Positions 1 to 64,000 of a DNA stretch of 64,000 nt are shown piece after piece. Numbering within the stretch: the first letter of the stretch is position 1; every line of letters starts with the position of its first letter. The stretch is from Actinomycetota bacterium. GTDB lineage: Bacteria; Actinomycetota; Actinomycetes; Mycobacteriales; Mycobacteriaceae. The notes under the pieces are model-generated. The model did no database searches. It saw nothing but the letters and a program-made list of their open reading frames with translations, and was not told the origin of the DNA. The stretch spans positions 95,140 to 159,139 of the forward strand of contig JAFDWN010000002.1 in the NCBI GenBank assembly GCA_018268465.1, in the 5' to 3' direction. A program made the translations under genes and the position numbers.

Positions 1-183
1 CGTGCCGGATCCGTCTGGGTCAACGCGTACCGCGTGATCGGGCCCAACGTTCCGTTCGGCGGATTCGGTGCCAGCGGTATCGGCCGCGAGAACGGCATCG
101 ACGCCGTCAACGAGTACACCGAATCCAAATCCGTCTGGGTCGAGCTCAGTGGCGACACTCGCGACCCGTTCAAGCTCGGCTAG
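1..183 (+). CDS. Aldehyde dehydrogenase, C-terminal end (partial)
   Basis: The frame is open from the first base and stops with TAG at 181-183, giving the last 60 residues of an NAD(P)-dependent aldehyde dehydrogenase. The typical C-terminal block is visible: GSVWVNAY, then PFGGFGASGIGRENG, then an ending with EYTESKSVW. The catalytic Cys and Glu lie upstream of the window. The next gene starts 25 bases downstream on the same strand with a good ribosome binding site, so the two are probably co-transcribed and the dehydrogenase may oxidise an aldehyde produced by the monooxygenase pathway. That link is inferred from context. Confidence 0.9.
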   Translation, partial: RAGSVWVNAYRVIGPNVPFGGFGASGIGRENGIDAVNEYTESKSVWVELSGDTRDPFKLG

Positions 184-208
184 CACACCATCAACAGAGG
201 AGCGACCC

Positions 209-1369
209 ATGACCGCAATCGAATTCGCGCCGACCGCACCGCGTCCTGCCGCCGAGACCGCACCCCTGGCTGACCGCACGGGCACCAACCCCATGTTCAA
301 CGACCAAAAGATGAAGCTGGGCCTGTTCGGCACCAACTGTTCGCACGGCCTTATCATTTCGCACGCTCCAACCAGTTACGAGGTGACCTGGCAGCACACC
401 CTCGACATCGCCAAACGCGCCGATGCACTTGGCTTGGAGGCGCTGGTACCCGTCGCTCGATGGAAGGGCTTTGGCGGCACCACGAACTTCAACGGCAACT
501 GCTTCGAAACCTATTCGTGGGCAGCGGGTTTGGCACAGGCAACCGAACACATCGCAGTCTTTGCGACATCGCACCTGCCGACGATTCATCCCATTCTGGC
601 CGCGAAGGCCGCCACCACCATCGATCACATCTCCGGTGGACGATTCGGCCTGAACCTCGTGATGGGTTGGGTGACACCGGAGATGGAGATGTTCGGTGGC
701 GTTCAGCGCCAACACGACGACCGGTACGCGTTCGGCCAGGAGTGGATGGACTACGTCAACAAGCTGTGGAGCGAGCCGGCGTCGTTCGGCTTCCACGGCA
801 ACTACTTTCACGGTGACGACGTGGAGTCCTACCCCAAGCCGCACCAGGCCCCCAGACCCGCACTCATCAACGCCGGCAATTCCAAGAGCGGAGTGGACTT
901 CTCGGCGCGCAACGTCGATTTCAACTTCGCCTCGCTGGACACGCTGGAAAACATCAAGGCCTACACCACCGCTTTGGTCGAGAAAGCCCGTACCGAGTAT
1001 CAGCGAGAAATCACACCGATGACCTACGGGCTGGTTGTCTGCCGCGACACCGAGAAGGAGGCGAAGGCCGACTTCCAGCGCGTCATCGACGACGGCGACC
1101 GCGGCGCGGCCGGCAACGTCCTGAAGATGGCGACATCGGGTGCCAGCCAATCGTTCGACCATGCAATGCGATTCCAGGAGCGGTTCATCGCGGGGTGGGG
1201 TGGATACCCGATCGTCGGCACGCCCGAACAGTGTGTCGACCATTTCGCCGACCTTCACAACGCCGGAATGCACGGGATGCTCATGGGGATGATCGACTAC
1301 CACGAGGAGATGCCCAACTTCGCGGACGCCGTCATGCCGCTGCTGAAAGAAGCGGGACTTCGCCACTGA
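209..1369 (+). CDS. LLM-class flavin-dependent monooxygenase (RutA/SfnG-like)
   Basis: This 386-residue protein belongs to the luciferase-like (bacterial luciferase alpha) TIM-barrel flavin monooxygenases. The segment KLGLFGTNCSHGL and the later ARWKGFGG, TIDHISGGRFGLN and MGW blocks are typical of the RutA (pyrimidine), SfnG (dimethyl sulfone) and EDTA monooxygenase branch, which uses reduced FMN and O2 for C-N or C-S cleavage. The ATG at 209 is chosen because AGAGGAG lies 6 bases before it; open frame upstream has no comparable site. It follows an aldehyde dehydrogenase and precedes an AraC regulator, suggesting an inducible catabolic unit for a small N- or S-containing compound. The substrate cannot be read from the sequence. 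No partner flavin reductase is visible in the window. Confidence 0.85.
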   Translation: MTAIEFAPTAPRPAAETAPLADRTGTNPMFNDQKMKLGLFGTNCSHGLIISHAPTSYEVTWQHTLDIAKRADALGLEALVPVARWKGFGGTTNFNGNCFETYSWAAGLAQATEHIAVFATSHLPTIHPILAAKAATTIDHISGGRFGLNLVMGWVTPEMEMFGGVQRQHDDRYAFGQEWMDYVNKLWSEPASFGFHGNYFHGDDVESYPKPHQAPRPALINAGNSKSGVDFSARNVDFNFASLDTLENIKAYTTALVEKARTEYQREITPMTYGLVVCRDTEKEAKADFQRVIDDGDRGAAGNVLKMATSGASQSFDHAMRFQERFIAGWGGYPIVGTPEQCVDHFADLHNAGMHGMLMGMIDYHEEMPNFADAVMPLLKEAGLRH

Positions 1370-1452
1370 CGGCCCGCGCCCGGCGGCGGATCGCAGCCGA
1401 AACGGCTGCAATCCCCCGCCGGACCAGGCCATACTGGGCGCGGAGCAATGGG

Positions 1453-2445
1453 ATGAGTGACGCGGACAAACCTCTCAACAGTTTCCAGATCCTGCGCACG
1501 ACTGACCTGGACGAGGCCCGCCAGGCCGTCGCCGAGGTCTACCTCGAACATCATCTGGACTCGGCGCAGCCCGACCGACTCAACATGACGCTCAATGCGA
1601 TCGAGGAGCGTCTCTTCACTGCCGGCTTCCTGGCATACGGGGCGGACACCACCTTGCACATGCCGCCGACCGAGATCAACTACCACGTCAATCTGACCAC
1701 GACGGGCACCACCAACGCCCTTCGCAGCGACGGCACAAAAGCCTGCACCCAAGCGCGTCGCAGCGGATTGATTCTCCATCCTGAGCACGCCACCACCGTC
1801 GACTGGGCCCCCGACGCGGAACAGCTCATCTTGAAAGTCCCTCGAACCAGCCTCGAATCACATCTGTCAGACCTCTTGGGGAAGCAGGTCAAACGCGTGA
1901 TCGAATTCGGTTTTCACCTCGACCTCTCCACTCCGGCAGGCTCCAGCCTGTTGGCGTCCGTCGAGTTCTTCATGCGCGAGCTCGATCGGCCGGGCGGGAT
2001 CGCCGAAATGCCGTTGGCACGCGATCAGTTGGAGTCGTTCATCATGAGCCAACTACTGGTCGCCGGAGACCATCCCTACCGCGACGAGCTGATGGCACCG
2101 AGCGAGAACGTGAAGCTGGGCCGTCTGCGGCCGGTCATCGACTTCATCGAGATGAACGCCGACGAGCCGCTGACGCCAAACGAATTGGCTCGTGCCGGCA
2201 ACATGTCTGTGCGCACCCTGCACGCCTCGTTCCAGCGGTGCTTCGGCGTGTCGCCGATGGCCTACGTCCGCAGAATCCGCCTGGAGCACGTCCGCGCCGA
2301 GTTGGTCTCCAGCCGCGATCCGCACCTGCAAGTCACCGAGGTGGCCGGCCGGTGGGGCTTCTTCCACCTCGGGCGATTCGCCAAGCAGTACCGGGACCGG
2401 TATGGCGAGTCGCCGTCCGAAACCCTACGGCGACCAGCTCGGTGA
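1453..2445 (+). CDS. AraC-family transcriptional regulator
   Basis: A 330-residue regulator with an N-terminal AraC-binding-like sensor domain (roughly residues 30-200) and a C-terminal double helix-turn-helix (about 225-325). The C-terminal part shows LTPNELARAGNMSVRTLHASFQ for the first helix pair, GVSPMAYVRRIRLEHVR as the linker helix, and VAGRWGFFHLGRFAKQYR followed by GESPSETLR for the second helix pair, which are the AraC/XylS signatures. It lies 83 bases downstream of the monooxygenase on the same strand and probably controls the dehydrogenase-monooxygenase unit. ATG 1453 is used because the encoded MSDADK is followed directly by family-like sequence. The effector is unknown. Confidence 0.85.
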   Translation: MSDADKPLNSFQILRTTDLDEARQAVAEVYLEHHLDSAQPDRLNMTLNAIEERLFTAGFLAYGADTTLHMPPTEINYHVNLTTTGTTNALRSDGTKACTQARRSGLILHPEHATTVDWAPDAEQLILKVPRTSLESHLSDLLGKQVKRVIEFGFHLDLSTPAGSSLLASVEFFMRELDRPGGIAEMPLARDQLESFIMSQLLVAGDHPYRDELMAPSENVKLGRLRPVIDFIEMNADEPLTPNELARAGNMSVRTLHASFQRCFGVSPMAYVRRIRLEHVRAELVSSRDPHLQVTEVAGRWGFFHLGRFAKQYRDRYGESPSETLRRPAR

Positions 2446-2495
2446 GGGGCGGTACCCGGGCGGCGCTATCGCAGCTCCCGGAGATCGTCCCGAAT

Positions 2496-3566
2496 TCAGC
2501 CGAGGCGACTCACCGCTGCGGCGATCCGCTCGTCGGTCGCAGTCAGCGCGATCCGCACGTGCCGGGCCCCGGCCGGTCCGTAGAACTCGCCCGGCGCGGC
2601 GAGGATTCCCCGCTCCGCCAGCCAGCGCACCGTGTCGCGGCAGGGTTCGTCCCGGCTCACCCAGAGGTACAGGCCGGCCTCGGAATGGTCGACGGTGAAG
2701 CCCGCCGCACGCACCGCGGGCAGTAGCGCATCCCGCCGGGCCCGGTAGCGCTCACGCTGTTCGGCCTCGTGCGCGTCGTCGTCCAGCGCCGCCACCATCG
2801 CGGCCTGGACCGGCGTCGGCACCATCATCCCGGCGTGTTTGCGCACCGCCAGAAGCTCGGCGACCAGCCCGGCGTCGCCCGCCACGAAACCCGCGCGGTA
2901 GCCGGCCAGCGATGACGTCTTCGACAGCGAATGGATGGCCAGCAATCCGGTGTGGTCACCGTCGCACACCGACGGATGCAGCACCGACACCGGCGCCGTC
3001 CCATCCCAACTCAGCCCGAGATAGCACTCGTCGGACGCCACGATCGCGCCGCGCTCCCGAGCCCAGCCGACCACCTTGCGCAGATGATCCACGCCCAGCA
3101 CCCGCCCCGTGGGATTGCTCGGGGAATTCAGGTACACCACGGCCGGGCTGCGCGGGCCGATCTGGGTCAGCGAATCGGCAAGAAGCACCTGCGCCCCGGC
3201 AAACCGTGCGCCCACTTCGTAGGTGGGGTAAGCCAGTTCGGGCGCCACCACCAGATCGGCGGACCCGAGCCCCAACAACGTCGGCAACCAGGCGATGAGC
3301 TCCTTGGTGCCGATCACCGGCAGCACCGCGCCCCCGGCCAGCCCGGTGATTCCGTACCGGCGGTGCAGCGCGGCCACGGCCGATGCGCGCAACGCGGGAG
3401 TGCCTGCGGTGGTCGGATACCCGGGCGCCGAACTCGCGGCGGCGAGTGCCTCACGGATCAGCGGCGCGACCGGATCCACGGGCGTGCCGACAGACAGGTC
3501 GACGATGCCGTCGGGATGCGAACCCGCCAGCGCAGTGGCGTCAGCCAGCGTGTCCCACGGGAACAC
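2496..3566 (-). CDS. dapC: Succinyldiaminopimelate aminotransferase (DapC, actinobacterial type)
   Basis: A 356-residue fold-type I PLP-dependent aminotransferase, expected to convert N-succinyl-L-2-amino-6-oxopimelate and glutamate to succinyl-LL-diaminopimelate in lysine and peptidoglycan synthesis. Visible marks are LNSPSNPTGRVLG, SDECYLG and the PLP-lysine region SLSKTSSLAGYRAGF. Its position just downstream of a 7Fe ferredoxin is the conserved actinobacterial arrangement (Rv1178-Rv1177 in M. tuberculosis). The start is uncertain: GTG at 3566 is the first legal codon. Five to six codons further upstream the frame resembles the N-terminus I recall for Rv1178, but the matching codon here is GTC, not GTG. 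Biochemical assignment within aminotransferases is by family and context. Confidence 0.85.
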   Translation of the reverse strand: MFPWDTLADATALAGSHPDGIVDLSVGTPVDPVAPLIREALAAASSAPGYPTTAGTPALRASAVAALHRRYGITGLAGGAVLPVIGTKELIAWLPTLLGLGSADLVVAPELAYPTYEVGARFAGAQVLLADSLTQIGPRSPAVVYLNSPSNPTGRVLGVDHLRKVVGWARERGAIVASDECYLGLSWDGTAPVSVLHPSVCDGDHTGLLAIHSLSKTSSLAGYRAGFVAGDAGLVAELLAVRKHAGMMVPTPVQAAMVAALDDDAHEAEQRERYRARRDALLPAVRAAGFTVDHSEAGLYLWVSRDEPCRDTVRWLAERGILAAPGEFYGPAGARHVRIALTATDERIAAAVSRLG

Positions 3567-3616
3567 GGGCAGCGCCGCGGAGACGGGTCGCCGGACGGTG
3601 TCGTGCCTGGTCGTCG

Positions 3617-3940
3617 TCAGTCCTCACCTTGCGGCGGCAGGTCCTTGATGGACTGCGGATCGTTGTCGGTCTGGCCAACCTTCGAAGCGCCGCCGGGCGA
3701 TCCGAGCTCGTCGAAGAAGTCGGCGTTGACCTGGGTGTAGCTGCCCCACTGGTCGGGTACGTCGTCTTCGTAGTAGATGGCTTCCACCGGGCAGACCGGC
3801 TCGCACGCGCCACAGTCGACGCACTCGTCGGGGTGGATGTACAGCATCCGGGCACCCTCATAGATGCAGTCGACGGGGCATTCCTCGATGCATGCCTTGT
3901 CTTTCACGTCGACGCAGGGTTCGGCAATGACGTACGTCAC
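3617..3940 (-). CDS. fdxC: 7Fe ferredoxin FdxC ([3Fe-4S][4Fe-4S])
   Basis: A 107-residue ferredoxin. The first cluster ligands lie in AEPCVDVKDKACIEECPVDC and the second in CVDCGACEPVCPVEAIYYED, with a long acidic C-terminal extension (QVNADFFDELGSP) typical of the mycobacterial FdxC/FdxA type. The GTG at 3940 is preceded by GAGGAGAA at good distance and begins with VTYVIAEPC, matching family N-termini; the longer open frame upstream is not needed. It is a soluble electron carrier that can serve cytochromes P450 and other redox enzymes. It lies 50 bases upstream of dapC and is probably co-transcribed with it. Confidence 0.95.
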   Translation of the reverse strand: MTYVIAEPCVDVKDKACIEECPVDCIYEGARMLYIHPDECVDCGACEPVCPVEAIYYEDDVPDQWGSYTQVNADFFDELGSPGGASKVGQTDNDPQSIKDLPPQGED

Positions 3941-4167
3941 TGAGTTCTCCTCGATGTACCTGTCCAGTGGGCTGCCGGTCCGGGTCCGGCGCTGGAAGCC
4001 GCCCGGCATCCAGGCAGTATCCCTGCCCAATAGCTGGACGTCTGTCTCAGTGTGCCCTAACCCAGCGCGCCGCCCGGTTATGGGTGGCGCGTGGTTACTG
4101 ATACTAAACGTCGCACATACACCTTCACTAGTCCGACACCTTATGCACCTCGATGCAGTGCAACTAG

Positions 4168-6810
<2,643 letters not shown>

Positions 6811-6824
6811 CACCCATCCGCGGA

Positions 6825-6850
6825 GATGCCACCGCAACCGCGGTGGCATC
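6825..6850. terminator. Bidirectional hairpin terminator between fadH and yceI
   Basis: A perfect 11-bp inverted repeat (GATGCCACCGC and GCGGTGGCATC) with an AACC loop lies between the two convergent genes. There is no U-tract, which is usual for mycobacterial terminators. Confidence 0.7.
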
Positions 6851-6861
6851 ACCCGCGACGG

Positions 6862-7419
6862 TCAGGCCTGCTTGAGGGCTTCGATCTCCAGGGTGATGGT
6901 GACCTTGTCGCCGACGACGGCGCCACCGGTCTCCAACGGCATGTCGATGTCGATGCCGAAGTCCTTGCGGTTCAGCACGACCGACGCCTCGAAGCCCGCG
7001 ACCTCACCGTGGCCCATGCCCGGGTTGACGCCATTGAACTCCAGCGAGAGCGTGACGGGCCGCGTCACGCCCCTGAGCGTGAAGTCGCCGTCGAGCAGGT
7101 AGTTGTCGCCGTCGGCGCGCACTGCGGTGGAGGCGAAGGTTGCGGTCGGATACTTGTCGGACTCGAAGAAGTCGGCCGACTTGAGATGGGCGTCGCGCTG
7201 CTCGTTCTGCGTGTTGATGGAGTCGACCGCGATCTCGGCGGTCACCGACGGCGTGCCGTCCTCGGCGACGACGATGGCACCGCTGAAGGTGTCGAACGTG
7301 CCCCGCACCTTGCTCACCATCAGGTGGCGCACGGCAAAGCCGACCGTGGAGTGCACCGGGTCGATGGCCCAGGTGCCGACCCCGAGCGGGGCGGTTCCGG
7401 TTACCTGAGAAGTGGTCAT
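6862..7419 (-). CDS. YceI-family protein
   Basis: A 185-residue lipocalin-like YceI protein. The family marks WAIDPVHSTVGFAVRHLMVSKVRG, DSINTQNEQRDAHLKSADFF, PTATF and FTLRGVTRPVTL are all present. YceI proteins bind polyisoprenoid or other amphipathic lipids. No signal peptide is seen, so a cytoplasmic location is likely. The ATG is preceded by AGGAG six bases away. A perfect palindrome lies about 50 bases upstream and may be an operator. The physiological ligand here is unknown. Confidence 0.88.
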   Translation of the reverse strand: MTTSQVTGTAPLGVGTWAIDPVHSTVGFAVRHLMVSKVRGTFDTFSGAIVVAEDGTPSVTAEIAVDSINTQNEQRDAHLKSADFFESDKYPTATFASTAVRADGDNYLLDGDFTLRGVTRPVTLSLEFNGVNPGMGHGEVAGFEASVVLNRKDFGIDIDMPLETGGAVVGDKVTITLEIEALKQA

Positions 7420-7471
7420 TTCATGTCTCCTGTTCCTGGCGTCGGAGTGCCCGACACGTCACAAGCTTAAA

Positions 7472-7485
7472 CGGACCATGGTCCG
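7472..7485. promoter_or_regulatory. 14-bp palindrome upstream of yceI, candidate operator
   Basis: The sequence CGGACCATGGTCCG is a perfect palindrome 53 bases upstream of the yceI start codon. The GACCATGGTC core is of a type seen in TetR/MarR-family operators. No regulator gene is adjacent, so the binding protein is unknown. Confidence 0.4.
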
Positions 7486-7531
7486 CATATATTTCCCGGC
7501 CGGGACAAAACATCAGGCGTTGTTGGCAGCC

Positions 7532-7993
7532 TCAGCCGCCGCCACCCCATACCGCCTCGGCGCCCGTGTGTCCGATCCCCACCACGCCGACGATCGAGGA
7601 CACGCCCACGGCCAGGGCCAATACCGCGACAACGATCGCGATCGCGCGCCGTGGCCGGTCCGAACGACTCTCAAGCACATGCAGGAACGCCACCGCCAGC
7701 GCCACGACCAGCAGGGCGACCGAGAAGTAGATCATCCAGGACCCCCGCTCGGCGTGGGTCTCGAGGATCGCACTGTGCTGACTGTTCTGGTTGTAGAGCC
7801 ATTCGCCGGCTTCCACAGTCAACGGCGTGAGCACCATCGTCGCCGCGGCGAAGGCCAGGACCAGCCACACCAGGCGTGTGCGGGCCGCGCGCCAGAACGC
7901 GCAGAGAATCAGCAAGATAGCCGTCAACGGCGCCATGACGACGATTCCGTGTACGAGCAGAGCGTGGGCGGGCAGACCCGCAATGGTCGTCAT
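7532..7993 (-). CDS. DUF2231-type integral membrane protein
   Basis: A 153-residue protein with four predicted membrane segments. It begins with AGLPAHALLVHGIVVMAPL, the AHP-LVH-type opening of DUF2231 proteins, followed by segments around LVWLVLAFAAATMVL, WMIYFSVALLVVALAVAF and AIAIVVAVLALAVGV. A conserved acidic/histidine region (TVEAGEWLYN ... ETHAERG) lies between helices 2 and 3. ATG 7993 is chosen because GAGGAG lies about six bases upstream; a longer reading with ten further codons is possible. Function is unknown. It may be transcribed downstream of fbiC but a strong hairpin separates them. Confidence 0.75.
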   Translation of the reverse strand: MTTIAGLPAHALLVHGIVVMAPLTAILLILCAFWRAARTRLVWLVLAFAAATMVLTPLTVEAGEWLYNQNSQHSAILETHAERGSWMIYFSVALLVVALAVAFLHVLESRSDRPRRAIAIVVAVLALAVGVSSIVGVVGIGHTGAEAVWGGGG

Positions 7994-8147
7994 CGCGCTC
8001 CTCGGGGAGGGGATACTCGCCACAATAAACGGCCCGCCCGGGGATTCGGTTCAATGCGCCGCGCGCCGCCCCGGCGGGTGTCGCGGGTGCGCCTCACCGA
8101 CGCGCGAAGTGCGTGCGGGCCCGTCGGTTCCGGCGGGTAGCCGCCGA

Positions 8148-8220
8148 CTCCCCGGCGAGCGTGCGCAAACTCCCCGCGTGCCTCGCGTGTCGCGCCGCAG
8201 ACACGCACGCTCGCGGGGAG
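8148..8220. terminator. Long imperfect inverted repeat downstream of fbiC
   Basis: Left arm at 8148-8166 and right arm at 8203-8220 pair over about 17 bases with a single bulge (CTCCCC..CGAGCGTGCG against CGCACGCTCG..GGGGAG). An internal CTCCCCGCG gives a second possible pairing. It sits 16 bases past the fbiC stop and probably ends its transcript. The palindromic style resembles dispersed intergenic repeats, which only a genome search could show. Confidence 0.55.
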
Positions 8221-8235
8221 GGGAGGGGAGGACGG

Positions 8236-10821
8236 TCAGGCGGCGAGCGGCGCGTACGTGGTGGTGCGCTGCCGGGCCGGCCGGCCGATGCCCTCGGCGA
8301 TGGCGACCAGCTCCGCGACGGTCTTCGCCGAGCCGAACTCCGAGCCCGCCATCCGGGAGATGGTCTCCTCCATCAACGTGCCACCGAGGTCGTTGGCGCC
8401 CCCGGCGAGCATCACCTGGGTGCGCTCCACCCCGAGTTTGACCCAGCTGGTCTGGATGTGAGAGATCCGGCCGTGCAACATGATCCGGGCCAGGGCGTGC
8501 ACCGCGCGATTGTCCCGGTGGGTGGGGCCGGGGCGCGCGCCGCCGGCCAGGTACAACGGCGAGGACTGGTGCACGAACGGCAGCGGCACGAACTCGGTGA
8601 AACCGCCGGTACGGTCCTGGATCTCGCGCAATACCCGCAGGTGGCCGACCCAGTGGCGGGGCTGGTCGACGTGCCCGTACATCATCGTCGAACTGGACCG
8701 CAGCCCCACCTCGTGCGCGGTGGTCACCACGTCGATCCACATCGACGTCGGCAATTTGCCCTTGGTCAACACCCAGCGCACCTCGTCGTCGAGGATCTCC
8801 GCGGCCGTGCCCGGGATGGTGTCCAGACCGGCCTCCCGCAACGCGATCAGCCACTCCCGGATACTCAACCCGCTCTTGGTGACGCCGTTGGCGATCTCCA
8901 TCGGCGAGAACGCATGCACGTGCATCGACGGCACCCGCCGCTTGACCGCCCGCACCAGGTCGGCATAGCCGGTCACCGGCAGTTCCGGGTCGATCCCGCC
9001 CTGCATGCACACCTCGGTGGCACCGGCGACGTGCGCCTCCCACGCCCGGTCCGCCACCTCGTCGACGGACAGCGAATACGCGTCGGCGTCGCCCTTACGC
9101 TGCGCGAACGCACAGAATCGGCAGCCCGTGTAGCAGATGTTGGTGAAATTGATGTTGCGGTTGACCACGAACGTGACTTCGTCGCCCACGGTGTCTCGGC
9201 GCAGCGAATCCGCCAGCGCGGCAACGGCATCCAGCGACGGACCGTCCGCGGTGGCCAGTGCCAGATACTCGTCGTCGGTGCACCCGCCCGGATCGCGTTC
9301 GGCCGACCGCAACGCCGCCGCCACATCGGTGTCGATACGTTCCGGGGCCCGCGCGGCGAGTTCGTGGACCTTCTCGCGGATCGACTCCCAGTCACCGAAC
9401 GCGTTGCCGAGGTCGCTGCGGGTCTCGGTACGCCGCCCCTCGGTGTCGATGGCGGTGTGCAGGTCCGTGCGTCCCAGCGACTCGGTGGCCTCGTCGGGCT
9501 CCTGCCATGGGCGCCCCACCGGGTTCACGTCCAGCGCGAACCCGCTGTCGGGATCGGCCAGCGCCGCGACGTGCCCGCGTACCCGTGGATCGATCCATGC
9601 GGCACCGGCGTTGATGTACTTCGGATGCGCGGTGAGCCGCTGCACCAACTCGTATCCCGCCTCCGCTGTCACCTCCGCAAGATCGTCGAGGGCAGGCCAG
9701 GGCCGTTCGGGGTTCACATGGTCGGGGGTCAGCGGCGACACCCCGCCCCAGTCGTCGACACCCGCCCCGATCAGGGCCAGGCTTTCCGTGCGGGAGACAA
9801 GGTTGGGCGGCGCCTGGATCCGCATCCCCGGGCCCAGCACCAGCCGGGCCGCGGCGATCGTCGCGACGAAATCGTCGATACCCGCATCGGGCACCGCCGC
9901 CATCGCGGTGTGTTCCTTGGCCCGGAAGTTCTGCACGATCACTTCCTGCACATGCCCGAACTGCTTGTGCGACTTTCGGATCGCATGCATCGTCTCGGCC
10001 CGCTCGAGCAGGGTCTCACCGATCCCCACCAGCAGCCCGGTGGTGAACGGGATGGACAGCCGGCCCGCGTCGTCCAGCGTGCGCAGCCGTACGGCCGGGT
10101 CCTTGTCCGGACTGCCGTAGTGCGCCAGCCCCTTGGTCTCGAACAGCCGCCGCGACGTGGTCTCCAGCATCATGCCCATCGACGGCGCGACGGGTTTGAG
10201 CCGCGACAGCTCCGACCAGCTCATCACCCCGGGATTGAGGTGCGGCAGCAGCCCGGTCTCCTCCAGCACCCGGATCGACATTGCCCGCACATAGTCCAGC
10301 GTCGAGTCGTAGCCGCGTTCGTCGAGCCACTGCCTGGCCTCGTCCCAGCGGGTCTCCGGCCGATCGCCCAACGTGAAAAGCGCTTCCTTGCAACCCAACT
10401 CCGCGCCCCGGCGGGCGACGTCGAGAATCTCGTCGGGTTCCATGTACATACCCAGACCCTGGGCGCGTAGACGGCCCGGCACGGTGACGAATGTGCAGTA
10501 GTGGCAAGTGTCGCGACACAGGTGGGTGACCGGTATGAAGACCTTGCGGGAGTAGCTGATCGGCAGGGCGCCACCGGGCCCGCGGCGACCCGCCGAGGCC
10601 AGGCCCGCGTCGCGCACCCGCGCAGCGCTGGCACACAGGTCGGCCAGATCGTCACCGCGCGCGGTCATCGCCACGGCGGCCTCGTCGACGTTCAGCGCGA
10701 CACCGTCACGCGCCCGCCGCAGCACCCTGCGCATCGCAGATGCGCTCGACGGTGACGTTTCCGGCGTACGGGGGACCACCGGGCTGGGCAGTTCGGTGCC
10801 ACGCTGGGGGTTCAGAGCCAC
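8236..10821 (-). CDS. fbiC: FO synthase FbiC (coenzyme F420 biosynthesis)
   Basis: An 861-residue fusion of two radical-SAM domains that makes 7,8-didemethyl-8-hydroxy-5-deazariboflavin (FO), the chromophore of F420, from tyrosine and a ribityl-uracil. The N-terminal CofG domain has its cluster motif in [10 protein letters not shown] (near residue 85). The C-terminal CofH domain has [10 protein letters not shown] (near residue 565), followed by the highly conserved NVINFTN-like and [14 protein letters not shown] regions. GTG 10821 gives an N-terminus that aligns in length with the M. tuberculosis protein as I recall it (ten residues before LPSPVV). An alternative GTG at 10866 would add 15 residues. 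No clear Shine-Dalgarno precedes either. Confidence 0.96.
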
Positions 10822-11055
10822 TCCCGTGTAACCCCGCCGTCGTGAGGAATCATCCGCGCGTCCCACATTCTGAAACCAAGCCGCCTGGCATACCGGCCAC
10901 AGTAGTCCCAGCGCGACGGCTGCGGTGGTGCCGGCGCCAGGGGGCGGGGCCCGCCGGAGGCGCGGCAGTTCGCCGACTCGCCCGTCCGTTTCACAGCAAA
11001 CGCGGCAGCGTGGACGTAGGTTGATCCGGTCGGGAACCCGAGTTCAGGAGTAAGC

Positions 11056-12312
11056 ATGGATGTGTCCGTACGGCCGTTCCTGGCAGCCGGGGCGGCGGCG
11101 ATCACCGCCGCAACCCTCACGATGCCGTCGTCGGCCCCCACGCCTGCCAGTCCCGTCGAGGTGTCCGCGGTGCGCCTGAGCGCCGCCGTCCAGCCGGTGA
11201 TCCCCCCGGTCATCCCGCCCGCACTGGCCGGAGCGCTGAGCAGAGTGTTGCCGACCACGGCGCCGGCCGTAACCGCCGCCGCACAACCGGTCGCGAGCGC
11301 ATTGGCCTTCCCCGGCATCGGCAACGCGATCAAATCGGTGTACAACGCCGTCGAGCCCTGGGTGGCATGGGGCGTCGACGTCGCGGCCTGGGCCGCGGGT
11401 TGGGTGCCGTTCGTCGGCTTACTCGCCCCACAGATCGTCTACCTCTACAACTTCGGCGAGGCGATCGTGCAGAGCGTCGTGTTCAACTTCGCCGACTGGA
11501 TCTCCGGTCAGGTCAGCTTCGGCCAGGGCGTCGTCAACATTGCGAACGACTCGTGGAACGCGACGGTCACCCTCATCAACACCGAGATCGGCTGGTTGCT
11601 CAGCTTCCTGCCGCCGTTCCCACCGATCCCGCCGATCGGCTTGTCGACCGGCTTCCCGTCGTTGCCCGGCGCGCTGTCGGTCACCGCGGCATCCGCGACC
11701 CAGGGCGGTGCACTCGCGGGTGTCGTGCGGACCTTCCTGGACAACCTGTCCCCCACCGGGCTGCCGTCGTCCACGACACTGGCCGCCGAGACGCCCCGGC
11801 GCGGCACGGGATTCCTCGAACGCCTGGGTGAGCGGCTGGGTGCTGTCGCGCCGACGTTCGAGCGCACCTTCACACCGCCGGCGGTCACCGAGGTGGACAC
11901 CACCGGCGCGGTGGTCGAACTCGACGTGTCGGCGCCCGCGCCCCGCGGACCGCTGCGCGAGATCATCCACGATGTCGCCGACACCGCCCGGGCCGCCAGG
12001 GCCGACGCCGCGCAGGCCGCCGGATCGCTGGTGACCGCCCCGCGTGCCGGCGCCGACCGGCAGGACACCGCGGGCGGCCCCGTCAGCCGCGTCACCAAGA
12101 AGTTGCGGGACGCGGCCGCGGCCGGCGAGGCACGCAACGACACGCGCCGCACCGTCGTGCGCGACACCGTCAGAAATGCGACGCAGGGCGTCAAGAAGGC
12201 CGGCCAGGGCATCCGCGATGCGCTCGGGGCACGCCCGTCTCGCGGCAGCGCAGGTGACCGCACCGGCGCCGGGCCCTCGTCAGACACCACCGACAAGGCC
12301 GGCGGCGAGTAG
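11056..12312 (+). CDS. Secreted Ala-rich mycobacterial protein of unknown function
   Basis: A 418-residue protein with an N-terminal export signal (MDVSVRPFLAAGAAAITAATL), a Pro/Ala linker, then a middle region (about residues 95-190) of aromatic, amphipathic segments (AVEPWVAWGVDVAAWAAGW, PQIVYLYNFGEAIVQ, EIGWLLSFLPPFPPIPPIG). The C-terminal 130 residues are charged and low in complexity, with an Arg/Ala-rich helix. It shares its N-terminal style and basic tail with the repeat protein at 15749. In M. tuberculosis a PE gene occupies the place next to fbiC, but no PE or PPE motif is seen here. The start has GGAG six bases upstream. Confidence 0.7.
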   Translation: MDVSVRPFLAAGAAAITAATLTMPSSAPTPASPVEVSAVRLSAAVQPVIPPVIPPALAGALSRVLPTTAPAVTAAAQPVASALAFPGIGNAIKSVYNAVEPWVAWGVDVAAWAAGWVPFVGLLAPQIVYLYNFGEAIVQSVVFNFADWISGQVSFGQGVVNIANDSWNATVTLINTEIGWLLSFLPPFPPIPPIGLSTGFPSLPGALSVTAASATQGGALAGVVRTFLDNLSPTGLPSSTTLAAETPRRGTGFLERLGERLGAVAPTFERTFTPPAVTEVDTTGAVVELDVSAPAPRGPLREIIHDVADTARAARADAAQAAGSLVTAPRAGADRQDTAGGPVSRVTKKLRDAAAAGEARNDTRRTVVRDTVRNATQGVKKAGQGIRDALGARPSRGSAGDRTGAGPSSDTTDKAGGE

Positions 12313-12771
12313 TCACCCGCGGCCGGGCCCCCGCATCAGCACCCACGCCGGCGGGAACGCACCCGCGAACAGGAACACCAGCACGCCGTAGGACATGAGG
12401 CCCCGGCCGCCGAACACGATGTCGCCGCCGGGGCCGCCGAGGGTCAGGCCGGCGACCGTGAGAAGCCACGTCCACAGCGGCAGCGCGGCCAGCCGCGTCG
12501 ACTCCGTCCAGTGCATCGCCGCCCAGACCAGCGCCGCATTGACCGCACCACTGACGAATGCGCTGACCGGGAACGGCATCGTGCCCAGCATCGTCGGCAG
12601 GAACAGCGCACCGGCGACGGCAGAGAGGACGCCGTCGACGGCGAGCAGCGTGAGCACGACGACACGCAGCGCGGCGGGCTGATCGGCATCCACCGCGTCG
12701 CGCGGAGCGGTCGTGATCAGTTCGGATCGCCGTCGAGCAGGCGGACCCGGGATCCCGCTCGCCGCGGACAA
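12313..12771 (-). CDS. Rv1171-like four-helix membrane protein
   Basis: A 152-residue protein with four hydrophobic segments (VVVLTLLAVDGVLSAVAGALF, FVSGAVNAALVWAAM, LPLWTWLLTVAGLTL, LMSYGVLVFLFAGAFPPAWVL). It lies directly downstream of mshB on the same strand, as Rv1171 does after Rv1170. Function is unknown. The start is uncertain: TTG 12771 has AGGAG about 11 bases upstream; a shorter start cannot be excluded. It is convergent and abutting with the gene ending at 12312. Confidence 0.7.
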   Translation of the reverse strand: MSAASGIPGPPARRRSELITTAPRDAVDADQPAALRVVVLTLLAVDGVLSAVAGALFLPTMLGTMPFPVSAFVSGAVNAALVWAAMHWTESTRLAALPLWTWLLTVAGLTLGGPGGDIVFGGRGLMSYGVLVFLFAGAFPPAWVLMRGPGRG

Positions 12772-12867
12772 CCGTCGAGGCGCTCCTGCCGGTGCGGATC
12801 CGGATCCGGGTCCATCGACTGTCCCTTCGACGCTGGTTTTCCCGGAGCTTACCGCGAGCCCGAAGGC

Positions 12868-13752
12868 CTATCCCAGGTCGAGACCGGCCAGCAGATCGGT
12901 CTCCCAGCCGCGGTCATCGCGCGGCCCGGCGGCCCCGCGGACGAGGATGTAGTGCTCGAATCCCAGGATCGGCAACGCGATCCCGTTCGACAGTGCGCAC
13001 GCGCGTCCGTCGGGCGCCACCGTCACCTGGGTTTCGTGGGCGCGCAGGGATGCAACCTTCGCGGGGAGCGCGGCACTCGCGTCGACCACCGCGTCGATCC
13101 GGTCGTCGGAATAGCCGAACGGCACATCCTGGATCGGCGCCCTGATCCAGTCGGCCGGCAGGTCGGTCAGGTTCGACAGTCCCTCGGCCCATGCGCTGGT
13201 GGCGCTGACGGTCCAGTAGAACTTCGGCACCGGCCAGGGCGCGGCACCGGGCTCGTCCCTGCCGGCCGCCTCGACCGCCGCGGTGGTGACCCGGTGCGCC
13301 TGGATGTGATCGGGATGGCCGTAACCGCCGTCGGGGTCGTAGCCGACCACGACGTGCGGGCGGAAGTCGCGGATGATCGCCACCAGCTCGGCGACCGCCT
13401 CGTCCATGTCGGCGTCGACGAAGCGCTGATGGCCGCGCGGCGGCGTGCCGTCCATTCCGGAGTCGCGCCAGCGTCCCGGTCCCCCGAGGAAGACCGGCTC
13501 CGCAACACCGAGCGCTGCCAGCGCACGGGTGAGTTCGCCGATTCGATAGCCACCCAGTTGATCGGCATGGTCCACCGTCAGCTGGGCGTAGCGCCGCCCG
13601 ATCACCTCACCTTCCTCGCCGAGCGTGCAGGTGACCACCCGGACATCGGCTCCGCCGGCGGCGTAGTACGCGATGGTGCCGCCGGTGGTGAGCGTCTCGT
13701 CGTCGGGGTGGGCGTGCACGAAGAGCAGGCGGGGAGTCTGTGGTGTCGGCAT
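12868..13752 (-). CDS. mshB: N-acetyl-1-D-myo-inositol-2-amino-2-deoxy-alpha-D-glucopyranoside deacetylase MshB
   Basis: A 294-residue zinc deacetylase of the PIG-L/LmbE family. It removes the acetyl group from GlcNAc-inositol in mycothiol biosynthesis. The zinc and catalytic motif AHPDDE is near residue 13-18, and the third ligand is in [12 protein letters not shown] (near residue 145-150). Length matches MshB. GlcNAc-Ins specificity rather than the mycothiol conjugate amidase role (Mca) is inferred from length and from its position beside the Rv1171-like gene. Confidence 0.92.
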
Positions 13753-13794
13753 CGAGGCCAGACCCTACCGCCGAACCGGCAGTAGATTCACCAC

Positions 13795-15039
13795 GTGAAC
13801 AGGCGCATCCTCGAATTCGGCTGCGGCATCGTGGTCGTCGGCATCCTCGCCGGATTCGCCGGGATGGCCACGTCGGTGCTGCTGGATGCCGTCGAACATC
13901 TCACCTACCACTACTCGTTCGGCTCGCTGCTGGGCGGAGTCACCGACAGCAGTCCGCTGCGCCGCGCGCTCGGCCCGATGGTCGGCGGCGCGCTGGCCGG
14001 GTTCGGCTGGTGGATGCTGCGCCGGCGGACGGCGGTTCCCACCCTCGACAAGGTCATTGCGGGCGGAGGCAAGGTCCCCCGGCTGACACTGTCGCTCGAC
14101 GCCGCACTGCAGGTCCTGCTCGTGGGTTCCGGCGCGTCCCTCGGCCGCGAGGGTGCTCCACGCCAGTTCGCCGCGGCCCTCGGCGATCTCGGTACGTCGC
14201 GGTGGGCGCTGACCAGCGAGGATCGGCGGATCCTGCTCGGCTGCGCGGCAGGTGCCGGGCTCGCGGCCGTGTACGCCGTCCCCATCGGTGGCGCGCTGTT
14301 CGCCATCCAGATCCTGCTGCGAAGCTGGCATCCGCGGGTGGTCGGGACCGCGCTGATCACCTCGAGCCTCGCCGTCGCGGTCGCCTCACCCGTCACCCAT
14401 GAGCGCCATCCGCTGCAGTGGCCCGACCCCGGCTGGACGCTGGGGCTGTCGGCGCTGGCACTGGCCCTCGCCCCGGTGGCATTCGCCGTGGGTCTGCTGT
14501 TCAACCGTGTCACGGATGCGGCACGGCCCGCCGTGACGGCCACGTCGTGGTTGTTGATCCCCGGCATCGCCGGCGCGGGGCTGCTCATCGGAATCTGCTC
14601 GCTGTGGGCGCCGGAGCTGCCCGGCAACGGCGAGAGCATCCTGACGGTCAGCCTCGCCAGCGATCTGACGCTGGCCTCGGCGCTCGCGCTCGTGGTCCTC
14701 AAGCCGCTGCTGACCGCCGTGTACCTGCGCGCGGGCGCGGTGGGCGGCATGCTCACGCCGTCGCTGGCAACGGGAGCCGCGATGGGATCGGCGGTCGCGT
14801 TGGCCCTCAACACCTGGACACCGCTGGCGGTGAGCATTCCGGTGATGTCGTTGACCTGCGCGGCGGGGGTCCTCGCGATCACCCAGCGAGCGCCGATCTG
14901 GGCGGCGGTGTTCGTATGGGAGCTCGCGCGCCCCCCGTGGTGGGTGCTCGCGCCGTTCCTCCTCGCAGCCCTGGGCGCCCACTGGCTGCGGCTGGCGCGG
15001 GACCGCCGACGAGCCGCCGGCCGCCGTACTCCGGTCTGA
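13795..15039 (+). CDS. ClC-family chloride channel/transporter
   Basis: A 414-residue membrane protein with ten or more hydrophobic helices. ClC selectivity-filter elements are visible: GSGASLGREGAP (near residue 110) and a later GGMLTPSLATGAAMG (near residue 318). The expected acidic gating position in GREG is retained. It lacks the cytoplasmic CBS domains of some ClC proteins. GTG 13795 has no good Shine-Dalgarno and starts 42 bases from the divergent mshB start, so a leaderless or near-leaderless transcript is possible. Chloride/proton exchange is the likely activity. Confidence 0.85.
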   Translation: MNRRILEFGCGIVVVGILAGFAGMATSVLLDAVEHLTYHYSFGSLLGGVTDSSPLRRALGPMVGGALAGFGWWMLRRRTAVPTLDKVIAGGGKVPRLTLSLDAALQVLLVGSGASLGREGAPRQFAAALGDLGTSRWALTSEDRRILLGCAAGAGLAAVYAVPIGGALFAIQILLRSWHPRVVGTALITSSLAVAVASPVTHERHPLQWPDPGWTLGLSALALALAPVAFAVGLLFNRVTDAARPAVTATSWLLIPGIAGAGLLIGICSLWAPELPGNGESILTVSLASDLTLASALALVVLKPLLTAVYLRAGAVGGMLTPSLATGAAMGSAVALALNTWTPLAVSIPVMSLTCAAGVLAITQRAPIWAAVFVWELARPPWWVLAPFLLAALGAHWLRLARDRRRAAGRRTPV

Positions 15040-15748
15040 CCTGGGTTTGCGACGGCACCTGCGCGCCGCATCGAAACCACGGCCATATTATTAGCTGTCA
15101 ACAGTTGGATAGCCCTGTTGTACGTGGTTCAGACATCATGTCGAAATACCACTGCGATCGCCAAGACATCGATCTGGGCAAATATTCTCTTAGACCCACC
15201 AAGCCGAGATCCCGTGCCAGGCCCGAGATGCGATCGACGCAGGATCCGTCCGGGAGTGTCGCCCGAACCTGGCCTCGCCGACGGTATGCGCACGACGGCC
15301 GGGGCGCCCGATGGGCGAAGATCGCGCAACATCCGACGTTCATTGCCCATCGCACGTCATCGAGCATCCTGACCGTCATATGCGGCGATCACAGCAGGTA
15401 GAACTCTGCCAACTGCGGAACAATTCGCAAAAATTGACGTATGCCTCGTCGGCCGATGACCTCGGCCGACGCCACCGTACGAGGCTGTCGGCTATTTCGA
15501 CACCGCATCGCCCGCGATATCGCCACCTTTCTTTACGCTAAGCAATGAGAATATGCAGGATTTGCTTTTTCTGCAGAATACCGACATTGTCACCACTGTG
15601 AGCAATTTTATATGTCCGTCAATTTCGCAAATATTTTCGGGATGTCAGCGCATGAATATGAATCAGCTTTGAAAAATGGTCTATTACTCAGCTTGTTCTT
15701 AGATAGGGCTTGCTGGTCGGGGCCTCACACCCAGCTGAAGGGGAACTC
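15040..15748. other. 709-bp AT-rich intergenic region
   Basis: No convincing gene is seen. Base composition drops sharply relative to the flanks, especially from about 15400 to 15710, where runs such as AATTTTATATG and GAAAAATGGTC occur. A perfect TTCTGCAGAA palindrome lies at 15569-15578. It is the upstream region of the repeat protein at 15749, whose ribosome site is AAGGGGA at 15738-15744. Such AT-rich patches are typical targets of the mycobacterial xenogeneic silencer Lsr2; that role is inferred. Confidence 0.55.
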
Positions 15749-17722
15749 ATGGACATAGCCGTCCGGTCATATCTCACCGCAGGGGTCGCAGCGGTCGGGG
15801 CGACCGCTTTGATCGCCAGCCCGCTCGCCCCGGCACCGCCGGATATCGCGGTCCGGGCGGATCAGGTCTCGGTCGTATTCGCCGAATACACACCGACCGC
15901 ACTCAGCGCGGCACTGCTCGGACTGCCGACACCGGTGGAGATCCGCGACGCCATCGGCAATCTGACGCTCGGCGGGCTGGGCGCCGTCAACGCCGCACTC
16001 GCCGGGAGCGCCGCCGTCGCCGAGATCGGTGCCCTGGCGTTCTCGGATACCGCGGCGTCGCTGGCCCTGACCGGCCAGACGATCAACGCCGCGCTGGTGG
16101 TCGGCTTCCTCAACGCGATCGGCTTCCCCCTGCCCGCGGCCGCGACGGCGGGGGCGGCCGGCGCCGCGTTCGTCGACCCGATCATCATCCGCGACGCGAT
16201 CGGCAACCTCACCCTCGGTTTCCTCGGCGCGGTCAACGCGACACTCGGCGGGCTGGCCGACGTCGCCGAGATCGGCGCGCTGGCCTTCTCGGACATCGCG
16301 GCCTCGCTGGCCCTGACCGGACAAACCGTCGCCACCGCGCTCACCGTTGGCTTCCTCAACGCCATCGGCTTCCCGCTGCCCGGGCCGGGGACCGCCTCGG
16401 TCCAGGATGCCGCGTTCGTCGCTCCCACGGCGGTGCGCGACTTCGTCGGCAACCTGACCCTGGGCTTCCTCGGCGCCGTCACCTCGGGACTGGGCGGCCT
16501 GGCCGACGTCGCCGACATCGGTGCCACGGCGTTCTCGGACATCTCGGCCTCATTGGCACTGACCGGACAAACCGTCGCCACCGCGCTCACCGTGGGCTTC
16601 CTCAACGCCATCGGCTTCCCACTTCCCCAGGCCGAAGCGCGCACGGTCGCGACGGCCGCGGCGGCGCTGATCGGTCCCACCGACATCCGCGACGCCGTCG
16701 GCAACCTCACCCTCGGCGGACTCGGCGCCGTCAACGCCGGCCTGGCCGGTCTGGCCGACGTCGCCGACATCGGCGCACTGGCCTTCTCCGACACCGCCGC
16801 ATCCCTGGCCCTGACCGGCCAGACCGTCGCGGGCTCACTGACCGCAGGCTTCCTCAACGCCATCGGCTTCCCACTCCCCGAAGCCGACGCGGGCAGCGCA
16901 ACGGTCGCGGCGGTCGCGGCGGCGCTCGTCAGCCCGACCGACATCCGCAACGCCGTCGGCAACCTCACCCTCGGCGGACTCGGCGCCGTGAACGCCACGC
17001 TCGCCGGCGCGGCCGACGTCGCCGACATCGGCGCACTGGCCTTCTCCGACACCGCCGCATCCCTGGCCCTGACCGGCCAGACCGTCGCGGGCTCCCTGAC
17101 CGCCGGCTTCCTCAACGCCATCGGCTTCCCACTCCCGGACGCCGAATCGGAGGCCGAGCGCTCCGGCCCGGCGTCGGTTCCGCAGGTCCGCAGCCTCGTC
17201 AGCGTGTCACTGCCCGGTACGGGGTCCGGCGCGGCGGGCGCCCCATCGGTCACCGCCGTCGCTGATGCGAGTATCGGCGGTGGCGGCAGTGCGGGTGGTG
17301 GCGCAAGCAGCATCTCCGCCGGCGCGGAGAAGACCGAACCGGGCGGATCCGGCAGCGCCCCGGGCAATACGCCCCCGGCACCGGCAACCGGCCCTGATAC
17401 GACGGACGCGGGGGCCACCGACGGCACCGCCGGTGACTCCGCCGCACCCGGTTCGCGGCAGGACCGCAAGACACTGCGCGACCTGAAGAAGCTGGACCGC
17501 ACGACGGCCCGCAGCGAACAGCGAGCCGAGCGGGGCACCGGTCCGGCCGGTACCCGCGCCGAGCGCACCACGACCCGCAAGGCCCAAGCCGAGGAGCGCA
17601 GGCAGCAGCGCACCACGCAGAAGGCGGGCAACCGCGCGGGAACGGGCGCCGGCAGCGCATCGGGCGGCAACGCCGGCGGCGGCGCGAGCGATAGCGGCGA
17701 CAGCGGCGGTGGCGACGAGTAG
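15749..17722 (+). CDS. Secreted repeat protein with five ~82-86-residue repeats
   Basis: A 657-residue protein. It begins with an export signal (MDIAVRSYLTAGVAAVGATA) and a short linker. Residues 62 to about 465 are five head-to-tail repeats, each carrying IRDAIGNLTLGGLGAVNA, GALAFSD, ASLALTGQTV and GFLNAIGFPLP. The rest is a Gly/Ser/Ala/Pro-rich stretch and a charged tail (RKTLRDLKKLDRTTARSEQR and similar), ending GGGDE. The hydrophobic repeats suggest a surface or outer-membrane-associated protein. No PE/PPE motif or LPXTG anchor is seen. The ATG is preceded by AAGGGGA. No known domain is recognised, and the function is unknown. Confidence 0.8.
   Translation: MDIAVRSYLTAGVAAVGATALIASPLAPAPPDIAVRADQVSVVFAEYTPTALSAALLGLPTPVEIRDAIGNLTLGGLGAVNAALAGSAAVAEIGALAFSDTAASLALTGQTINAALVVGFLNAIGFPLPAAATAGAAGAAFVDPIIIRDAIGNLTLGFLGAVNATLGGLADVAEIGALAFSDIAASLALTGQTVATALTVGFLNAIGFPLPGPGTASVQDAAFVAPTAVRDFVGNLTLGFLGAVTSGLGGLADVADIGATAFSDISASLALTGQTVATALTVGFLNAIGFPLPQAEARTVATAAAALIGPTDIRDAVGNLTLGGLGAVNAGLAGLADVADIGALAFSDTAASLALTGQTVAGSLTAGFLNAIGFPLPEADAGSATVAAVAAALVSPTDIRNAVGNLTLGGLGAVNATLAGAADVADIGALAFSDTAASLALTGQTVAGSLTAGFLNAIGFPLPDAESEAERSGPASVPQVRSLVSVSLPGTGSGAAGAPSVTAVADASIGGGGSAGGGASSISAGAEKTEPGGSGSAPGNTPPAPATGPDTTDAGATDGTAGDSAAPGSRQDRKTLRDLKKLDRTTARSEQRAERGTGPAGTRAERTTTRKAQAEERRQQRTTQKAGNRAGTGAGSASGGNAGGGASDSGDSGGGDE
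15932..17142 (+). repeat. Five tandem in-frame coding repeats
   Basis: Repeat starts fall near 15932, 16178, 16424, 16676 and 16934, giving spacings of 246, 246, 252 and 258 bases. Repeats 4 and 5 are almost identical in DNA over long stretches, repeats 2 and 3 are close to each other, and repeat 1 is most divergent. This pattern implies recent duplication at the 3' side. Confidence 0.85.
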
Positions 17723-17830
17723 CCACGAGCGTGCCGCGGAATCCCGCGGTGGCGGTGGGGCGATTCGCGGTGAACCCCGTCCCGGCGGCCGAGAGGCCAC
17801 CGGGCGGGCCCGTCGTCGTGCCAGGGGGCC

Positions 17831-19720
17831 TTACTGTGGCGTCTTGGCCCAGTCCGCGGCGTCTCCGACGATGCCGACCGGAACCGCACCCGTAAGGCTC
17901 ACGTTCTGCACGCTCGGGCCCGCGGCGACGATGGTGGTGTCCTGCAGAATCGGCAGGACCGTCGCCATGTTCCACAGCCGTGGCTCCACGGCGTTGATCA
18001 CCTCGCCGATCACCTGGCTGCCGTCCAGCGCACCGTCGATCTTGGGCTGGATGCTGCGGTCACACACCCCGGTGATATTGCTCGGTGCCTGCACGAGTTC
18101 GCCGGACTCCGGCGGGATGACGGGTGTGGTGGCGGTGGTCGGCGGCGTTACCGGCGACGGCGCCGGCGGCGTCGTCGCGGGGGGTGTCGCGGTCGGAACC
18201 GCGGTGGCTTCCAACGCCGGGCACCCGTAGCGCGACGCGAGCACGGTGGCCAGATCGCCTCCGGCGCGATGCCATCCGACGACCGCGTCGACCCGGCCGT
18301 TCATCATCGCGTCGCCGTACAGGGCCACCGGATCCAGCGCCAGCACCGACGCCTCGATACCCACGTTGCGCAACTGGTCGGCGGCGGTGTTGGCGACGGC
18401 CACCGACGTCGGGTCGTTGGCCGCCACCCCGATGACCAGCGCCAGCGGAACACCGTCCTTGACGATGCGGCCGCGGCTGTTGTCCGGTAGCGGTGTGCCC
18501 GGCGTCGGTGTGACCGGTGTCGGGACCGGCTCCACCTGATAGCCCGCCCCGGCCAGCAGATCCAGTGCCGCCTCGGTGCTCATCGCCGGCGGTGCCGTCG
18601 GCACGTAGCCGGGGTCCGACGGCGAGCGCACCTGCGCCTGCGCAAGGGTCACCGTGTTGTCGTCGCCGGCACCGACCGATGCCAGCAGGTCGACGTCGAG
18701 CAGACCCAGGATCGCCCTGCGCACGTCGGTGTCGGCGAGGATGGGCTGCTGGGCACGCAACGTCAGCTGCATGACCCGCGGGGTCACGATCCGCGCGGTC
18801 CGCACGTCGGGGATCGCACTGAGTTGCGCGAAGGTGGCCGCGCCGCCGTGGACCTGCGCGACCTGCGTGTCGCCGTTGCGGATGGAATCGGCGAGCGCGG
18901 CGGGCGCCCCGCCGCGCCGGAACAACACGAGGTCGGGTTTGGCGGGTGTGCCCCAGAATCGGTCGTTGCGTGCCAGCAGGATCTCGTCGCGCTGCGGATC
19001 GATGCTCTCGACCCGGAATTGGCCGCCGGTCACCGGCATGGCGCGCGCCAGACCCGTCGCGAACCCGCCGGGCACGTCTTTGACGATATGCGCGGGCAGG
19101 ATGTCGTTGAACAACTCGCGCCATGCCGGATAGGGCTGGGAGAACGTGACGACGGCCTGCTTACCGCCCTCGACGGACTGCACGCCGGTGATCAGGTCAT
19201 AGCCGGCGGGGTCGACGACACCGGGCTGGCTGACCATCTGGCGCCACAGGTACCAGTAGTCGTCGGCCGCGATCGGGGCGTTATCCGTCCACTGCGCTTC
19301 CGGCCGGATCTTGTAGGTGACCGTGAACGGGTCCTGGCTGGTCACCTCCGCCGACACCAACAGCGTCGTATCGAGTTCCCACCGCGACCCCGTCGGGGAG
19401 GCCGGGTCCGGGACCGGCCGGAACGAACTGGGCAGCACCAGCGCAGCCATCGCCGCATTCACCGGCGACTGGTCGGAGAGCATGTGCGGATTGAAACCGG
19501 GGCCGATCGCGTCGATGGCCATGATGATCTGCGTCGCCTTGGCCGGGGGCGGCGCGGTGGTCTCGGTGGTTTCCGTGCTCTGCGGCGCGGGCGGCGGGCT
19601 GACGGTACAACCGCCCAGCAGCAACGCCGACGCCGCAAGCACCGCGCCCAGGCTCCGCCACCGCGGGCCGGCCCGGTGAGCCGTGTGCGCGAGGAGCGTC
19701 CAGTCAGAGCGGGTCGGCAC
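17831..19720 (-). CDS. lpqW: Lipoprotein LpqW (PIM/LAM branch-point regulator)
   Basis: A 629-residue lipoprotein with the fold of family-5 extracellular solute-binding proteins. The signal peptide ends in the lipobox LLLGGC. The body shows [39 protein letters not shown] and later [11 protein letters not shown] blocks, and a Pro/Thr-rich insert near the C-terminus. In M. smegmatis LpqW affects the balance between polar PIMs and lipomannan/lipoarabinomannan. The PIM mannosyltransferase gene pimE lies about 3.3 kb away. GTG 19720 is used because it gives a short basic start before the signal helix and a length close to the known protein. Confidence 0.9.
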
Positions 19721-19785
19721 GCATCTCAGAGTATCGACGCCACGGCCCGACGCCGGGTCGCCGACCCGGCGTGTGGATGAGCGGA

Positions 19786-21687
19786 TCAGCCGCGAGCCTT
19801 GGCCCGCGAGCGGCTGCGCGCCCGGCTGGTCGCGTCCAGCTCCACCTTGCGCACCCGCACGATCTCGGGCGTGACCTCGACGCATTCGTCGGCGGCGCAG
19901 AACTCCATCGCCTGCTCCAGGTCGAGTTCCAGCGGCCGGGCCAGCGTTTCGATGACATCTGCCGTCGAGGACCGCATATTGGTCAGCTTCTTCTCGCGCG
20001 TGATGTTGATGTCGAGGTCCTCGGCCCGGGGGTTGATGCCGACGACCATGCCCTCGTAGGTGTCCTGACCCGGCTCCACGAAGAACTGGCCGCGGTCGGC
20101 CAGCTGGATCATCGCGAACGGGGTGATCTGGCCGGCGCGGTCGGACACCAGCGAACCGGTGTGCCGCGCCCGAATCTCGCCCGCCCAGGGCCGGTAGCCG
20201 TCGAACACCGCGTTCGCGATGCCGGTGCCGCGGGTCTCGGTGAGGAAGTCGGTGCGGAACCCGATCAGGCCGCGGCTGGGGACGATGAAGTCCATCCGCA
20301 CCCACCCGGCGGCGTGGTTGGCCATCTCCTCCATACGGCCCTTGCGGGCCGCCATCAGCTGCGTGATGGCGCCGACGAACTCCTCGGGGCAGTCCACGGT
20401 CAGCGCCTCGAACGGCTCGTGCAGTTTGCCGTCGACCGTGCGGGTGACCACCTGCGGTTTGCCGACGGTCAGCTCGAATCCTTCGCGGCGCATCTGCTCG
20501 ACCAGCACGGCCAGCGCGAGCTCACCGCGGCCCTGGACCTCCCAGGCGTCCGGGCGGCCGATGTCGACGACCCTGATCGACACGTTGCCGATTAGTTCGG
20601 TGTCCAGCCGGTTCTTCACCATGCGGGCCGTCAGCTTGTGACCCGACACCCTGCCGGCCAGCGGTGAGGTGTTGGTGCCGATCGTCACCGAGATGGCGGG
20701 CTCGTCGACGGTGATGCGGGGCAGCGCGTGCGCATGGTCGGGGTCGGCGAGGGTGTCGCCGATCATGATCTCCGGGATGCCGGCCACCGCGACGATGTCG
20801 CCGGCAAGGGCCTCATCGGTCGGTGTTCGTTCGACGCCCTCGGTGACCAGCAGTTCGGTGATCTTCGCGGTGGTGATGACCGGGTGCCCGTCCACGTCGC
20901 GCATCCAGGCGACCTGCTGACCTTTGCGGATCCGGCCCTTGTAGATCCGAATCAGCGCGAGCCGGCCCAGGAACGCCGAGGCGTCCAGGTTGGTGACGAG
21001 CGCCTGCAGCGGAGCCTCGGGGTCGCCCTGCGGCGGCGGAATGTGCTCGAGCAGCACGTCGAACAGCGGGTCGAGGTTGTCTCCGTCGGGGTTCTCGCCG
21101 TTGGCGGGTTCGGTGGTGCTGGCGATGCCGGCGCGGCCCGACGCGTACAGCGTCGGGAGCCCGAGGGCGTCCTCGGCGGCCTTCTGGGCTTCCTCATCGA
21201 GGTCGGAGGCGACGTCGAGCAACAGGTCGTGGCTGTCGGAGACGACCTCGGCGATGCGGGCGTCGGGGCGGTCGGTCTTGTTGACGACCAGGATCACCGG
21301 CAGGTGCGCGGCCAGGGCCTTGCGCAGCACGAACCGGGTCTGCGGCAGCGGTCCTTCCGACGCGTCGACCAGCAGCAGCACCCCGTCGACCATCGACAGT
21401 CCGCGCTCGACCTCACCACCGAAGTCCGCGTGCCCCGGAGTGTCGATGACGTTGATGACGGTCATGCTGCCGTCGGCGTGGTGGCGGTGCACGGCGGTGT
21501 TCTTGGCCAGGATCGTGATGCCCTTTTCCTTCTCCAGATCACCGGAGTCCATCAGCCGTTCGATCGCGTCGTCTCCGCGGTGGCTCAATGCCCCCGACTG
21601 CCGCAGCATCGCATCGACCAGGGTCGTCTTGCCGTGATCGACGTGGGCCACAATGGCGACGTTGCGAAACTCGGGGCGTGCAGTCAC
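19786..21687 (-). CDS. typA: Translational GTPase TypA/BipA
   Basis: A 633-residue ribosome-associated GTPase. The G-domain motifs are AHVDHGKTT (near residue 13), the switch region with [20 protein letters not shown], and NKTDRPDA. The EF-G-like domains III and V and the TypA-specific C-terminal domain follow, ending in a basic tail. GTG 21687 gives [20 protein letters not shown], the usual start; a longer frame exists but its extra residues do not fit the family. TypA aids 50S assembly and stress growth. It lies just upstream of lpqW in the same direction, as in M. tuberculosis. Confidence 0.95.
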
Positions 21688-21742
21688 GCCGTAATTGTCG
21701 CAGTGCAGTGCACCGAACACGAAAACGAGAGATTCCCGTCAC

Positions 21743-21910
21743 TTGAAACCCAGCGAGTTCGCCCGTCTGAAGCCCAAGAAGAAGTGCTGCCGCAGCAAGC
21801 CCCGCTGCAAACGCTGCCCCCTGGTGCTGCACAAGGTGCACAAGGCCGAAATGACGGGGTTGCGCGGCAAAGAGCTGGACAAGGTCTTCAAGCGGGCGAG
21901 GAAGGCGTGA
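21743..21910 (+). CDS. Small basic Cys-containing protein
   Basis: A 55-residue, very basic protein. A CCRSKPRCKRCPLVL segment gives a CC-x5-C-x2-C arrangement, which could bind zinc, followed by LRGKELDKVFKRARKA. I recall similar short proteins in other mycobacteria and corynebacteria, but I do not know a function. The start is uncertain: TTG 21743 fits the likely N-terminus (LKPSEFARLKPKKK), and another TTG at 21695 would add 16 residues. It is divergent from typA. Confidence 0.6.
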   Translation: MKPSEFARLKPKKKCCRSKPRCKRCPLVLHKVHKAEMTGLRGKELDKVFKRARKA

Positions 21911-22015
21911 GCGTCCGCGGGCATTCGCCACGATCGACCCAACGCCGCAGTGACGCGGCGTACGGTGGAGGGCACTCCGTCAGGTAGTGACGTCGGCGTA
22001 CTGGAGGTGTCGATC

Positions 22016-22288
22016 ATGACGGTCTACGAGGTTCTGACAATCGCGCTGATCTTCGTGCTTGCAACGGCCACCGTCATGGCGATCTACGTGGGAATGATGA
22101 ACTGGATCAACGCCGCCCACGTGGTGAGGTGCGCGGCGTGCCGCCACCTCACGCTGTCGTCGGTCAAGGAGCCGCAGGCGTCCTGCCCGCATTGCCGCCA
22201 TCCGGTGCTGATGCACCCGATCTACGCGGTGCACCATCCGCAGAGCATCCATCAGGTCCGGGTGGTCGGGGACGGGTTGCGCTACTGA
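22016..22288 (+). CDS. Small membrane protein with zinc-ribbon-like C-terminus
   Basis: A 90-residue protein with one N-terminal membrane helix (VLTIALIFVLATATVMAIYVG) followed by a cytoplasmic or extracytoplasmic CAAC ... CPHC pair of Cys-x2-Cys motifs 20 residues apart, and a His-rich tail (HPIYAVHHPQSIHQ). ATG 22016 is preceded by GGAGG nine bases away. Function is unknown. It may bind a metal. Confidence 0.7.
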   Translation: MTVYEVLTIALIFVLATATVMAIYVGMMNWINAAHVVRCAACRHLTLSSVKEPQASCPHCRHPVLMHPIYAVHHPQSIHQVRVVGDGLRY

Positions 22289-22384
22289 GTTCAGCCCGGT
22301 GACGAGTTGGGCTGGGCGGCAACGCCGTTGTTGGGTGTGTGCGCTCGCTGTCGCCGGATGTGTTCTGACGCACCGGATGTGATG

Positions 22385-22780
22385 TCAGGTCGCCGGACGC
22401 AATGCGGCGGCCAGCTCGGGTAGCCAGGTGGTGTCAGCGGGAACCCATGGCAGAGCGTGCAACTCGCGCAGCGTCACCCAGCGCAGCGCCCGATGGTCGT
22501 GCGGGTGGGGTGTGCCTGCCGTCTGCGTCACCAGGTAGGCGCGCAGCACCGTCACCGTATCCAGCACCACCTCCGCGCCCAATCGCGCGCCGACGGTCAC
22601 GTCGACGCCCAGTTCCTCGCGCAACTCGCGCACCAGCGCCTCGGCGTCGCTCTCCCCCGCCGCAACCTTGCCGCCCGGCAGCTCCCACAACCCGGCCAGT
22701 TCGGCAGGGCGCGCCCGCTGCGCCACCAACAGTGCCCCGTCGGCGATGAGTGCGCCGGCGACGACGATCCGGACCGCCAT
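22385..22780 (-). CDS. mutT2: MutT2-like NUDIX pyrophosphohydrolase
   Basis: A 131-residue NUDIX hydrolase. The complete NUDIX box runs from [20 protein letters not shown] to EELG, with the catalytic REL-EE residues intact. ATG 22780 gives [15 protein letters not shown], the typical start. The neighbour order mutT2-pterin dehydratase-pimE matches Rv1160-Rv1159A-Rv1159. In M. tuberculosis MutT2 hydrolyses dCTP/5-methyl-dCTP and contributes to nucleotide-pool cleaning. The closeness of the divergent gene (26 bases) suggests overlapping promoters. Confidence 0.87.
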
Positions 22781-22806
22781 GGGCGTCGACGGTATACGGT
22801 CGGGGA

Positions 22807-23100
22807 ATGGCCGTGTTGAGCGATGAGGAAGTGGACGCCGCCGCCAAGGGTCTCGACGGCTGGGAACGCTCCGGGGGCGCACTGCGCCGGTCGGTCAAGT
22901 TCCCCGCCTTCCTCGACGGTATCGATGCCGTCGGGCGTGTCGCCCGGCACGCCGAAGAGAAGGATCACCACCCCGACATCGATATCCGTTGGCGGACGGT
23001 GACATTCGCGTTGGTGACCCACTCCGCCGGCGGTATCACCGAGAAGGATGTGCAGATGGCGCGCGAGATCGACCAGATTCTGGCCGCCGGCCGCGGGTAG
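22807..23100 (+). CDS. Pterin-4-alpha-carbinolamine dehydratase
   Basis: A 97-residue protein of the PCD/DCoH family. The catalytic signature [11 protein letters not shown] and the conserved [11 protein letters not shown] segment are present. It dehydrates 4a-hydroxytetrahydrobiopterin in pterin recycling; mycobacterial substrates are not clear because no partner aromatic hydroxylase is visible nearby. ATG 22807 starts 26 bases from the divergent mutT2 start. Its last 65 bases overlap the 3' end of pimE on the other strand. Confidence 0.88.
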
Positions 23101-24232
23101 CGGCGATCCAGCACAACGTCACCAGGGTGGCGACGATGTAGACCAGACCGGCCCACGCCAGGTACCAGGGTCTGCTGATCTGCCAGATGTCCGGCTGGGC
23201 GAACGACAGCAGCCAGGGCACCCCGATCAGGGTCAGCGCCAGCCAGCCCCAGCCCAGGATCCGGGCCCCCGCCCGTCGTCGGAGCGGGCCGTACAGCAAC
23301 CACATGGCCAGCGGCACCACCCAGACCCAGTGGTGGGTCCATGAAATGGGCGACAGCAACAGGCCGAACAGCTCGACGACCAGGATGCGTCCGAGCGCGT
23401 CGGGCGGATCGCCGTGCGTCCCGGCGGAGACGGCACGCCATGCCAGCACCGCCAGGACCGCGCTGACGGCGATCGCCGCGAGCACGACCGGCCCGTAGCC
23501 GGCGTCGTGGCCGAGGATCCGGGATATGCCGCCGCGCCAGGACTGGTTGAACGACGTGCCGATGGGACCGACCCGGTCGGCATCCCCGAGCAGTCGGGTG
23601 AAGTAGTAACGGGTCTCCCCGCCGACGAGGACCGCCGACACTCCGACGGCGCCGAAGAAGACCACGGCCGAGAACACCGCCGTGGCCCACCGTCGGACAC
23701 CCACGAAATACAGCCCGGCGACTGCCGGTGTCAGCTTGATCCCCGCGGCGAGTCCGACCAGCAGGCCCGACACCCACCATCGACTGCTGTACACGGCGTA
23801 GAGCACGGCCAGCACGAGCAGAACGTTGATCTGTCCGTAGTCGAAATTGCTGCGCAGCGGTTCGAGCCACATCCCGGCGGCGGTCCACAGCATCGCGGTG
23901 CGCGGCGCGCCCGCGGCGCCGCCGTTCATCAGGCGCTGGCTGATCCGCACCACGCCGTAGAGGGCGGCGACGATACCCAGCTGCCAGCCGAAGGCGAGCA
24001 CGCCGAACGGCAGGAAATGCAGCGGATAGAACACCACCGCAGCGAACGGCGGATACGTGAAAGGCAGCGGGAAGTCCGGCGTGAGGTCGGCGTAGACGTA
24101 GTCGTAGAGGGCGTCGGGGGTGTCCAGGGTGCCCGCGCCGCCGACGTACACGTGCAGGTCGACGAAGTTCGCACCGGTCGGTACGAGGTAGGCCCAGGCC
24201 AGCCGGGCGATGACGCTGACCGCCAGCAGCAC
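23036..24232 (-). CDS. pimE: Polyprenol-phosphate-mannose-dependent alpha-(1,2)-mannosyltransferase PimE
   Basis: A GT-C (GT87) integral membrane mannosyltransferase of about 398 residues that adds an alpha-1,2-mannose to AcPIM4 using polyprenol-phosphate mannose. The early loop [10 protein letters not shown] contains the aspartate reported as essential, followed by [18 protein letters not shown] and some ten membrane helices, with SFNQSWRGG and [12 protein letters not shown] in later loops. GTG 24232 is the only canonical start downstream of the in-frame stop at 24311-24313. However, codons upstream to about 24287 encode residues resembling the known N-terminus, so the true start may be a non-standard codon. 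The 3' end overlaps the dehydratase gene. Confidence 0.88.
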
Positions 24233-24433
24233 CGGCGCGGCGGCGGTGAGGCGCGCGGCGATCGTCGAGGTGGTGTCGGCGGTATCTATCCGTCCGACTC
24301 TAACGAGCGGTCACCGAATCCCTTCACGTCCGTAACGGTTGAATAACCGCCACACGTGTCACTTGAGTAACACCAGTAACTCGATAGTTTCGGTCGCAGG
24401 CGTGCCGATACATCGATTGGGAGACACAGAAAC

Positions 24434-25033
24434 ATGATGAGATCCACTAGGAAAATGCTCGTGACCAGCATGATCGCCGCCGCGGCCGCGGTGCCGGTCG
24501 CGCTGACGCTCAGTGCGACGGCCTCGGCCCAGCCCGCGCCGCCGCCGGCACCGGCCCCCGCCCTGCCGGCGCTGCCCGCGCTACCGTTCATGGACCAGCT
24601 CGCCGCCGCGCCGGCCCTCGCGCCACAGCTGCTGCAGAGTGTCGCGTCGGTGCTGACCGGCGCGCCGGCCGCCGCGGCTCCCGCTCCCGCACCCACGGCC
24701 ACCGCCGCCGTGACACTGCCGCAGGCACCCGCGGCCGTTCCCCAGACCGTCGCCGCGCCGGCGGCAACGGCCACCGCTCCGGTGGCGGGCGCGCCCGGCT
24801 CACTGATCCCGTCGGGCGAGGTGAACCTGCCTCAGGTGCCGTTCCTGCCCGTGCCGCTGCCGCAGTCGGTGTCGTTCCCGGGTGACCTCGGGTCACTGGT
24901 GCCCGCGGGGCTGCCGGGCGCGGCACCTGTCGCACCGGCCGCGCCCGTCGCGCCCGTCACGGCACCACCGGCTGCGATTCCGGGGGTGGCGGGCCTGGCC
25001 CCGTTGATGTTCCCCGCCTCCGCGCTGCCCTGA
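24434..25033 (+). CDS. Secreted Ala/Pro-rich protein (Rv1158c-like)
   Basis: A 199-residue protein with a clear signal peptide (MMRSTRKMLVTSMIAAAAAV ... ATASA) followed by an almost entirely Ala/Pro/Val-rich sequence with recurring PALPALP, VPFLPVPLP and APVAP stretches. It is probably cell-wall associated or released. It corresponds in place and composition to Rv1158c. No domain is recognised. The start lies 10 bases after GGGAG. A 200-bp spacer upstream separates it from the divergent pimE. Confidence 0.75.
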   Translation: MMRSTRKMLVTSMIAAAAAVPVALTLSATASAQPAPPPAPAPALPALPALPFMDQLAAAPALAPQLLQSVASVLTGAPAAAAPAPAPTATAAVTLPQAPAAVPQTVAAPAATATAPVAGAPGSLIPSGEVNLPQVPFLPVPLPQSVSFPGDLGSLVPAGLPGAAPVAPAAPVAPVTAPPAAIPGVAGLAPLMFPASALP

Positions 25034-25084
25034 CACCTGAGTTGACCTGAGCCCATCACACCGACCCGACGCATTGGGAGTGTC

Positions 25085-26107
25085 ATGTCACCGACCAGAA
25101 CGCTGTATGTCACCGCGGTCGCGCTCGGCTCGTCGGCGGCGTTGCTACTGGGGTCCGGCGTCGCCGCCGCCGACCCCGCCACGCTGCCGATCGACGCCCT
25201 GCAGGCGCCCGGCCTCTCGGTCGTGCAAAGCCTCGGCCCGGCCATCCAGCAGGCGGCGGCGGATCCCACCAACGCCGCGTCGATGCTGATGGCGGCCGCG
25301 GCGGCGTTCACGGGTGACTCCTCGGCACCGACGGACACGCGCGATCTCGCCTCGGCGGTCAACCAGTTCGTCGCCCAGCCGGCGGTGTTGTCCACCGACC
25401 ATGTGCCCGCCGCGGGAGCGATCCCGGGCACGGTCGCGCATCTGCCGGCGGGGGTGGATCCGGCCAATGCCGTGGGCCCCGTACCCGAGGCCGTCGTGCA
25501 CCTGCCCGACGGCGCCGACCCGGCCACCGCGGTCGGGCCGGCCCCCGACGCCGTACCGGCGCCGCCCGCCGACGGGGCACCCGCCCCGGCTGCGGTGCCG
25601 GTCGGCAATCCGGTGCCCGCTCCTGAAGCGGCACCCGCTCCGGTGCCCGCACCCGACACCGCACCGGCCCCGGGTGCGGCACCCGGCTTCAGCCCGGACA
25701 GCCCGGTGACGCAGGACTTCATGTATCCGTCGATCAGCAACGGGTGTCTGAAGGACGGCGGGAACGTCCTGGCGGCGGCGATCTCGGTGGCCGGGCCGGC
25801 CAAGATCCCGACCCCCGGGCCCGCAGCCGGCCAGACCGCCTACGTGTTCACCGCGGTCGGCACGCCTGGACCCGCCGCCGAGCAGAAGCTGCCGCTGAAC
25901 GTCACCTGGGTCAACCTCACCACCGGTAAATCGGGCAGCGCCACGCTCAAACCGCAGGCCGACATCAACCCGCAGGGGCCGACGACACTGACCGCGATCG
26001 CGAATACCGGTTCGGGCAGCATCATCTCGACCATCTTCGGGCAGGTGACGACGACCGAGAAGCAGTGCCAGTTCATGCCGACGATCGGTTCGACCGTCGT
26101 GCCCTGA
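25085..26107 (+). CDS. Secreted Ala/Pro-rich protein with folded C-terminus (Rv1157c-like)
   Basis: A 340-residue protein. It has a signal peptide ending near SGVAAA, an Ala/Pro-rich middle with repeated P(A/V)AA and PEAAPAPVPAP patterns, and a distinct C-terminal domain of about 130 residues (from SISNGCLKDGGNV to KQCQFMPTIG). Two cysteines in that domain (in NGCLK and KQCQF) could form a disulfide. It follows the previous gene by 51 bases on the same strand and matches Rv1157c in place. GGGAG precedes the ATG. Function unknown. Confidence 0.78.
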   Translation: MSPTRTLYVTAVALGSSAALLLGSGVAAADPATLPIDALQAPGLSVVQSLGPAIQQAAADPTNAASMLMAAAAAFTGDSSAPTDTRDLASAVNQFVAQPAVLSTDHVPAAGAIPGTVAHLPAGVDPANAVGPVPEAVVHLPDGADPATAVGPAPDAVPAPPADGAPAPAAVPVGNPVPAPEAAPAPVPAPDTAPAPGAAPGFSPDSPVTQDFMYPSISNGCLKDGGNVLAAAISVAGPAKIPTPGPAAGQTAYVFTAVGTPGPAAEQKLPLNVTWVNLTTGKSGSATLKPQADINPQGPTTLTAIANTGSGSIISTIFGQVTTTEKQCQFMPTIGSTVVP

Positions 26108-26124
26108 ATCCTCCGCGGAAAGAG

Positions 26125-26159
26125 AAGTCCCGGTCGTCGGCATCCGGCGACCGGGACTT
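26125..26159. terminator. Strong bidirectional hairpin terminator
   Basis: A perfect 12-bp inverted repeat (AAGTCCCGGTCG and CGACCGGGACTT) with an 11-base loop lies between the convergent genes ending at 26107 and 26194. Confidence 0.8.
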
Positions 26160-26193
26160 CGCTGTCGTGGCAGGTCTGGCTTTCGCGGGAGGT

Positions 26194-26340
26194 CTAGTAG
26201 GCCATGAACAGGATGGCGTCGCGGTCGTAGTCGCGGCCCGGGTGCACCTCCGCCAGATGCGATTGCACCTTCTCGACCAGATCGTCCTCGTCCGCGCCGG
26301 TGATCGCCTCACCGCAGGGGCAGTTCAAATGTGTCTTCAT
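26194..26340 (-). CDS. DUF1059-like small protein
   Basis: A 48-residue acidic protein starting MKTHLNCPCGEAITGADEDD and continuing with EKVQSHLAEVHPG, the pattern of DUF1059 proteins (two Cys near the N-terminus, two His near the C-terminus, probably a small metal site). ATG 26340 is chosen over a longer frame because the family starts there. Function unknown. Confidence 0.75.
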   Translation of the reverse strand: MKTHLNCPCGEAITGADEDDLVEKVQSHLAEVHPGRDYDRDAILFMAY

Positions 26341-26428
26341 CACTTCACGATCCCACAGCGCCACCCCGGCACCCGCTGAGATCGCACCCCGGGGGATTCC
26401 GCCCCGATCCACCACGGAGACCGCGTTC

Positions 26429-27082
26429 TCACCGTGACGCGGCCTTCATCTGCTTCTTGTACGCCCGTACCTGTTGCAGCGAGGCCGGGTCGGTCACGTC
26501 GGCCACCGACATGTGGGTCCCCGCCTTGCCGTAGTCGCCCGCGGCCTCGCGCCAGCCCGCGGGCGCCACCCCGTACTGCTTGCCGAGCAGCGCCAGGAAG
26601 ATCCGCGCCTTCTGCTCGCCGAACCCGGGCAACGCCTTCAGCCGGCGCAGCACCTCCGCACCGTCGGCGCCGTCGGCCCACAGCCCCGCGGCGTCACCGT
26701 CGTAGCGGTCCACCACCACCTGCGCCAGGTCCTGGACCCGCTTGGCCATCGACCCCGGAAAGCGGTGTATCGCAGGGCGTTCCGAACACAACGCGACGAA
26801 CCGGTCGGGGTCGTACTCGGCGATCTCGCGCGCATCCACGCGGCCGACACGGTCGGCGATCTTCTTCGGCCCGGCGAACGCCGTCTCCATCGGCACCTGC
26901 TGAGAGGTATCAACACGATTTAGGTCAGCCGCAGCCATGCGGTCGGCAATCTTCTTCGGCCCCGAGAAGGCGACTTCGAGGGGGATCTGTTGGTCGAGAC
27001 ACATTCCGATCAGCAGGGCAAATGGGTTCTCCGAGAGGAGTTCGTCAGCCTCTCGCTCTTGAGCGAGGCAAAGACTCGACAT
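26429..27082 (-). CDS. Hybrid HhH-GPD base-excision-type protein (host 3' part, element 5' part)
   Basis: A 217-residue protein related to Rv1156, of the HhH-GPD DNA glycosylase superfamily. The host-derived part starts at VPMETAFAGPKKIADR and includes the helix-hairpin-helix LKALPGFGEQKARIFLALLG and the GDYGKAG region. The first 61 residues come from the integrated element: MSSLCLAQEREADELLSENP and on through LLIGMCLDQQ, a look-alike of the severed host N-terminus at 38107. The element part continues 31 residues past the LDQQ point, so the hybrid carries an internal near-duplicate (IPLEVAFSGPKKIADRM and VPMETAFAGPKKIADRV). ATG 27082 has AGGA upstream. A DNA-repair function is inferred from the family; whether the hybrid works is unknown. 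Confidence 0.8.
   Translation of the reverse strand: MSSLCLAQEREADELLSENPFALLIGMCLDQQIPLEVAFSGPKKIADRMAAADLNRVDTSQQVPMETAFAGPKKIADRVGRVDAREIAEYDPDRFVALCSERPAIHRFPGSMAKRVQDLAQVVVDRYDGDAAGLWADGADGAEVLRRLKALPGFGEQKARIFLALLGKQYGVAPAGWREAAGDYGKAGTHMSVADVTDPASLQQVRAYKKQMKAASR
26894..26902. other. attL core
   Basis: CACCTGCTG at this point is repeated at 38019-38027, with ATCG one base further left in both copies. The host HhH-GPD homology ends exactly here on the left side and resumes at the right copy. Confidence 0.75.
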
Positions 27083-27126
27083 GAGCTGTCCTATCGTTTT
27101 CGACGCACCACAGGAGGCAGTGGCAG

Positions 27127-27420
27127 ATGGAAGACAACTTAGCCGTGGACGCAACCGGCTGGTTGAGGTCGGCGCTCAGGAATCCCGACGTGATCGACAC
27201 CGAGCGATGGGTAGTGATGGAGATCGCCCAGAGCCCCGGTCGGCTCTGGTCGCCGGGAGACCTCATCGAGCTAGTCGAGACCGATTCGGTCGAGGTGCTC
27301 GTTGAGGCTGCCGAGGCAATCCGCAGAGCCCTGGATGAACTTATCGGCCTCGGACTGTTGGAGGTTGTCGTGTCGGTCGAGTTCGAACGCGAGGACATGC
27401 TGTTTCGGATACTGACCTAA
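27127..27420 (+). CDS. Small winged-helix-like protein, possible element regulator
   Basis: A 97-residue acidic protein at the extreme left of the element. The pattern DTERWVVMEIAQSPGRLWSP, LIELV, then AIRRALDELIGLGLLEVV looks like a winged helix, but I recognise no family. CAGGAGG lies ten bases before the ATG. It is divergent from the hybrid HhH-GPD gene with only 44 bases between start codons, so promoters for both must overlap there. A terminator follows. It could be a repressor, an excision control protein or neither. Confidence 0.6.
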   Translation: MEDNLAVDATGWLRSALRNPDVIDTERWVVMEIAQSPGRLWSPGDLIELVETDSVEVLVEAAEAIRRALDELIGLGLLEVVVSVEFEREDMLFRILT

Positions 27421-27443
27421 CCTGGCCCGCGCCCTACCGACAG

Positions 27444-27475
27444 GCCCCCGACGTTCACAGCGGCGGGGGCTTTGT
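27444..27475 (+). terminator. Intrinsic terminator
   Basis: GCCCCCG at 27444-27450 pairs with CGGGGGC at 27464-27470 and is followed by TTTGT. It ends the transcript of the gene at 27127. Confidence 0.8.
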
Positions 27476-27499
27476 CGTCGGTCAACCGAGGACGGCGGG

Positions 27500-27850
27500 C
27501 TGATCATCAACACCGAGGTTCGCGTCGTCACGATCGACGGCGAGCCGTGGTTCGTCGCCAAAGACGTGGCCAACGCGGTTGGCATCGCGGACGCAGCCCA
27601 AGCGGTTCGTTACCTGGACGACGACGAGCGGCAGTCGATCAACACAGCCGGGACTTCCCTGTTTACTGGACAGGGAACCCCGGTGACCTCGGTAATCAAC
27701 GAGTCCGGGCTGTACTCGCTGATCCTGCGGAGCCGCAAGCCCGAGGCCAAGGCGTTCAAGAAGTGGGTCACCTCGGTCGTCCTGCCGACGATCCGCAAGA
27801 CAGGCGCGTACGTCGACCCGAGCCAGGTGACTCCCGTCACATTCCTCTTG
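27500..27850 (+). pseudogene. BRO-N antirepressor remnant, left copy
   Basis: The frame reads INTEVRVVTIDGEPWFVAKD, then VANAVGIADAAQAVRYLDDD and later INESGLYSLILRSRKPEAK, KWVTSVVLPTIRKTGAYVDP, which is a nearly complete BRO-N domain. There is no ATG, GTG or TTG in frame before the domain (only CTG at 27500), and after about 27840 the reading runs into a non-coding repeat. It is therefore probably a decayed phage antirepressor. GTG 27566 could still give a shortened peptide. Confidence 0.65.
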
Positions 27851-28041
27851 GTTGGGTGTCAAGTTTTTCGCACCTACTTATATATGAGGGGCCTCGCTGG
27901 CGAACGAACACACGCATCCGGGTACGTCCGTACCCCTGAATCGCCTGCTGGCCTCTAGGGGCCCCGGTTGGATGTAAAGGTGAAGTACGTCACATTCTTC
28001 TAAGTTAGGTGTAAAGGGCGGGTTCCTATATATTGAGGGGC
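27835..28041. repeat. Imperfect direct repeat pair with TATATAT-GAGGGGC
   Basis: Copy 1 (27835-27892) and copy 2 (27988-28041) both run CGTCACATTC, TTC/CTC, a GTTGGGTGTCAAG or GTTAGGTGTAAAG box, then TATATAT and GAGGGGC. A third box, GTTGGATGTAAAG, sits at 27967-27979. The boxes differ at two to four positions from the GGTGG(C/A)TGTCAAG stoperators of cluster A mycobacteriophages. They could be repressor sites, promoters or part of an origin. Confidence 0.5.
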
Positions 28042-28131
28042 TCAGGAGAGCCCCCGCAAACTTGCTGGCTGCTCCCTGCTTCCCCTACAGGTGAGCGCCG
28101 CAACGGCTCTGGCAGCGACGCCATGGCCTCT

Positions 28132-28253
28132 GACGGTCGGTCGGATGCTCCCCCCTTGCCGACCGTCCCAGACTTCCTCGCTGACGGTCTCGTCAGCGTT
28201 GTAAGCCGCTGGCTTGGTAACCAGCGGATAAGGCACGCCCGCGAAGTCGTGCC
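28132..28253. other. Run of four perfect hairpins, candidate structured RNA or origin
   Basis: Four perfect inverted repeats follow one another: GACGGTCGG/CCGACCGTC (28132-28167), GCTGACG/CGTCAGC (28180-28197), CCGCTGG/CCAGCGG (28206-28227) and GGCACG/CGTGCC (28232-28253). An intrinsic terminator follows at 28272. No protein-coding sequence is convincing here. The arrangement could be a small non-coding RNA ended by the terminator, a replication or packaging signal, or a decayed tRNA-like element. Confidence 0.5.
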
Positions 28254-28271
28254 GACCCTCCTTTTGTGGAG

Positions 28272-28308
28272 AACCCTTGGCCTGCCGACATACCAGGCCG
28301 GGGGTTTT
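28272..28308 (+). terminator. Intrinsic terminator
   Basis: AACCC-TT-GGCCTG pairs with CAGGCC-GG-GGGTT around a nine-base loop and runs into TTTTCT. Confidence 0.8.
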
Positions 28309-28399
28309 CTCATTTACCACTCACCGATAGATCGGCTCGTCAGCGGCGAGCCTCCCACCTGATGGCGTGTCAGCGGCACGCCGGGAAGTAGCAACGACC

Positions 28400-28546
28400 A
28401 TGCCCCGATGCACCTTGCCGGGACACACCGAGTTCAAGCACGGGCACTGTGTCCAGTGTCGTCGCCGTCGCCAACGCGAGTACACGGCTGAGTGCCGTGC
28501 TGCCCGTCGCCGGTTGAAGGCGATAGAGGTTGCTCTCGCGGCCTGA
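28400..28546 (+). CDS. 48-residue Cys/His-rich basic protein
   Basis: The frame encodes MPRCTLPGHTEFKHGHCVQC followed by a strongly basic helix (RRRRQREYTAECRAARRRLK). C-x4-H and HxHC-x2-C spacing suggests a small zinc finger. It is too short for most gene finders. Only a weak GGAAG lies upstream, so expression is uncertain. It may be an element-encoded DNA-binding protein. Confidence 0.5.
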   Translation: MPRCTLPGHTEFKHGHCVQCRRRRQREYTAECRAARRRLKAIEVALAA

Positions 28547-28648
28547 GCGGCCCGCAGAGCGACGAACAGACTTCCCCTAGGTAATCACTTGGGGGACAAC
28601 AGAAGCGCGGATAGATGCCGCGTCCATTACCCAAAGGGAGGAACACCT

Positions 28649-28915
28649 ATGATCGACCAGACCGCACAGCTCCACGAGCTGCCTGACTACTGGCAGGCTC
28701 AGATACGAAAACTCCGGTCGGAGAATTACGAATTGCGTTCGCGGCTGAAAGGCAACGGCATCCGCGCCTCTGCCGATCTGGACGAGCTACCCAATTACTG
28801 GCGAAAGACTATTGTCGACCTCCGCAAGGAGAACGGCAGATACCGCACCGACCGCCGAGAACTACAGATCGAGGTCGAAGCTCTCCGCGCCGAGCTTGGT
28901 GCTCAGGACAAGTGA
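28649..28915 (+). CDS. Coiled-coil protein with internal duplication
   Basis: An 88-residue protein preceded by AAGGGAGG. Two copies of one unit are visible: HELPDYWQAQIRKLRSENYE and DELPNYWRKTIVDLRKENGR, each then continuing as a charged helix. The last 25 residues form a likely coiled coil. Its stop overlaps the helicase start (GTGA), so the two are translationally coupled. It may be a helicase loader or accessory factor; that is inference from position only. Confidence 0.7.
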   Translation: MIDQTAQLHELPDYWQAQIRKLRSENYELRSRLKGNGIRASADLDELPNYWRKTIVDLRKENGRYRTDRRELQIEVEALRAELGAQDK

Positions 28916-30156
28916 GCAACCCGCACTACTGGGCCTGTCGTCTACAGGAGCTTCAGCCGCTCGCATGGGACCAGCGAGCCCGCACGGTGTGGGCCTACGC
29001 AGACGGCGCGTGGTCGGAGGCCGACCACCTCGTCCGAGACCAGCTCCCCCGGCTTGCTCACGAGGCCCGCGACATTGGGAAGCTGATCAGCAACACCGAG
29101 CACCACCTGCGTTCTGCGCTGATCGGCCAAGGGGATCTGATCGACCCGTCGACACCTGATGTCGGCTGCGTGCCGACCCCGTCAGGTCTGTACGAGATCG
29201 CAACCGGCGAGGTGATCGAGCACGACCCCGGCGCTGACACGTTGTACCGGCTGGCCGTCGATCCGGTGTTCGACGGTAGCACCGAGGTGTTTGACGGCTA
29301 CCTACGGCAGACGTTCCACGACGGGGACGCTCCCCGCGTCCTGGACCTGCTGGCTTATTCGCTGGCACCTGGTAACCCCCGGCAGGAGGCGGTGATGTTG
29401 GTCGGTGCGGGAGGCAACGGCAAGGGTGTGCTTCTGCGGCTGCTGGCTGCGATGTTCCGCGAGGTCGACGTGGTCTCGGTGTCTCTTCAGGCGATGGCGA
29501 AAGACACGTTCGCTGCTCGACGGCTCTATGGCCGCGCGATGAACATCGTCCCGGAGATGAGCGCCGAGCGGATCGGTGACTCGACGCTGTTCAAGTCGGC
29601 AACCGGCGAGGACACGCTGGCGATGAACAAGAAGTACGGCGAAGCGATTGACGCGAAAGTCTGGGCGCACCATTGGTTTTCGGTCAACGAGATTCCTTCG
29701 TGCTCTGACGGCTCGGACGGTTGGGTCCGTCGCTGGCAGGTAGTCGAGTTCCCGAACCAACCGGATCGTTCGGATACGACGTTCGAGGCCCGGTTGCACC
29801 GGGAGCTGCCTGCGATTGTCGGCAAGCTGCTGCGTCGGTTGACCGAGAACGCTTCCGGCCGCTCGTACCTCGTGCGGGAGACCGCGGCGGGCAAGTCTGC
29901 GCTTGAGCGGCTGGCTGATCGGTCCAGCTCGATCCGCGCGTGGCTGTCTGACGTAGCGGCTGAGATCACCGAGCACCTGAACCAGACCGAGCTGCTGGAG
30001 CTGTTCCGCAAGTGGGCGTACGACGAGAACCTAGACGAGCGGTTCATCCCGACCCGCCGAGCGTTCGCGGAGAAGCTTCGCGCGGTGGTCGGCGCAGAGT
30101 GTGCGGTTAACGGAAAACGCGGCTGGACGCTCTCAAAATGCACCCTACGGGGGTGA
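28912..30156 (+). CDS. SF3 helicase / P4-type primase C-terminal protein
   Basis: A 414-residue protein of the phage/plasmid primase P4 family. Walker A is GAGGNGKGVLL near residue 165. Walker B and motif C of superfamily 3 are probably in the regions RAMNIVPEM and WAHHWFSVNEIP, followed by DGWVRRWQVVEFP, typical of the D5-like ATPase. The N-terminal 110 residues resemble the D5_N segment (GCVPTPSGLYE). A catalytic primase domain is not seen, so it may act as the replicative helicase. GTG start overlaps the preceding stop. Iterons lie at and beyond its 3' end. Confidence 0.85.
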   Translation: MSNPHYWACRLQELQPLAWDQRARTVWAYADGAWSEADHLVRDQLPRLAHEARDIGKLISNTEHHLRSALIGQGDLIDPSTPDVGCVPTPSGLYEIATGEVIEHDPGADTLYRLAVDPVFDGSTEVFDGYLRQTFHDGDAPRVLDLLAYSLAPGNPRQEAVMLVGAGGNGKGVLLRLLAAMFREVDVVSVSLQAMAKDTFAARRLYGRAMNIVPEMSAERIGDSTLFKSATGEDTLAMNKKYGEAIDAKVWAHHWFSVNEIPSCSDGSDGWVRRWQVVEFPNQPDRSDTTFEARLHRELPAIVGKLLRRLTENASGRSYLVRETAAGKSALERLADRSSSIRAWLSDVAAEITEHLNQTELLELFRKWAYDENLDERFIPTRRAFAEKLRAVVGAECAVNGKRGWTLSKCTLRG

Positions 30157-30248
30157 AAATGCACCCTAATCGGGCGTAAATGCACCCTACTTGCACCCTG
30201 TTTTGCGGCATTACCGCAGGTCGCAGCTCCGAGGGTGCAAAAGGTGCA
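30139..30248. repeat. TGCACCCT iterons, candidate replication origin
   Basis: TGCACCCT occurs at 30139, 30160, 30181 and 30192 in direct orientation, spaced 21, 21 and 11 bases (two, two and one helical turns). An inverted copy AGGGTGCA is at 30232 and a partial one at 30242. The first copies overlap the helicase gene end. The non-coding stretch 30157-30420 otherwise holds no recognised gene. Confidence 0.6.
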
Positions 30249-30420
30249 TGTTTTTCGCAGAAGCTTTCTAGCTGCTACATGGCGTGCATCGTCCCGAGCG
30301 CAGCGAGGGCACTAATCACCGGGTCTCGGTCAGGTCGGCCGAGGCCCTTTTGCTTGCCCAGATCAGGGCAGAACCACGGGATCGCCAACCGGCGACCCGA
30401 ACCGCAGAAGAGGGGAACAC

Positions 30421-30573
30421 ATGAATCAGCTAGAGCAGGCGGTCATCGCCGCCGCTGAGCACGGCGCACCGCCGAAAACCTGGCACGTCGGCCCTGACGC
30501 CGTGATCCAACTGGCCGAGGGCATCGGCCACCTGTTGACCGGCTCGACGGTCACACACTGGACGCATGATTGA
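30421..30573 (+). CDS. 50-residue hypothetical protein
   Basis: A short frame starting MNQLEQAVIAAAEHGAPPKT, preceded by AGAGGGG six bases away. Its stop TGA (30571-30573) overlaps a possible TTG start of the HNH gene. No family is recognised. The good ribosome site and tight junction argue for a real gene. Confidence 0.5.
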   Translation: MNQLEQAVIAAAEHGAPPKTWHVGPDAVIQLAEGIGHLLTGSTVTHWTHD

Positions 30574-30593
30574 GCGACGGGCCGAAGCGAATA

Positions 30594-31142
30594 ATGTCCG
30601 AGAAGAGATGCACCAAGTGCGACACGGTCAAGCCGGTAGAGGAATTCAACCGCCGGGCGTCGGCCAGAGACGGACTACACCCGCATTGCAGGAAGTGCCA
30701 GCAACTCGCAAACACGGCCTACCGCGCTGAGCACCGAGAGGCGCTTTGTGGGAAGCGGAGGGAGTTCTACCGGAACAACCAGGACCGCCTACGCGACGAG
30801 GCTAGGGCCCGACACGCTGCCTACCGAGCAGCGGACCCGATGTACGAACGACTCAAGTGCGGCAAACACAAGGCCGTTCGTCGCGGTTGCTCGGTTGAAC
30901 AGTTCACCTCCGCTGACCTCCTGGCCTATTGGCAGGCGGTCGGTATAGACCCGACCCGCTGCTACTACACCGGGGAGCTACTCGGAGACGGCTGGCAATT
31001 GGATCACATGACGCCGCTCGCAAGGGGCGGCCCTCATGCCGTTTGGAACTTGGTTCCGTGCCTGGCGTCCGTGAACAACCTGAAGCAGGACAAGACAGCA
31101 GACGAGTACCTGAACAACAACCGAGAGGTAGTAGCGGCGTGA
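30594..31142 (+). CDS. HNH endonuclease (copy 1)
   Basis: A 182-residue protein. The N-terminal CTKCDTVKPVEEFNRR ... CRKC is a zinc-finger module common in phage HNH proteins. The C-terminal nuclease core is CYYTGELLGDGWQLDHMTPL, ARGG and NLVPCLASVNNLK, with the H-N-H residues visible. It shares most of its C-terminal sequence with the second HNH protein at 32714. A TTG at 30570 would add eight residues and overlap the previous stop. Phage HNH proteins act in packaging-linked cleavage or homing; the role here is unknown. Confidence 0.85.
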   Translation: MSEKRCTKCDTVKPVEEFNRRASARDGLHPHCRKCQQLANTAYRAEHREALCGKRREFYRNNQDRLRDEARARHAAYRAADPMYERLKCGKHKAVRRGCSVEQFTSADLLAYWQAVGIDPTRCYYTGELLGDGWQLDHMTPLARGGPHAVWNLVPCLASVNNLKQDKTADEYLNNNREVVAA

Positions 31143-31603
31143 TAACAGAGACCCCGGTAGCTGGGGCTGAGATCAATTCTGAGCCACTTTCAGACGAATC
31201 TGGTACGTCGGTACCAGACGAGACACCGGACGGCTCTGAGAGGCCGATGCCACGAGAACAGCGGTACCGGCTCGAATTGCGGGAGGCAGAGCGGCAGCGT
31301 GACGCCCTGGCTCAGCGGGTAGACCTGCTAACCCGCCGAGAGGTCGAGCGTATCGCTGGCGAGCACCTGGCCCAAGGGGCCGATCTCTTGGGGATCTCAG
31401 GCAACAGCCTCGATGCTTACATCAACGAGGAGACCGGCGAGGTTGACGCTGACCGCGTCCGCGAGGACGCCAGGATCTTGCTGGCCGACCGTCCGGGTCT
31501 GCGGAAGAACGCGGCTGCGTTCGACCCGTCGCAGGGGCTCGGGGGACGGCCTCCGCAGAAGACCGGCCCGCAGTCGCTGGGCCAAGTAATCCTGATGTCT
31601 TGA
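31139..31603 (+). CDS. Capsid scaffold-like protein
   Basis: A 154-residue acidic protein, GTG start overlapping the HNH stop. The N-terminal half is disordered and acidic. The middle is a coiled coil (EQRYRLELREAERQRDALAQ, REVERIAGEHL), and the end has QGLGGRPPQKTGPQSLGQVI. Length, coiled coil, basic-proline tail and place directly before the capsid gene are typical of actinophage scaffolding proteins. Assignment is by form and position. Confidence 0.65.
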   Translation: MITETPVAGAEINSEPLSDESGTSVPDETPDGSERPMPREQRYRLELREAERQRDALAQRVDLLTRREVERIAGEHLAQGADLLGISGNSLDAYINEETGEVDADRVREDARILLADRPGLRKNAAAFDPSQGLGGRPPQKTGPQSLGQVILMS

Positions 31604-31703
31604 GCTTGCCCGTCGTCTGTGGCGACGGCGCTAGTTCACCAATGCCTCTGTGAGGCAACAAGATCCGAGCCTGCGGCTCGGTGACTCACACAACAACTAA
31701 TCG

Positions 31704-31728
31704 GGCCTCTGACAGCGAGTCAGGGGCC
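31704..31728 (+). terminator. Hairpin upstream of the capsid gene
   Basis: GGCCTCTGAC pairs with GTCAGGGGCC around AGCGA and is followed by TTACTC. A second hairpin, CCGAGCC/GGCTCGG, lies near 31666-31681. They separate the scaffold and capsid genes and may terminate or stabilise transcripts. Confidence 0.55.
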
Positions 31729-31753
31729 TTACTCATGTCCATAGGAGGACAAC

Positions 31754-32584
31754 ATGGCGATGAATCACGCAGGCACCAATGACGCCTTCACCCCGGTTGA
31801 GTTCGGCAAGCTGCTGAACAAGGCCCTCCAGTCCGAGTCGGTCGCGCTGCAGGCGACCACGGTCGTTCACACCGACAAGGTCGGCATGACGTTCCCGATC
31901 TGGGAGAGCGACCCGGCCGTGAACTGGCTGGCCGAGTTGGCCACCATCACGGCGACTGACGGCGCTACCGGCGGCGTCCCCGTCGTCCCGAGCAAGGTCG
32001 GTGGCATCACGCGCCTGTCCAACGAGCTGGCTGACGACTCCAGCCCCGAGGTTGCAGAGCTGGCCGTCCGTGGTCTGGTCAACCAGATCGCTCACGCGGT
32101 CGATACCGCGTTCGCGGGCAACACCGTGACGAACGGCCCGAGCGGTCTGCTCAGCACGGCCTACACCGCCGTGGACACGGGTGCGAGCATCACGAACCTG
32201 GACCCGTTCATCTCGGCTGTGTACAAGGCGAAGGCCGTTGGCGCGAAGCTGACTTCGTGGGTCATGGACCCGGCCGTCGCTGAGACCGTCCAGAAGCTGA
32301 AGCGGTCGACCGGTTCCAACGAGAACCTGATCGAGTTCACCGCGAACGGCGATCTCGCCATCTGCGGGCTGCCGGTCTACACGCTGCCCGCCGTGGACGC
32401 GGCAACGCTGTTCTGGGGGATCCCCGAGGACCGTGTCGTGACCGTGCTCCGCAAGGACGCCGAGGTGACCCGGTCGAAGGATTCCGGTTTCTACAATGAT
32501 GCCCTTGATGTTCGCGCCATCACGCGCGTTGGCCTGGGCTTCCTCCACCCCGCCGCGATCATCAGGGGTTACGACGCGGCCTGA
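31754..32584 (+). CDS. Phage major capsid protein (HK97-fold type)
   Basis: A 276-residue protein starting after ATAGGAGGACAAC. The run VEFGKLLNKALQSESVALQ, GMTFPIWESDPAVNWLAE, KVGGITRLSNELADDSSPEV, and the late DRVVTVLRKDAEV and DVRAITRVGLGFLHPAA are characteristic of actinophage HK97-fold capsid proteins. There is no fused protease or long N-terminal delta domain, in keeping with a separate scaffold. A strong terminator follows. Having its own capsid gene sets this element apart from satellites that only remodel helper capsids. Confidence 0.88.
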   Translation: MAMNHAGTNDAFTPVEFGKLLNKALQSESVALQATTVVHTDKVGMTFPIWESDPAVNWLAELATITATDGATGGVPVVPSKVGGITRLSNELADDSSPEVAELAVRGLVNQIAHAVDTAFAGNTVTNGPSGLLSTAYTAVDTGASITNLDPFISAVYKAKAVGAKLTSWVMDPAVAETVQKLKRSTGSNENLIEFTANGDLAICGLPVYTLPAVDAATLFWGIPEDRVVTVLRKDAEVTRSKDSGFYNDALDVRAITRVGLGFLHPAAIIRGYDAA

Positions 32585-32645
32585 TCCCTTGCGGGACAAG
32601 GTGACTCGCCTTAGCGACGGCTAGGGCTTGAGAATGACAGCAGAG

Positions 32646-32680
32646 CCCCGAGGTTCCCTCCGAGCCTCGGGGTTTCTGTT
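32646..32680 (+). terminator. Intrinsic terminator after the capsid gene
   Basis: CCCCGAGG (32646-32653) pairs with CCTCGGGG (32665-32672), followed by TTTCTGTT. Confidence 0.85.
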
Positions 32681-32713
32681 GTCTTTCCAACACAATCGGA
32701 GGACCAAACCCAG

Positions 32714-33181
32714 ATGAAGACTTGCAGCAAGTGTGAATTGTCCAGACCGCTGGCTGAGTTCAATCGCAGCAGTCGCAGGGGCTACCAGAGTCGGTGCCGC
32801 GACTGCCAGAAGGCTGACTATCGAGGCGGCAAGGACAGGCACAGGCATTTGATGAAATGCGCCAACGCGCGGAGGCACCAAGCCGACCCGATCGCCCGAC
32901 GCCTATCCAACGCCGGGACCAAAGCCCGCCTCCTCGGCTGCGCCGTGGAACGGTTCACATCCGCAGATCTATTGGCCTACTGGCAATCACAGGGCATAGA
33001 CCCAACCCGCTGCTACTACAGCGGCGAGCCGCTTGGCGACGGATGGCACCTGGATCACAAGGTGCCGTTGTCTCGGGGTGGGGAACATGCCACTCACAAC
33101 GTCGTCCCCTGCAGTGCGTCAGTGAACATCTCCAAACACGACCGCACCGCCGACGAGTACCGAGAGGCGGTCTCAGCGTGA
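32714..33181 (+). CDS. HNH endonuclease (copy 2)
   Basis: A 155-residue paralogue of the HNH protein at 30594. It has an N-terminal CSKCELSRPLAEFNR ... CRDC finger and the nuclease core CYYSGEPLGDGWHLDHKVPL, SRGG and NVVPCSASVN. It is separated from copy 1 by the scaffold and capsid genes. ATCGGAGGA precedes the ATG. Its stop overlaps a GTG that could start the next gene. Confidence 0.85.
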   Translation: MKTCSKCELSRPLAEFNRSSRRGYQSRCRDCQKADYRGGKDRHRHLMKCANARRHQADPIARRLSNAGTKARLLGCAVERFTSADLLAYWQSQGIDPTRCYYSGEPLGDGWHLDHKVPLSRGGEHATHNVVPCSASVNISKHDRTADEYREAVSA

Positions 33182-33198
33182 CCGAGGAGAGAGCACAG

Positions 33199-33654
33199 AT
33201 GACCGACACAACCGAGAGCCCGCAGCGCCGCAAGAGACGGCGCACGCGCCGAGGGAGCACCAAGAGCGCCAACAAGCCCGTTGGCATCAGACCGAACCAG
33301 TCGACCAAGCCCTGTCCGCGCGAGGGCTGCCGGGGGTTCGTCAAGAGACCCGAAGCTGACCACTGCAGCTACCTGTGCGGCGTGATCGCCTCAGAGCTTG
33401 AGAAAGTCCAGCGGATCTGCGAATACCTGGGCACCGCAGGGCTGACCTCCGAATTGTGGTCCGAGGCCGTCGCACTCAGCGACACATGGACTCGGTACGT
33501 CGAGCTTGACCGTCGTATCTACAGAGCTGCTGCAGCGGTAGGAATATCAGACAAGCAATGGCGAGCGATCAAAGAGGGCACCAAGGACGAGCCGGCTGCT
33601 CATTACGCACCCGGTACTAGTCCTCAGGAGCCTGTTGCGGACGCTCACCGATAG
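33199..33654 (+). CDS. Phage protein with basic N-terminus and Cys cluster
   Basis: A 151-residue protein. Residues 1-25 are very basic (QRRKRRRTRRGSTKSANK). A Cys/His cluster follows (CPREGCRGFVKRPEADHCSY then LC), possibly one zinc site, and then a helical C-terminus. ATG 33199 has GAGGAGAG at good distance; a GTG at 33178 overlapping the HNH stop would add seven residues. Homologues are common beside HNH and terminase genes of actinophages in my recollection, but I assign no function. Confidence 0.6.
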   Translation: MTDTTESPQRRKRRRTRRGSTKSANKPVGIRPNQSTKPCPREGCRGFVKRPEADHCSYLCGVIASELEKVQRICEYLGTAGLTSELWSEAVALSDTWTRYVELDRRIYRAAAAVGISDKQWRAIKEGTKDEPAAHYAPGTSPQEPVADAHR

Positions 33655-33946
33655 GCGTTGCGCCGGGAAGTATCGGCGGCGGTAGCCCATCTTCATCCAA
33701 ACCCCAGGTCTCGATGTATTCGCCGGTTGCCTTGTTCACCGAGATGAACGGGCCGTCCTCGACGTAGATGAACTCGTAGTCGGCAGGGCTGCGGGGTCCG
33801 TAGACCTCCGCGTACGATCCCGCGGTCATCTGGAAGAACTCCTCGCTCTCCCATCCCCACGGGGCGACCAGGAACTCGGCCTCGGCCGGGTACGCGGATG
33901 CGCGATTGGCAGCCACGATGTCTCTTGCTCGCTCGAACGTGATCAA
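33617..33946 (-). CDS. Opposite-strand accessory protein (YrhB/Imm35-like)
   Basis: A 109-residue acidic protein, the only gene besides the integrase on the minus strand of the element interior. It starts MITFERARDIVAANRASAYP, has a PWGWESEEFF segment and DGPFISVNKATGEYIETWGL, a pattern like the YrhB/Imm35 family (GP-V-k-TG-v). The TTG start is preceded by GAGGAGG. Its 3' end overlaps the preceding gene by 38 bases. In satellites such reverse-strand singletons are often accessory genes, e.g. for immunity or phage interference; that role is a hypothesis. Confidence 0.6.
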   Translation of the reverse strand: MITFERARDIVAANRASAYPAEAEFLVAPWGWESEEFFQMTAGSYAEVYGPRSPADYEFIYVEDGPFISVNKATGEYIETWGLDEDGLPPPILPGATPIGERPQQAPED

Positions 33947-34234
33947 TCCGGCCTCCTCGGGTCACATAGTCACAGGTGGGACGGACAAGCGCAAGAGTGG
34001 TAATTAGCTCAGGCTTCAGGCAGGCGAGGGTGTATGCGCTGCTAGAAGAGCTGCGCGGTGCTGGACGTGGGTTTGCTGTAGACCCCCAGGGGGGTTACCC
34101 CTCCCTGCCCCCTCCTCGACCGGTCGGTTATGCGGCTGACCTTGCGTCCCGGGATCCCCTGTGTTTTCGCCCGACAAACGACCAGCTCACTGCACAAACT
34201 CCCAGGTCACAGACGACCAGAAACGAGGACAAAA
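33947..34234. other. Non-coding stretch before the small terminase gene
   Basis: No supported gene. It must hold the promoter for the terminase-connector block and that of the reverse-strand gene. A frame at 33976-34284 is open but has no ribosome site and no family resemblance. GACCCCCAGGGGGGTTACCCC around 34081-34100 can form alternative hairpins. Confidence 0.5.
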
Positions 34235-34597
34235 ATGGCCGAGAAGGTGCCCAAAGCACCTACCGGACTCCGGGCACGAGGTAGGCGCATGTGGCGCGAG
34301 CTGTGGACCGTCTACGACTTTTCAGAGGCCCCCGAGCGCGTGTTCCTGCTGGAGGACGCGTGTCGGGTGGCCGACCTCATCGACCGGCTCCAGGCGGTCG
34401 TATCCGAAGCCGACGACCTCAGGGTCCGAGGCTCCCAAGGGCAGCCGGTCGGCATGCCCGAACTCGACTCACTCAGGCACTACCGGGCTTTGCTGGCCCA
34501 GCTCATCAAGTCGCTGGGCCTGCCCGACGAGGACGACAGCGGCAACACGCCGCAAAGCTTCTCGCGGCTCGGAAACGCCGCCAGATGGAGGAAATAG
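34235..34597 (+). CDS. Phage terminase small subunit
   Basis: A 120-residue protein beginning MAEKVPKAPTGLRARGRRMW and continuing ELWTVYDFSEAPERVFLLED, CRVADLIDRLQAVV, then RGSQGQPVGMPELDSLRHYR. This is the P27-like or mycobacterial prophage terminase small subunit pattern, also seen in phiRv1/phiRv2. It binds packaging sites and recruits a large terminase. No large subunit is present in the element, so a helper phage enzyme would be needed. CGAGGA precedes the ATG. Confidence 0.82.
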   Translation: MAEKVPKAPTGLRARGRRMWRELWTVYDFSEAPERVFLLEDACRVADLIDRLQAVVSEADDLRVRGSQGQPVGMPELDSLRHYRALLAQLIKSLGLPDEDDSGNTPQSFSRLGNAARWRK

Positions 34598-34600
34598 TAG

Positions 34601-34795
34601 ATGGCTAGACCCAAGCGCAGGAAAACCGCACAGCAGCAACAGCAGGCCGCAACCGGCGAGATGATCGCCGACTACCTGCACCGTCGACTGACGGGGCAGG
34701 TCACGCCACGACGCGGCTACCGCGGCCCTGTAGACGAGGGACTGTTGGCTCAGCTCAAGCAACGGCTGGCCGCTGCCCTCGGCAGGCGTCCATGA
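34601..34795 (+). CDS. 64-residue basic hypothetical protein
   Basis: A basic, Gln-rich protein (MARPKRRKTAQQQQQAATGE then MIADYLHRRLTGQV). TGGAGG is upstream. Its stop overlaps the next start (ATGA). No function is recognised. Confidence 0.65.
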   Translation: MARPKRRKTAQQQQQAATGEMIADYLHRRLTGQVTPRRGYRGPVDEGLLAQLKQRLAAALGRRP

Positions 34796-34980
34796 ACGAG
34801 GAACCTCAGGAATGGCCATACGGCGATGCGGAAGCATATTTGAGCGCCCAGCTCCGCTGGGACGCCTACGCCGAGCCCTGGACCCACGAGGACGAGCGCG
34901 CCCGTATGGCGCAACGGGCAGCCCTGGCAGCCCACCCGACCAGCATCAGCGCACCCGCTGCTGTGATGACCAACTACTGA
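34792..34980 (+). CDS. 62-residue acidic hypothetical protein
   Basis: An acidic, Trp-rich protein (MNEEPQEWPYGDAEAYLSAQ, then LRWDAYAEPWTHEDERARMA). It overlaps the preceding gene by four bases and so is probably translated in coupling. No family is recognised. Confidence 0.65.
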   Translation: MNEEPQEWPYGDAEAYLSAQLRWDAYAEPWTHEDERARMAQRAALAAHPTSISAPAAVMTNY

Positions 34981-35023
34981 AAGGTGTGTCGGCTACGCCG
35001 CCACGCCGAAGGAGAACAACCAC

Positions 35024-35161
35024 ATGCCACGCCGCAATAGCTGTGCCGGGCCCCGACTGGAGTTCGGCACAGGACCGGGGGCCCAGGCCCCGCACGCCTA
35101 CTTTCCCCCGCCGTTGGGACGGCCGAAGATCACCCGTCGCGGCCACAAAGGACAGCGATGA
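35024..35161 (+). CDS. 45-residue hypothetical protein
   Basis: A short frame starting MPRRNSCAGPRLEFGTGPGA and ending KITRRGHKGQR. AAGGAGAA precedes the ATG by eight bases and the stop overlaps the next start (ATGA at 35158-35161), so a real coupled gene is likely. No family is recognised. Confidence 0.55.
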   Translation: MPRRNSCAGPRLEFGTGPGAQAPHAYFPPPLGRPKITRRGHKGQR

Positions 35162-35550
35162 CGTACGCCGCAGCCGCTGACGTTCAGGCGGTCCTCGGCC
35201 GCGAGCTGGACACCACAGAGACGGTGCTTGTCGAGCGCCGGTTAGCCCAGGTAGAGCGGATGATCCTGCGTCGCGTGCCTGACCTGGTCGACAAGATCGC
35301 AGCCGAGGACATCGACGCGGCTGATGTGATCGACATCGAAGCTGAGGCCGTACTCCGCGTCATCCGCAACCCCGAGGGGCTGCGGTCAGAGCAGGATGGC
35401 CAGTACGGCTACCAACTGTCGAACGAGGCAGCCGACAACCGGCTACGGCTGACCTCCGAGGAGTGGGAATTGCTCGGCATCAAGCGCAGCCGGGTATTCG
35501 CGATCGGTCCAGCCGTCCGCGACTGGGACGGTCGGCTGGTGTCGCTGTGA
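35158..35550 (+). CDS. Head-tail connector (adaptor)-like protein
   Basis: A 130-residue, largely helical protein beginning MTYAAAADVQAVLGRELDTT and continuing TVLVERRLAQVERMILRRVP. It ends in a loop-rich segment (AFAIGPAVRDW-like). This pattern and length match the adaptor (Gp19-type) head-to-tail connector proteins of actinophages. It overlaps the preceding and following genes by four bases each. Confidence 0.72.
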   Translation: MTYAAAADVQAVLGRELDTTETVLVERRLAQVERMILRRVPDLVDKIAAEDIDAADVIDIEAEAVLRVIRNPEGLRSEQDGQYGYQLSNEAADNRLRLTSEEWELLGIKRSRVFAIGPAVRDWDGRLVSL

Positions 35551-35891
35551 GCTTGCTACGCAAGGGATCCGAAGTCGTGACCGTGTTCCCAGAAGAGACC
35601 GTAACCGACACCGATGGCAATACCCGCACCCGCGCGGGCTCGGTTGGCGTGGTCGTCCGAGCATCTGTACAGCCGATCAGCTCAACTGAGAACGCTGACG
35701 GCGCAGGGTTCACCACGACCAGCCGCTACCGGCTGCGGCTGGCAGGCGGATACCCCACAGGCGGCGGCATCCTCGGAGCACAGTCCAAAGTGGAATGGCG
35801 CGGCAAGCTCTACTCCATCGAAGGCGATGCCCAGCTCCACAACGGGTCCTCCCGCACAGCTCACGCTGTGTACGTGATGGTCCGCTCATGA
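35547..35891 (+). CDS. Head-tail stopper-like protein
   Basis: A 114-residue beta-rich protein (VSLLRKGSEVVTVFPEETVT, then GVVVRASVQPISSTE, YRLRLAGGYP, SKVEWRGKLYSIEGDAQLHN). It resembles the stopper (Gp16/HTJP-type) proteins that close the portal after packaging. GTG 35547 overlaps the adaptor stop. With the adaptor it suggests the element builds a helper-compatible neck, though it has no portal gene. Confidence 0.7.
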   Translation: MSLLRKGSEVVTVFPEETVTDTDGNTRTRAGSVGVVVRASVQPISSTENADGAGFTTTSRYRLRLAGGYPTGGGILGAQSKVEWRGKLYSIEGDAQLHNGSSRTAHAVYVMVRS

Positions 35892-35937
35892 GAGCGGCCA
35901 TCCAGGCGCGTCGGCAACTCCGTTGCTTAGCGATGGT

Positions 35938-36317
35938 TCGGTCGTGACCATCGACGGACGGCACCCGACCCTGGTCGGTGCCTAAGAGCGAACGGCTAAG
36001 CCGATTCGCGAGAGCCCTGGTTCGTAGCCAAGGACGTGTGCGACGTGCTCAAGCTCTACAACGTCAGCCAAACGATCGCGTATCTGGACCCCGACGAGAA
36101 ACAGCAGGTCAGCGCGACCATCATCAATAGTGATAGTCGGCCGGGATCGGGTCCGCAGTCGATCTCCCTCATCAACGAGTCCGGGCTCTACTCACTGGTG
36201 CTGAGCCGATCCTCGTTCTCGCTCTTGGACGATGACGAGAAGGGTGCGTCTACTATCCGCAATGCCCAGGTCAACGCGCAGATGTCCGTCATCAACGAGT
36301 CGAGTGTGAGGAGCTGA
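35938..36317 (+). pseudogene. BRO-N antirepressor remnant, right copy, interrupted
   Basis: The reading VVTIDG near 35944 is followed by about 50 bases containing a hairpin (GGCACCCGACC/GGTCGGTGCC) and stop codons. EPWFVAKDVCDVLKLYNVSQ then resumes near 36012 and continues SLINESGLYSLVLSRSS. A second partial copy of the same motif (LLDDDEKG ... SVINES) follows before the stop. It is therefore a broken and internally rearranged BRO-N gene. GTG 36036 could start a 93-residue peptide. Confidence 0.65.
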
Positions 36318-37991
36318 CTACCGGCCTGGCGAGCGCAGGTAGTACTCCTGCTGCTCGTCGTCCATCCACGTCGGATCCTGCACAGCCCCCGACCGATCGA
36401 AGTAACTGCGCTCTCCCTTGCGGCTGAGCACGTACCGCATACCTGCGTCTAGGTAGAGTTGCCGACGCTCCCCCTCGTCGGCAGCCTTCCAAGCTTCCTC
36501 TTTCGTCTGGCCGGTCTCCTCGGTCACCCAACCGGCCGCGCGGCTCGGCATCGCAGCTAGCTGGTCGCGCTTGGCCACTTGAGCTTTCATCCGCTCCAGC
36601 CATTGGCGATCGTCATCGGGGGTAGTCAACAGACCGGCGTCGGACTCCATCCGCAGCCGATCGATAGTCGCGTTGACCTGCTCCAGCTCGGCGCTGTGGT
36701 CTTCCCCCGGCACGAACACGCTGCGGGTCATCGGCTCATCGCCCCGAAACCAGCCGAACTCATGCATCAATTGAAAGTCCACGTCGTCGGCTCGTGAGCT
36801 GACACCGTTGCAGTTCAAAGGGGTTCGGCCGCAGCGGTAGCTACGCCACTCCCCCATTTCGCCGCTGGCGAGCCTCTTTCGGGTGATCTGCTGCGCCAAC
36901 GAGGAACCGCAGATAGGCCCGTCCCGGCGCTCGTCACATGCAGGGCAGCCGGTGCAACCGCAGACGGCCACACCGAGGACCGGATTGGCCGTCTTGCTCG
37001 GTGTCCGCTGCCCGAGCTTTCGGAGCTGGGCAGCCTCTTGGATCTGCTTCCACGTGTCGGCGTCGAACGTCGGCGGGCCCAGCCTGATCGGCTCCCCCTC
37101 GGAGTCGAGCACGGTCATCGCCGACTTGCCGCGACCAGTCATCTTGAGTCCCTGAGTCCTCGGAGAGGTAAGCCCGTCTATGACCGTGTTGACAGTCCAC
37201 GGTCGAGCCTTCGGAGGCTTGCCACCCGCGACCCGAGCGCGGTCCATGTTCGTGAGGGCTGCTCTGTCCCGGCACTCGCAGCCTTCGACGTGCCGACGGC
37301 CGCAGCGAGGATCGGAGTACGGCTCGTTGAGCCACGCCGCAACCCGAATGAAGCTCCAGCCATCCAGCAGACGGCGAGCCATCGCATGGAGTAGTGCCTT
37401 CCCGGTCTCGTCGGTGTCGAGACCCTTGCCTTTGCCGCTCGGATGGTCGATCACCTTGAACCCGAGCGGAGGCACCCCTGAGGCCCACCGATCCATCTGC
37501 CTGAGGGCTCGGTGGCTGTCCTGGGCCCTGGTCTTGAACCTGTTCAGCTCCAGTTGAGCAAAGAACGAGCCGAGGTAAACGAACAGCTCGGCCATCATCT
37601 CGTCAACGCCCTTGACGGCCCCCGGCCGCTTGGGCCGGTAGTCAAGCGTCAGCCCGTCGTCGGCGAACGCGACGACCTTGTGCCGTTCCTCGGCCCACCG
37701 TGCGAAGTCGACACAGTGCCGGGTGGACCGGAAAGCTCGGTCCATCTTCGACCAGACGATTACGTCCCATGTGGCCGCACCGTCGTCGGTCAGCCACGGC
37801 CCGAGGTCTGGCCGGTCCTCGGGTCGCTTCTCGGCTGATACGCCGAGGTCTTCAAACGTGCCAACTATCTTGTAGCCCTTGGCTTCTGCCCATTTGGTCG
37901 CAGTCTCGATCTGCGCGATATGTGAGACCTTCTCCGGTCCCTGGACAACCGACACGCGGGCTCCTACGAGGGCCCGAAGCTGCTTCGTCAC
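36318..37991 (-). CDS. Large serine integrase
   Basis: A 557-residue large serine recombinase. The N-terminal resolvase domain has the catalytic Ser in RVSVVQG (Ser14) and the region VIVWSKMDRAFRSTRHCVDF. The recombinase domain follows (MDRWASGVPPLGFKVIDHPS), then a zinc-ribbon region with CGCTGCPACDERR and YRCGRTPLNC, and a coiled coil (LEQVNATIDRLRMESDAGLL). GTG 37991 is 28 bases from the attachment core. The frame stays open across the attachment site into host DNA, but that extension cannot be native. The start overlaps the stop of the severed host fragment (GTGA), so in the lysogen it may be translated from a host-initiated transcript. Confidence 0.92.
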   Translation of the reverse strand: MTKQLRALVGARVSVVQGPEKVSHIAQIETATKWAEAKGYKIVGTFEDLGVSAEKRPEDRPDLGPWLTDDGAATWDVIVWSKMDRAFRSTRHCVDFARWAEERHKVVAFADDGLTLDYRPKRPGAVKGVDEMMAELFVYLGSFFAQLELNRFKTRAQDSHRALRQMDRWASGVPPLGFKVIDHPSGKGKGLDTDETGKALLHAMARRLLDGWSFIRVAAWLNEPYSDPRCGRRHVEGCECRDRAALTNMDRARVAGGKPPKARPWTVNTVIDGLTSPRTQGLKMTGRGKSAMTVLDSEGEPIRLGPPTFDADTWKQIQEAAQLRKLGQRTPSKTANPVLGVAVCGCTGCPACDERRDGPICGSSLAQQITRKRLASGEMGEWRSYRCGRTPLNCNGVSSRADDVDFQLMHEFGWFRGDEPMTRSVFVPGEDHSAELEQVNATIDRLRMESDAGLLTTPDDDRQWLERMKAQVAKRDQLAAMPSRAAGWVTEETGQTKEEAWKAADEGERRQLYLDAGMRYVLSRKGERSYFDRSGAVQDPTWMDDEQQEYYLRSPGR

Positions 37992-38107
37992 GGTTGCAAT
38001 GGTATCGTCACCTGCTGGTCCAGCAGCATGCCGACCAGCAGCGCGAAGGGATTGGCTTCCAGCAGGGCGTCGGCCTCGGGTTCCTGAACAAGCTGCAGTT
38101 TGGCCAC
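37988..38107 (-). pseudogene. Severed 5' end of the host HhH-GPD gene
   Basis: GTG 38107 begins VAKLQLVQEPEADALLEANP, continuing FALLVGMLLDQQ; host homology then ends at the core (38019) and the frame reads seven element codons to a TGA at 37988-37990. The missing remainder of the gene starts at 26893 on the other side of the element. The stop overlaps the integrase start by four bases. Confidence 0.82.
38019..38027. other. attR core
   Basis: CACCTGCTG, identical to 26894-26902; the conserved ATCG lies one base to the left in both. Its place at the LDQQ codons of the host gene marks the integration point. The true crossover dinucleotide within it cannot be fixed from one lysogen. Confidence 0.75.
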
Positions 38108-38293
38108 GTCGCCAGTCTAGGACGACCGATGCCGAGCGATCCGGCGGAACAGACCGGCGCATCGGTCGGCCCGCAGGCGCCGGTCGAGGATTTGCTCCGA
38201 CGCCAACGGGACAGCTCGGTTCCGGAATGCGTGTCGCGGGAGTGTGCGATCGTGGTGGCGATAACCGCAGGACACGCCCTCTAGGAGACGGAC

Positions 38294-38590
38294 ATGACAC
38301 GGGTGATCGCACCGCTTGTCGCCGCGGTCGTCACCGCCATTGCGTTGGCCGGTACGGCTCAAGCGATCCCGGACCAAGGCACACCGGCATTCGACGAATA
38401 CCTGCAAGGCCTGCAACGCAACGGCTACAACCTGAATCCGGACACTGCGTGGCGCGTTGCCCACCAGGCGTGCGTCGGCGGCATCCCCGGCTACATCGGT
38501 TTGGAATTGGCCGCCCAGGGGGTGATCGGCCCGGGCGCTCAGCAGCGGGTCATGGACGTGGCCACCAAGTACGCATGCCCCGTTCAGTAG
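38294..38590 (+). CDS. DUF732 small secreted protein
   Basis: A 98-residue protein with a signal peptide (MTRVIAPLVAAVVTAIALAG ... AQA) and a compact helical domain with QRNGYNLNPDTAWRVAHQAC and a final Cys in TKYACP, the DUF732 pattern common in mycobacteria. The two Cys may be paired. AGGAG precedes the ATG. Function unknown. Confidence 0.82.
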   Translation: MTRVIAPLVAAVVTAIALAGTAQAIPDQGTPAFDEYLQGLQRNGYNLNPDTAWRVAHQACVGGIPGYIGLELAAQGVIGPGAQQRVMDVATKYACPVQ

Positions 38591-38702
38591 CCGACTCCCC
38601 CGCGTAGCGCGCCAGCCGAAAAGGTGGATCAGCCCAGCGGCCGCGGCAGTGATGCATGGGTGATCCGCACTCTCGGTGCGCATCGAGACCTGATGAGGTG
38701 AT

Positions 38703-39905
38703 ATGTCCGGCGAGCTCGCACTGGCGCTGGCGGCGGCGCTGCTGACGGCGGCCGTGGCCGCCGCCGTGTTCGTCGTGCGCACCCGCCGGGTGGTGGCCAC
38801 CCCCACCGAGCGGGCCGTCCACGCAGCCCTGCACACCGCCTCGCTGGCCGCCCGGGCGCTGCGACAGGGGCTGGACACCGAATCCGCCCAGACCGCGGCG
38901 CCGTTCCTGCGGGGCCTCACCGGCACCGACGGCGTGGCGTTGTTCGACGACGACGGGTTGCTACTCGCCCACGATCCGCCCGGCAACCCGATCTGGGCCG
39001 AGGACGTGGTAGCCGCCTGTGAGCGCACCGCGGCGGATTCGATGTCCGGGCAGCGACGGGTGCTCAAGGACGTGCGGACGTCGGCGGTGATCGCCCAGCC
39101 ACTCATCGCCGAGGGCGGCGAGGTGTTGGGCGCACTGGTGGTCGCCACCACCCGCGCACCGGGCCCGGGCATGGTCGGCGCCATCGGGGAGGTCGCCCGA
39201 TACGCCGCCAGCCAGATCGAGCTGGCCGAGCTGGACGCCTCGCGTGCCCGCCTCGACCGCGCCGAGGTGCTCGCGCTGCGGGCGCAGATCAGCCCGCACT
39301 TCATCTACAACGCGCTCAACACGATCGCCTCGTTCGTCCGCACCGACCCCGACCGGGCCCGCGAGCTGATCCTCGAGTTCGCCGACTTCACCCGGTATTC
39401 GTTCCGCGCCGCGGGCCAATACACCACGCTGGCCGAGGAACTCCGCAACATCGACCGCTACCTCACCCTCGAACGCGCCCGGTTCGGCCCGGCGCTGCGC
39501 GTCCGCCTTCAGGTCGCGCCCGAGGTGCTCAACGTCGTCGTCCCGTTCCTGGCGCTGCAACCGCTGGTGGAGAACGCCGTGCGCCACGGGCTGGCCGCGC
39601 AGGGCGGCGGCGGGGTCGAGATCATCGCCAGGGACGAGGGCTCCGACTGTGTCATCACCGTCGAGGACGACGGGGTGGGGATCGATCCCGAGACGCTGCG
39701 CGCCGGCACGGGCGACGCTCTGCCGGAGGGAACGGGCCGCTCCGCCCATGTCGGTCTGACGAATGTCGACCATCGCCTGCGCGCGGCGTTCGGCAACGAC
39801 TACGGTCTGGTGGTCGAAACGGCGATCGGCGCGGGCACGAAGGTGATCATGCGGGTACCCAAATTCCGGTCCGGAGTGCGGGCCAGCGGAGGTGCGATCG
39901 GATGA
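38703..39905 (+). CDS. LytS/YehU-type sensor histidine kinase
   Basis: A 400-residue kinase with one N-terminal membrane helix (LALAAALLTAAVAAAVFVV), a GAF-like sensor (residues ~40-165) and the His_kinase domain with the phosphoacceptor in ISPHFIYNALNTIA (His199). The ATPase part shows PLVENAVRHGL and DDGVGIDP, then GLTNVDHRLR. It lies 30 bases before a LytTR response regulator, and downstream genes encode a DUF485-like protein and a symporter. The set resembles systems that sense carboxylates such as pyruvate. Ligand unknown. Confidence 0.88.
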   Translation: MSGELALALAAALLTAAVAAAVFVVRTRRVVATPTERAVHAALHTASLAARALRQGLDTESAQTAAPFLRGLTGTDGVALFDDDGLLLAHDPPGNPIWAEDVVAACERTAADSMSGQRRVLKDVRTSAVIAQPLIAEGGEVLGALVVATTRAPGPGMVGAIGEVARYAASQIELAELDASRARLDRAEVLALRAQISPHFIYNALNTIASFVRTDPDRARELILEFADFTRYSFRAAGQYTTLAEELRNIDRYLTLERARFGPALRVRLQVAPEVLNVVVPFLALQPLVENAVRHGLAAQGGGGVEIIARDEGSDCVITVEDDGVGIDPETLRAGTGDALPEGTGRSAHVGLTNVDHRLRAAFGNDYGLVVETAIGAGTKVIMRVPKFRSGVRASGGAIG

Positions 39906-39935
39906 GCCTGCAACCAGGCCGGGGACGAGTGCGCC

Positions 39936-40718
39936 ATGGCTAAGGGCATGACGGTGCTGGCGGTCGATGACGAAGCGCCGGCCCTCGACGAACTCGCCTA
40001 CCTGCTCGGCAGGCACCCCGACATCGCCGCGGTCCGTGTGGCGCGCGACGCCACCTCCGCACTGAGGGAACTCAACCACCACACCATCGACGCGATCTTC
40101 CTCGACATCAACATGCCTGGGCTCTCGGGGATCGAATTGGCGGGAATCCTCACCAATTTCGCCAACCGGCCGGCCGTGGTGTTCGTGACAGCCCACGACG
40201 ACAAGGCGGTCGCCGCGTTCGACGTGGGCGCCGCCGACTACATCCTCAAACCCATCCGCCAGGACCGGCTCGATGAAGCGGTGCGGCGCGTGGGCGCGGC
40301 ACGGACGGCCGAACCGGGCCAGCCCAGCGTGACACCGGATTCCGACGTCATACCCGCCGAACTCGGCGGCATCACCCACCTGGTACCCCGCGAGACCATC
40401 GGCTGGGTCGAGGCCGAGGGTGACTACGCCCGGCTGCATTCCAAGTCCGGGTCGCATCTGGTCCGGATCCCGCTCAGCACACTCGAAACCCGTTGGCGTG
40501 ACCACGGTTTCCAGCGCATCCACCGCTCCTACCTGGTCGCCCTGAAGCTGGTCACCGGTCTGCGCACCACCGACGGCGCGGTACTGGTCCGGCTGCGCGC
40601 CAACGGCGCATCCCCCGCCGTCGAACTGCCGGTGAGCCGCAGGCAGGCCCGCGAGCTGCGCGACCGCGTGGTGCGCGACCCCATGCGGCAACTCAAGCCT
40701 GCGGGCGGCGATGACTAG
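39936..40718 (+). CDS. LytTR-family response regulator
   Basis: A 260-residue regulator. The receiver domain has DDEAPALDEL, the phosphoacceptor in FLDINMPG (Asp57), VTAHDD and ILKPIRQDRL. The C-terminal LytTR DNA-binding domain includes THLVPRETIGWVEAEGDYAR, HLVRIPLSTLE and FQRIHRSYLV. It is the partner of the preceding kinase. Its stop overlaps the next gene start by eight bases, so it is probably in one operon with the transporter it may control. Confidence 0.9.
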   Translation: MAKGMTVLAVDDEAPALDELAYLLGRHPDIAAVRVARDATSALRELNHHTIDAIFLDINMPGLSGIELAGILTNFANRPAVVFVTAHDDKAVAAFDVGAADYILKPIRQDRLDEAVRRVGAARTAEPGQPSVTPDSDVIPAELGGITHLVPRETIGWVEAEGDYARLHSKSGSHLVRIPLSTLETRWRDHGFQRIHRSYLVALKLVTGLRTTDGAVLVRLRANGASPAVELPVSRRQARELRDRVVRDPMRQLKPAGGDD

Positions 40719-41085
40719 CGGGGACCGTCCGCAGCGCCAGCGGGTGGTGCTGGCCCACCGCCGCGGGTCACGGATGGTCCGCACCCGGGTCGAGGTGCAG
40801 GAGCAGACCCAGGTCGGCGACGCACTGGTGCGCGGCCTGGTCCGCGCCCAACTAGGCCTTGCGCTGCGGCTGACGGCGGTACTCGCGTCGGCGGTGGCGG
40901 TGCTGTCCCTGCTGAACGCGTTCTTCCCGGGTGTGGGCGCGCTGACCGTGGCGGGTATCCGGCTGAACTGGCTGCTGCTGGCGGTGCTGGCCTACCCGCT
41001 GCTCTACGGCGTGGGCCGGCTGTACGTGCGCCTGGCCGAGCAGGCCGAGCGGGACTTCGTGCGCGTGGTCGAAAGCGAGCCATGA
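40711..41085 (+). CDS. DUF485-like small membrane protein, symporter partner
   Basis: A 124-residue protein with a basic, soluble N-terminus and two membrane helices (LRLTAVLASAVAVLSLLNAF and LNWLLLAVLAYPLLYGV), then an ending RLAEQAERDF. The two-helix form and overlap with a sodium:solute symporter (ATGA) match the DUF485/MctB/YjcH-type partner proteins of acetate and monocarboxylate symporters. Sequence-level DUF485 assignment is not certain. Confidence 0.7.
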   Translation: MTSGDRPQRQRVVLAHRRGSRMVRTRVEVQEQTQVGDALVRGLVRAQLGLALRLTAVLASAVAVLSLLNAFFPGVGALTVAGIRLNWLLLAVLAYPLLYGVGRLYVRLAEQAERDFVRVVESEP

Positions 41086-42818
41086 CCGGGTCACCGCTGA
41101 CGGCGGCCGCGCTGCTGGCTGCCGCGGTGGCCACGGTGGCCATCGGCGCCTACGGGGTGCGGTTCTCCCGCACCACCTCGGATTTCCTCGTGGCGTCGCG
41201 GGCCGTCGGGCCGCAGTGGAACGCCGCCGCCATCTCGGGTGAGTATCTTTCGGCCGCATCGTTTCTCGGTGTCGCCGGGCTGATCGCCAAGTACGGCGCG
41301 GACGCGTTGTGGTATCCGGTCGGGTTCACGGCCGGCTATCTGGGTCTGCTGTTGTTCGTCGCGGCGCCGCTGCGGCGCTCCGGCGCCTACACCGTGCCGG
41401 ACTTCGCCGAGTTCCGGCTCGGTTCCCCGCGGCTGCGCCGCATCGCGATGCTCGTCGTCGTGGTGATCTGCGTGTTCTATCTGGTACCGCAGTACCAGGG
41501 TGCGGGCCTGGCGCTCAAAACACTGTTGGGCGTGCCGGTGTGGATCGGTCCGCTCGTCGTGGGCGGGATCGTCATCACCAATGTCGTCGCCGGCGGGATG
41601 CGCTCGATCACGTTCGTCCAGGCGTTCCAGTACTGGCTGAAGCTCACCGCCATCGCCATCCCGGCGCTCGCGCTTCTCGGCCTGTTCTTCACCGACCGCG
41701 GCGAGCTCGGTGGGCCGCTGCCGCCCACGGTGCACCATCTGACCACCGTCGACGTCGACACCGACGTGGTCGTGCACGTCACCGAACCGGCCGGGGTGAC
41801 GGTGACCGGGATGCTCGACGGCAGTCCGGTGACCGACCAGCCGATCGGCGGCCCCGGCGAGCACACCCTGGGCTCGGGTGCCACCCTGACGCTGGCGGCG
41901 GGCGCCGCCACCCCGGTGGTGGCCGGCGCGCCGGCCGCCGGTACGGACTGGATCGCCTCGGGCGGCGGTCTGGGCGGTGCCCACCCGCTGTACCAGGTGG
42001 TGTCGATCATCGTCGCGACGTTCCTGGGCACCATGGGTCTGCCGCACGTGCTGGTGCGCTTCTACACCAATCCCGACGGGCGGGCCGCGCGTCGCACGGC
42101 GCTGGCGGTGATCGCCCTGGTGTCGCTGTTCTACCTGTTCCCGACGCTGTTGGGGGTGTTCTCCCGGCTGTACGTGCCGCAGCTGCTCATCACCGGCGCG
42201 GTCGACGCCGCGGTCCTGCTGGCCCCCGGGGCGGCCATCGGCGGGCCGTTCGGCCAGTTCCTGGCGGCGCTGGTGGCCGCGGGCGCGATCGCAGCATTCC
42301 TGGCGACGTCCTCGGGTCTGCTGGTGAGCATCGCCGGCGCGGTGTCCACCGACGTGCTGCGCGGACGGATCCGCGACTTCCGGGTCGCCGCCGTCATCGG
42401 CGGGCTGATCCCGTTGCCGCTGTCGTTGTTCTCCTCCGGCCTGGAGCTGTCCCGCAGCGTGGGCCTGGCGTTCGCGGTCGCCGCGTCGACGCTGTGTCCC
42501 CTGCTGGTCCTGGGCATCTGGTGGCGCGGTCTGACGGCGCGGGGGGCGGCCTCCGGGCTGGTGGTCGGCGGACTCGTGTCGGGCACCGCGGTCACCCTCG
42601 CGGTGACCGGAGCGGTCGACGACGACGTACTCGGCGGCTGGCCCGGTGTGATGACCGGCTATCCCGCGGCGGTCAGCGTCCCGCTGGCGTTCGCGACGAT
42701 GATCGTGGTCAGCAAGCTCACCCGCGGCACCGTCCCGCCCGGCGTCGCGCAGATCTTCGCACGCATGCATGTCCCCGAGCGCCTCGGTATGGGTGTCGAA
42801 CGTCTGCCCCGGGGCTGA
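41082..42818 (+). CDS. Sodium:solute symporter (ActP/MctC-like monocarboxylate transporter)
   Basis: A 578-residue SSS-family protein with about 13 membrane helices. Family marks are DFLVASRAVGPQWNAAAISG, EYLSAASFLGVAGL, GAYTVPDFAEFRLGS and GTMGLPHVLVRFYT. A large extracytoplasmic insertion (about residues 220-290, rich in Thr/Gly/Asp) lies between helices, as in actinobacterial MctC-like proteins. Co-transcription with a DUF485-like protein and a LytTR system supports uptake of acetate, pyruvate or propionate. The substrate is inferred. Confidence 0.85.
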   Translation: MTGSPLTAAALLAAAVATVAIGAYGVRFSRTTSDFLVASRAVGPQWNAAAISGEYLSAASFLGVAGLIAKYGADALWYPVGFTAGYLGLLLFVAAPLRRSGAYTVPDFAEFRLGSPRLRRIAMLVVVVICVFYLVPQYQGAGLALKTLLGVPVWIGPLVVGGIVITNVVAGGMRSITFVQAFQYWLKLTAIAIPALALLGLFFTDRGELGGPLPPTVHHLTTVDVDTDVVVHVTEPAGVTVTGMLDGSPVTDQPIGGPGEHTLGSGATLTLAAGAATPVVAGAPAAGTDWIASGGGLGGAHPLYQVVSIIVATFLGTMGLPHVLVRFYTNPDGRAARRTALAVIALVSLFYLFPTLLGVFSRLYVPQLLITGAVDAAVLLAPGAAIGGPFGQFLAALVAAGAIAAFLATSSGLLVSIAGAVSTDVLRGRIRDFRVAAVIGGLIPLPLSLFSSGLELSRSVGLAFAVAASTLCPLLVLGIWWRGLTARGAASGLVVGGLVSGTAVTLAVTGAVDDDVLGGWPGVMTGYPAAVSVPLAFATMIVVSKLTRGTVPPGVAQIFARMHVPERLGMGVERLPRG

Positions 42819-42911
42819 CCGCACCGCCTGTGACCAGCGTCTCGCCACCGGCCGGGGACGCCTCCCCAACCGCGCGACGTTTTCCCAGTCATGCTGCACA
42901 CTCGGCCTGAC

Positions 42912-44111
42912 ATGGTTACTCGACGGGGAAGATACGCGTTCGCACTCCTGGCCTATGCATTTGCCGCCGTCATGGTGGGCACCACGCTGCCGACACCGAT
43001 GTACGCCCTTTACGGTGAACGCCTGCACTTCGCCGTAATGACCACCACGGTGATCTACGCGACCTACGCCGGGGGTGTGCTGCTGGCGCTGCTGCTGTTC
43101 GGGCGGTGGTCCGACGCGATCGGCCGGCGCCCGGTGCTGCTGGCGGGCGTCGCGGCCGCCCTGGTCAGCGGCGTCGTATTCCTCACCGCCGACTCGGTGG
43201 CCCAGCTGCTGGTCGGCCGGGTGCTGTCGGGGCTGTCAGCGGGTCTGTTCACCGGCACCGCGACGGCGGCGGTCATCGAGGCCGCCCCGCCACGCTGGCG
43301 CAGCCGGGCGACGGTGGTGGCGACGGTCGCGAACATCGGCGGGCTCGGCGCCGGGCCGCTGCTGGCCGGTCTGCTGGTGCAGTATGCGCCGCAGCCGCTG
43401 CACCTGACGTTCGTCGTGCACATCGTGCTGGCGGTGCTCGCGGGAGTGGCGGTGCTGATCGCGCCGGAGACCTCCGAACGTTCCGGCGCCATCGGCCTGC
43501 AGCGGTTGTCGGTGCCGGCCGAGGTGCGAGCGGTGTTCGTCATCGCCGCGCTCGCGGCGTTCGCCGGTTTTTCCGTTACCGGGCTCTACACCGCGGTCGC
43601 CCCGTCCTTCCTCGCCGGCGTCGTCGGCATCGAGAACCACGCCGTGGCCGGGGCCATCGTGTGTTCGATCTTCGCGGCGTCCGCGCTGGCGCAGATGTCG
43701 GCGGGCCGGATCCCCCCGGCGCGGGCAGTGGCGCTGGGCTGCGCCATCTTGGCCGCCGGCACGGTCATCCTGGCGGTCGCACTGCACTTTTCGTCGCTGA
43801 TCGGGCTGATCGTGGCCGCGGTGGTGTCCGGCACCGGGCAGGGCATCAGCTTCAGCCGCGGCCTGGCCGCGGTGGCCGAGCGCACCCCGCCGGCGCGCCG
43901 GGCCGAGGTGAGTTCGGCGTATTTCGTCGTCGCCTACGTCGCGCTGTCGCTTCCGGTGCTCGGTGAGGGTGTGGCCGCACGGGTCTGGGGGTTGCGCACC
44001 GCGGGTGTGAGTTTCGCCGTCGCCGTCACCGTGCTGGCGGTCGTATGCCTGGTCGCGATCCTGGTTCAGGAGTCCAGGGAGGGACGACGGGAGTCCGCGA
44101 CGCGCAGGTGA
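42912..44111 (+). CDS. MFS transporter
   Basis: A protein of about 400 residues with 12 membrane helices. The loop 2-3 signature GRWSDAIGRRPVLL and a second-half ISFSRGLAAVAERTPPARR loop are those of drug:proton antiporter-type MFS proteins. It sits 93 bases after the symporter. The start may be ATG 42912 or ATG 42891; neither has a clear ribosome site. Export of a drug or metabolite is likely but the substrate is unknown. Confidence 0.82.
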   Translation: MVTRRGRYAFALLAYAFAAVMVGTTLPTPMYALYGERLHFAVMTTTVIYATYAGGVLLALLLFGRWSDAIGRRPVLLAGVAAALVSGVVFLTADSVAQLLVGRVLSGLSAGLFTGTATAAVIEAAPPRWRSRATVVATVANIGGLGAGPLLAGLLVQYAPQPLHLTFVVHIVLAVLAGVAVLIAPETSERSGAIGLQRLSVPAEVRAVFVIAALAAFAGFSVTGLYTAVAPSFLAGVVGIENHAVAGAIVCSIFAASALAQMSAGRIPPARAVALGCAILAAGTVILAVALHFSSLIGLIVAAVVSGTGQGISFSRGLAAVAERTPPARRAEVSSAYFVVAYVALSLPVLGEGVAARVWGLRTAGVSFAVAVTVLAVVCLVAILVQESREGRRESATRR

Positions 44112-44160
44112 GTGCTTCTACTCAGCCGCCCGCGGCCGTGGCGCCTCTACCGTTGCGGGT

Positions 44161-45552
44161 ATGACGCGCCGGCGCCTGTTTCCGACACCCGCCGAAGTCG
44201 AGGCGGCCACCCCTGACAGCCGGGACCGCGCGATCGACGTCATCCGCATCGGCGCACTGATCACGGTGGTGGTCGGCCACACCGTGATGGCCACCAGCAC
44301 GATCCGCGACGACGTGTTCATCTGGAGCAATCTGCTCGCCGCTGCCCCGGTGTTCCAGATCCTGACATGGGTGTTCCAGATCATGCCCCTGTTCTTCTTC
44401 GCGGGTGTAGCGGCCGCGGTGCCGTCGTGGCGACCGGGCGCGTCGTGGGGCGACTGGCTGTTGCGGCGCTGTACCCGGCTGTACCGCCCGGTGTTCGCCT
44501 ACCTGGTGTTCTGGGCGGCGGCCCTGCTGGTGCTGCGCCATCTGCTGCCGGTGCACGTCTACGAGCCGGTCGCCGGCATTTCGTGGCAGCTGTTGTGGTT
44601 TCTGGGCGCCTACGTGCTGGTGCTGGCGGCGGTGCCGCGCCTGAGCCGGATCACCACGACGGGCCGGCTGGTGGCAGCCGTCACGGTGACCTATGCCGCG
44701 GTGGCCGTCGTCGACGCGGTCCGGGTCAGCGTGCCCGGCTGGTCCGCGCTCGGCTACCTCAACCTGGCGGTCTGGCTGATCCCCGGGATGCTCGGAGTCG
44801 GGTACCGCCGCGGCCTGCTGTCCGGTCCCGCCGCGTTCGGCGTCGGCGCCGCCATGCTCGCCGTCAACGTGGCGCTGCTGCGGCTCGGCCCCTACGAGGT
44901 CAGCCTGGTCGGCATCGAGGGCCAGCGGCTGAAGAACATGACACCGCCGTCCCTGCTGCTGGCCGGGCACGCGATCATGATGTGCGTGTTCGCGATCGCC
45001 GCCGCACCGGCGATCGCGCGCTGGGCGCGCCGGCCACGGGTGTGGCAGGTGGTGGCGGTCGGCAACTCGGGTGCGATGACGCTGTACCTGTGGCACATCC
45101 CGCCGCTGCTGGCCATGCATCTGGTGTTCGCGTATCTGGGATGGTCGCGCTTCGACCCGCACGCACCGGGTTTCGCCGCGGCGTCGATCCTGCAGTTGGC
45201 GATCATGGCGGTCCTGGTCACCGTCCTGTTCGTGGCCATGCGCCCGGTGGAGAACACGCCGCTGCGGTGCTGGGACGGCGGATCCGTCACCGGGCCCGGG
45301 CCACGCAGCGCCGGGGTCGGTGTGCTGCTGTGCGTCGCGGGTGCGGCGACCCTGGCGTCGGTCGGCTGGGGGCTGAGGGGTGCGGGCCTCGTCTTCGTGG
45401 CGGTGATGCTGACGGCACTGTGCGGTGCGCGCCTGCTCGCCGGCGGAACGCCCGCCGCTACCGCGTCTGCAGCGCCAGCCGCCCCGCCAGCAGGACATAA
45501 CTCGCCGCGAAGCTGCGCCGCAGCCACGACACCACCCGCGGCCGGGAGCTGA
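44161..45552 (+). CDS. Acyltransferase-3 family membrane protein
   Basis: A 463-residue protein with ten or so membrane helices. It opens with SRDRAIDVIRIGALITVVVG and H (GHTVMA), followed by MPLFFFAGVAAA and LLRRCTRLYRPVFAYLVFW, which is the acyltransferase-3 (OafA/YrhL-like) pattern with the catalytic His near the end of helix 1. Such enzymes acylate surface sugars or lipids. The last 95 bases overlap the convergent LysE gene, and the Ala/Pro-rich C-terminus encoded there is probably unimportant. Confidence 0.82.
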   Translation: MTRRRLFPTPAEVEAATPDSRDRAIDVIRIGALITVVVGHTVMATSTIRDDVFIWSNLLAAAPVFQILTWVFQIMPLFFFAGVAAAVPSWRPGASWGDWLLRRCTRLYRPVFAYLVFWAAALLVLRHLLPVHVYEPVAGISWQLLWFLGAYVLVLAAVPRLSRITTTGRLVAAVTVTYAAVAVVDAVRVSVPGWSALGYLNLAVWLIPGMLGVGYRRGLLSGPAAFGVGAAMLAVNVALLRLGPYEVSLVGIEGQRLKNMTPPSLLLAGHAIMMCVFAIAAAPAIARWARRPRVWQVVAVGNSGAMTLYLWHIPPLLAMHLVFAYLGWSRFDPHAPGFAAASILQLAIMAVLVTVLFVAMRPVENTPLRCWDGGSVTGPGPRSAGVGVLLCVAGAATLASVGWGLRGAGLVFVAVMLTALCGARLLAGGTPAATASAAPAAPPAGHNSPRSCAAATTPPAAGS

Positions 45553-46072
45553 CCTCACGTCGGACGGCGGCGGCGAACACGCCGTAGACACTGAACACGA
45601 CCAACGTCACGGCCATGAACACCAGACTCAGCCACACCATCAGCGCCACCGCGCCGTCGCGGCCCGGCGCGACGAACTGCGGCAGGAACGCGAAGAAGAA
45701 GATCGTCAGCTTCGGGTTCAGGGTGTTGACGAGCACACCGGAGGCGATGACCCGCCACGTCGAGATGTCCGCCGGCGCGGAGTCGTCGGCACGGAAGATC
45801 GAGGTGTCACGAAATGTCTTCCACGCCAAGAACAGAAGATAGAGCACACCCAGCCACTTGATGACCGAGAAGGCCAGCGCGCTGGCGTGCATGATGGCGG
45901 CCAGCCCCGTCACCGCGGCGACCATGTGCGGCAGGATGCCCAGTGTGCAGGCCACCGCGGCGACCAGACTGGCGCGGCGGCCACGAGAGATCCCCGCGGC
46001 GACGGTGTACAGCACCCCGGCGCCCGGTGTCGCCACGACTACCAGAGTGGTGAGCAGGAACTCCGGCGTCAC
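45458..46072 (-). CDS. LysE/RhtB-family amino acid exporter
   Basis: A 204-residue protein with six membrane helices. Family marks are VVVATPGAGVLYTVAAGISR, KWLGVLYLLFLAWKTFRD and VLVNTLNPKLTIFFFAFLPQF. GTG 46072 is chosen because the membrane protein starts there; more upstream codons are open but polar. LysE/RhtB members export amino acids or related solutes. Its 3' end overlaps the convergent acyltransferase gene. Confidence 0.87.
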   Translation of the reverse strand: MTPEFLLTTLVVVATPGAGVLYTVAAGISRGRRASLVAAVACTLGILPHMVAAVTGLAAIMHASALAFSVIKWLGVLYLLFLAWKTFRDTSIFRADDSAPADISTWRVIASGVLVNTLNPKLTIFFFAFLPQFVAPGRDGAVALMVWLSLVFMAVTLVVFSVYGVFAAAVRREVSSRPRVVSWLRRSFAASYVLLAGRLALQTR

Positions 46073-46079
46073 GGCTGGC

Positions 46080-46298
46080 CTAACCGCTCTTGCGGCGGAA
46101 CTCCCGGCGATTCTCGACCGGACCGTGCGCGCGGGGCTTGGCCCGTCCACCGTCCTTGTGGTCCGAGCCTCCGCCGGCACCGGACTTCTTGCGTTCCAGG
46201 GCCTCGCGGAACTTCCGCTTGGTGTCGTCCGCCGGATCCGCCGAGGCCTCCGCGTCCGTGGCGGTGGCGTCGCTGCTGCGCGAGGGTGTGTCGGCCAT
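46080..46298 (-). CDS. DUF5302-like small protein
   Basis: A 72-residue, highly charged, probably disordered protein. The central TKRKFREALERKKS helix is the DUF5302 hallmark, followed by a Gly/Asp linker and HGPVENRREFRRKSG. It lies seven bases upstream of the LysE gene in the same direction. Function unknown. Confidence 0.78.
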   Translation of the reverse strand: MADTPSRSSDATATDAEASADPADDTKRKFREALERKKSGAGGGSDHKDGGRAKPRAHGPVENRREFRRKSG

Positions 46299-46340
46299 GA
46301 CCGAAAGCCTAGCCCGGCATCCCGGGCCCCGTCGCGACCT

Positions 46341-46793
<453 letters not shown>

Positions 46794-46853
46794 CTACGTG
46801 GGGTGCGCAGGGAAGCGTCCGCATTCCCGTCAGACGTTTCTACACTCGGTTGT

Positions 46854-47687
46854 GTGGCGGATAAGGCGGGGATCACGGGCGACACCCTCGAAGGTGTCTC
46901 GGCCACCACGCTGTGGACGTTGCGCAACCGCGCCGGCGAGGCCAAACGCTCCGACGGCACGATCCGCGACCCGTGGGCCATCACGCTCTACGACGCGATC
47001 GAGTACGACTACCCGAAGTTCGGCAGGCCCGACCAGGTGCACGCACTGCGCGCGCTGACCTTCGACACCGCCGCCCGCGCCTACCTGGACACCCATCCGA
47101 AGGCAGCGGTGGTGGCGCTGGCCGAGGGCCTGCAGACCAGCTTCTGGCGCCTCGACCGCTCGCGGTCCATCGATCAGTCCCGTTGGTATTCCATCGATCT
47201 GCCCGCGGTCATGACGTTGCGGGAGCGCCTCCTCCCCCGCGACGAGAGGATCGTCGCGCTGCCGCAGTCGGCTCTGGACCTCAGCTGGATGGACGAGGTC
47301 GACGCGGCCGACGGTGTGTTCATCACCGCGGAGGGCCTGCTGATGTATCTCCAGCCCGACGACGCGTTACGCCTCATCGGCGCGTGTGCCGCGCGGTTCC
47401 CCGGCGGGCAGATGATGTTCGACTCCATCCCGCACTGGTTCAGCCGCCGCACCATCAAGGGATTCCGCCTGTCGCGCCGGTACGTGGTGCCGCCGATGCC
47501 GTTCGCGCTGACCGCCGACGAGGCGGTGGCGTTGCGTGGGCGCATACCCGGAGTGCGCGAGGCCCGCGACATCAGGCTGGCCGGCGGCCGTGGCCTCTAC
47601 CGGCTCTCCGCATGGCCACCGCTGGACCGGGTCGGTGTGCTGCACCGTATGCGACCGAGCATCACCCTGCTGGAGTTCGGCACATGA
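46854..47687 (+). CDS. Leucine-carboxyl-methyltransferase-like SAM methyltransferase (Omt-like, copy 1)
   Basis: A 277-residue class I methyltransferase of the PPM1/LCM family, similar in place and length to Rv1153c (Omt). Features are RDPWAITLYDAIEYDYPKFG, AVVALAEGLQTSFWRLDR (SAM-binding GEGLxTxFWR-like motif), SALDLSWMDEVD and GVFITAEGLLMYLQPDDALR. GTG 46854 starts seven residues before the family core. Its stop overlaps the DUF1697 start (ATGA). A paralogue lies at 57165. The substrate is unknown. Confidence 0.85.
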   Translation: MADKAGITGDTLEGVSATTLWTLRNRAGEAKRSDGTIRDPWAITLYDAIEYDYPKFGRPDQVHALRALTFDTAARAYLDTHPKAAVVALAEGLQTSFWRLDRSRSIDQSRWYSIDLPAVMTLRERLLPRDERIVALPQSALDLSWMDEVDAADGVFITAEGLLMYLQPDDALRLIGACAARFPGGQMMFDSIPHWFSRRTIKGFRLSRRYVVPPMPFALTADEAVALRGRIPGVREARDIRLAGGRGLYRLSAWPPLDRVGVLHRMRPSITLLEFGT

Positions 47688-48199
47688 CCCGGTATGCGGC
47701 GTTTCTGCGCGGGGTCAACGTGGGTGGTGTCAACCTCAAGATGGCCGAGGTGGCCGCGGCGCTGGAGAACGCCGGATTCACCGAGGTGCGCACGATTCTG
47801 GCCAGCGGCAACGTCCTGCTGCAGAGCCGGTCTGGGGTGGACGCCGTCCGCACCAAGGCCGAGACGGCGTTGCGCGAGGCGTTCGGTTACGACGCCTGGG
47901 TACTCGCCTACGATCTCGACACCGTGGCGGCGATCTCGCGGGGGTTCCCGTTCGAACGTGAGGTGGAGGGCCACCACTCGTATGTGACGTTCGTCGGCGA
48001 CGCCGACGTGCTCGACGAGTTGGCCGCTCTGCAGGCCGGTGCCGACGAGAAGATCGAACGCGGCGACGGGGTGCTGTATTGGCAGGTGCCCAGGACCGGC
48101 ACACTGGACAGCACCATCGGCAAGACCATGGGTAAGAAGCGCTACAAGTCCTCGACCACCACCCGCAATCTGCGCACGCTGGAGAAGGTGCTGCGCTGA
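47684..48199 (+). CDS. DUF1697 protein
   Basis: A 171-residue protein with the DUF1697 opening MTRYAAFLRGVNVGGVNLKM, then GFTEVRTILASGNVLLQS and a C-terminal GKTMGKKRYKSSTTTRNLRT. Translationally coupled to the methyltransferase by a four-base overlap. Biochemical function is unknown. Confidence 0.9.
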   Translation: MTRYAAFLRGVNVGGVNLKMAEVAAALENAGFTEVRTILASGNVLLQSRSGVDAVRTKAETALREAFGYDAWVLAYDLDTVAAISRGFPFEREVEGHHSYVTFVGDADVLDELAALQAGADEKIERGDGVLYWQVPRTGTLDSTIGKTMGKKRYKSSTTTRNLRTLEKVLR

Positions 48200-48200
48200 C

Positions 48201-48539
48201 CTACCGCAGCCCCGGTGTCGTCACCACCATCACCTCGGCGTCGCCCTCGGCGCGGATCCGGTGCGGATCTCCCGCCGCGATGATCGCGGTGTCCCGCGCG
48301 CCGAGCCGATGTTCGGTCTGGCCGTCGTCGACGACGAAAGTGCCTGCCAGCACGACGTAAACCTGGGTGGCTCCGGGGTGCCGGTGCAGATCCGAGGCGC
48401 CGCCGTCACCGAAGCGGCCCCACCACACGCTGACCTCCGGGGTCTGGTGCCACTGTGTGCTGACGAGCGCGTGGTTGAGTACGCCGGCGTGGCCGCGCGG
48501 TTCGAAGGTCGGCGCATCGCCGAAGCGGACGATCTTCAC
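48201..48539 (-). CDS. Cupin-domain protein
   Basis: A 112-residue single-cupin protein. The metal-binding motif 1 is DLHRHPGATQVYVVLAGTFV and motif 2 is near AAGDPHRIRAEGD. It is the last gene of the nine-gene operon and overlaps the amidohydrolase stop by four bases. It could be a small dioxygenase or isomerase acting on a pathway intermediate, or a sensor-like protein. Confidence 0.78.
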   Translation of the reverse strand: MKIVRFGDAPTFEPRGHAGVLNHALVSTQWHQTPEVSVWWGRFGDGGASDLHRHPGATQVYVVLAGTFVVDDGQTEHRLGARDTAIIAAGDPHRIRAEGDAEVMVVTTPGLR

Positions 48540-49594
48540 CGGGTGTTACTCCTGTCTCTTCTCGGCGTCGTGGTTGCGGTGGTGGTCGGGTCGGCGCCGG
48601 GACCGTGCAGCCACGCGACGGCGGCGGTGTGCACGATGGTGTTCTCCTCCTGCGCGGTCAGCGCGGGGCATTCCCGCAGCCGGCGCAGCGGGTGGGCCTC
48701 TTCGACGTCGAACGGACTGTCGGAACCCACCACCACATGGTCGGCGCCCACCACGTCGATCAGGTAACGCAGCGCACGCGGCGAATGGGTCAGGGAATCG
48801 AACCAGACCCTGGACAGCCCTTCCGACGGTGGAACCGCGGTGGCCGATCGCGTCTCCGGCCGCACCGCCCAGCCCTTGTCGAGGCGCCCGAGCAGGTAGG
48901 GCAGTGTGCCGCCGCCGTGCACGAAACAGGCACGCAGCCCGGTCAGTTCGTCGAGGCGCCCCGACAGCAGCAGATTCGCCAGCGCGATCGCCGACTCGTG
49001 CGGCATGCCGAGCAGGTTGACCAGATAGTGCGCCGAGATCCGTTCCGTCGGGACGAAATCGGGGTGCACCAGCAGGGGCGCGCCGTGCTCGGCGAGCGCG
49101 GCGAGCACCGTCGAGGGTCCCGCGTCGCTGAGGTTGCCCCCGGCGACGTTGGTGCCCACGGTGAGCCCGGCGAGCCCGAGTTCGCCCAGCGCGCGGTCCA
49201 ATTCGGCCGCCGCCGCGCCGGGTTCCTGCAACGGGACGGTGGCCAGCCCGGCGAACCTGTCCGGATGCCGTGCCACCACATCGCCGGTCGCCTCGTTGAG
49301 CCTTCGGTGCAGGGCCAGCGTGTCGGCCGGCTCGCCCCAGTAGCGATAGGTAAAGGGCGGCGGGGATATCACGCGCACCGCGACATCGGCGGCGTCCATG
49401 GCTGCCAGCATCGCGTCGACGTTGCTCAGCGCGTCGATGGTGGCGCCGACACGCATGCCGTGCAGCCCGATGCACCCGGGTACGCCGTTGTCCTCGTGCA
49501 GAGCGACCGGGACCAGCCCGGTGGACATCAGCGCGACGGCGTCGGCGGGGATGTAGTGGGCGTGGACGTCGGTGACGGGAGTTGCCCGCGTCAT
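48536..49594 (-). CDS. Amidohydrolase-2 (ACMSD-like) protein A
   Basis: A 352-residue metal-dependent TIM-barrel protein of the ACMSD/decarboxylase branch. Metal ligands are visible in VTDVHAHYIP, LLVHPDF, ACFVHGGGTLPYL and VVVGSDSPFDVEE. Related enzymes decarboxylate aromatic or ring-opened acids non-oxidatively. ATG 49594 overlaps the cyclase stop by four bases. It is a paralogue of the gene at 50556, so the pathway may have two decarboxylation or hydrolysis steps. Confidence 0.82.
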   Translation of the reverse strand: MTRATPVTDVHAHYIPADAVALMSTGLVPVALHEDNGVPGCIGLHGMRVGATIDALSNVDAMLAAMDAADVAVRVISPPPFTYRYWGEPADTLALHRRLNEATGDVVARHPDRFAGLATVPLQEPGAAAAELDRALGELGLAGLTVGTNVAGGNLSDAGPSTVLAALAEHGAPLLVHPDFVPTERISAHYLVNLLGMPHESAIALANLLLSGRLDELTGLRACFVHGGGTLPYLLGRLDKGWAVRPETRSATAVPPSEGLSRVWFDSLTHSPRALRYLIDVVGADHVVVGSDSPFDVEEAHPLRRLRECPALTAQEENTIVHTAAVAWLHGPGADPTTTATTTPRRDRSNTR

Positions 49595-50559
49595 CGGTTC
49601 TCCTTGAACGGCATGGCCAACGGCCGCATCGGCCCTCCGGTGGCGCCACGGATCTTCATGCATGCGCCGACGAACGCGAATTCGTAGAGGCGCTGGCGCG
49701 AGAGCTCCTCGAGGTCGAGCACCTCGATGATCGGCACCCCGCACTCGGCCAGCAGGTAGGTGTGCACCGCCATCCAGTTGTCGGCGTCGGGCGACGGCAG
49801 GACTTCCAGCGCGATGTTGTCCGCGCCGATCGCGATGGCCCCCGCCTCGGCAAGATAGGTCGCGCCCTCGAGGTTCAGCCCCGGCTCGCGCGGCAGGTAG
49901 CGGTTCGCGTCGGGCCAGACACCGCCACGGCCGGTGCGCACGCACACCACGTCGCCGACCTGCAGCCCGACACCCTGTCGCTGCAGTGCCGCCTCCAGTT
50001 CGGCCGCGCCGATCGGATAGCTGTCCGGCAGCACGTCGACACCCTGAGCGGCAGCGACGTCGAGCAGCACACCGCGGGCGATGATCGGCGGAAGCGTGTC
50101 GGCCCCTGCGACATTCCAGTGCTTACTGCCCAGGTGCTCGTCGGCGCTGAACCCGTTCCAGATCCGGCCGTCGTAGCCGAAATGGTTGAGCGTGTCGATG
50201 TGGGTGCCGCTGTGCACGAACATCGACATGGCGTCGGCCGACCAGCTGACGTACTCGTTCTGTGCCCGGCCGACGCCGATGGGGTCATCGACGGCACTGC
50301 CGCGCGGCGTGTGTTCCATCCACATCTGAAACGGCGGTTCACCGCCGGCCGTCCACGTCGGCATGCCCACGAAGACATCGACGGACAGGTCGAGGACGTG
50401 CCCGCCGTCCGCGCGCGCCAGCACGTCGCGTGTGGTTTCCGAGGTGAGCAGGTTCAGCATGCCGATCTGGTCGTCGGCCCCGAACGGCGACACCGACACC
50501 GTGCCCTTGACGGCTCGGTGCGCGGCGATCACCGGGCCGGCCTCGTCGCGGCCGGTCAT
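49591..50559 (-). CDS. Cyclase-family (kynurenine-formamidase-like) metal hydrolase
   Basis: A 322-residue member of the cyclase family PF04199. The metal motif is in FVHSGTHIDTLNHFGYDG (HxGTHxD-x3-H), with VRTGRGGVW and VHTYLLAECGVPIIEVLDLE later. Characterised relatives hydrolyse amide bonds in N-formylkynurenine or isatin. In this operon it may open or trim a nitrogen-containing aromatic compound. ATG 50559 overlaps the preceding stop by four bases. Confidence 0.82.
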   Translation of the reverse strand: MTGRDEAGPVIAAHRAVKGTVSVSPFGADDQIGMLNLLTSETTRDVLARADGGHVLDLSVDVFVGMPTWTAGGEPPFQMWMEHTPRGSAVDDPIGVGRAQNEYVSWSADAMSMFVHSGTHIDTLNHFGYDGRIWNGFSADEHLGSKHWNVAGADTLPPIIARGVLLDVAAAQGVDVLPDSYPIGAAELEAALQRQGVGLQVGDVVCVRTGRGGVWPDANRYLPREPGLNLEGATYLAEAGAIAIGADNIALEVLPSPDADNWMAVHTYLLAECGVPIIEVLDLEELSRQRLYEFAFVGACMKIRGATGGPMRPLAMPFKENR

Positions 50560-51551
50560 ACCCGATGTCCGGCGAGCAGCAGGTCGGCGCGGCCGTGCAG
50601 GACGGCGTGGCGTTCTTCGTCGGTGAGCGACAGCACGTCGAGGGCCTCCAGATACGGACCGCTGCCGCCGGGCACATGCGGGTGGTCGCTGCCGTAGACG
50701 AGCCGGTTCGTCCCGAATACGGTTGCGGCACAGGTGATGGCGGGACGGTGACTGGATGCGGTGTCGAAGACCAGCGCCTTGATGTAGGACGTCGGAGGTT
50801 GCGGGCAACGCTCGTTGGCTTCGGGGAACTGGCGCCAGTAGCTGTCCAGCCGCGGCAGCATGAACGGCAGCGTGCCGCCCAGGTGCGAAATCACCCACCG
50901 GATCGACGGATACCGCGCGAAGACCCCGCTGTAGGCCAGGCGGGCCACGCAGAGGTTCGTGTCGGAGAAGAATCCCATCGCGATCGCCAGCGCGTGGGGG
51001 GCGTAGGCGTCGACCGGCTCGGGCACCGTCGGATGCAGGTAGACGAGCAGCCCGCGGGCGTCGGCGTACTCCCAGAACGGTTCGAACGCGGGGTCGTCGA
51101 GGTAGACGCCGTTGATGTTGGTGAGCAGGTGCAGACCCTTGGCGCCGAGTTGGTCGATGGCGCGGTCGGTCGCGGAAATGGCCTCGCCGACGTCTTGCAT
51201 CGGGGCCATCGCCAGCCAGTCGAACCGGTCGGGATGGGCGCGGGCGATCTCCGCGAACTCCTCGTTGACCGTGTCGGCGAGCGTGCGGCCCTCGGACGCG
51301 GGCAGGAAGTACGCGTTGGGCGACGGCACCGACAATACCTGCATGGTGATGCCGAGTTCGTCCATCATCTCCAGCCGCTGCGGCACGCCGGGGTGGGGCT
51401 GCGGGACGGTCAGGGCGACCCCGCCGTGCCAGCGGCACACGAACCGGCCGTCGTCGCGGCGGTAGACGTCGGTGCTCGGCGCTGCCTCCACCGCTTTGAG
51501 ATAGCCGTCGGTGTAGAAGTGCGTGTGCAGATCCACCACGCGCTGGGTCAC
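50556..51551 (-). CDS. Amidohydrolase-2 (ACMSD-like) protein B
   Basis: A 331-residue TIM-barrel metal enzyme. Ligand motifs are VVDLHTHFY, VYLHPTVPEP, RWVISHLGGTLPF and LVYGSDHPHVPGG. It is related to the operon's other amidohydrolase and to gamma-resorcylate and ACMS decarboxylases. GTG 51551 overlaps the CoA-transferase stop by four bases. Confidence 0.82.
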   Translation of the reverse strand: MTQRVVDLHTHFYTDGYLKAVEAAPSTDVYRRDDGRFVCRWHGGVALTVPQPHPGVPQRLEMMDELGITMQVLSVPSPNAYFLPASEGRTLADTVNEEFAEIARAHPDRFDWLAMAPMQDVGEAISATDRAIDQLGAKGLHLLTNINGVYLDDPAFEPFWEYADARGLLVYLHPTVPEPVDAYAPHALAIAMGFFSDTNLCVARLAYSGVFARYPSIRWVISHLGGTLPFMLPRLDSYWRQFPEANERCPQPPTSYIKALVFDTASSHRPAITCAATVFGTNRLVYGSDHPHVPGGSGPYLEALDVLSLTDEERHAVLHGRADLLLAGHRV

Positions 51552-52729
51552 GAAATACCTCCTGCTCGTTGGCCGTTGGGCTCACGGGTGCCCGCCGCGA
51601 CGCGGGCGAGGAGGTCGCCGGTGTGCGCGCCGAGGTGCGGTGGCGGGACCGTGGGGTCGTTCAGCGGTGTGGCGGAGAGCCGCACCGGTGTGCGGACGTA
51701 CCGCAGGGCACCCCGGTCGGCGTCGGCGATTTCGGCCACCGCACCCGCCGATTCGGGGGCGGCGAACACCTCGTCGAGGGATCGCACCAGTGAGGCGGGG
51801 ACACCACGGGCGTCGAGCTCATGCACCCAGTGGGCGGCATCGCGGGTGGCGAACCGCGCCGCCAGCAGCTCGACCAGTTCGTCGCGGTGGGCCACTCGCG
51901 CGCTGTTGCTCACGAACCGTGGATCGTCGGCCAGGTCGGCCCTGCCCAGCGCCTCGACCGTCTCGCGGAACAGTTTGTCGTTGCCCGCCGCCAGCACGAA
52001 CGATCGATCGCGGGCAGAAAACACCTGGTAGGGAACGATACTCGGGTGCGCGTTGCCCGCCAGCCCGGACACCTGCCCGGCCATCAGGTACGCCGCGCTC
52101 TGATTCACCAACGCCGCCAGCGACGCTTCGTACAGACCGACCGTCACCCGCTGACCGGCACCGGTGCGATGCCTGGCTTGCAGCGCCGCCAGGATCCCGT
52201 TGGTGGCGTACAGCCCGGTGATCACGTCGAGTAGCGCGACACCGGCCTTGGTCGGGCCCTCGGTCCCCGTGAGCGACATCAACCCCGACTGCGCCTGCAT
52301 CAGCAGGTCGTATCCCGGTTTGGGCGAGTCGGACCCGGCGAACGCGGGGATCGAGCAGTACACGGCCCGCGGGTTGATCTGCGCGATGTGGTCGTAACCG
52401 AGTCCGAAACGTTCCATCACCCCGCTGCGGAAGTTCTCCACCACCACGTCGGCGCGCGCCATCAGCGCCGCGACGGCGTCGCGGCCCCTCGGGGTGGACA
52501 GGTCGACGGCGATCGACTTCTTGTCACGGTTGACGCCGAGGAAGTAGGTGGCGTCGCCGCCCACCGACGGCGGACCCCACTCGCGGGTGTCGTCGCCGAC
52601 GCCGGGCCGCTCGACCTTGAGCACCTCGGCACCCATGTCGGCCAGGATCATCGTGCACAGCGGCCCGGCCAGTACGCGCGTGAGATCCACCACGACCAGC
52701 CCGTCGAGCGGTGGACGCGAATCGCTCAT
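51548..52729 (-). CDS. Family III CoA-transferase (CaiB/BaiF)
   Basis: A 393-residue CoA-transferase. It begins with LDGLVVVDLTRVLAGPLCTM, includes GAEVLKVERPGVGDDTR, VVENFRSGVMERFGLGYD, and the catalytic Asp region KPGYDLLMQAQSGLMSLTG. It would transfer CoA to a carboxylate substrate, which fits a pathway that imports an acid and activates it. ATG 52729 overlaps the permease stop by four bases. Confidence 0.88.
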   Translation of the reverse strand: MSDSRPPLDGLVVVDLTRVLAGPLCTMILADMGAEVLKVERPGVGDDTREWGPPSVGGDATYFLGVNRDKKSIAVDLSTPRGRDAVAALMARADVVVENFRSGVMERFGLGYDHIAQINPRAVYCSIPAFAGSDSPKPGYDLLMQAQSGLMSLTGTEGPTKAGVALLDVITGLYATNGILAALQARHRTGAGQRVTVGLYEASLAALVNQSAAYLMAGQVSGLAGNAHPSIVPYQVFSARDRSFVLAAGNDKLFRETVEALGRADLADDPRFVSNSARVAHRDELVELLAARFATRDAAHWVHELDARGVPASLVRSLDEVFAAPESAGAVAEIADADRGALRYVRTPVRLSATPLNDPTVPPPHLGAHTGDLLARVAAGTREPNGQRAGGIS

Positions 52730-53523
52730 CGCGCCATCGCAAAGCGGCGCTCGGCGACACCGATCAGCCGGACCACGGCGATACCCACGATGCCGATGAA
52801 CAGCACGACGGCGTAGAGATCCTCCACGGCGAACGCACCCCCGTAACGCTGGATCAACCCGCCGAGACCGACCAGCCCGATCACCTGCTCGGCGATGATG
52901 GCGCCTTTGATCGACCGTCCCGCCGCGACGCGGACACCGGCGAGGATCAGCGCTGACGCCGACGGCAGCACGACCCGACGGAACGCCAGTGACCGCGATG
53001 CACCGAATGATCGCGCCATGTCGAGCTGATCTCGGTCCACACTCTCGATGCCGGCCTGGGTGTTGACGATCACGGCGGGTAGTGAGTAGACGACGATGAC
53101 GGCGATGATCGTGCCGCGTCCCAGCCCGAATATGAGCATGAACACCGGGATCAGGCTGACCAGCGGAATGGAAAGGGCCAGGCTGAGATACGGCGCGCCG
53201 GCCCATTCGGCCCATCGGTTGCCGCCCATGGCCGCGCCGATCAGCGTGCCGAACACGATGACGGGCAGGAAGGTGACCACCACCGAGATCGCGGTGTTGG
53301 TGGCCGCGTCCTGGAAGCGTGTGTCGAGAAGCACATCCTTCATGGCAGCCAGCACACTGGTCAGTGGCGGCACCGCGGGTGAGAGCTCAAGACGTCCGAC
53401 GATCTCCCAGATCGCGGCGAAGACAACGACACTGAGCACCGGTAGCGATGCGTCCGTGAGCTGCGCACGGGTGGGGCCACGGCGGCGGAGGGGCGCCGCC
53501 GTGGCGACCGTGGGAGCGCTCAT
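52726..53523 (-). CDS. NitT/TauT-type ABC transporter permease 1
   Basis: A 265-residue permease with six membrane helices and the cytoplasmic EAA-like loop DQLDMARSFGASRSLAFRRV, LPSASALILAGVRVAAGR. It belongs with the ATPase at 53520 and a second, different permease at 54314, so the translocation pore is probably a heterodimer. Overlaps both neighbours by four bases. Confidence 0.87.
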   Translation of the reverse strand: MSAPTVATAAPLRRRGPTRAQLTDASLPVLSVVVFAAIWEIVGRLELSPAVPPLTSVLAAMKDVLLDTRFQDAATNTAISVVVTFLPVIVFGTLIGAAMGGNRWAEWAGAPYLSLALSIPLVSLIPVFMLIFGLGRGTIIAVIVVYSLPAVIVNTQAGIESVDRDQLDMARSFGASRSLAFRRVVLPSASALILAGVRVAAGRSIKGAIIAEQVIGLVGLGGLIQRYGGAFAVEDLYAVVLFIGIVGIAVVRLIGVAERRFAMAR

Positions 53524-54314
53524 GAGACGGCGCCGGTGGCGCTCATATCACTGCGCTGCATACGTTCCAGCCGTGAGGACAGGTAGTCGACGAAGTCGCG
53601 GTACTCCACCGAGCGGGTGACCTCGTCGCCGCGGGGACGCGCGAACGGCACCGTGATGACCTCTTCCACCCGGCCCGGCCTGGTGTTCATCAGCACGATC
53701 CGATCGGCCAGGAAGACGGCCTCGGCCATGCTGTGTGTCACGAACACCGCGGTGCGGTCGTTCCCCTCCTCCGACCAGATCGCGGCGAGGTCGCGCTGCA
53801 TCACGCGACGGGTGAGCGCGTCGAGCGCACCGAAGGGTTCGTCCATCAGGATTGTCCGCGGCTCGACCACCAGCGCCCGCGCGATGCCGACCCGTTGTTG
53901 CATGCCGCCGGAGAGTTCGTGCGGCAGATGGTGTTCGAACCCGGAGAGGCCGACCTTGGCCAATTCGGCCCGGGCCCGGTCCAGCCGCTCGGTTTTGCCG
54001 ACACCGCGCGCCTCGAGTCCGAAGGCGACGTTGGTGACGATGTCGTACCACGGCAACAGCACGAAGTTCTGGAACACCAGCGCCCGGTCGGGCCCGGGAC
54101 CGTTGACCTTCACACCATCGATGCCGACGCTGCCCGACGTCGCCTTCTGCAGTCCGGCAATGATTTTGAGCAGCGTGGTCTTTCCGCAGCCGCTCGGTCC
54201 GATGAGTGCGACGAACTCCCCGTCGGGGATCTGGAAGGACACGTCCCGCAGCGCCGCGAAGGGCTCCCCGTCGCGGGTGGTGAAGGTGACCGAGACATCG
54301 TCGAATGTCAGCAT
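53520..54314 (-). CDS. NitT/TauT-type ABC transporter ATPase
   Basis: A 264-residue ATPase. Walker A is GPSGCGKTTLL, the Q-loop is near VFQNFVLLPW, the signature is LSGGMQQRVGIARAL and Walker B is ILMDEPFGALD, followed by the switch His in VTHSMAEA. The NitT/TauT/SsuB type energises import of sulfonates, nitrate, pyrimidine precursors or aromatic acids. ATG 54314 shares one base with the upstream stop. Confidence 0.93.
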   Translation of the reverse strand: MLTFDDVSVTFTTRDGEPFAALRDVSFQIPDGEFVALIGPSGCGKTTLLKIIAGLQKATSGSVGIDGVKVNGPGPDRALVFQNFVLLPWYDIVTNVAFGLEARGVGKTERLDRARAELAKVGLSGFEHHLPHELSGGMQQRVGIARALVVEPRTILMDEPFGALDALTRRVMQRDLAAIWSEEGNDRTAVFVTHSMAEAVFLADRIVLMNTRPGRVEEVITVPFARPRGDEVTRSVEYRDFVDYLSSRLERMQRSDMSATGAVS

Positions 54315-55183
54315 CACTTCTGCTTTCTCGCCGGCTGCCAGCTCAGGGCGCGGCGCTCCAACGCACGGGTCAGGCCGAGCATCACCAGTCCGAAGATGCC
54401 CAGCGACATCACGACGGCGTAGAGGTCGGCGCTTTGGAACATGTCCTTGTAGCGGGTGATGAGCTTGCCGACACCGGACGAGACGAGCAGCAGTTCCATG
54501 ACGACCATGCCGACGATGGCGCGCCCGGTGCCGACCCGCACGGCCGCCATCACCCCGGGCATCGCGCCCGGCCAGATCACCCGCCGGAAGCGCCGGACGG
54601 GCCCCATGCCGAAGGAGCGCGCCATCTCGACCAGATCCTTGTCGACATAGCGGACGCCTGCGGCCGACGTGAGCACGACGTCGACGATCGCGAACAGGAA
54701 GACCAGCGTCGCGCCGGCGACGACGTTGATCCCAAAGGCGATCACCACCAGCGGCACCAGCGCCGACACGGGCAGGGCGTTGAGAAATGCGAAGTAGGGC
54801 ATCGACAGCTTGGACAGGGTGGGCAGCAGCCCCATCGCCACGCCGAACGCGATACCGACAGCGAGCGCACTGAGCCAGCCGAAGACGAAGGGCACCAACG
54901 TCTTTGCATAGCTCTGCCAGAATTCGGCCGTCGCGGTCTGCTCCAGCAGTGCGGCGACGGTCTGGGTGAAGGTCGGGATGAACAGGTTGTTCTCCCGGGT
55001 CATGCCGTAGATCTGCCACACCAGCGCACCGGCGAGCAGACTGCCCGCGCCGACCATCAGGCCGAGAGTGCGGGGTCCCGGTCCGCGGCGGCGCGATGTC
55101 ACCGCGACGCTCGGGGCATCGCCGGCTTTCGGCGCTGGCTGCGGCACATCCAGTCGGGCACCGCTTTCGGTGCTTGAGGTCAC
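54314..55183 (-). CDS. NitT/TauT-type ABC transporter permease 2
   Basis: A 289-residue permease with a soluble N-terminal 40 residues and six membrane helices. The EAA-like loop is DLVEMARSFGMGPVRRFRRV, WPGAMPGVMAAVRVGTGRA. GTG 55183 overlaps the binding-protein stop by four bases. It is only distantly similar to permease 1. Confidence 0.87.
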   Translation of the reverse strand: MTSSTESGARLDVPQPAPKAGDAPSVAVTSRRRGPGPRTLGLMVGAGSLLAGALVWQIYGMTRENNLFIPTFTQTVAALLEQTATAEFWQSYAKTLVPFVFGWLSALAVGIAFGVAMGLLPTLSKLSMPYFAFLNALPVSALVPLVVIAFGINVVAGATLVFLFAIVDVVLTSAAGVRYVDKDLVEMARSFGMGPVRRFRRVIWPGAMPGVMAAVRVGTGRAIVGMVVMELLLVSSGVGKLITRYKDMFQSADLYAVVMSLGIFGLVMLGLTRALERRALSWQPARKQK

Positions 55184-56202
55184 TTATTCCCGTCCAGTTC
55201 GGCCAGCGCGTTCTGCAGGTAGCTGAAGTCGAAGTACTTGTCGATCGTGTCCTCACCCGGTGTCCCGATGTCGATTTCGCCGACGTCGTTGAAGAACTGC
55301 AGTGTGGTGAGGGCCTTTTCGGGTGTGATGCCACCGTCGGTGGACCAGATCTGACGTTCCGAATACTCGTTGACGAGATCCTCGAGCACCTGCGGATCCA
55401 TATCGGGCAGGTTCTCCTTGGCGATCTGCAATCCCCATGCGGGGTCCTCGGTGAGGCGTCGGTTGGCCTGCACGATGGCCTTGACCACCTTGGTGGCCAG
55501 CTCCGGGTTGTCTTCGGCCCACTGCCTGTTGAACCACAGGTCCTGCTCGATGAGGTCGGGGTACTGCTCGCCGAACGTCGAGAGCACCTTGAACGATCCC
55601 GGGTACTCCTTGCTGAGTTGCACGACGTCGGGCAGGTCGATCACGGACGCGTCGATCTGTCCTTTGGCGAGGGCTTCGGCGCGGACGTCGCTGCCGGGGA
55701 TGATCAGCTCCTCGTAGTCGAAGCCTTCGGTTTTGGCGTAGTACTGGGCGACGGCGCGGGTGAACGAGGTCTCACCGTGCACGGCGATCCGCTTCCCCTC
55801 GAGGTCGGAGAAGTCGTTGATGCCGGGCGCGACGGCCAGCGCCCAGGTGGGGCGCTGGGTGCCGACGACGTCGACGATGGAGGCGCCGTTGTCCACGGCG
55901 GGTACCCCGGTGTTGACGCCGATGTTCGTGCCGATGACCGCCGCGCCCTGCTGGATCGCCTGGATCGCCGTCGCGCCGTCCTCGACGAAACGTTGCTCCA
56001 CGGTGATCCCCTCCTCTTCCTCGAGGATCTGCCAGGCGGCGATCGGGACCAGTGAGATGAAGTCGACGTTGGTCCCTGCGACCGCCTGCAGGGTGTCACC
56101 GCTCGCACCGCCGTCACCGCCGCCGCCGGAGCCACATGCACTGAGGATCAGCATCGCGGCGGACAACCCTGCCAGGGTCCGGACGAGCGATGAACGGGAC
56201 AT
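55180..56202 (-). CDS. NitT/TauT-type substrate-binding lipoprotein
   Basis: A 340-residue lipoprotein. The signal peptide ends in the lipobox LILSAC, followed by a Gly-rich tether. The periplasmic-binding fold is of the SsuA/TauA/NMT1 type (WQILEEEEGITVEQRFVEDG, AIQQGAAVIGTNIG, KGQIDASVIDLPDVVQLSKE). It is the first gene of the nine-gene operon; GGAGG precedes ATG 56202. The ligand is unknown, probably a small carboxylate or N-heteroaromatic acid given the downstream enzymes. Confidence 0.88.
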   Translation of the reverse strand: MSRSSLVRTLAGLSAAMLILSACGSGGGGDGGASGDTLQAVAGTNVDFISLVPIAAWQILEEEEGITVEQRFVEDGATAIQAIQQGAAVIGTNIGVNTGVPAVDNGASIVDVVGTQRPTWALAVAPGINDFSDLEGKRIAVHGETSFTRAVAQYYAKTEGFDYEELIIPGSDVRAEALAKGQIDASVIDLPDVVQLSKEYPGSFKVLSTFGEQYPDLIEQDLWFNRQWAEDNPELATKVVKAIVQANRRLTEDPAWGLQIAKENLPDMDPQVLEDLVNEYSERQIWSTDGGITPEKALTTLQFFNDVGEIDIGTPGEDTIDKYFDFSYLQNALAELDGNK

Positions 56203-56324
56203 GCCCACCTCCAGCAATTTCAGTCAGTGAAATCTGGATTACAATCACCGCAACTGTGGCATGTGTCACGCACCAACGTCAAGGTTTTCTGGACAACTCC
56301 TGTGAAGTCGTTCCATTGAGCGGA
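56203..56324. promoter_or_regulatory. Divergent promoter region with IclR-type operator candidate
   Basis: The 122-bp gap between the ABC operon and the iclR gene is less GC-rich than its surroundings. TTCC-ATTGAGC-GGAA at about 56311-56325 has the 15-bp inverted-repeat form of IclR-family sites and overlaps the iclR start region, which would allow autoregulation. Confidence 0.4.
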
Positions 56325-57110
56325 ATGTTGAATACACTCATTGAAATGCAGAGCCAGGAGCGGTCATTCGCCATCCTGCGCGCCCTCGGCGGGCATCCGA
56401 GTCGCACGCTGACGGCCATCGCCACGGAGGTCGACCTCCCGAAGCCGACGGTGTTGAGGTTCCTGCGGGCGTTGGAGAACGGATCCTGGGTGACCAGGAC
56501 CGCCGACGGCGGGTACGCCCTCGGCCCGGGCATCCTGGGTCTGGCCGGCCAGTATCTGTCCTCCGACACCGTGATCGCCGCCGCGTCGGGCCCGATGATG
56601 AGACTGCGCGACACGCTCGGCGAAACCGCCACCCTCAGCCGCGCCGCCGGCGCGTCGCGAACCTGTGTGCAGGAGTTCCCCTCCACCCAGCCCCTGCGGC
56701 TGGTCCTCGGCCTCGGCGAATCCGGGCCCCTGCACGCCGGCGCCAGCGGTCTGGTCCTGCTCGCGCACATGCCCACTCCTCAGCGACAGCGCATTTTCGC
56801 CGGCGGGCTCGCGGGCCTGACCGATCGCACCATCACCTCCCCGACCGCGCTGGAGGTCGAATGCGAACGGATCCGGGCCCAGGGGTGGTCATTCACGCAC
56901 AGCCAGCGCACCGTCGGTGCCGCCGCGATGGCCGTGCCCATCCCCGATGCCGCCGCGGAGTGGGGAATCTCGGCGCTGGGCGTGTACGGACCCGAGTCGC
57001 GCTGCCGGTCTCTGGCCGACGAACAGCGCTGGCTCACAGCGCTTCAGCACTGCGCCGCCGAAATCGCCGCGGCCACCGGCGGACACGACGTGCCCGCACG
57101 CGGCAGCTGA
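56325..57110 (+). CDS. IclR-family transcriptional regulator
   Basis: A 261-residue regulator. The winged helix is in SFAILRALGGHPSRTLTAIA, TEVDLPKPTVLRFLRALENG and GGYALGPGILGLAGQYLSS. The C-terminal IclR effector domain includes PLHAGASGLVLLAHMP and a final GISALGVYGP. ATG 56325 or ATG 56346 may be the start. It is divergent from the ABC/CoA-transferase operon and is the likely local regulator, with an aromatic or pathway acid as effector. Confidence 0.88.
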   Translation: MLNTLIEMQSQERSFAILRALGGHPSRTLTAIATEVDLPKPTVLRFLRALENGSWVTRTADGGYALGPGILGLAGQYLSSDTVIAAASGPMMRLRDTLGETATLSRAAGASRTCVQEFPSTQPLRLVLGLGESGPLHAGASGLVLLAHMPTPQRQRIFAGGLAGLTDRTITSPTALEVECERIRAQGWSFTHSQRTVGAAAMAVPIPDAAAEWGISALGVYGPESRCRSLADEQRWLTALQHCAAEIAAATGGHDVPARGS

Positions 57111-57164
57111 GCCGGTTGCCGCCGCTGAGCTGCGACGACTCGCGGGTTCGGTACATTCGGGCCG

Positions 57165-58004
57165 ATGACGGGTACACCGGCCGCCAAGGTCGACGCCACA
57201 GCGCTGACGGGGGTGTCGGAGACGGCGCTGCTCACCCTGCTGGTCCGGGCCACCGAGGCCCGCAGACCGGACGCCATCATCGACGACCCGATGGCCATCC
57301 ATGTCGCCGACGGCATCGAGTTCGACTTTGCCAAATTCGGACGGATCCGCCGTCAGGACATGGCGTTACGGGCGCTGGCATTCGACGGCCAGACCCGCCG
57401 GTATCTCGCCGAGCATCCCTCGGCGACGGTCGTCGCCCTCGCCGAGGGCCTGCAGACCAGCTTCTGGCGTGTCGACCGGGCCGATGCACGTCACGAGTTC
57501 CGATGGCTCAGTGTGGATCTACCACCCGTGGTGGATCTACGCCGCAAGCTCCTGCCGCACTCGGACCGAATCACACTGTGCGCACAATCGGCACTGGACT
57601 ACTCGTGGATGGACCGCGTCGACGACTCCGGCGGGGTGTTCATCACCGCCGAGGGTCTGCTGATGTACCTGCAGCCCACCGATGCGATGGGTCTGATAAC
57701 CGCCTGTGCCAACCGTTTTCCCGGCGGCCGAATGATGTTCGACCTGCCGCCGCGCTGGTTTTCGGCGCTGACCCGGTGCGGTGTGCCGACGTCGCGGCGC
57801 TACCGGATCCCGCCGATGCCGTTCAGCCTGTCGGTGGCGCAGGCGGCCTACCTCGCCAGGATCGTGCCCGGGGTCCGCTCGGTGCACGAGATCGTCCTCC
57901 CGCAGGGCCGGGGCCGACTGCTCAACACGCTGACGTGGGCGGTGCAGCGGGTGCCCGTGTTCGACCCGGTGCGCCCGGTGTGGGCGATGCTGGAGTTCGG
58001 CTGA
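57165..58004 (+). CDS. Leucine-carboxyl-methyltransferase-like SAM methyltransferase (Omt-like, copy 2)
   Basis: A 279-residue paralogue of the methyltransferase at 46854. Shared blocks are VVALAEGLQTSFWRVDR, SALDYSWMDRVD, GVFITAEGLLMYLQPTDA and ANRFPGGRMMFD. The N-terminus (VDATALTGVSETALLTLLVR) is typical of the PPM1 family. It lies 54 bases after iclR. Substrate unknown. Confidence 0.85.
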   Translation: MTGTPAAKVDATALTGVSETALLTLLVRATEARRPDAIIDDPMAIHVADGIEFDFAKFGRIRRQDMALRALAFDGQTRRYLAEHPSATVVALAEGLQTSFWRVDRADARHEFRWLSVDLPPVVDLRRKLLPHSDRITLCAQSALDYSWMDRVDDSGGVFITAEGLLMYLQPTDAMGLITACANRFPGGRMMFDLPPRWFSALTRCGVPTSRRYRIPPMPFSLSVAQAAYLARIVPGVRSVHEIVLPQGRGRLLNTLTWAVQRVPVFDPVRPVWAMLEFG

Positions 58005-58031
58005 CACACCCGCCGCCGGATGCCGCGGCGG

Positions 58032-58913
58032 TCAGTAGATGACGTCCTTGCGGGCCGCGAGCCATCGGCCGAGCGCGGGCACGAGCCGATGCGCGTGGTA
58101 GGCGATGTGCGCCTCGGGGGTGACCGGGACGATCGCCCGTCCGGCGGCCACCGCGTGCACGATCCGTTCGGCCACCCGCTCGGGTGGATAGCGGCGCCGT
58201 GCGTACAGGGCGTCGAACTTCTGCCGCTTGGCCTCCTCGGCCGCGGCGCTCAATCCCGAGAATTGGGTTTTGGCAATGATATTCGTGTGGACGATACCCG
58301 GGCATATGGTACTGACCGCGATCTTGTGGCGGGCCATCTCGGCGCGCAGGCAGTCGGAGAACATGAATACCGCGGCCTTGCTCGTCGAGTATGCGCCCAG
58401 GCTCTGCTGCGGGGTGTAGGCCGCCATCGAGGACAGGTTCACGATGTGCCCGCCGTTTCCACGCGCGACCATCTTGGCCCCGAACGCGCGGCAGCCATGG
58501 ATCACGCCGAAGAGGTTGACGGCGATGACCCGCTCGAACACCTCGGGTGGGGTGTCCAGGAACCACCCGGCCTGACCGATCCCCGCGTTGTTGACCACGA
58601 TGTCGGGCACCCCGTGTTCGGCGGCGACGGTGTCGGCGTGTGCGTACACCGCGCCGCGGTCGGTGACGTCGAGCGGGTAGGCGTGCGCGACACCGCCTTC
58701 GGCGGTGATGGCCGCGGCGGTGCGTTCGGCTGCGGCGGCGTCGACGTCGGAGACAACGACCCGCGCGCCGCGTCCGGCGAATGCCAGCGCCGTTTCTCGC
58801 CCGATGCCGCTGCCCGCGCCCGTGATCACCACCAGTCGGCCCCCGAAGGTGCGTGGCGAACGCCGAGCGCTTCGGCCCGGCAGCGGGAGTCGTCCTCCCA
58901 CAAGGTTTTTCAT
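58032..58913 (-). CDS. Short-chain dehydrogenase/reductase (SadH-like)
   Basis: A 293-residue SDR. The cofactor motif is VVITGAGSGIGRETALAFAG, with NNAG in IVVNNAGIG, the catalytic Ser in NLSSMAAYTP and the YSTSK pair. The residue SDVDAAA after beta-2 suggests NAD(H) preference. It ends a three-gene operon with a hydrolase and a Baeyer-Villiger-type monooxygenase, the order of lipR-sadH behind mymA in M. tuberculosis. ATG overlaps the hydrolase stop by four bases. Confidence 0.87.
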   Translation of the reverse strand: MKNLVGGRLPLPGRSARRSPRTFGGRLVVITGAGSGIGRETALAFAGRGARVVVSDVDAAAAERTAAAITAEGGVAHAYPLDVTDRGAVYAHADTVAAEHGVPDIVVNNAGIGQAGWFLDTPPEVFERVIAVNLFGVIHGCRAFGAKMVARGNGGHIVNLSSMAAYTPQQSLGAYSTSKAAVFMFSDCLRAEMARHKIAVSTICPGIVHTNIIAKTQFSGLSAAAEEAKRQKFDALYARRRYPPERVAERIVHAVAAGRAIVPVTPEAHIAYHAHRLVPALGRWLAARKDVIY

Positions 58914-59830
58914 CCCCGCACGGGCCTTGCGGCGCTGTGCGCGTGATCGGCGATCATGGGCACCAGCCTGCCGACGGCCTCGGGCGCGAGGTCGTGGCCC
59001 ATGCCGGCGATGGTGACGTGCCTGGCCCCGGCGATCGCCGCGGCGGTGGCCAGGCCGCCGCTGGGGTGCACGATGAGGTCGCGGTCGCCGTGAATCACCA
59101 GTGTGGGCGCGTCGATGCCCCGCAGTTCGGCGGTGCGGTCACCGGATTTCATGATCGCGTTGATCTGTCGTGACACCCCGGCCCCCGCCGTGGGGCCGGG
59201 CCCGCGTTCCCAGGCGCCGGCGGCGTAGGCCGCCGCGGCCGCCTCGTCCCACGGCATCCGCGGGCTGGCGATATGGCGCGTCAGCTCCAGGTGCCGGGCG
59301 ATGAATCCCTCCCGGGTACGTGCCGGCGGTTTGGCCAGCAGTGCCAGCGTCGACGCCGCCGGCTGCCCGACGGAGCGGGCGCCGGTGGTCGCGAAGATCG
59401 ACGTCAGCGTGACGGCCCGGTGCGGATGGCGGGCGGCGATGGTCTGGGCGATCATGCCGCCCATCGACATGCCGACCAGGTGGGTCCGCTCGACGCCGAG
59501 GTGGTCGAGCAATCCGACGGCGTCGGCGGCCATGTCGGCGAGATCGTAGCCGTCGCGCCGCGGGCGGCGCGCGAGTTGGCGCACGGGTCCCGGCGGCGTG
59601 CTGGTGGCCCATGTCGATCGGCCGACGTCGCGGTTGTCGAAGCGGATCACGAAGAATCCCCGATCGACCAGCCCGTCGACCATTGCGGGCGGCCACGACG
59701 TCAGGTCCAGGGTCAGTCCCGCGATGAGCAGCAGCGGCGGGTCGTGCGGATCGCCGTTCGTGCGGTAGCACACGCGGTCGCCACCGGGAGCCACGCAGAA
59801 CCGGTCACGCGTACCGTGCGACCCGCTCAC
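58910..59830 (-). CDS. Alpha/beta-hydrolase
   Basis: A 306-residue alpha/beta-hydrolase. The oxyanion region is LLIAGLTLDLTSWPPAMVDG, the nucleophile elbow is GMSMGGMIAQ, and the Asp/His of the triad are in VIHGDRDLIVHPSGG and AGMGHDLAPE. It may hydrolyse esters or lactones formed by the neighbouring monooxygenase. GTG 59830 overlaps the monooxygenase stop by four bases. Confidence 0.85.
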   Translation of the reverse strand: MSGSHGTRDRFCVAPGGDRVCYRTNGDPHDPPLLLIAGLTLDLTSWPPAMVDGLVDRGFFVIRFDNRDVGRSTWATSTPPGPVRQLARRPRRDGYDLADMAADAVGLLDHLGVERTHLVGMSMGGMIAQTIAARHPHRAVTLTSIFATTGARSVGQPAASTLALLAKPPARTREGFIARHLELTRHIASPRMPWDEAAAAAYAAGAWERGPGPTAGAGVSRQINAIMKSGDRTAELRGIDAPTLVIHGDRDLIVHPSGGLATAAAIAGARHVTIAGMGHDLAPEAVGRLVPMIADHAHSAARPVRG

Positions 59831-61356
59831 GCCGGCACCTCGATGCGCTCGCCCACCGGCGCGGCCGCCGACAACCGCAGGTTCGGGTCGACGACGGTGT
59901 CGTTGCGCAGCAGCGTCACATCGCTGTGGTAGCTCATCGACGTCAGCCACGGAGCCGCGGCGCCCTGTCGGGGCAGTTCGCCCATCGCGCGCTGGACGTA
60001 TCCGGCGCCGAAGTCCAGCAGCGGGCGGGTGGGCATGGCGGGATCGGCGAGTTCGGCGCGGGCGACGGTGTGGCCATGGGCGTCCATGTAGGTCAGGAGC
60101 CGGCAGAAGTGCTCGCACAGCAGCCCGACCTTCAGCGTCCACGACGAGTTGGTGTAACCGATGGCGAAGGCGAAGTTGGGCACGCCGCTGAGCATCATGC
60201 CCTTGTAGGCGACGGTGTCGGCGATGTTCACCGGCTCACCGTCGATTTTCAGCGTCATACCGCCGAACGCCTGTACGTTCAGGCCGGTCGCGGTGACGAT
60301 GATGTCGGCGTCGAGATGGCGGCCGGACTCCAGCAGGATGCCGCTCTCGGTGAAGGTGGCGATCCGGTCGGTGACCACCGAGGCACTGCCGTTGCTGATC
60401 GCCGCGAACAGGTCGCCGTCGGGGACCGCGCACAGCCGCTGATCCCACGGGTTGTAGTCGGGGTTGAAGTGCTCGTCGACCGGATAGCCTGCGGGCAGCT
60501 GCCTGGCGTTGAGCGACCGGATGATCCGGCGGGCGAGCCGCGGGTACCGCTGGCAGATGGCGTACACGGCCCGCTGTTTGCCGATGTTGAACCGTCGCGC
60601 CAGGGCGTATCCGCGCTCGTCGCCGAGCAGTTTCCTGGCGGTGTTGGCGATCGCGTCCTTGGACGGCACCGGCATGATGTAGGTCGGTGAGCGCTGCAGC
60701 ATCGTGACGTGCCCGGCGGTCGGCGCCATCGCGGGCACCAGGGTCACCGCGGTCGCGCCGCTGCCGATGATGACCACGGACTTACCGGCGTAGTCGAGGT
60801 CCTGCGGCCAGTGCTGTGGGTGCACGACTTGCCCGGTGAACCGTTCCCGGCCTGCGAATTCAGGGGTGTAGCCCTGGTCGTAGCGGTAGTAACCGCCCGC
60901 ACAGAAGATCCAGTTCGCGCTGATGCGTACGAGTTCCGGCGCGCCCTGCCGATCGCGCTCGACGTCGACGACCCAGCGCCCTTCGTCGCTGGACCAGTTC
61001 GCGCCGAGCACCCGGTGGTGAAACCGGATCTTGGTGTCGATGCCGTTCTCGGCGGCGGTCTGGCGCAGGTAGGTCAGGATCTTCTCGCCCGAGGCGATCG
61101 CGTGCTCGTCGCGCCACGGCTTGAACTCGTAGCCGAACGTGTGCAGGTCGGAGTCCGATCGGATGCCCGGGTAACGGAACAGATCCCAGGTGCCGCCGGT
61201 GGCGCCGCGTGCCTCGAGGATCGCGTAGGACCGCTGCGGATGTTCCTGCTGCAGGTAGTAGGCGGCGCCGATGCCGGAGATGCCAGCGCCGACGATGAGC
61301 ACGTCGACGTGCTCATCGGGTGTGCCGGAGCGTTGCGCTGCTGAGCTGGGGACCAT
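59827..61356 (-). CDS. FAD-containing Baeyer-Villiger-type monooxygenase (EthA/MymA-like)
   Basis: A 509-residue flavoprotein. The FAD fold is VLIVGAGISGIGAAYYLQQE, followed by GGTWDLFRYPGIRSDSD. The monooxygenase fingerprint region is FTGQVVHPQHWPQDLDYAGK, and the NADPH fold is VVIIGSGATAVTLVPA. It resembles EthA and MymA. ATG 61356 has GAGGAG upstream. Divergent from a PucR regulator with a perfect palindrome between them. Likely substrates are ketones or thio-compounds; this class can activate thioamide drugs. Confidence 0.88.
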   Translation of the reverse strand: MVPSSAAQRSGTPDEHVDVLIVGAGISGIGAAYYLQQEHPQRSYAILEARGATGGTWDLFRYPGIRSDSDLHTFGYEFKPWRDEHAIASGEKILTYLRQTAAENGIDTKIRFHHRVLGANWSSDEGRWVVDVERDRQGAPELVRISANWIFCAGGYYRYDQGYTPEFAGRERFTGQVVHPQHWPQDLDYAGKSVVIIGSGATAVTLVPAMAPTAGHVTMLQRSPTYIMPVPSKDAIANTARKLLGDERGYALARRFNIGKQRAVYAICQRYPRLARRIIRSLNARQLPAGYPVDEHFNPDYNPWDQRLCAVPDGDLFAAISNGSASVVTDRIATFTESGILLESGRHLDADIIVTATGLNVQAFGGMTLKIDGEPVNIADTVAYKGMMLSGVPNFAFAIGYTNSSWTLKVGLLCEHFCRLLTYMDAHGHTVARAELADPAMPTRPLLDFGAGYVQRAMGELPRQGAAAPWLTSMSYHSDVTLLRNDTVVDPNLRLSAAAPVGERIEVPA

Positions 61357-61452
61357 GACTGCGACTCCTCGCGACGTTCGGATGACGTTGAGGTCAATGG
61401 TGGCCGGTCACGGCGACCGATCCAAGGTCAAAACGTCGCGTCTATCATCCAA

Positions 61453-61473
61453 AGTGGTGCATAGTGCACCACT
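61453..61473. promoter_or_regulatory. Perfect 21-bp operator-like palindrome
   Basis: AGTGGTGCA-TAG-TGCACCACT has nine-base perfect arms. It lies 19 bases before the PucR start and 97 bases before the monooxygenase start. A bound regulator would block or activate both genes. Its perfect symmetry makes chance unlikely. Confidence 0.7.
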
Positions 61474-61491
61474 CGGCGCTACTGTGGGCCC

Positions 61492-62715
61492 GTGTGGGAC
61501 CGACCGTCCGACCGGGTCCGTGACCTGATCCGGCAATGCGCCCGGATCGTCGCCGAACCCCGGGCCGAGTGGCTGGCCGAACTCGACCGCGCGACCACCG
61601 CGACGAACCCCGCCGTCACCGGCGACCCGATCCTGGCGGCCGCGATCAGCGCCACCAACCGTGCCAACATCGTGTACTGGGCGACGGCCAACATCCGTGA
61701 TCCCGGTGCGCCGGTTGCCGCCAATCTCGGCCCGGAGCCGCTGGGAATCGCACGGGATCTGGTGCGCCGCGGGATGGACGCGGTCGCCCTGGACGCCTAC
61801 CGGGTGGGCGAGGGTGTGGCCTGGCGCCGCCTCATGGAGATCGCGTTCGAACTCACCGCCGACCCGGCGGAGCTGCACGAACTGCTCGACGTGTGTTCGC
61901 GGTCGGTGAGCTCCTTCGTCGACGAGACGCTGGCCGGCATCGCTGCCCAGATCGAACTCGAACGCGACGAACTCACCCGGGGCAGTCACGCCGAACGGCG
62001 GGAAACGGTCAGCCTGATCCTGGACGGCGCGCCGATCTCCCGGCAGCGGGCGGAGAGCCGGCTGGGCTACGCGCTGAACCGCCCGCACACCGCGGCGGTC
62101 ATCTGGGGCGACACCTCCGGCTCCGGCCTCGGCGACGTCGACCGGGCCGCCGAGGCGTTCGGGCGGTGCGCCGGCTCCGGGCGGCCGCTGAGCATCCTCG
62201 CCAGTACCGCGTCGCGCTGGGTGTGGGTACCCGGTGCGGAGGGGGTGGACGGCGATCAGCTGGTGCGGGCGATCGACGACATCCCCGCCGTGCGCGTGGC
62301 CGTCGGCCCCACTGCCACCGGCGTGGACGGCTTCCGGCGCAGTCACCTCGACGCGGTCACCGCCCAGCGCATGCTCGCCCGGCTCGGTTCCCGGCAACGG
62401 GTGGCGTTCTTCGGCGACATCCATCTGGTCGCCCTGCTGACCCAGGATCCCGAGCGTGCCGACGAGTTCATCACCCGCGTGCTGGGAGAGTTCGAGTTCG
62501 CCGACGATGTCCTGCAGGACACGGTGCGGACGTTTGTGATGGCGCAGTGCAACGCCTCACGAGCGGCCGCTGACCTGTATCTGCATCGAAACACGCTGCT
62601 GCGCAGGCTCGCCCGCGCCAACGAGCTGCTCCCCCGCCCGTTGAGTCAAACCAGTGTGGAGGTGGCCGTCGCACTGGAGGCCGCACACTGGCGCGGACCG
62701 CGGGCCACGGGGTGA
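61492..62715 (+). CDS. PucR/CdaR-family transcriptional regulator
   Basis: A 407-residue regulator with an N-terminal sensor-like helical region, a central GGDEF-like/CdaR domain (about residues 165-290) and the C-terminal PucR helix-turn-helix NASRAAADLYLHRNTLLRRL. GTG 61492 is close behind the palindrome. It probably controls the divergent monooxygenase-hydrolase-SDR operon. In M. tuberculosis the similar operon is controlled by the AraC-type VirS, so the regulator class differs here. Effector unknown. Confidence 0.86.
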   Translation: MWDRPSDRVRDLIRQCARIVAEPRAEWLAELDRATTATNPAVTGDPILAAAISATNRANIVYWATANIRDPGAPVAANLGPEPLGIARDLVRRGMDAVALDAYRVGEGVAWRRLMEIAFELTADPAELHELLDVCSRSVSSFVDETLAGIAAQIELERDELTRGSHAERRETVSLILDGAPISRQRAESRLGYALNRPHTAAVIWGDTSGSGLGDVDRAAEAFGRCAGSGRPLSILASTASRWVWVPGAEGVDGDQLVRAIDDIPAVRVAVGPTATGVDGFRRSHLDAVTAQRMLARLGSRQRVAFFGDIHLVALLTQDPERADEFITRVLGEFEFADDVLQDTVRTFVMAQCNASRAAADLYLHRNTLLRRLARANELLPRPLSQTSVEVAVALEAAHWRGPRATG

Positions 62716-62780
62716 ACCCGCGCCGGTACTCACCGGGCGCCGCGCGAAAGGCGTTACCGCACCGGCCAGTCCGCGCCGGC

Positions 62781-63146
62781 TCAGCCGAACGCGGCCTCGA
62801 CGTAGCGCACCGCGTCGTCCTTGCCGACGCCGAGGGCGCGGGCCGCGGACACGAAGGTGTTCGCCGCCGTTGCCATCGCCGTATCGGCCGGATCCACCCT
62901 CGCGACGAAAGTGCCGAATCGGCCCCGCGTTTCGAGAATGCCCGCCGACTCCAATTCACGATAGGCACGCGCGACGGTATTGACGGCCAGGTTCAACTCG
63001 CCGGCCAGCTCGCGTACCGTGGGCAGTCGCGTGCCCGGCGGTAACCGCCCGTCCCTCACCCCCGTGATGATCTGGGTCCGCAGCTGGTCGAATAGTGGTT
63101 TGGCCGCCCGTATGTCAACTTGTACCCAATCCCCCAATTTGGCCAC
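62781..63146 (-). CDS. GntR-family (YtrA subfamily) regulator, Rv1152-like
   Basis: A 121-residue regulator with a winged helix ([40 protein letters not shown], then [20 protein letters not shown]) and a short helical tail typical of the YtrA subfamily, which lacks a large ligand domain. GTG 63146 gives the same length as I recall for Rv1152. It is divergent from the sirtuin gene with 36 bases between start codons, so both promoters share that gap. Confidence 0.9.
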
Positions 63147-63182
63147 GTGCTCAGTATCACCTACAACCGCTAGTTTGGTCAT

Positions 63183-63896
63183 GTGCAAGTTACGGTCTTC
63201 AGCGGCGCCGGCATCTCGGCGGAGAGCGGTGTGCCGACGTTCCGTGACGTCGAGACCGGGCTGTGGGCGAACGTCGACCCGTACGAGATCTCCAGCGACA
63301 AGGGCTGGCGCGACCATCCCGAACGGGTGTGGGCGTGGTATCTGTGGCGCCACCACATGATGAGTGCGGTACAGCCCAACGACGGCCATCTGGCCGTGGC
63401 GGCCTGGGAGGACCACGCCGACGTGCACGTGGTCACCCAGAATGTGGACAACCTGCACGAGCGCGCGGGCAGCAACCGGGTCTACCACTTGCACGGCAGC
63501 CTGTTCGAGTTCCATTGCGACGTCTGCCGCTCGATGTTCGAGGGCGACGTGCCCCCGATGCCCGAGCCGGTCGAGGCGCTCGACCCCCCGTACTGTCCGT
63601 GCGGGGGATTGATCCGGCCCAATGTGGTGTGGTTCGGCGAACCGTTGCCCGACGCGGCCTGGCAGCGCTCCCTGGCCGCGGTCACGTTCGCCGACGTGCT
63701 GGTGGTGGTGGGCACCTCGTCGGTGGTATATCCGGCCGCGGGGTTGCCCGAACTCGCGCTGGCCAAGGGCACGGCGGTCATCGAGATCAACCCCGAACCC
63801 ACCCCGCTGTCGGATCTGGCGACCATTTCGCTGCGCGAGACGGCGGCCACCGCACTGCCCGGCCTGATGCAACGCCTGCCCGCCCTGCTCGGCTGA
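63183..63896 (+). CDS. NAD-dependent protein deacylase, SIR2 family (Rv1151c-like)
   Basis: A 237-residue sirtuin. NAD binding is in [17 protein letters not shown] and [12 protein letters not shown], the catalytic His in HLHGSLFEF, and zinc ligands in HCDVC and [15 protein letters not shown] carries the Tyr-x2-Arg pattern of class III sirtuins that also remove succinyl or malonyl groups. In M. tuberculosis Rv1151c deacetylates, for example, acetyl-CoA synthetase. GTG 63183 starts at the first residues of the fold. Confidence 0.92.
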
Positions 63897-64000
63897 TCAG
63901 GCGGCGGGACGCACCGCCCGCCCGAGGGCGAGTTCGGCCACCGGCAGCGGCACCCACGGAGGTATCGCCCATTCCCGGCGGGCCTGCGCGATGCCGAAGC
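63897..64000 (-). CDS. C-terminal end of an unidentified protein (partial)
   Basis: The minus-strand frame is open to the end of the window and ends at TGA 63897-63899, one base beyond the sirtuin stop. It encodes FGIAQARREWAIPPWVPLPV followed by AELALGRAVRPAA. The codon use is gene-like but I do not recognise the family. Confidence 0.45.
   Translation of the reverse strand, partial: FGIAQARREWAIPPWVPLPVAELALGRAVRPAA

Follow-up and report, generated by a model that had tools for sequence, protein, structure and literature searches.

Introduction

Integrative elements associated with dusA carry a tyrosine-type integrase. When such elements and dusA-associated prophages insert, a new strand is said to replace the lost one (in passages of PMC4482086 and PMC8409611), and the portion of PMC8409611 that deals with IMEVchUSA3 reports that it was shown to supply a new promoter and a restored frame; SXT is described there as doing likewise at prfC (Hochhut and Waldor 1999, cited in PMC8409611). 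The phage Bxz2 is placed by passages of PMC2884959 and PMC9262239 in Msmeg_5156, a putative DNA glycosylase gene. At the locus described here the insertion site is within the 5′ coding region of an HhH-GPD gene of the host, and the new in-frame start and N-terminus come from the element.

The integrated element and the hybrid gene

The window (the whole stretch of 64,000 nucleotides analysed here, from the 6.9 Mb Mycobacterium-type genome G000:C22) contains an integrated element with a G+C content of 0.63 as against 0.69 in its flanks. Its features are:

26429–27082, minus strand: hybrid HhH-GPD (TIGR03252) gene, element 5′ part and host 3′ part in frame
26429–26893, minus strand: host 3′ part of the hybrid gene
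26894–26902, minus strand: left 9-bp core CAGCAGGTG (attL)
26903–27082, minus strand: element-borne mimic: 49 codons with homology to the N-terminus of the host protein, then an 11-codon linker (attP left arm)
26903–38017, no strand: integrated element, ~11.1 kb
27083–27126, no strand: element-borne DNA upstream of the hybrid, common to a divergent ORF
27512–27958, plus strand: truncated BRO-N anti-repressor
28912–30156, plus strand: P4-family primase/helicase
31754–32584, plus strand: HK97-type major capsid protein
34130–34597, plus strand: small terminase homolog
35158–35550, plus strand: head-tail adaptor Ad1
35499–35891, plus strand: head closure Hc1
36321–37991, minus strand: serine integrase, 557 aa, Resolvase and Recombinase domains, GTG start
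37988–38107, minus strand: orphaned host N-terminal remnant, 39 aa
38009–38017, minus strand: right 9-bp core (attR)

The hybrid ORF (27082–26429, minus strand) encodes 217 aa, from an ATG start to a TGA stop. The core CAGCAGGTG is found at 26894–26902 and 38009–38017, with no third copy in the window. On the attR side the order is the host GTG and 30 codons, the core and then attP DNA; the remnant frame (38107–37988, minus strand) begins with GTG, reads VAKLQLVQ...LLDQQVTIPLQP and stops at 37988, and the TAGACT box of native genes is present 8 nt before its GTG region. When the two flanks were joined at the core in a script they gave a 187-aa ORF without internal gap, identical in 153 of 193 aligned columns to the native gene of genome G398, so the empty site would have been one uninterrupted gene, as the sequence-only reading of this DNA had anticipated. 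That reading also had the host N-terminus cut at the LDQQ codons; the core does lie there, but the break points it gave, 38019 and 38028, are about ten bases off the core.

The same reading described the element's contribution as a look-alike start joined in frame through the 9-bp core. The frame is as described, but the copy is longer than a start: it runs past the crossover, extending beyond LDQQ as IPLEVAFSGPKKIADRM through GPKKIADRM, and is followed by the linker AAADLNRVDTS and then by host QQVPMETAFAGPKKIADRV. With the copy extending beyond the crossover and attP necessarily placed in between, the hybrid protein exceeds the inferred native one by 30 residues, and it contains a tandem copy, offset by 30 aa, in which 14 of 19 amino acids and 40 of 57 bases are identical. 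The hybrid matches TIGR03252, an HhH-GPD-type protein with a putative function in base excision repair, in two stretches at E 9.5e-102, and its score of 338.4 bits is above the curated cut-off of 136.5.

Only two stop-to-stop frames in the element reach at least 300 aa, the primase and the integrase, so that genes for a large terminase, a portal or a tail would not fit; by its genes, the element looks like a capsid-encoding phage satellite of the candidate PICI kind. The two BRO-N anti-repressor fragments (27512–27958 and 36036–36317) are both truncated N-terminal pieces, one towards each end of the element, and hint that its regulatory genes are decaying. An immunity-protein homolog (phrog_3585) is present at 33617–33946 on the minus strand, and no Rfam match lies within 22000–42000.

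Integrase relatives and occupancy of the site

Integrase homologs, counted at E 1e-120 or better, are present in 10 of 396 sampled genomes of the genus and in 3 of 397 genomes of the order, all three of the same genus, and a scan of named genomes gave nine integrase loci, adding M. tusciae and Rhodococcus coprophilus. Twelve genomes bear the integrase in all. Eight of them carry the mimic, joined in frame every time: the window, M. xanthum (G147), Mycolicibacter arupensis (G102), M. komossense (G379), M. hodleri (G035), G109, Mycolicibacterium sp. CBMA 247 (G143) and M. tusciae, with hybrid and integrase on different contigs in M. xanthum and M. komossense. By tblastn, a capsid of the window's type was found in the window, M. 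hodleri, M. komossense and M. tusciae, whereas the parts retrieved of G102, G109, G143 and G147 gave no match.

Three further genomes are occupied at the same site by elements that have no mimic: in G346 a ~52 kb prophage with a Herbertwm-like attP, with the gene truncated; in R. coprophilus a ~10 kb element, again with a truncated gene; and in Mycolicibacter sinensis (G387) an occupant that leaves the gene truncated and frameshifted. Since all three truncate the gene, the host can live without it, and since the R. coprophilus element is only ~10 kb, absence of the mimic is not confined to full phages. The twelfth genome, M. austroafricanum (G061), has its integrase elsewhere and the gene intact. 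The phage-type attP left arm (L064/L050 of G346; L024 of Herbertwm) reads TACGAT-CACGAT-GTG in frame with the host QQ codons, possibly a short non-homologous start for the truncated gene. The integrase matched 348 phage records, of which three phages (Herbertwm, Stasia and Peaches) were inspected. Two viral-contig loci were uninformative, one beginning at the integrase and the other having upstream DNA of the kind seen at the other site in G061.

Hybrid genes across the genus

A search with the hybrid as query, at a cut-off of E 1e-82 that favours joined frames and is blind to out-of-frame hybrids, matched 16 of 396 genomes of the genus; 15 of these carry hybrids, and the sixteenth, G398, which reached E 5e-83 with a native gene, was left out of the count. 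Thirteen of the 15 have the long copy and a linker, and G010 and G392 have a 12-residue insertion. The linker, measured from the M/L after IADR, is 9–15 residues long and always of whole codons in 14 of 16 hybrids.

Seven of the 15 hybrids are in genomes that bear the integrase. In G361, 3 kb remain between the native remnant and the hybrid, with no integrase match and the hybrid intact; in G365 the hybrid is intact and the native N-terminal remnant is frameshifted; and G219, G095, G318, G392 and G010 have a hybrid and a single N-terminal copy without such an integrase. The ORFs upstream in G219 and G010, the two inspected, look chromosomal. In single-copy G016 the gene has the QQISMELAF of the G396 mimic and then host sequence, and judging from such junctions, some resolved genes fit an origin by recombination between the two copies.

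M. xanthum has two right-end-type junctions whose left half is mimic-type instead of native, and G365 and G396 each have one extra unjoined mimic upstream of the hybrid; on this sequence evidence, the genes into which these elements integrated seem already to have borne an element-derived front end. One M. xanthum right-end junction, an orphan without integrase, adjoins a transposase-like ORF (L061 9906–9998, 10240–10404), and among the ORFs upstream of the M. xanthum hybrid (L062 12050–14001), read by eye, are a nucleotidyltransferase-like and a pentapeptide-repeat-like protein, possibly cargo.

Coding constraint, N-terminal types and upstream DNA

Among 16 mimics pN/pS is 0.216 in the coding frame, as against 1.70 and 2.31 in the other two, and differences at the three codon positions number 927, 661 and 3006 (over 120 non-independent pairs of mimics); the related mimics of M. 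hodleri and M. tusciae agree, with a dS of 0.18 and a dN of 0.02. Judged by these substitutions the mimic evolves as coding sequence, and part of the constraint could predate its capture.

We compared the N-terminal types LCL/LWL/LYL and LQL/LHL on a 48-row tree built from the downstream part (non-mycobacterial rows are absent from it). On this tree, whose rows include hybrids picked for the trait, the N-terminal type has changed at least 14 times, 10 of these changes being forced by starred branches, and shuffling shows no excess of clustering (75 and 79 of 500 shuffles were as low). G036 (disrupted frame) and G050 and G045 (no ORF with the motif used) were left out of trees and counts. A mimic-type N-terminus is also present in 9 of 32 single-copy genes.

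Upstream DNA goes with N-terminal type: it matches in 105 of 276 native pairs and 19 of 276 mimic-type pairs, and in 0 of 576 mixed pairs. In seven of the nine single-copy genes of mimic type the upstream DNA matches that of a hybrid, in some over 19–34 bases only, and G001, G010, G017, G031 and G392 may derive from one old event. Single-copy LQL genes often adjoin DUF732/kinase or PPOX genes (some LQL loci have neither), whereas LCL single-copy genes have other DNA in between.

Structure models

The model of the native protein has a mean pLDDT of 94.6 and places the QQ in a loop with helices 20–29 and 35–39 on either side. The hybrid model has a mean pLDDT of 86.2; residues 1–30 of the mimic and the host part score high, residues 31–60 average 47–52 and residues 33–42 and 54–61 fall below 50, with the remaining fold confident. 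This is suggestive of mimic helices standing in for the lost host helices with the extra stretch looped out, and only suggestive because the structure alignment included natives with gaps at the insertion, a source of bias in the confidence of that stretch. Searches by sequence gave no solved homologs at E 0.01; with Foldseek the best matches of both models were HhH DNA glycosylases, for example NTHL1, none of them below E 0.001.

The sequence-only reading held that the element replaces rather than destroys the host gene. Open frames, coding constraint, hybrids still intact where their element has decayed and a plausible fold support this well on comparative grounds, and the overall interpretation is to that extent partly supported.

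Upstream boxes and expression

In the sequence-only reading the element would also control expression of the hybrid. All of the DNA upstream of the hybrid is the element's. A TAnnnT box is present 5–9 nt before the start in 8 of the 16 hybrids (0.29 expected), and is absent at that spacing in the window; the same box precedes 22 of 23 native LQL genes and 4 of 7 LCL/LWL genes (the single-copy count covers 30 of the 32 rows, two having no nearby ATG or GTG). We infer that the hybrid would be expressed from element DNA, that its protein function would survive and that host and element would both benefit.

In the attP right arm of the window TACCAT lies 7 nt before the integrase GTG, and other attP right arms (homologous to 37989–38017) that were read by eye have TAnnnT about 7–8 nt before the integrase start. 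Integrase start and host-remnant stop overlap as GTGA in the window and as ATGA in M. hodleri and M. tusciae; the remnant ORF stops right after the core in G102 and G361, and it continues in another frame in G109, G147 and G379. Because the overlap is not universal and the attP right arm has a TAnnnT box, the idea that the host gene lends its promoter to the integrase was rejected as a general rule. Synonymous recoding of the mimic to evade the integrase is not general either, since only 3 of 7 mimics have CAGCAG changed to CAACAG.

Discussion

Our account builds on the observed position of the insertion, the core, the open frame, the homologous mimic, the duplication, and their recurrence and constraint in other genomes. 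The serine integrase would recombine where the invariant LDQQ codons lie in a conserved HhH-GPD gene, and attP sits at the 3′ end of a short frame that is carried by the element and homologous to the N-terminus of its target; with attP so placed, insertion trades the promoter and N-terminus of the host for those of the element and keeps a single continuous reading frame, as read from the sequence. The extra ~30 residues would form a loop between two helices and the mimic helices would replace the host's, as modelled. The mimic would be kept since it spares the host the loss of a repair-type protein and so makes a widely conserved site cheaper to occupy, and the comparison of genomes suggests that the two copies later recombine, that elements stack or decay and that element-derived front ends remain genus-wide. 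Taking sequence and models together, we think this account as a whole, from in-frame swap to retained mimic and persisting swaps, probably correct.

The homology of mimic and host gene could have less to do with the protein. If the gene is dispensable and the hybrid is not made, the likeness would be attB/attP matching and the insertion an ordinary disruption, which would agree with the truncation of the gene by three other occupants of the site and with the integration of Bxz2 in an M. smegmatis gene for a putative DNA glycosylase (in passages of PMC9262239). However, 49 codons are more than the tens of bases that att matching needs, only the short core is present in Herbertwm, Stasia and Peaches, and tblastn of 50,697 phage records found the mimic encoded in none at E 1 or below (two irrelevant matches appeared at E 5); we regard this explanation as improbable. 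Somewhat more plausible, though still rather unlikely, is that the mimic mainly remakes the attachment site, its LDQQ codons providing a fresh attB at an occupied locus and so allowing stacking. The attR-type junctions with a mimic-type left half in M. xanthum and the tandem mimics of G365 and G396 speak for this, and the mimics of all seven elements compared at the codon level keep the GA[CT]CA of the inferred crossover; but the three CAACAG mimics depart from the core there, and in M. xanthum, on separate contigs, the tandem order is not fixed by the assembly.

The mimic might instead be a passive scar, left when an ancestor took part of the host gene lying beside attP in an aberrant excision, so that the open frames would be historical. 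It is indeed a true homolog that adjoins attP, and the tandem remnants of G365 and G396 include two unjoined mimics. Against this, the mimic is in frame in eight of eight cases, linkers change in whole codons and pN/pS is 0.22. In addition, the mimics of the seven elements compared are 63–75% identical in DNA to their own host's N-terminus and on average 67–73% to other mimics, and hence were not captured recently from the present host. We consider a mere scar quite unlikely, and return to the in-frame swap with a retained mimic.

If that account holds, a phage-satellite lineage would make insertion within a gene survivable by means of a genuine homolog of the N-terminus of its target, and the genus would preserve a datable record of a conserved gene whose front ends were exchanged many times. 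A bolder extension, which we offer tentatively as a possibility, is that this lineage acts as a gene-front exchanger that grafts its own promoter and N-terminal module whenever it integrates and does not take them away again; mobile elements would then largely set the 5′ half-domain and the regulation of this core gene throughout the genus, possibly to their own advantage in DNA damage or induction. A testable question is raised by these findings: is gene reconstruction the reason that serine integrases can use attB sites in coding sequence? They also call for caution in annotation, since N-terminal variation and odd insertions in the TIGR03252 family may be element-derived.

Comparison with known systems

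The dusA-associated elements differ from the window element in gene and in phylum; its target is a TIGR03252 gene and its integrase has Resolvase and Recombinase domains. The passages on dusA elements cited above describe neither a long homologous copy extending beyond the crossover nor a product with a tandem duplication, nor a genus-wide record of front-end swaps. SXT/R391 integrases are of another family than the window's. The likeness of these ICEs at prfC, as far as the cited passages describe them, is in the 5′-end target and the new promoter and N-terminus; the difference is that SXT/R391 is a conjugative element of the 100-kb class. Herbertwm, Stasia and Peaches have integrases 58.8–78% identical to the window's and an attP core CAGCAG just before int, but have no N-terminal mimic; with a homologous integrase and a CAGCAG core beside int, the window integrase belongs with the large serine integrases of cluster-A mycobacteriophages. 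Bxz2 is similar in having a putative DNA glycosylase gene, Msmeg_5156, as its target. Candidate mycobacterial PICIs and phiRv1-like elements are likewise small and have an integrase and a major capsid gene, and the portions of PMC10654092 that treat them describe no 5′-gene reconstruction; the window element resembles the candidate PICIs in its integrase and major capsid genes and in lacking room for large terminase, portal and tail genes. Our literature search found no published account of this N-terminal mimic. The principle is already known from dusA islands and from SXT at prfC; what differs here is the serine integrase, the phage-satellite setting, the long homolog past the crossover, the tandem duplication in the product and the repeated genus-wide replacement.
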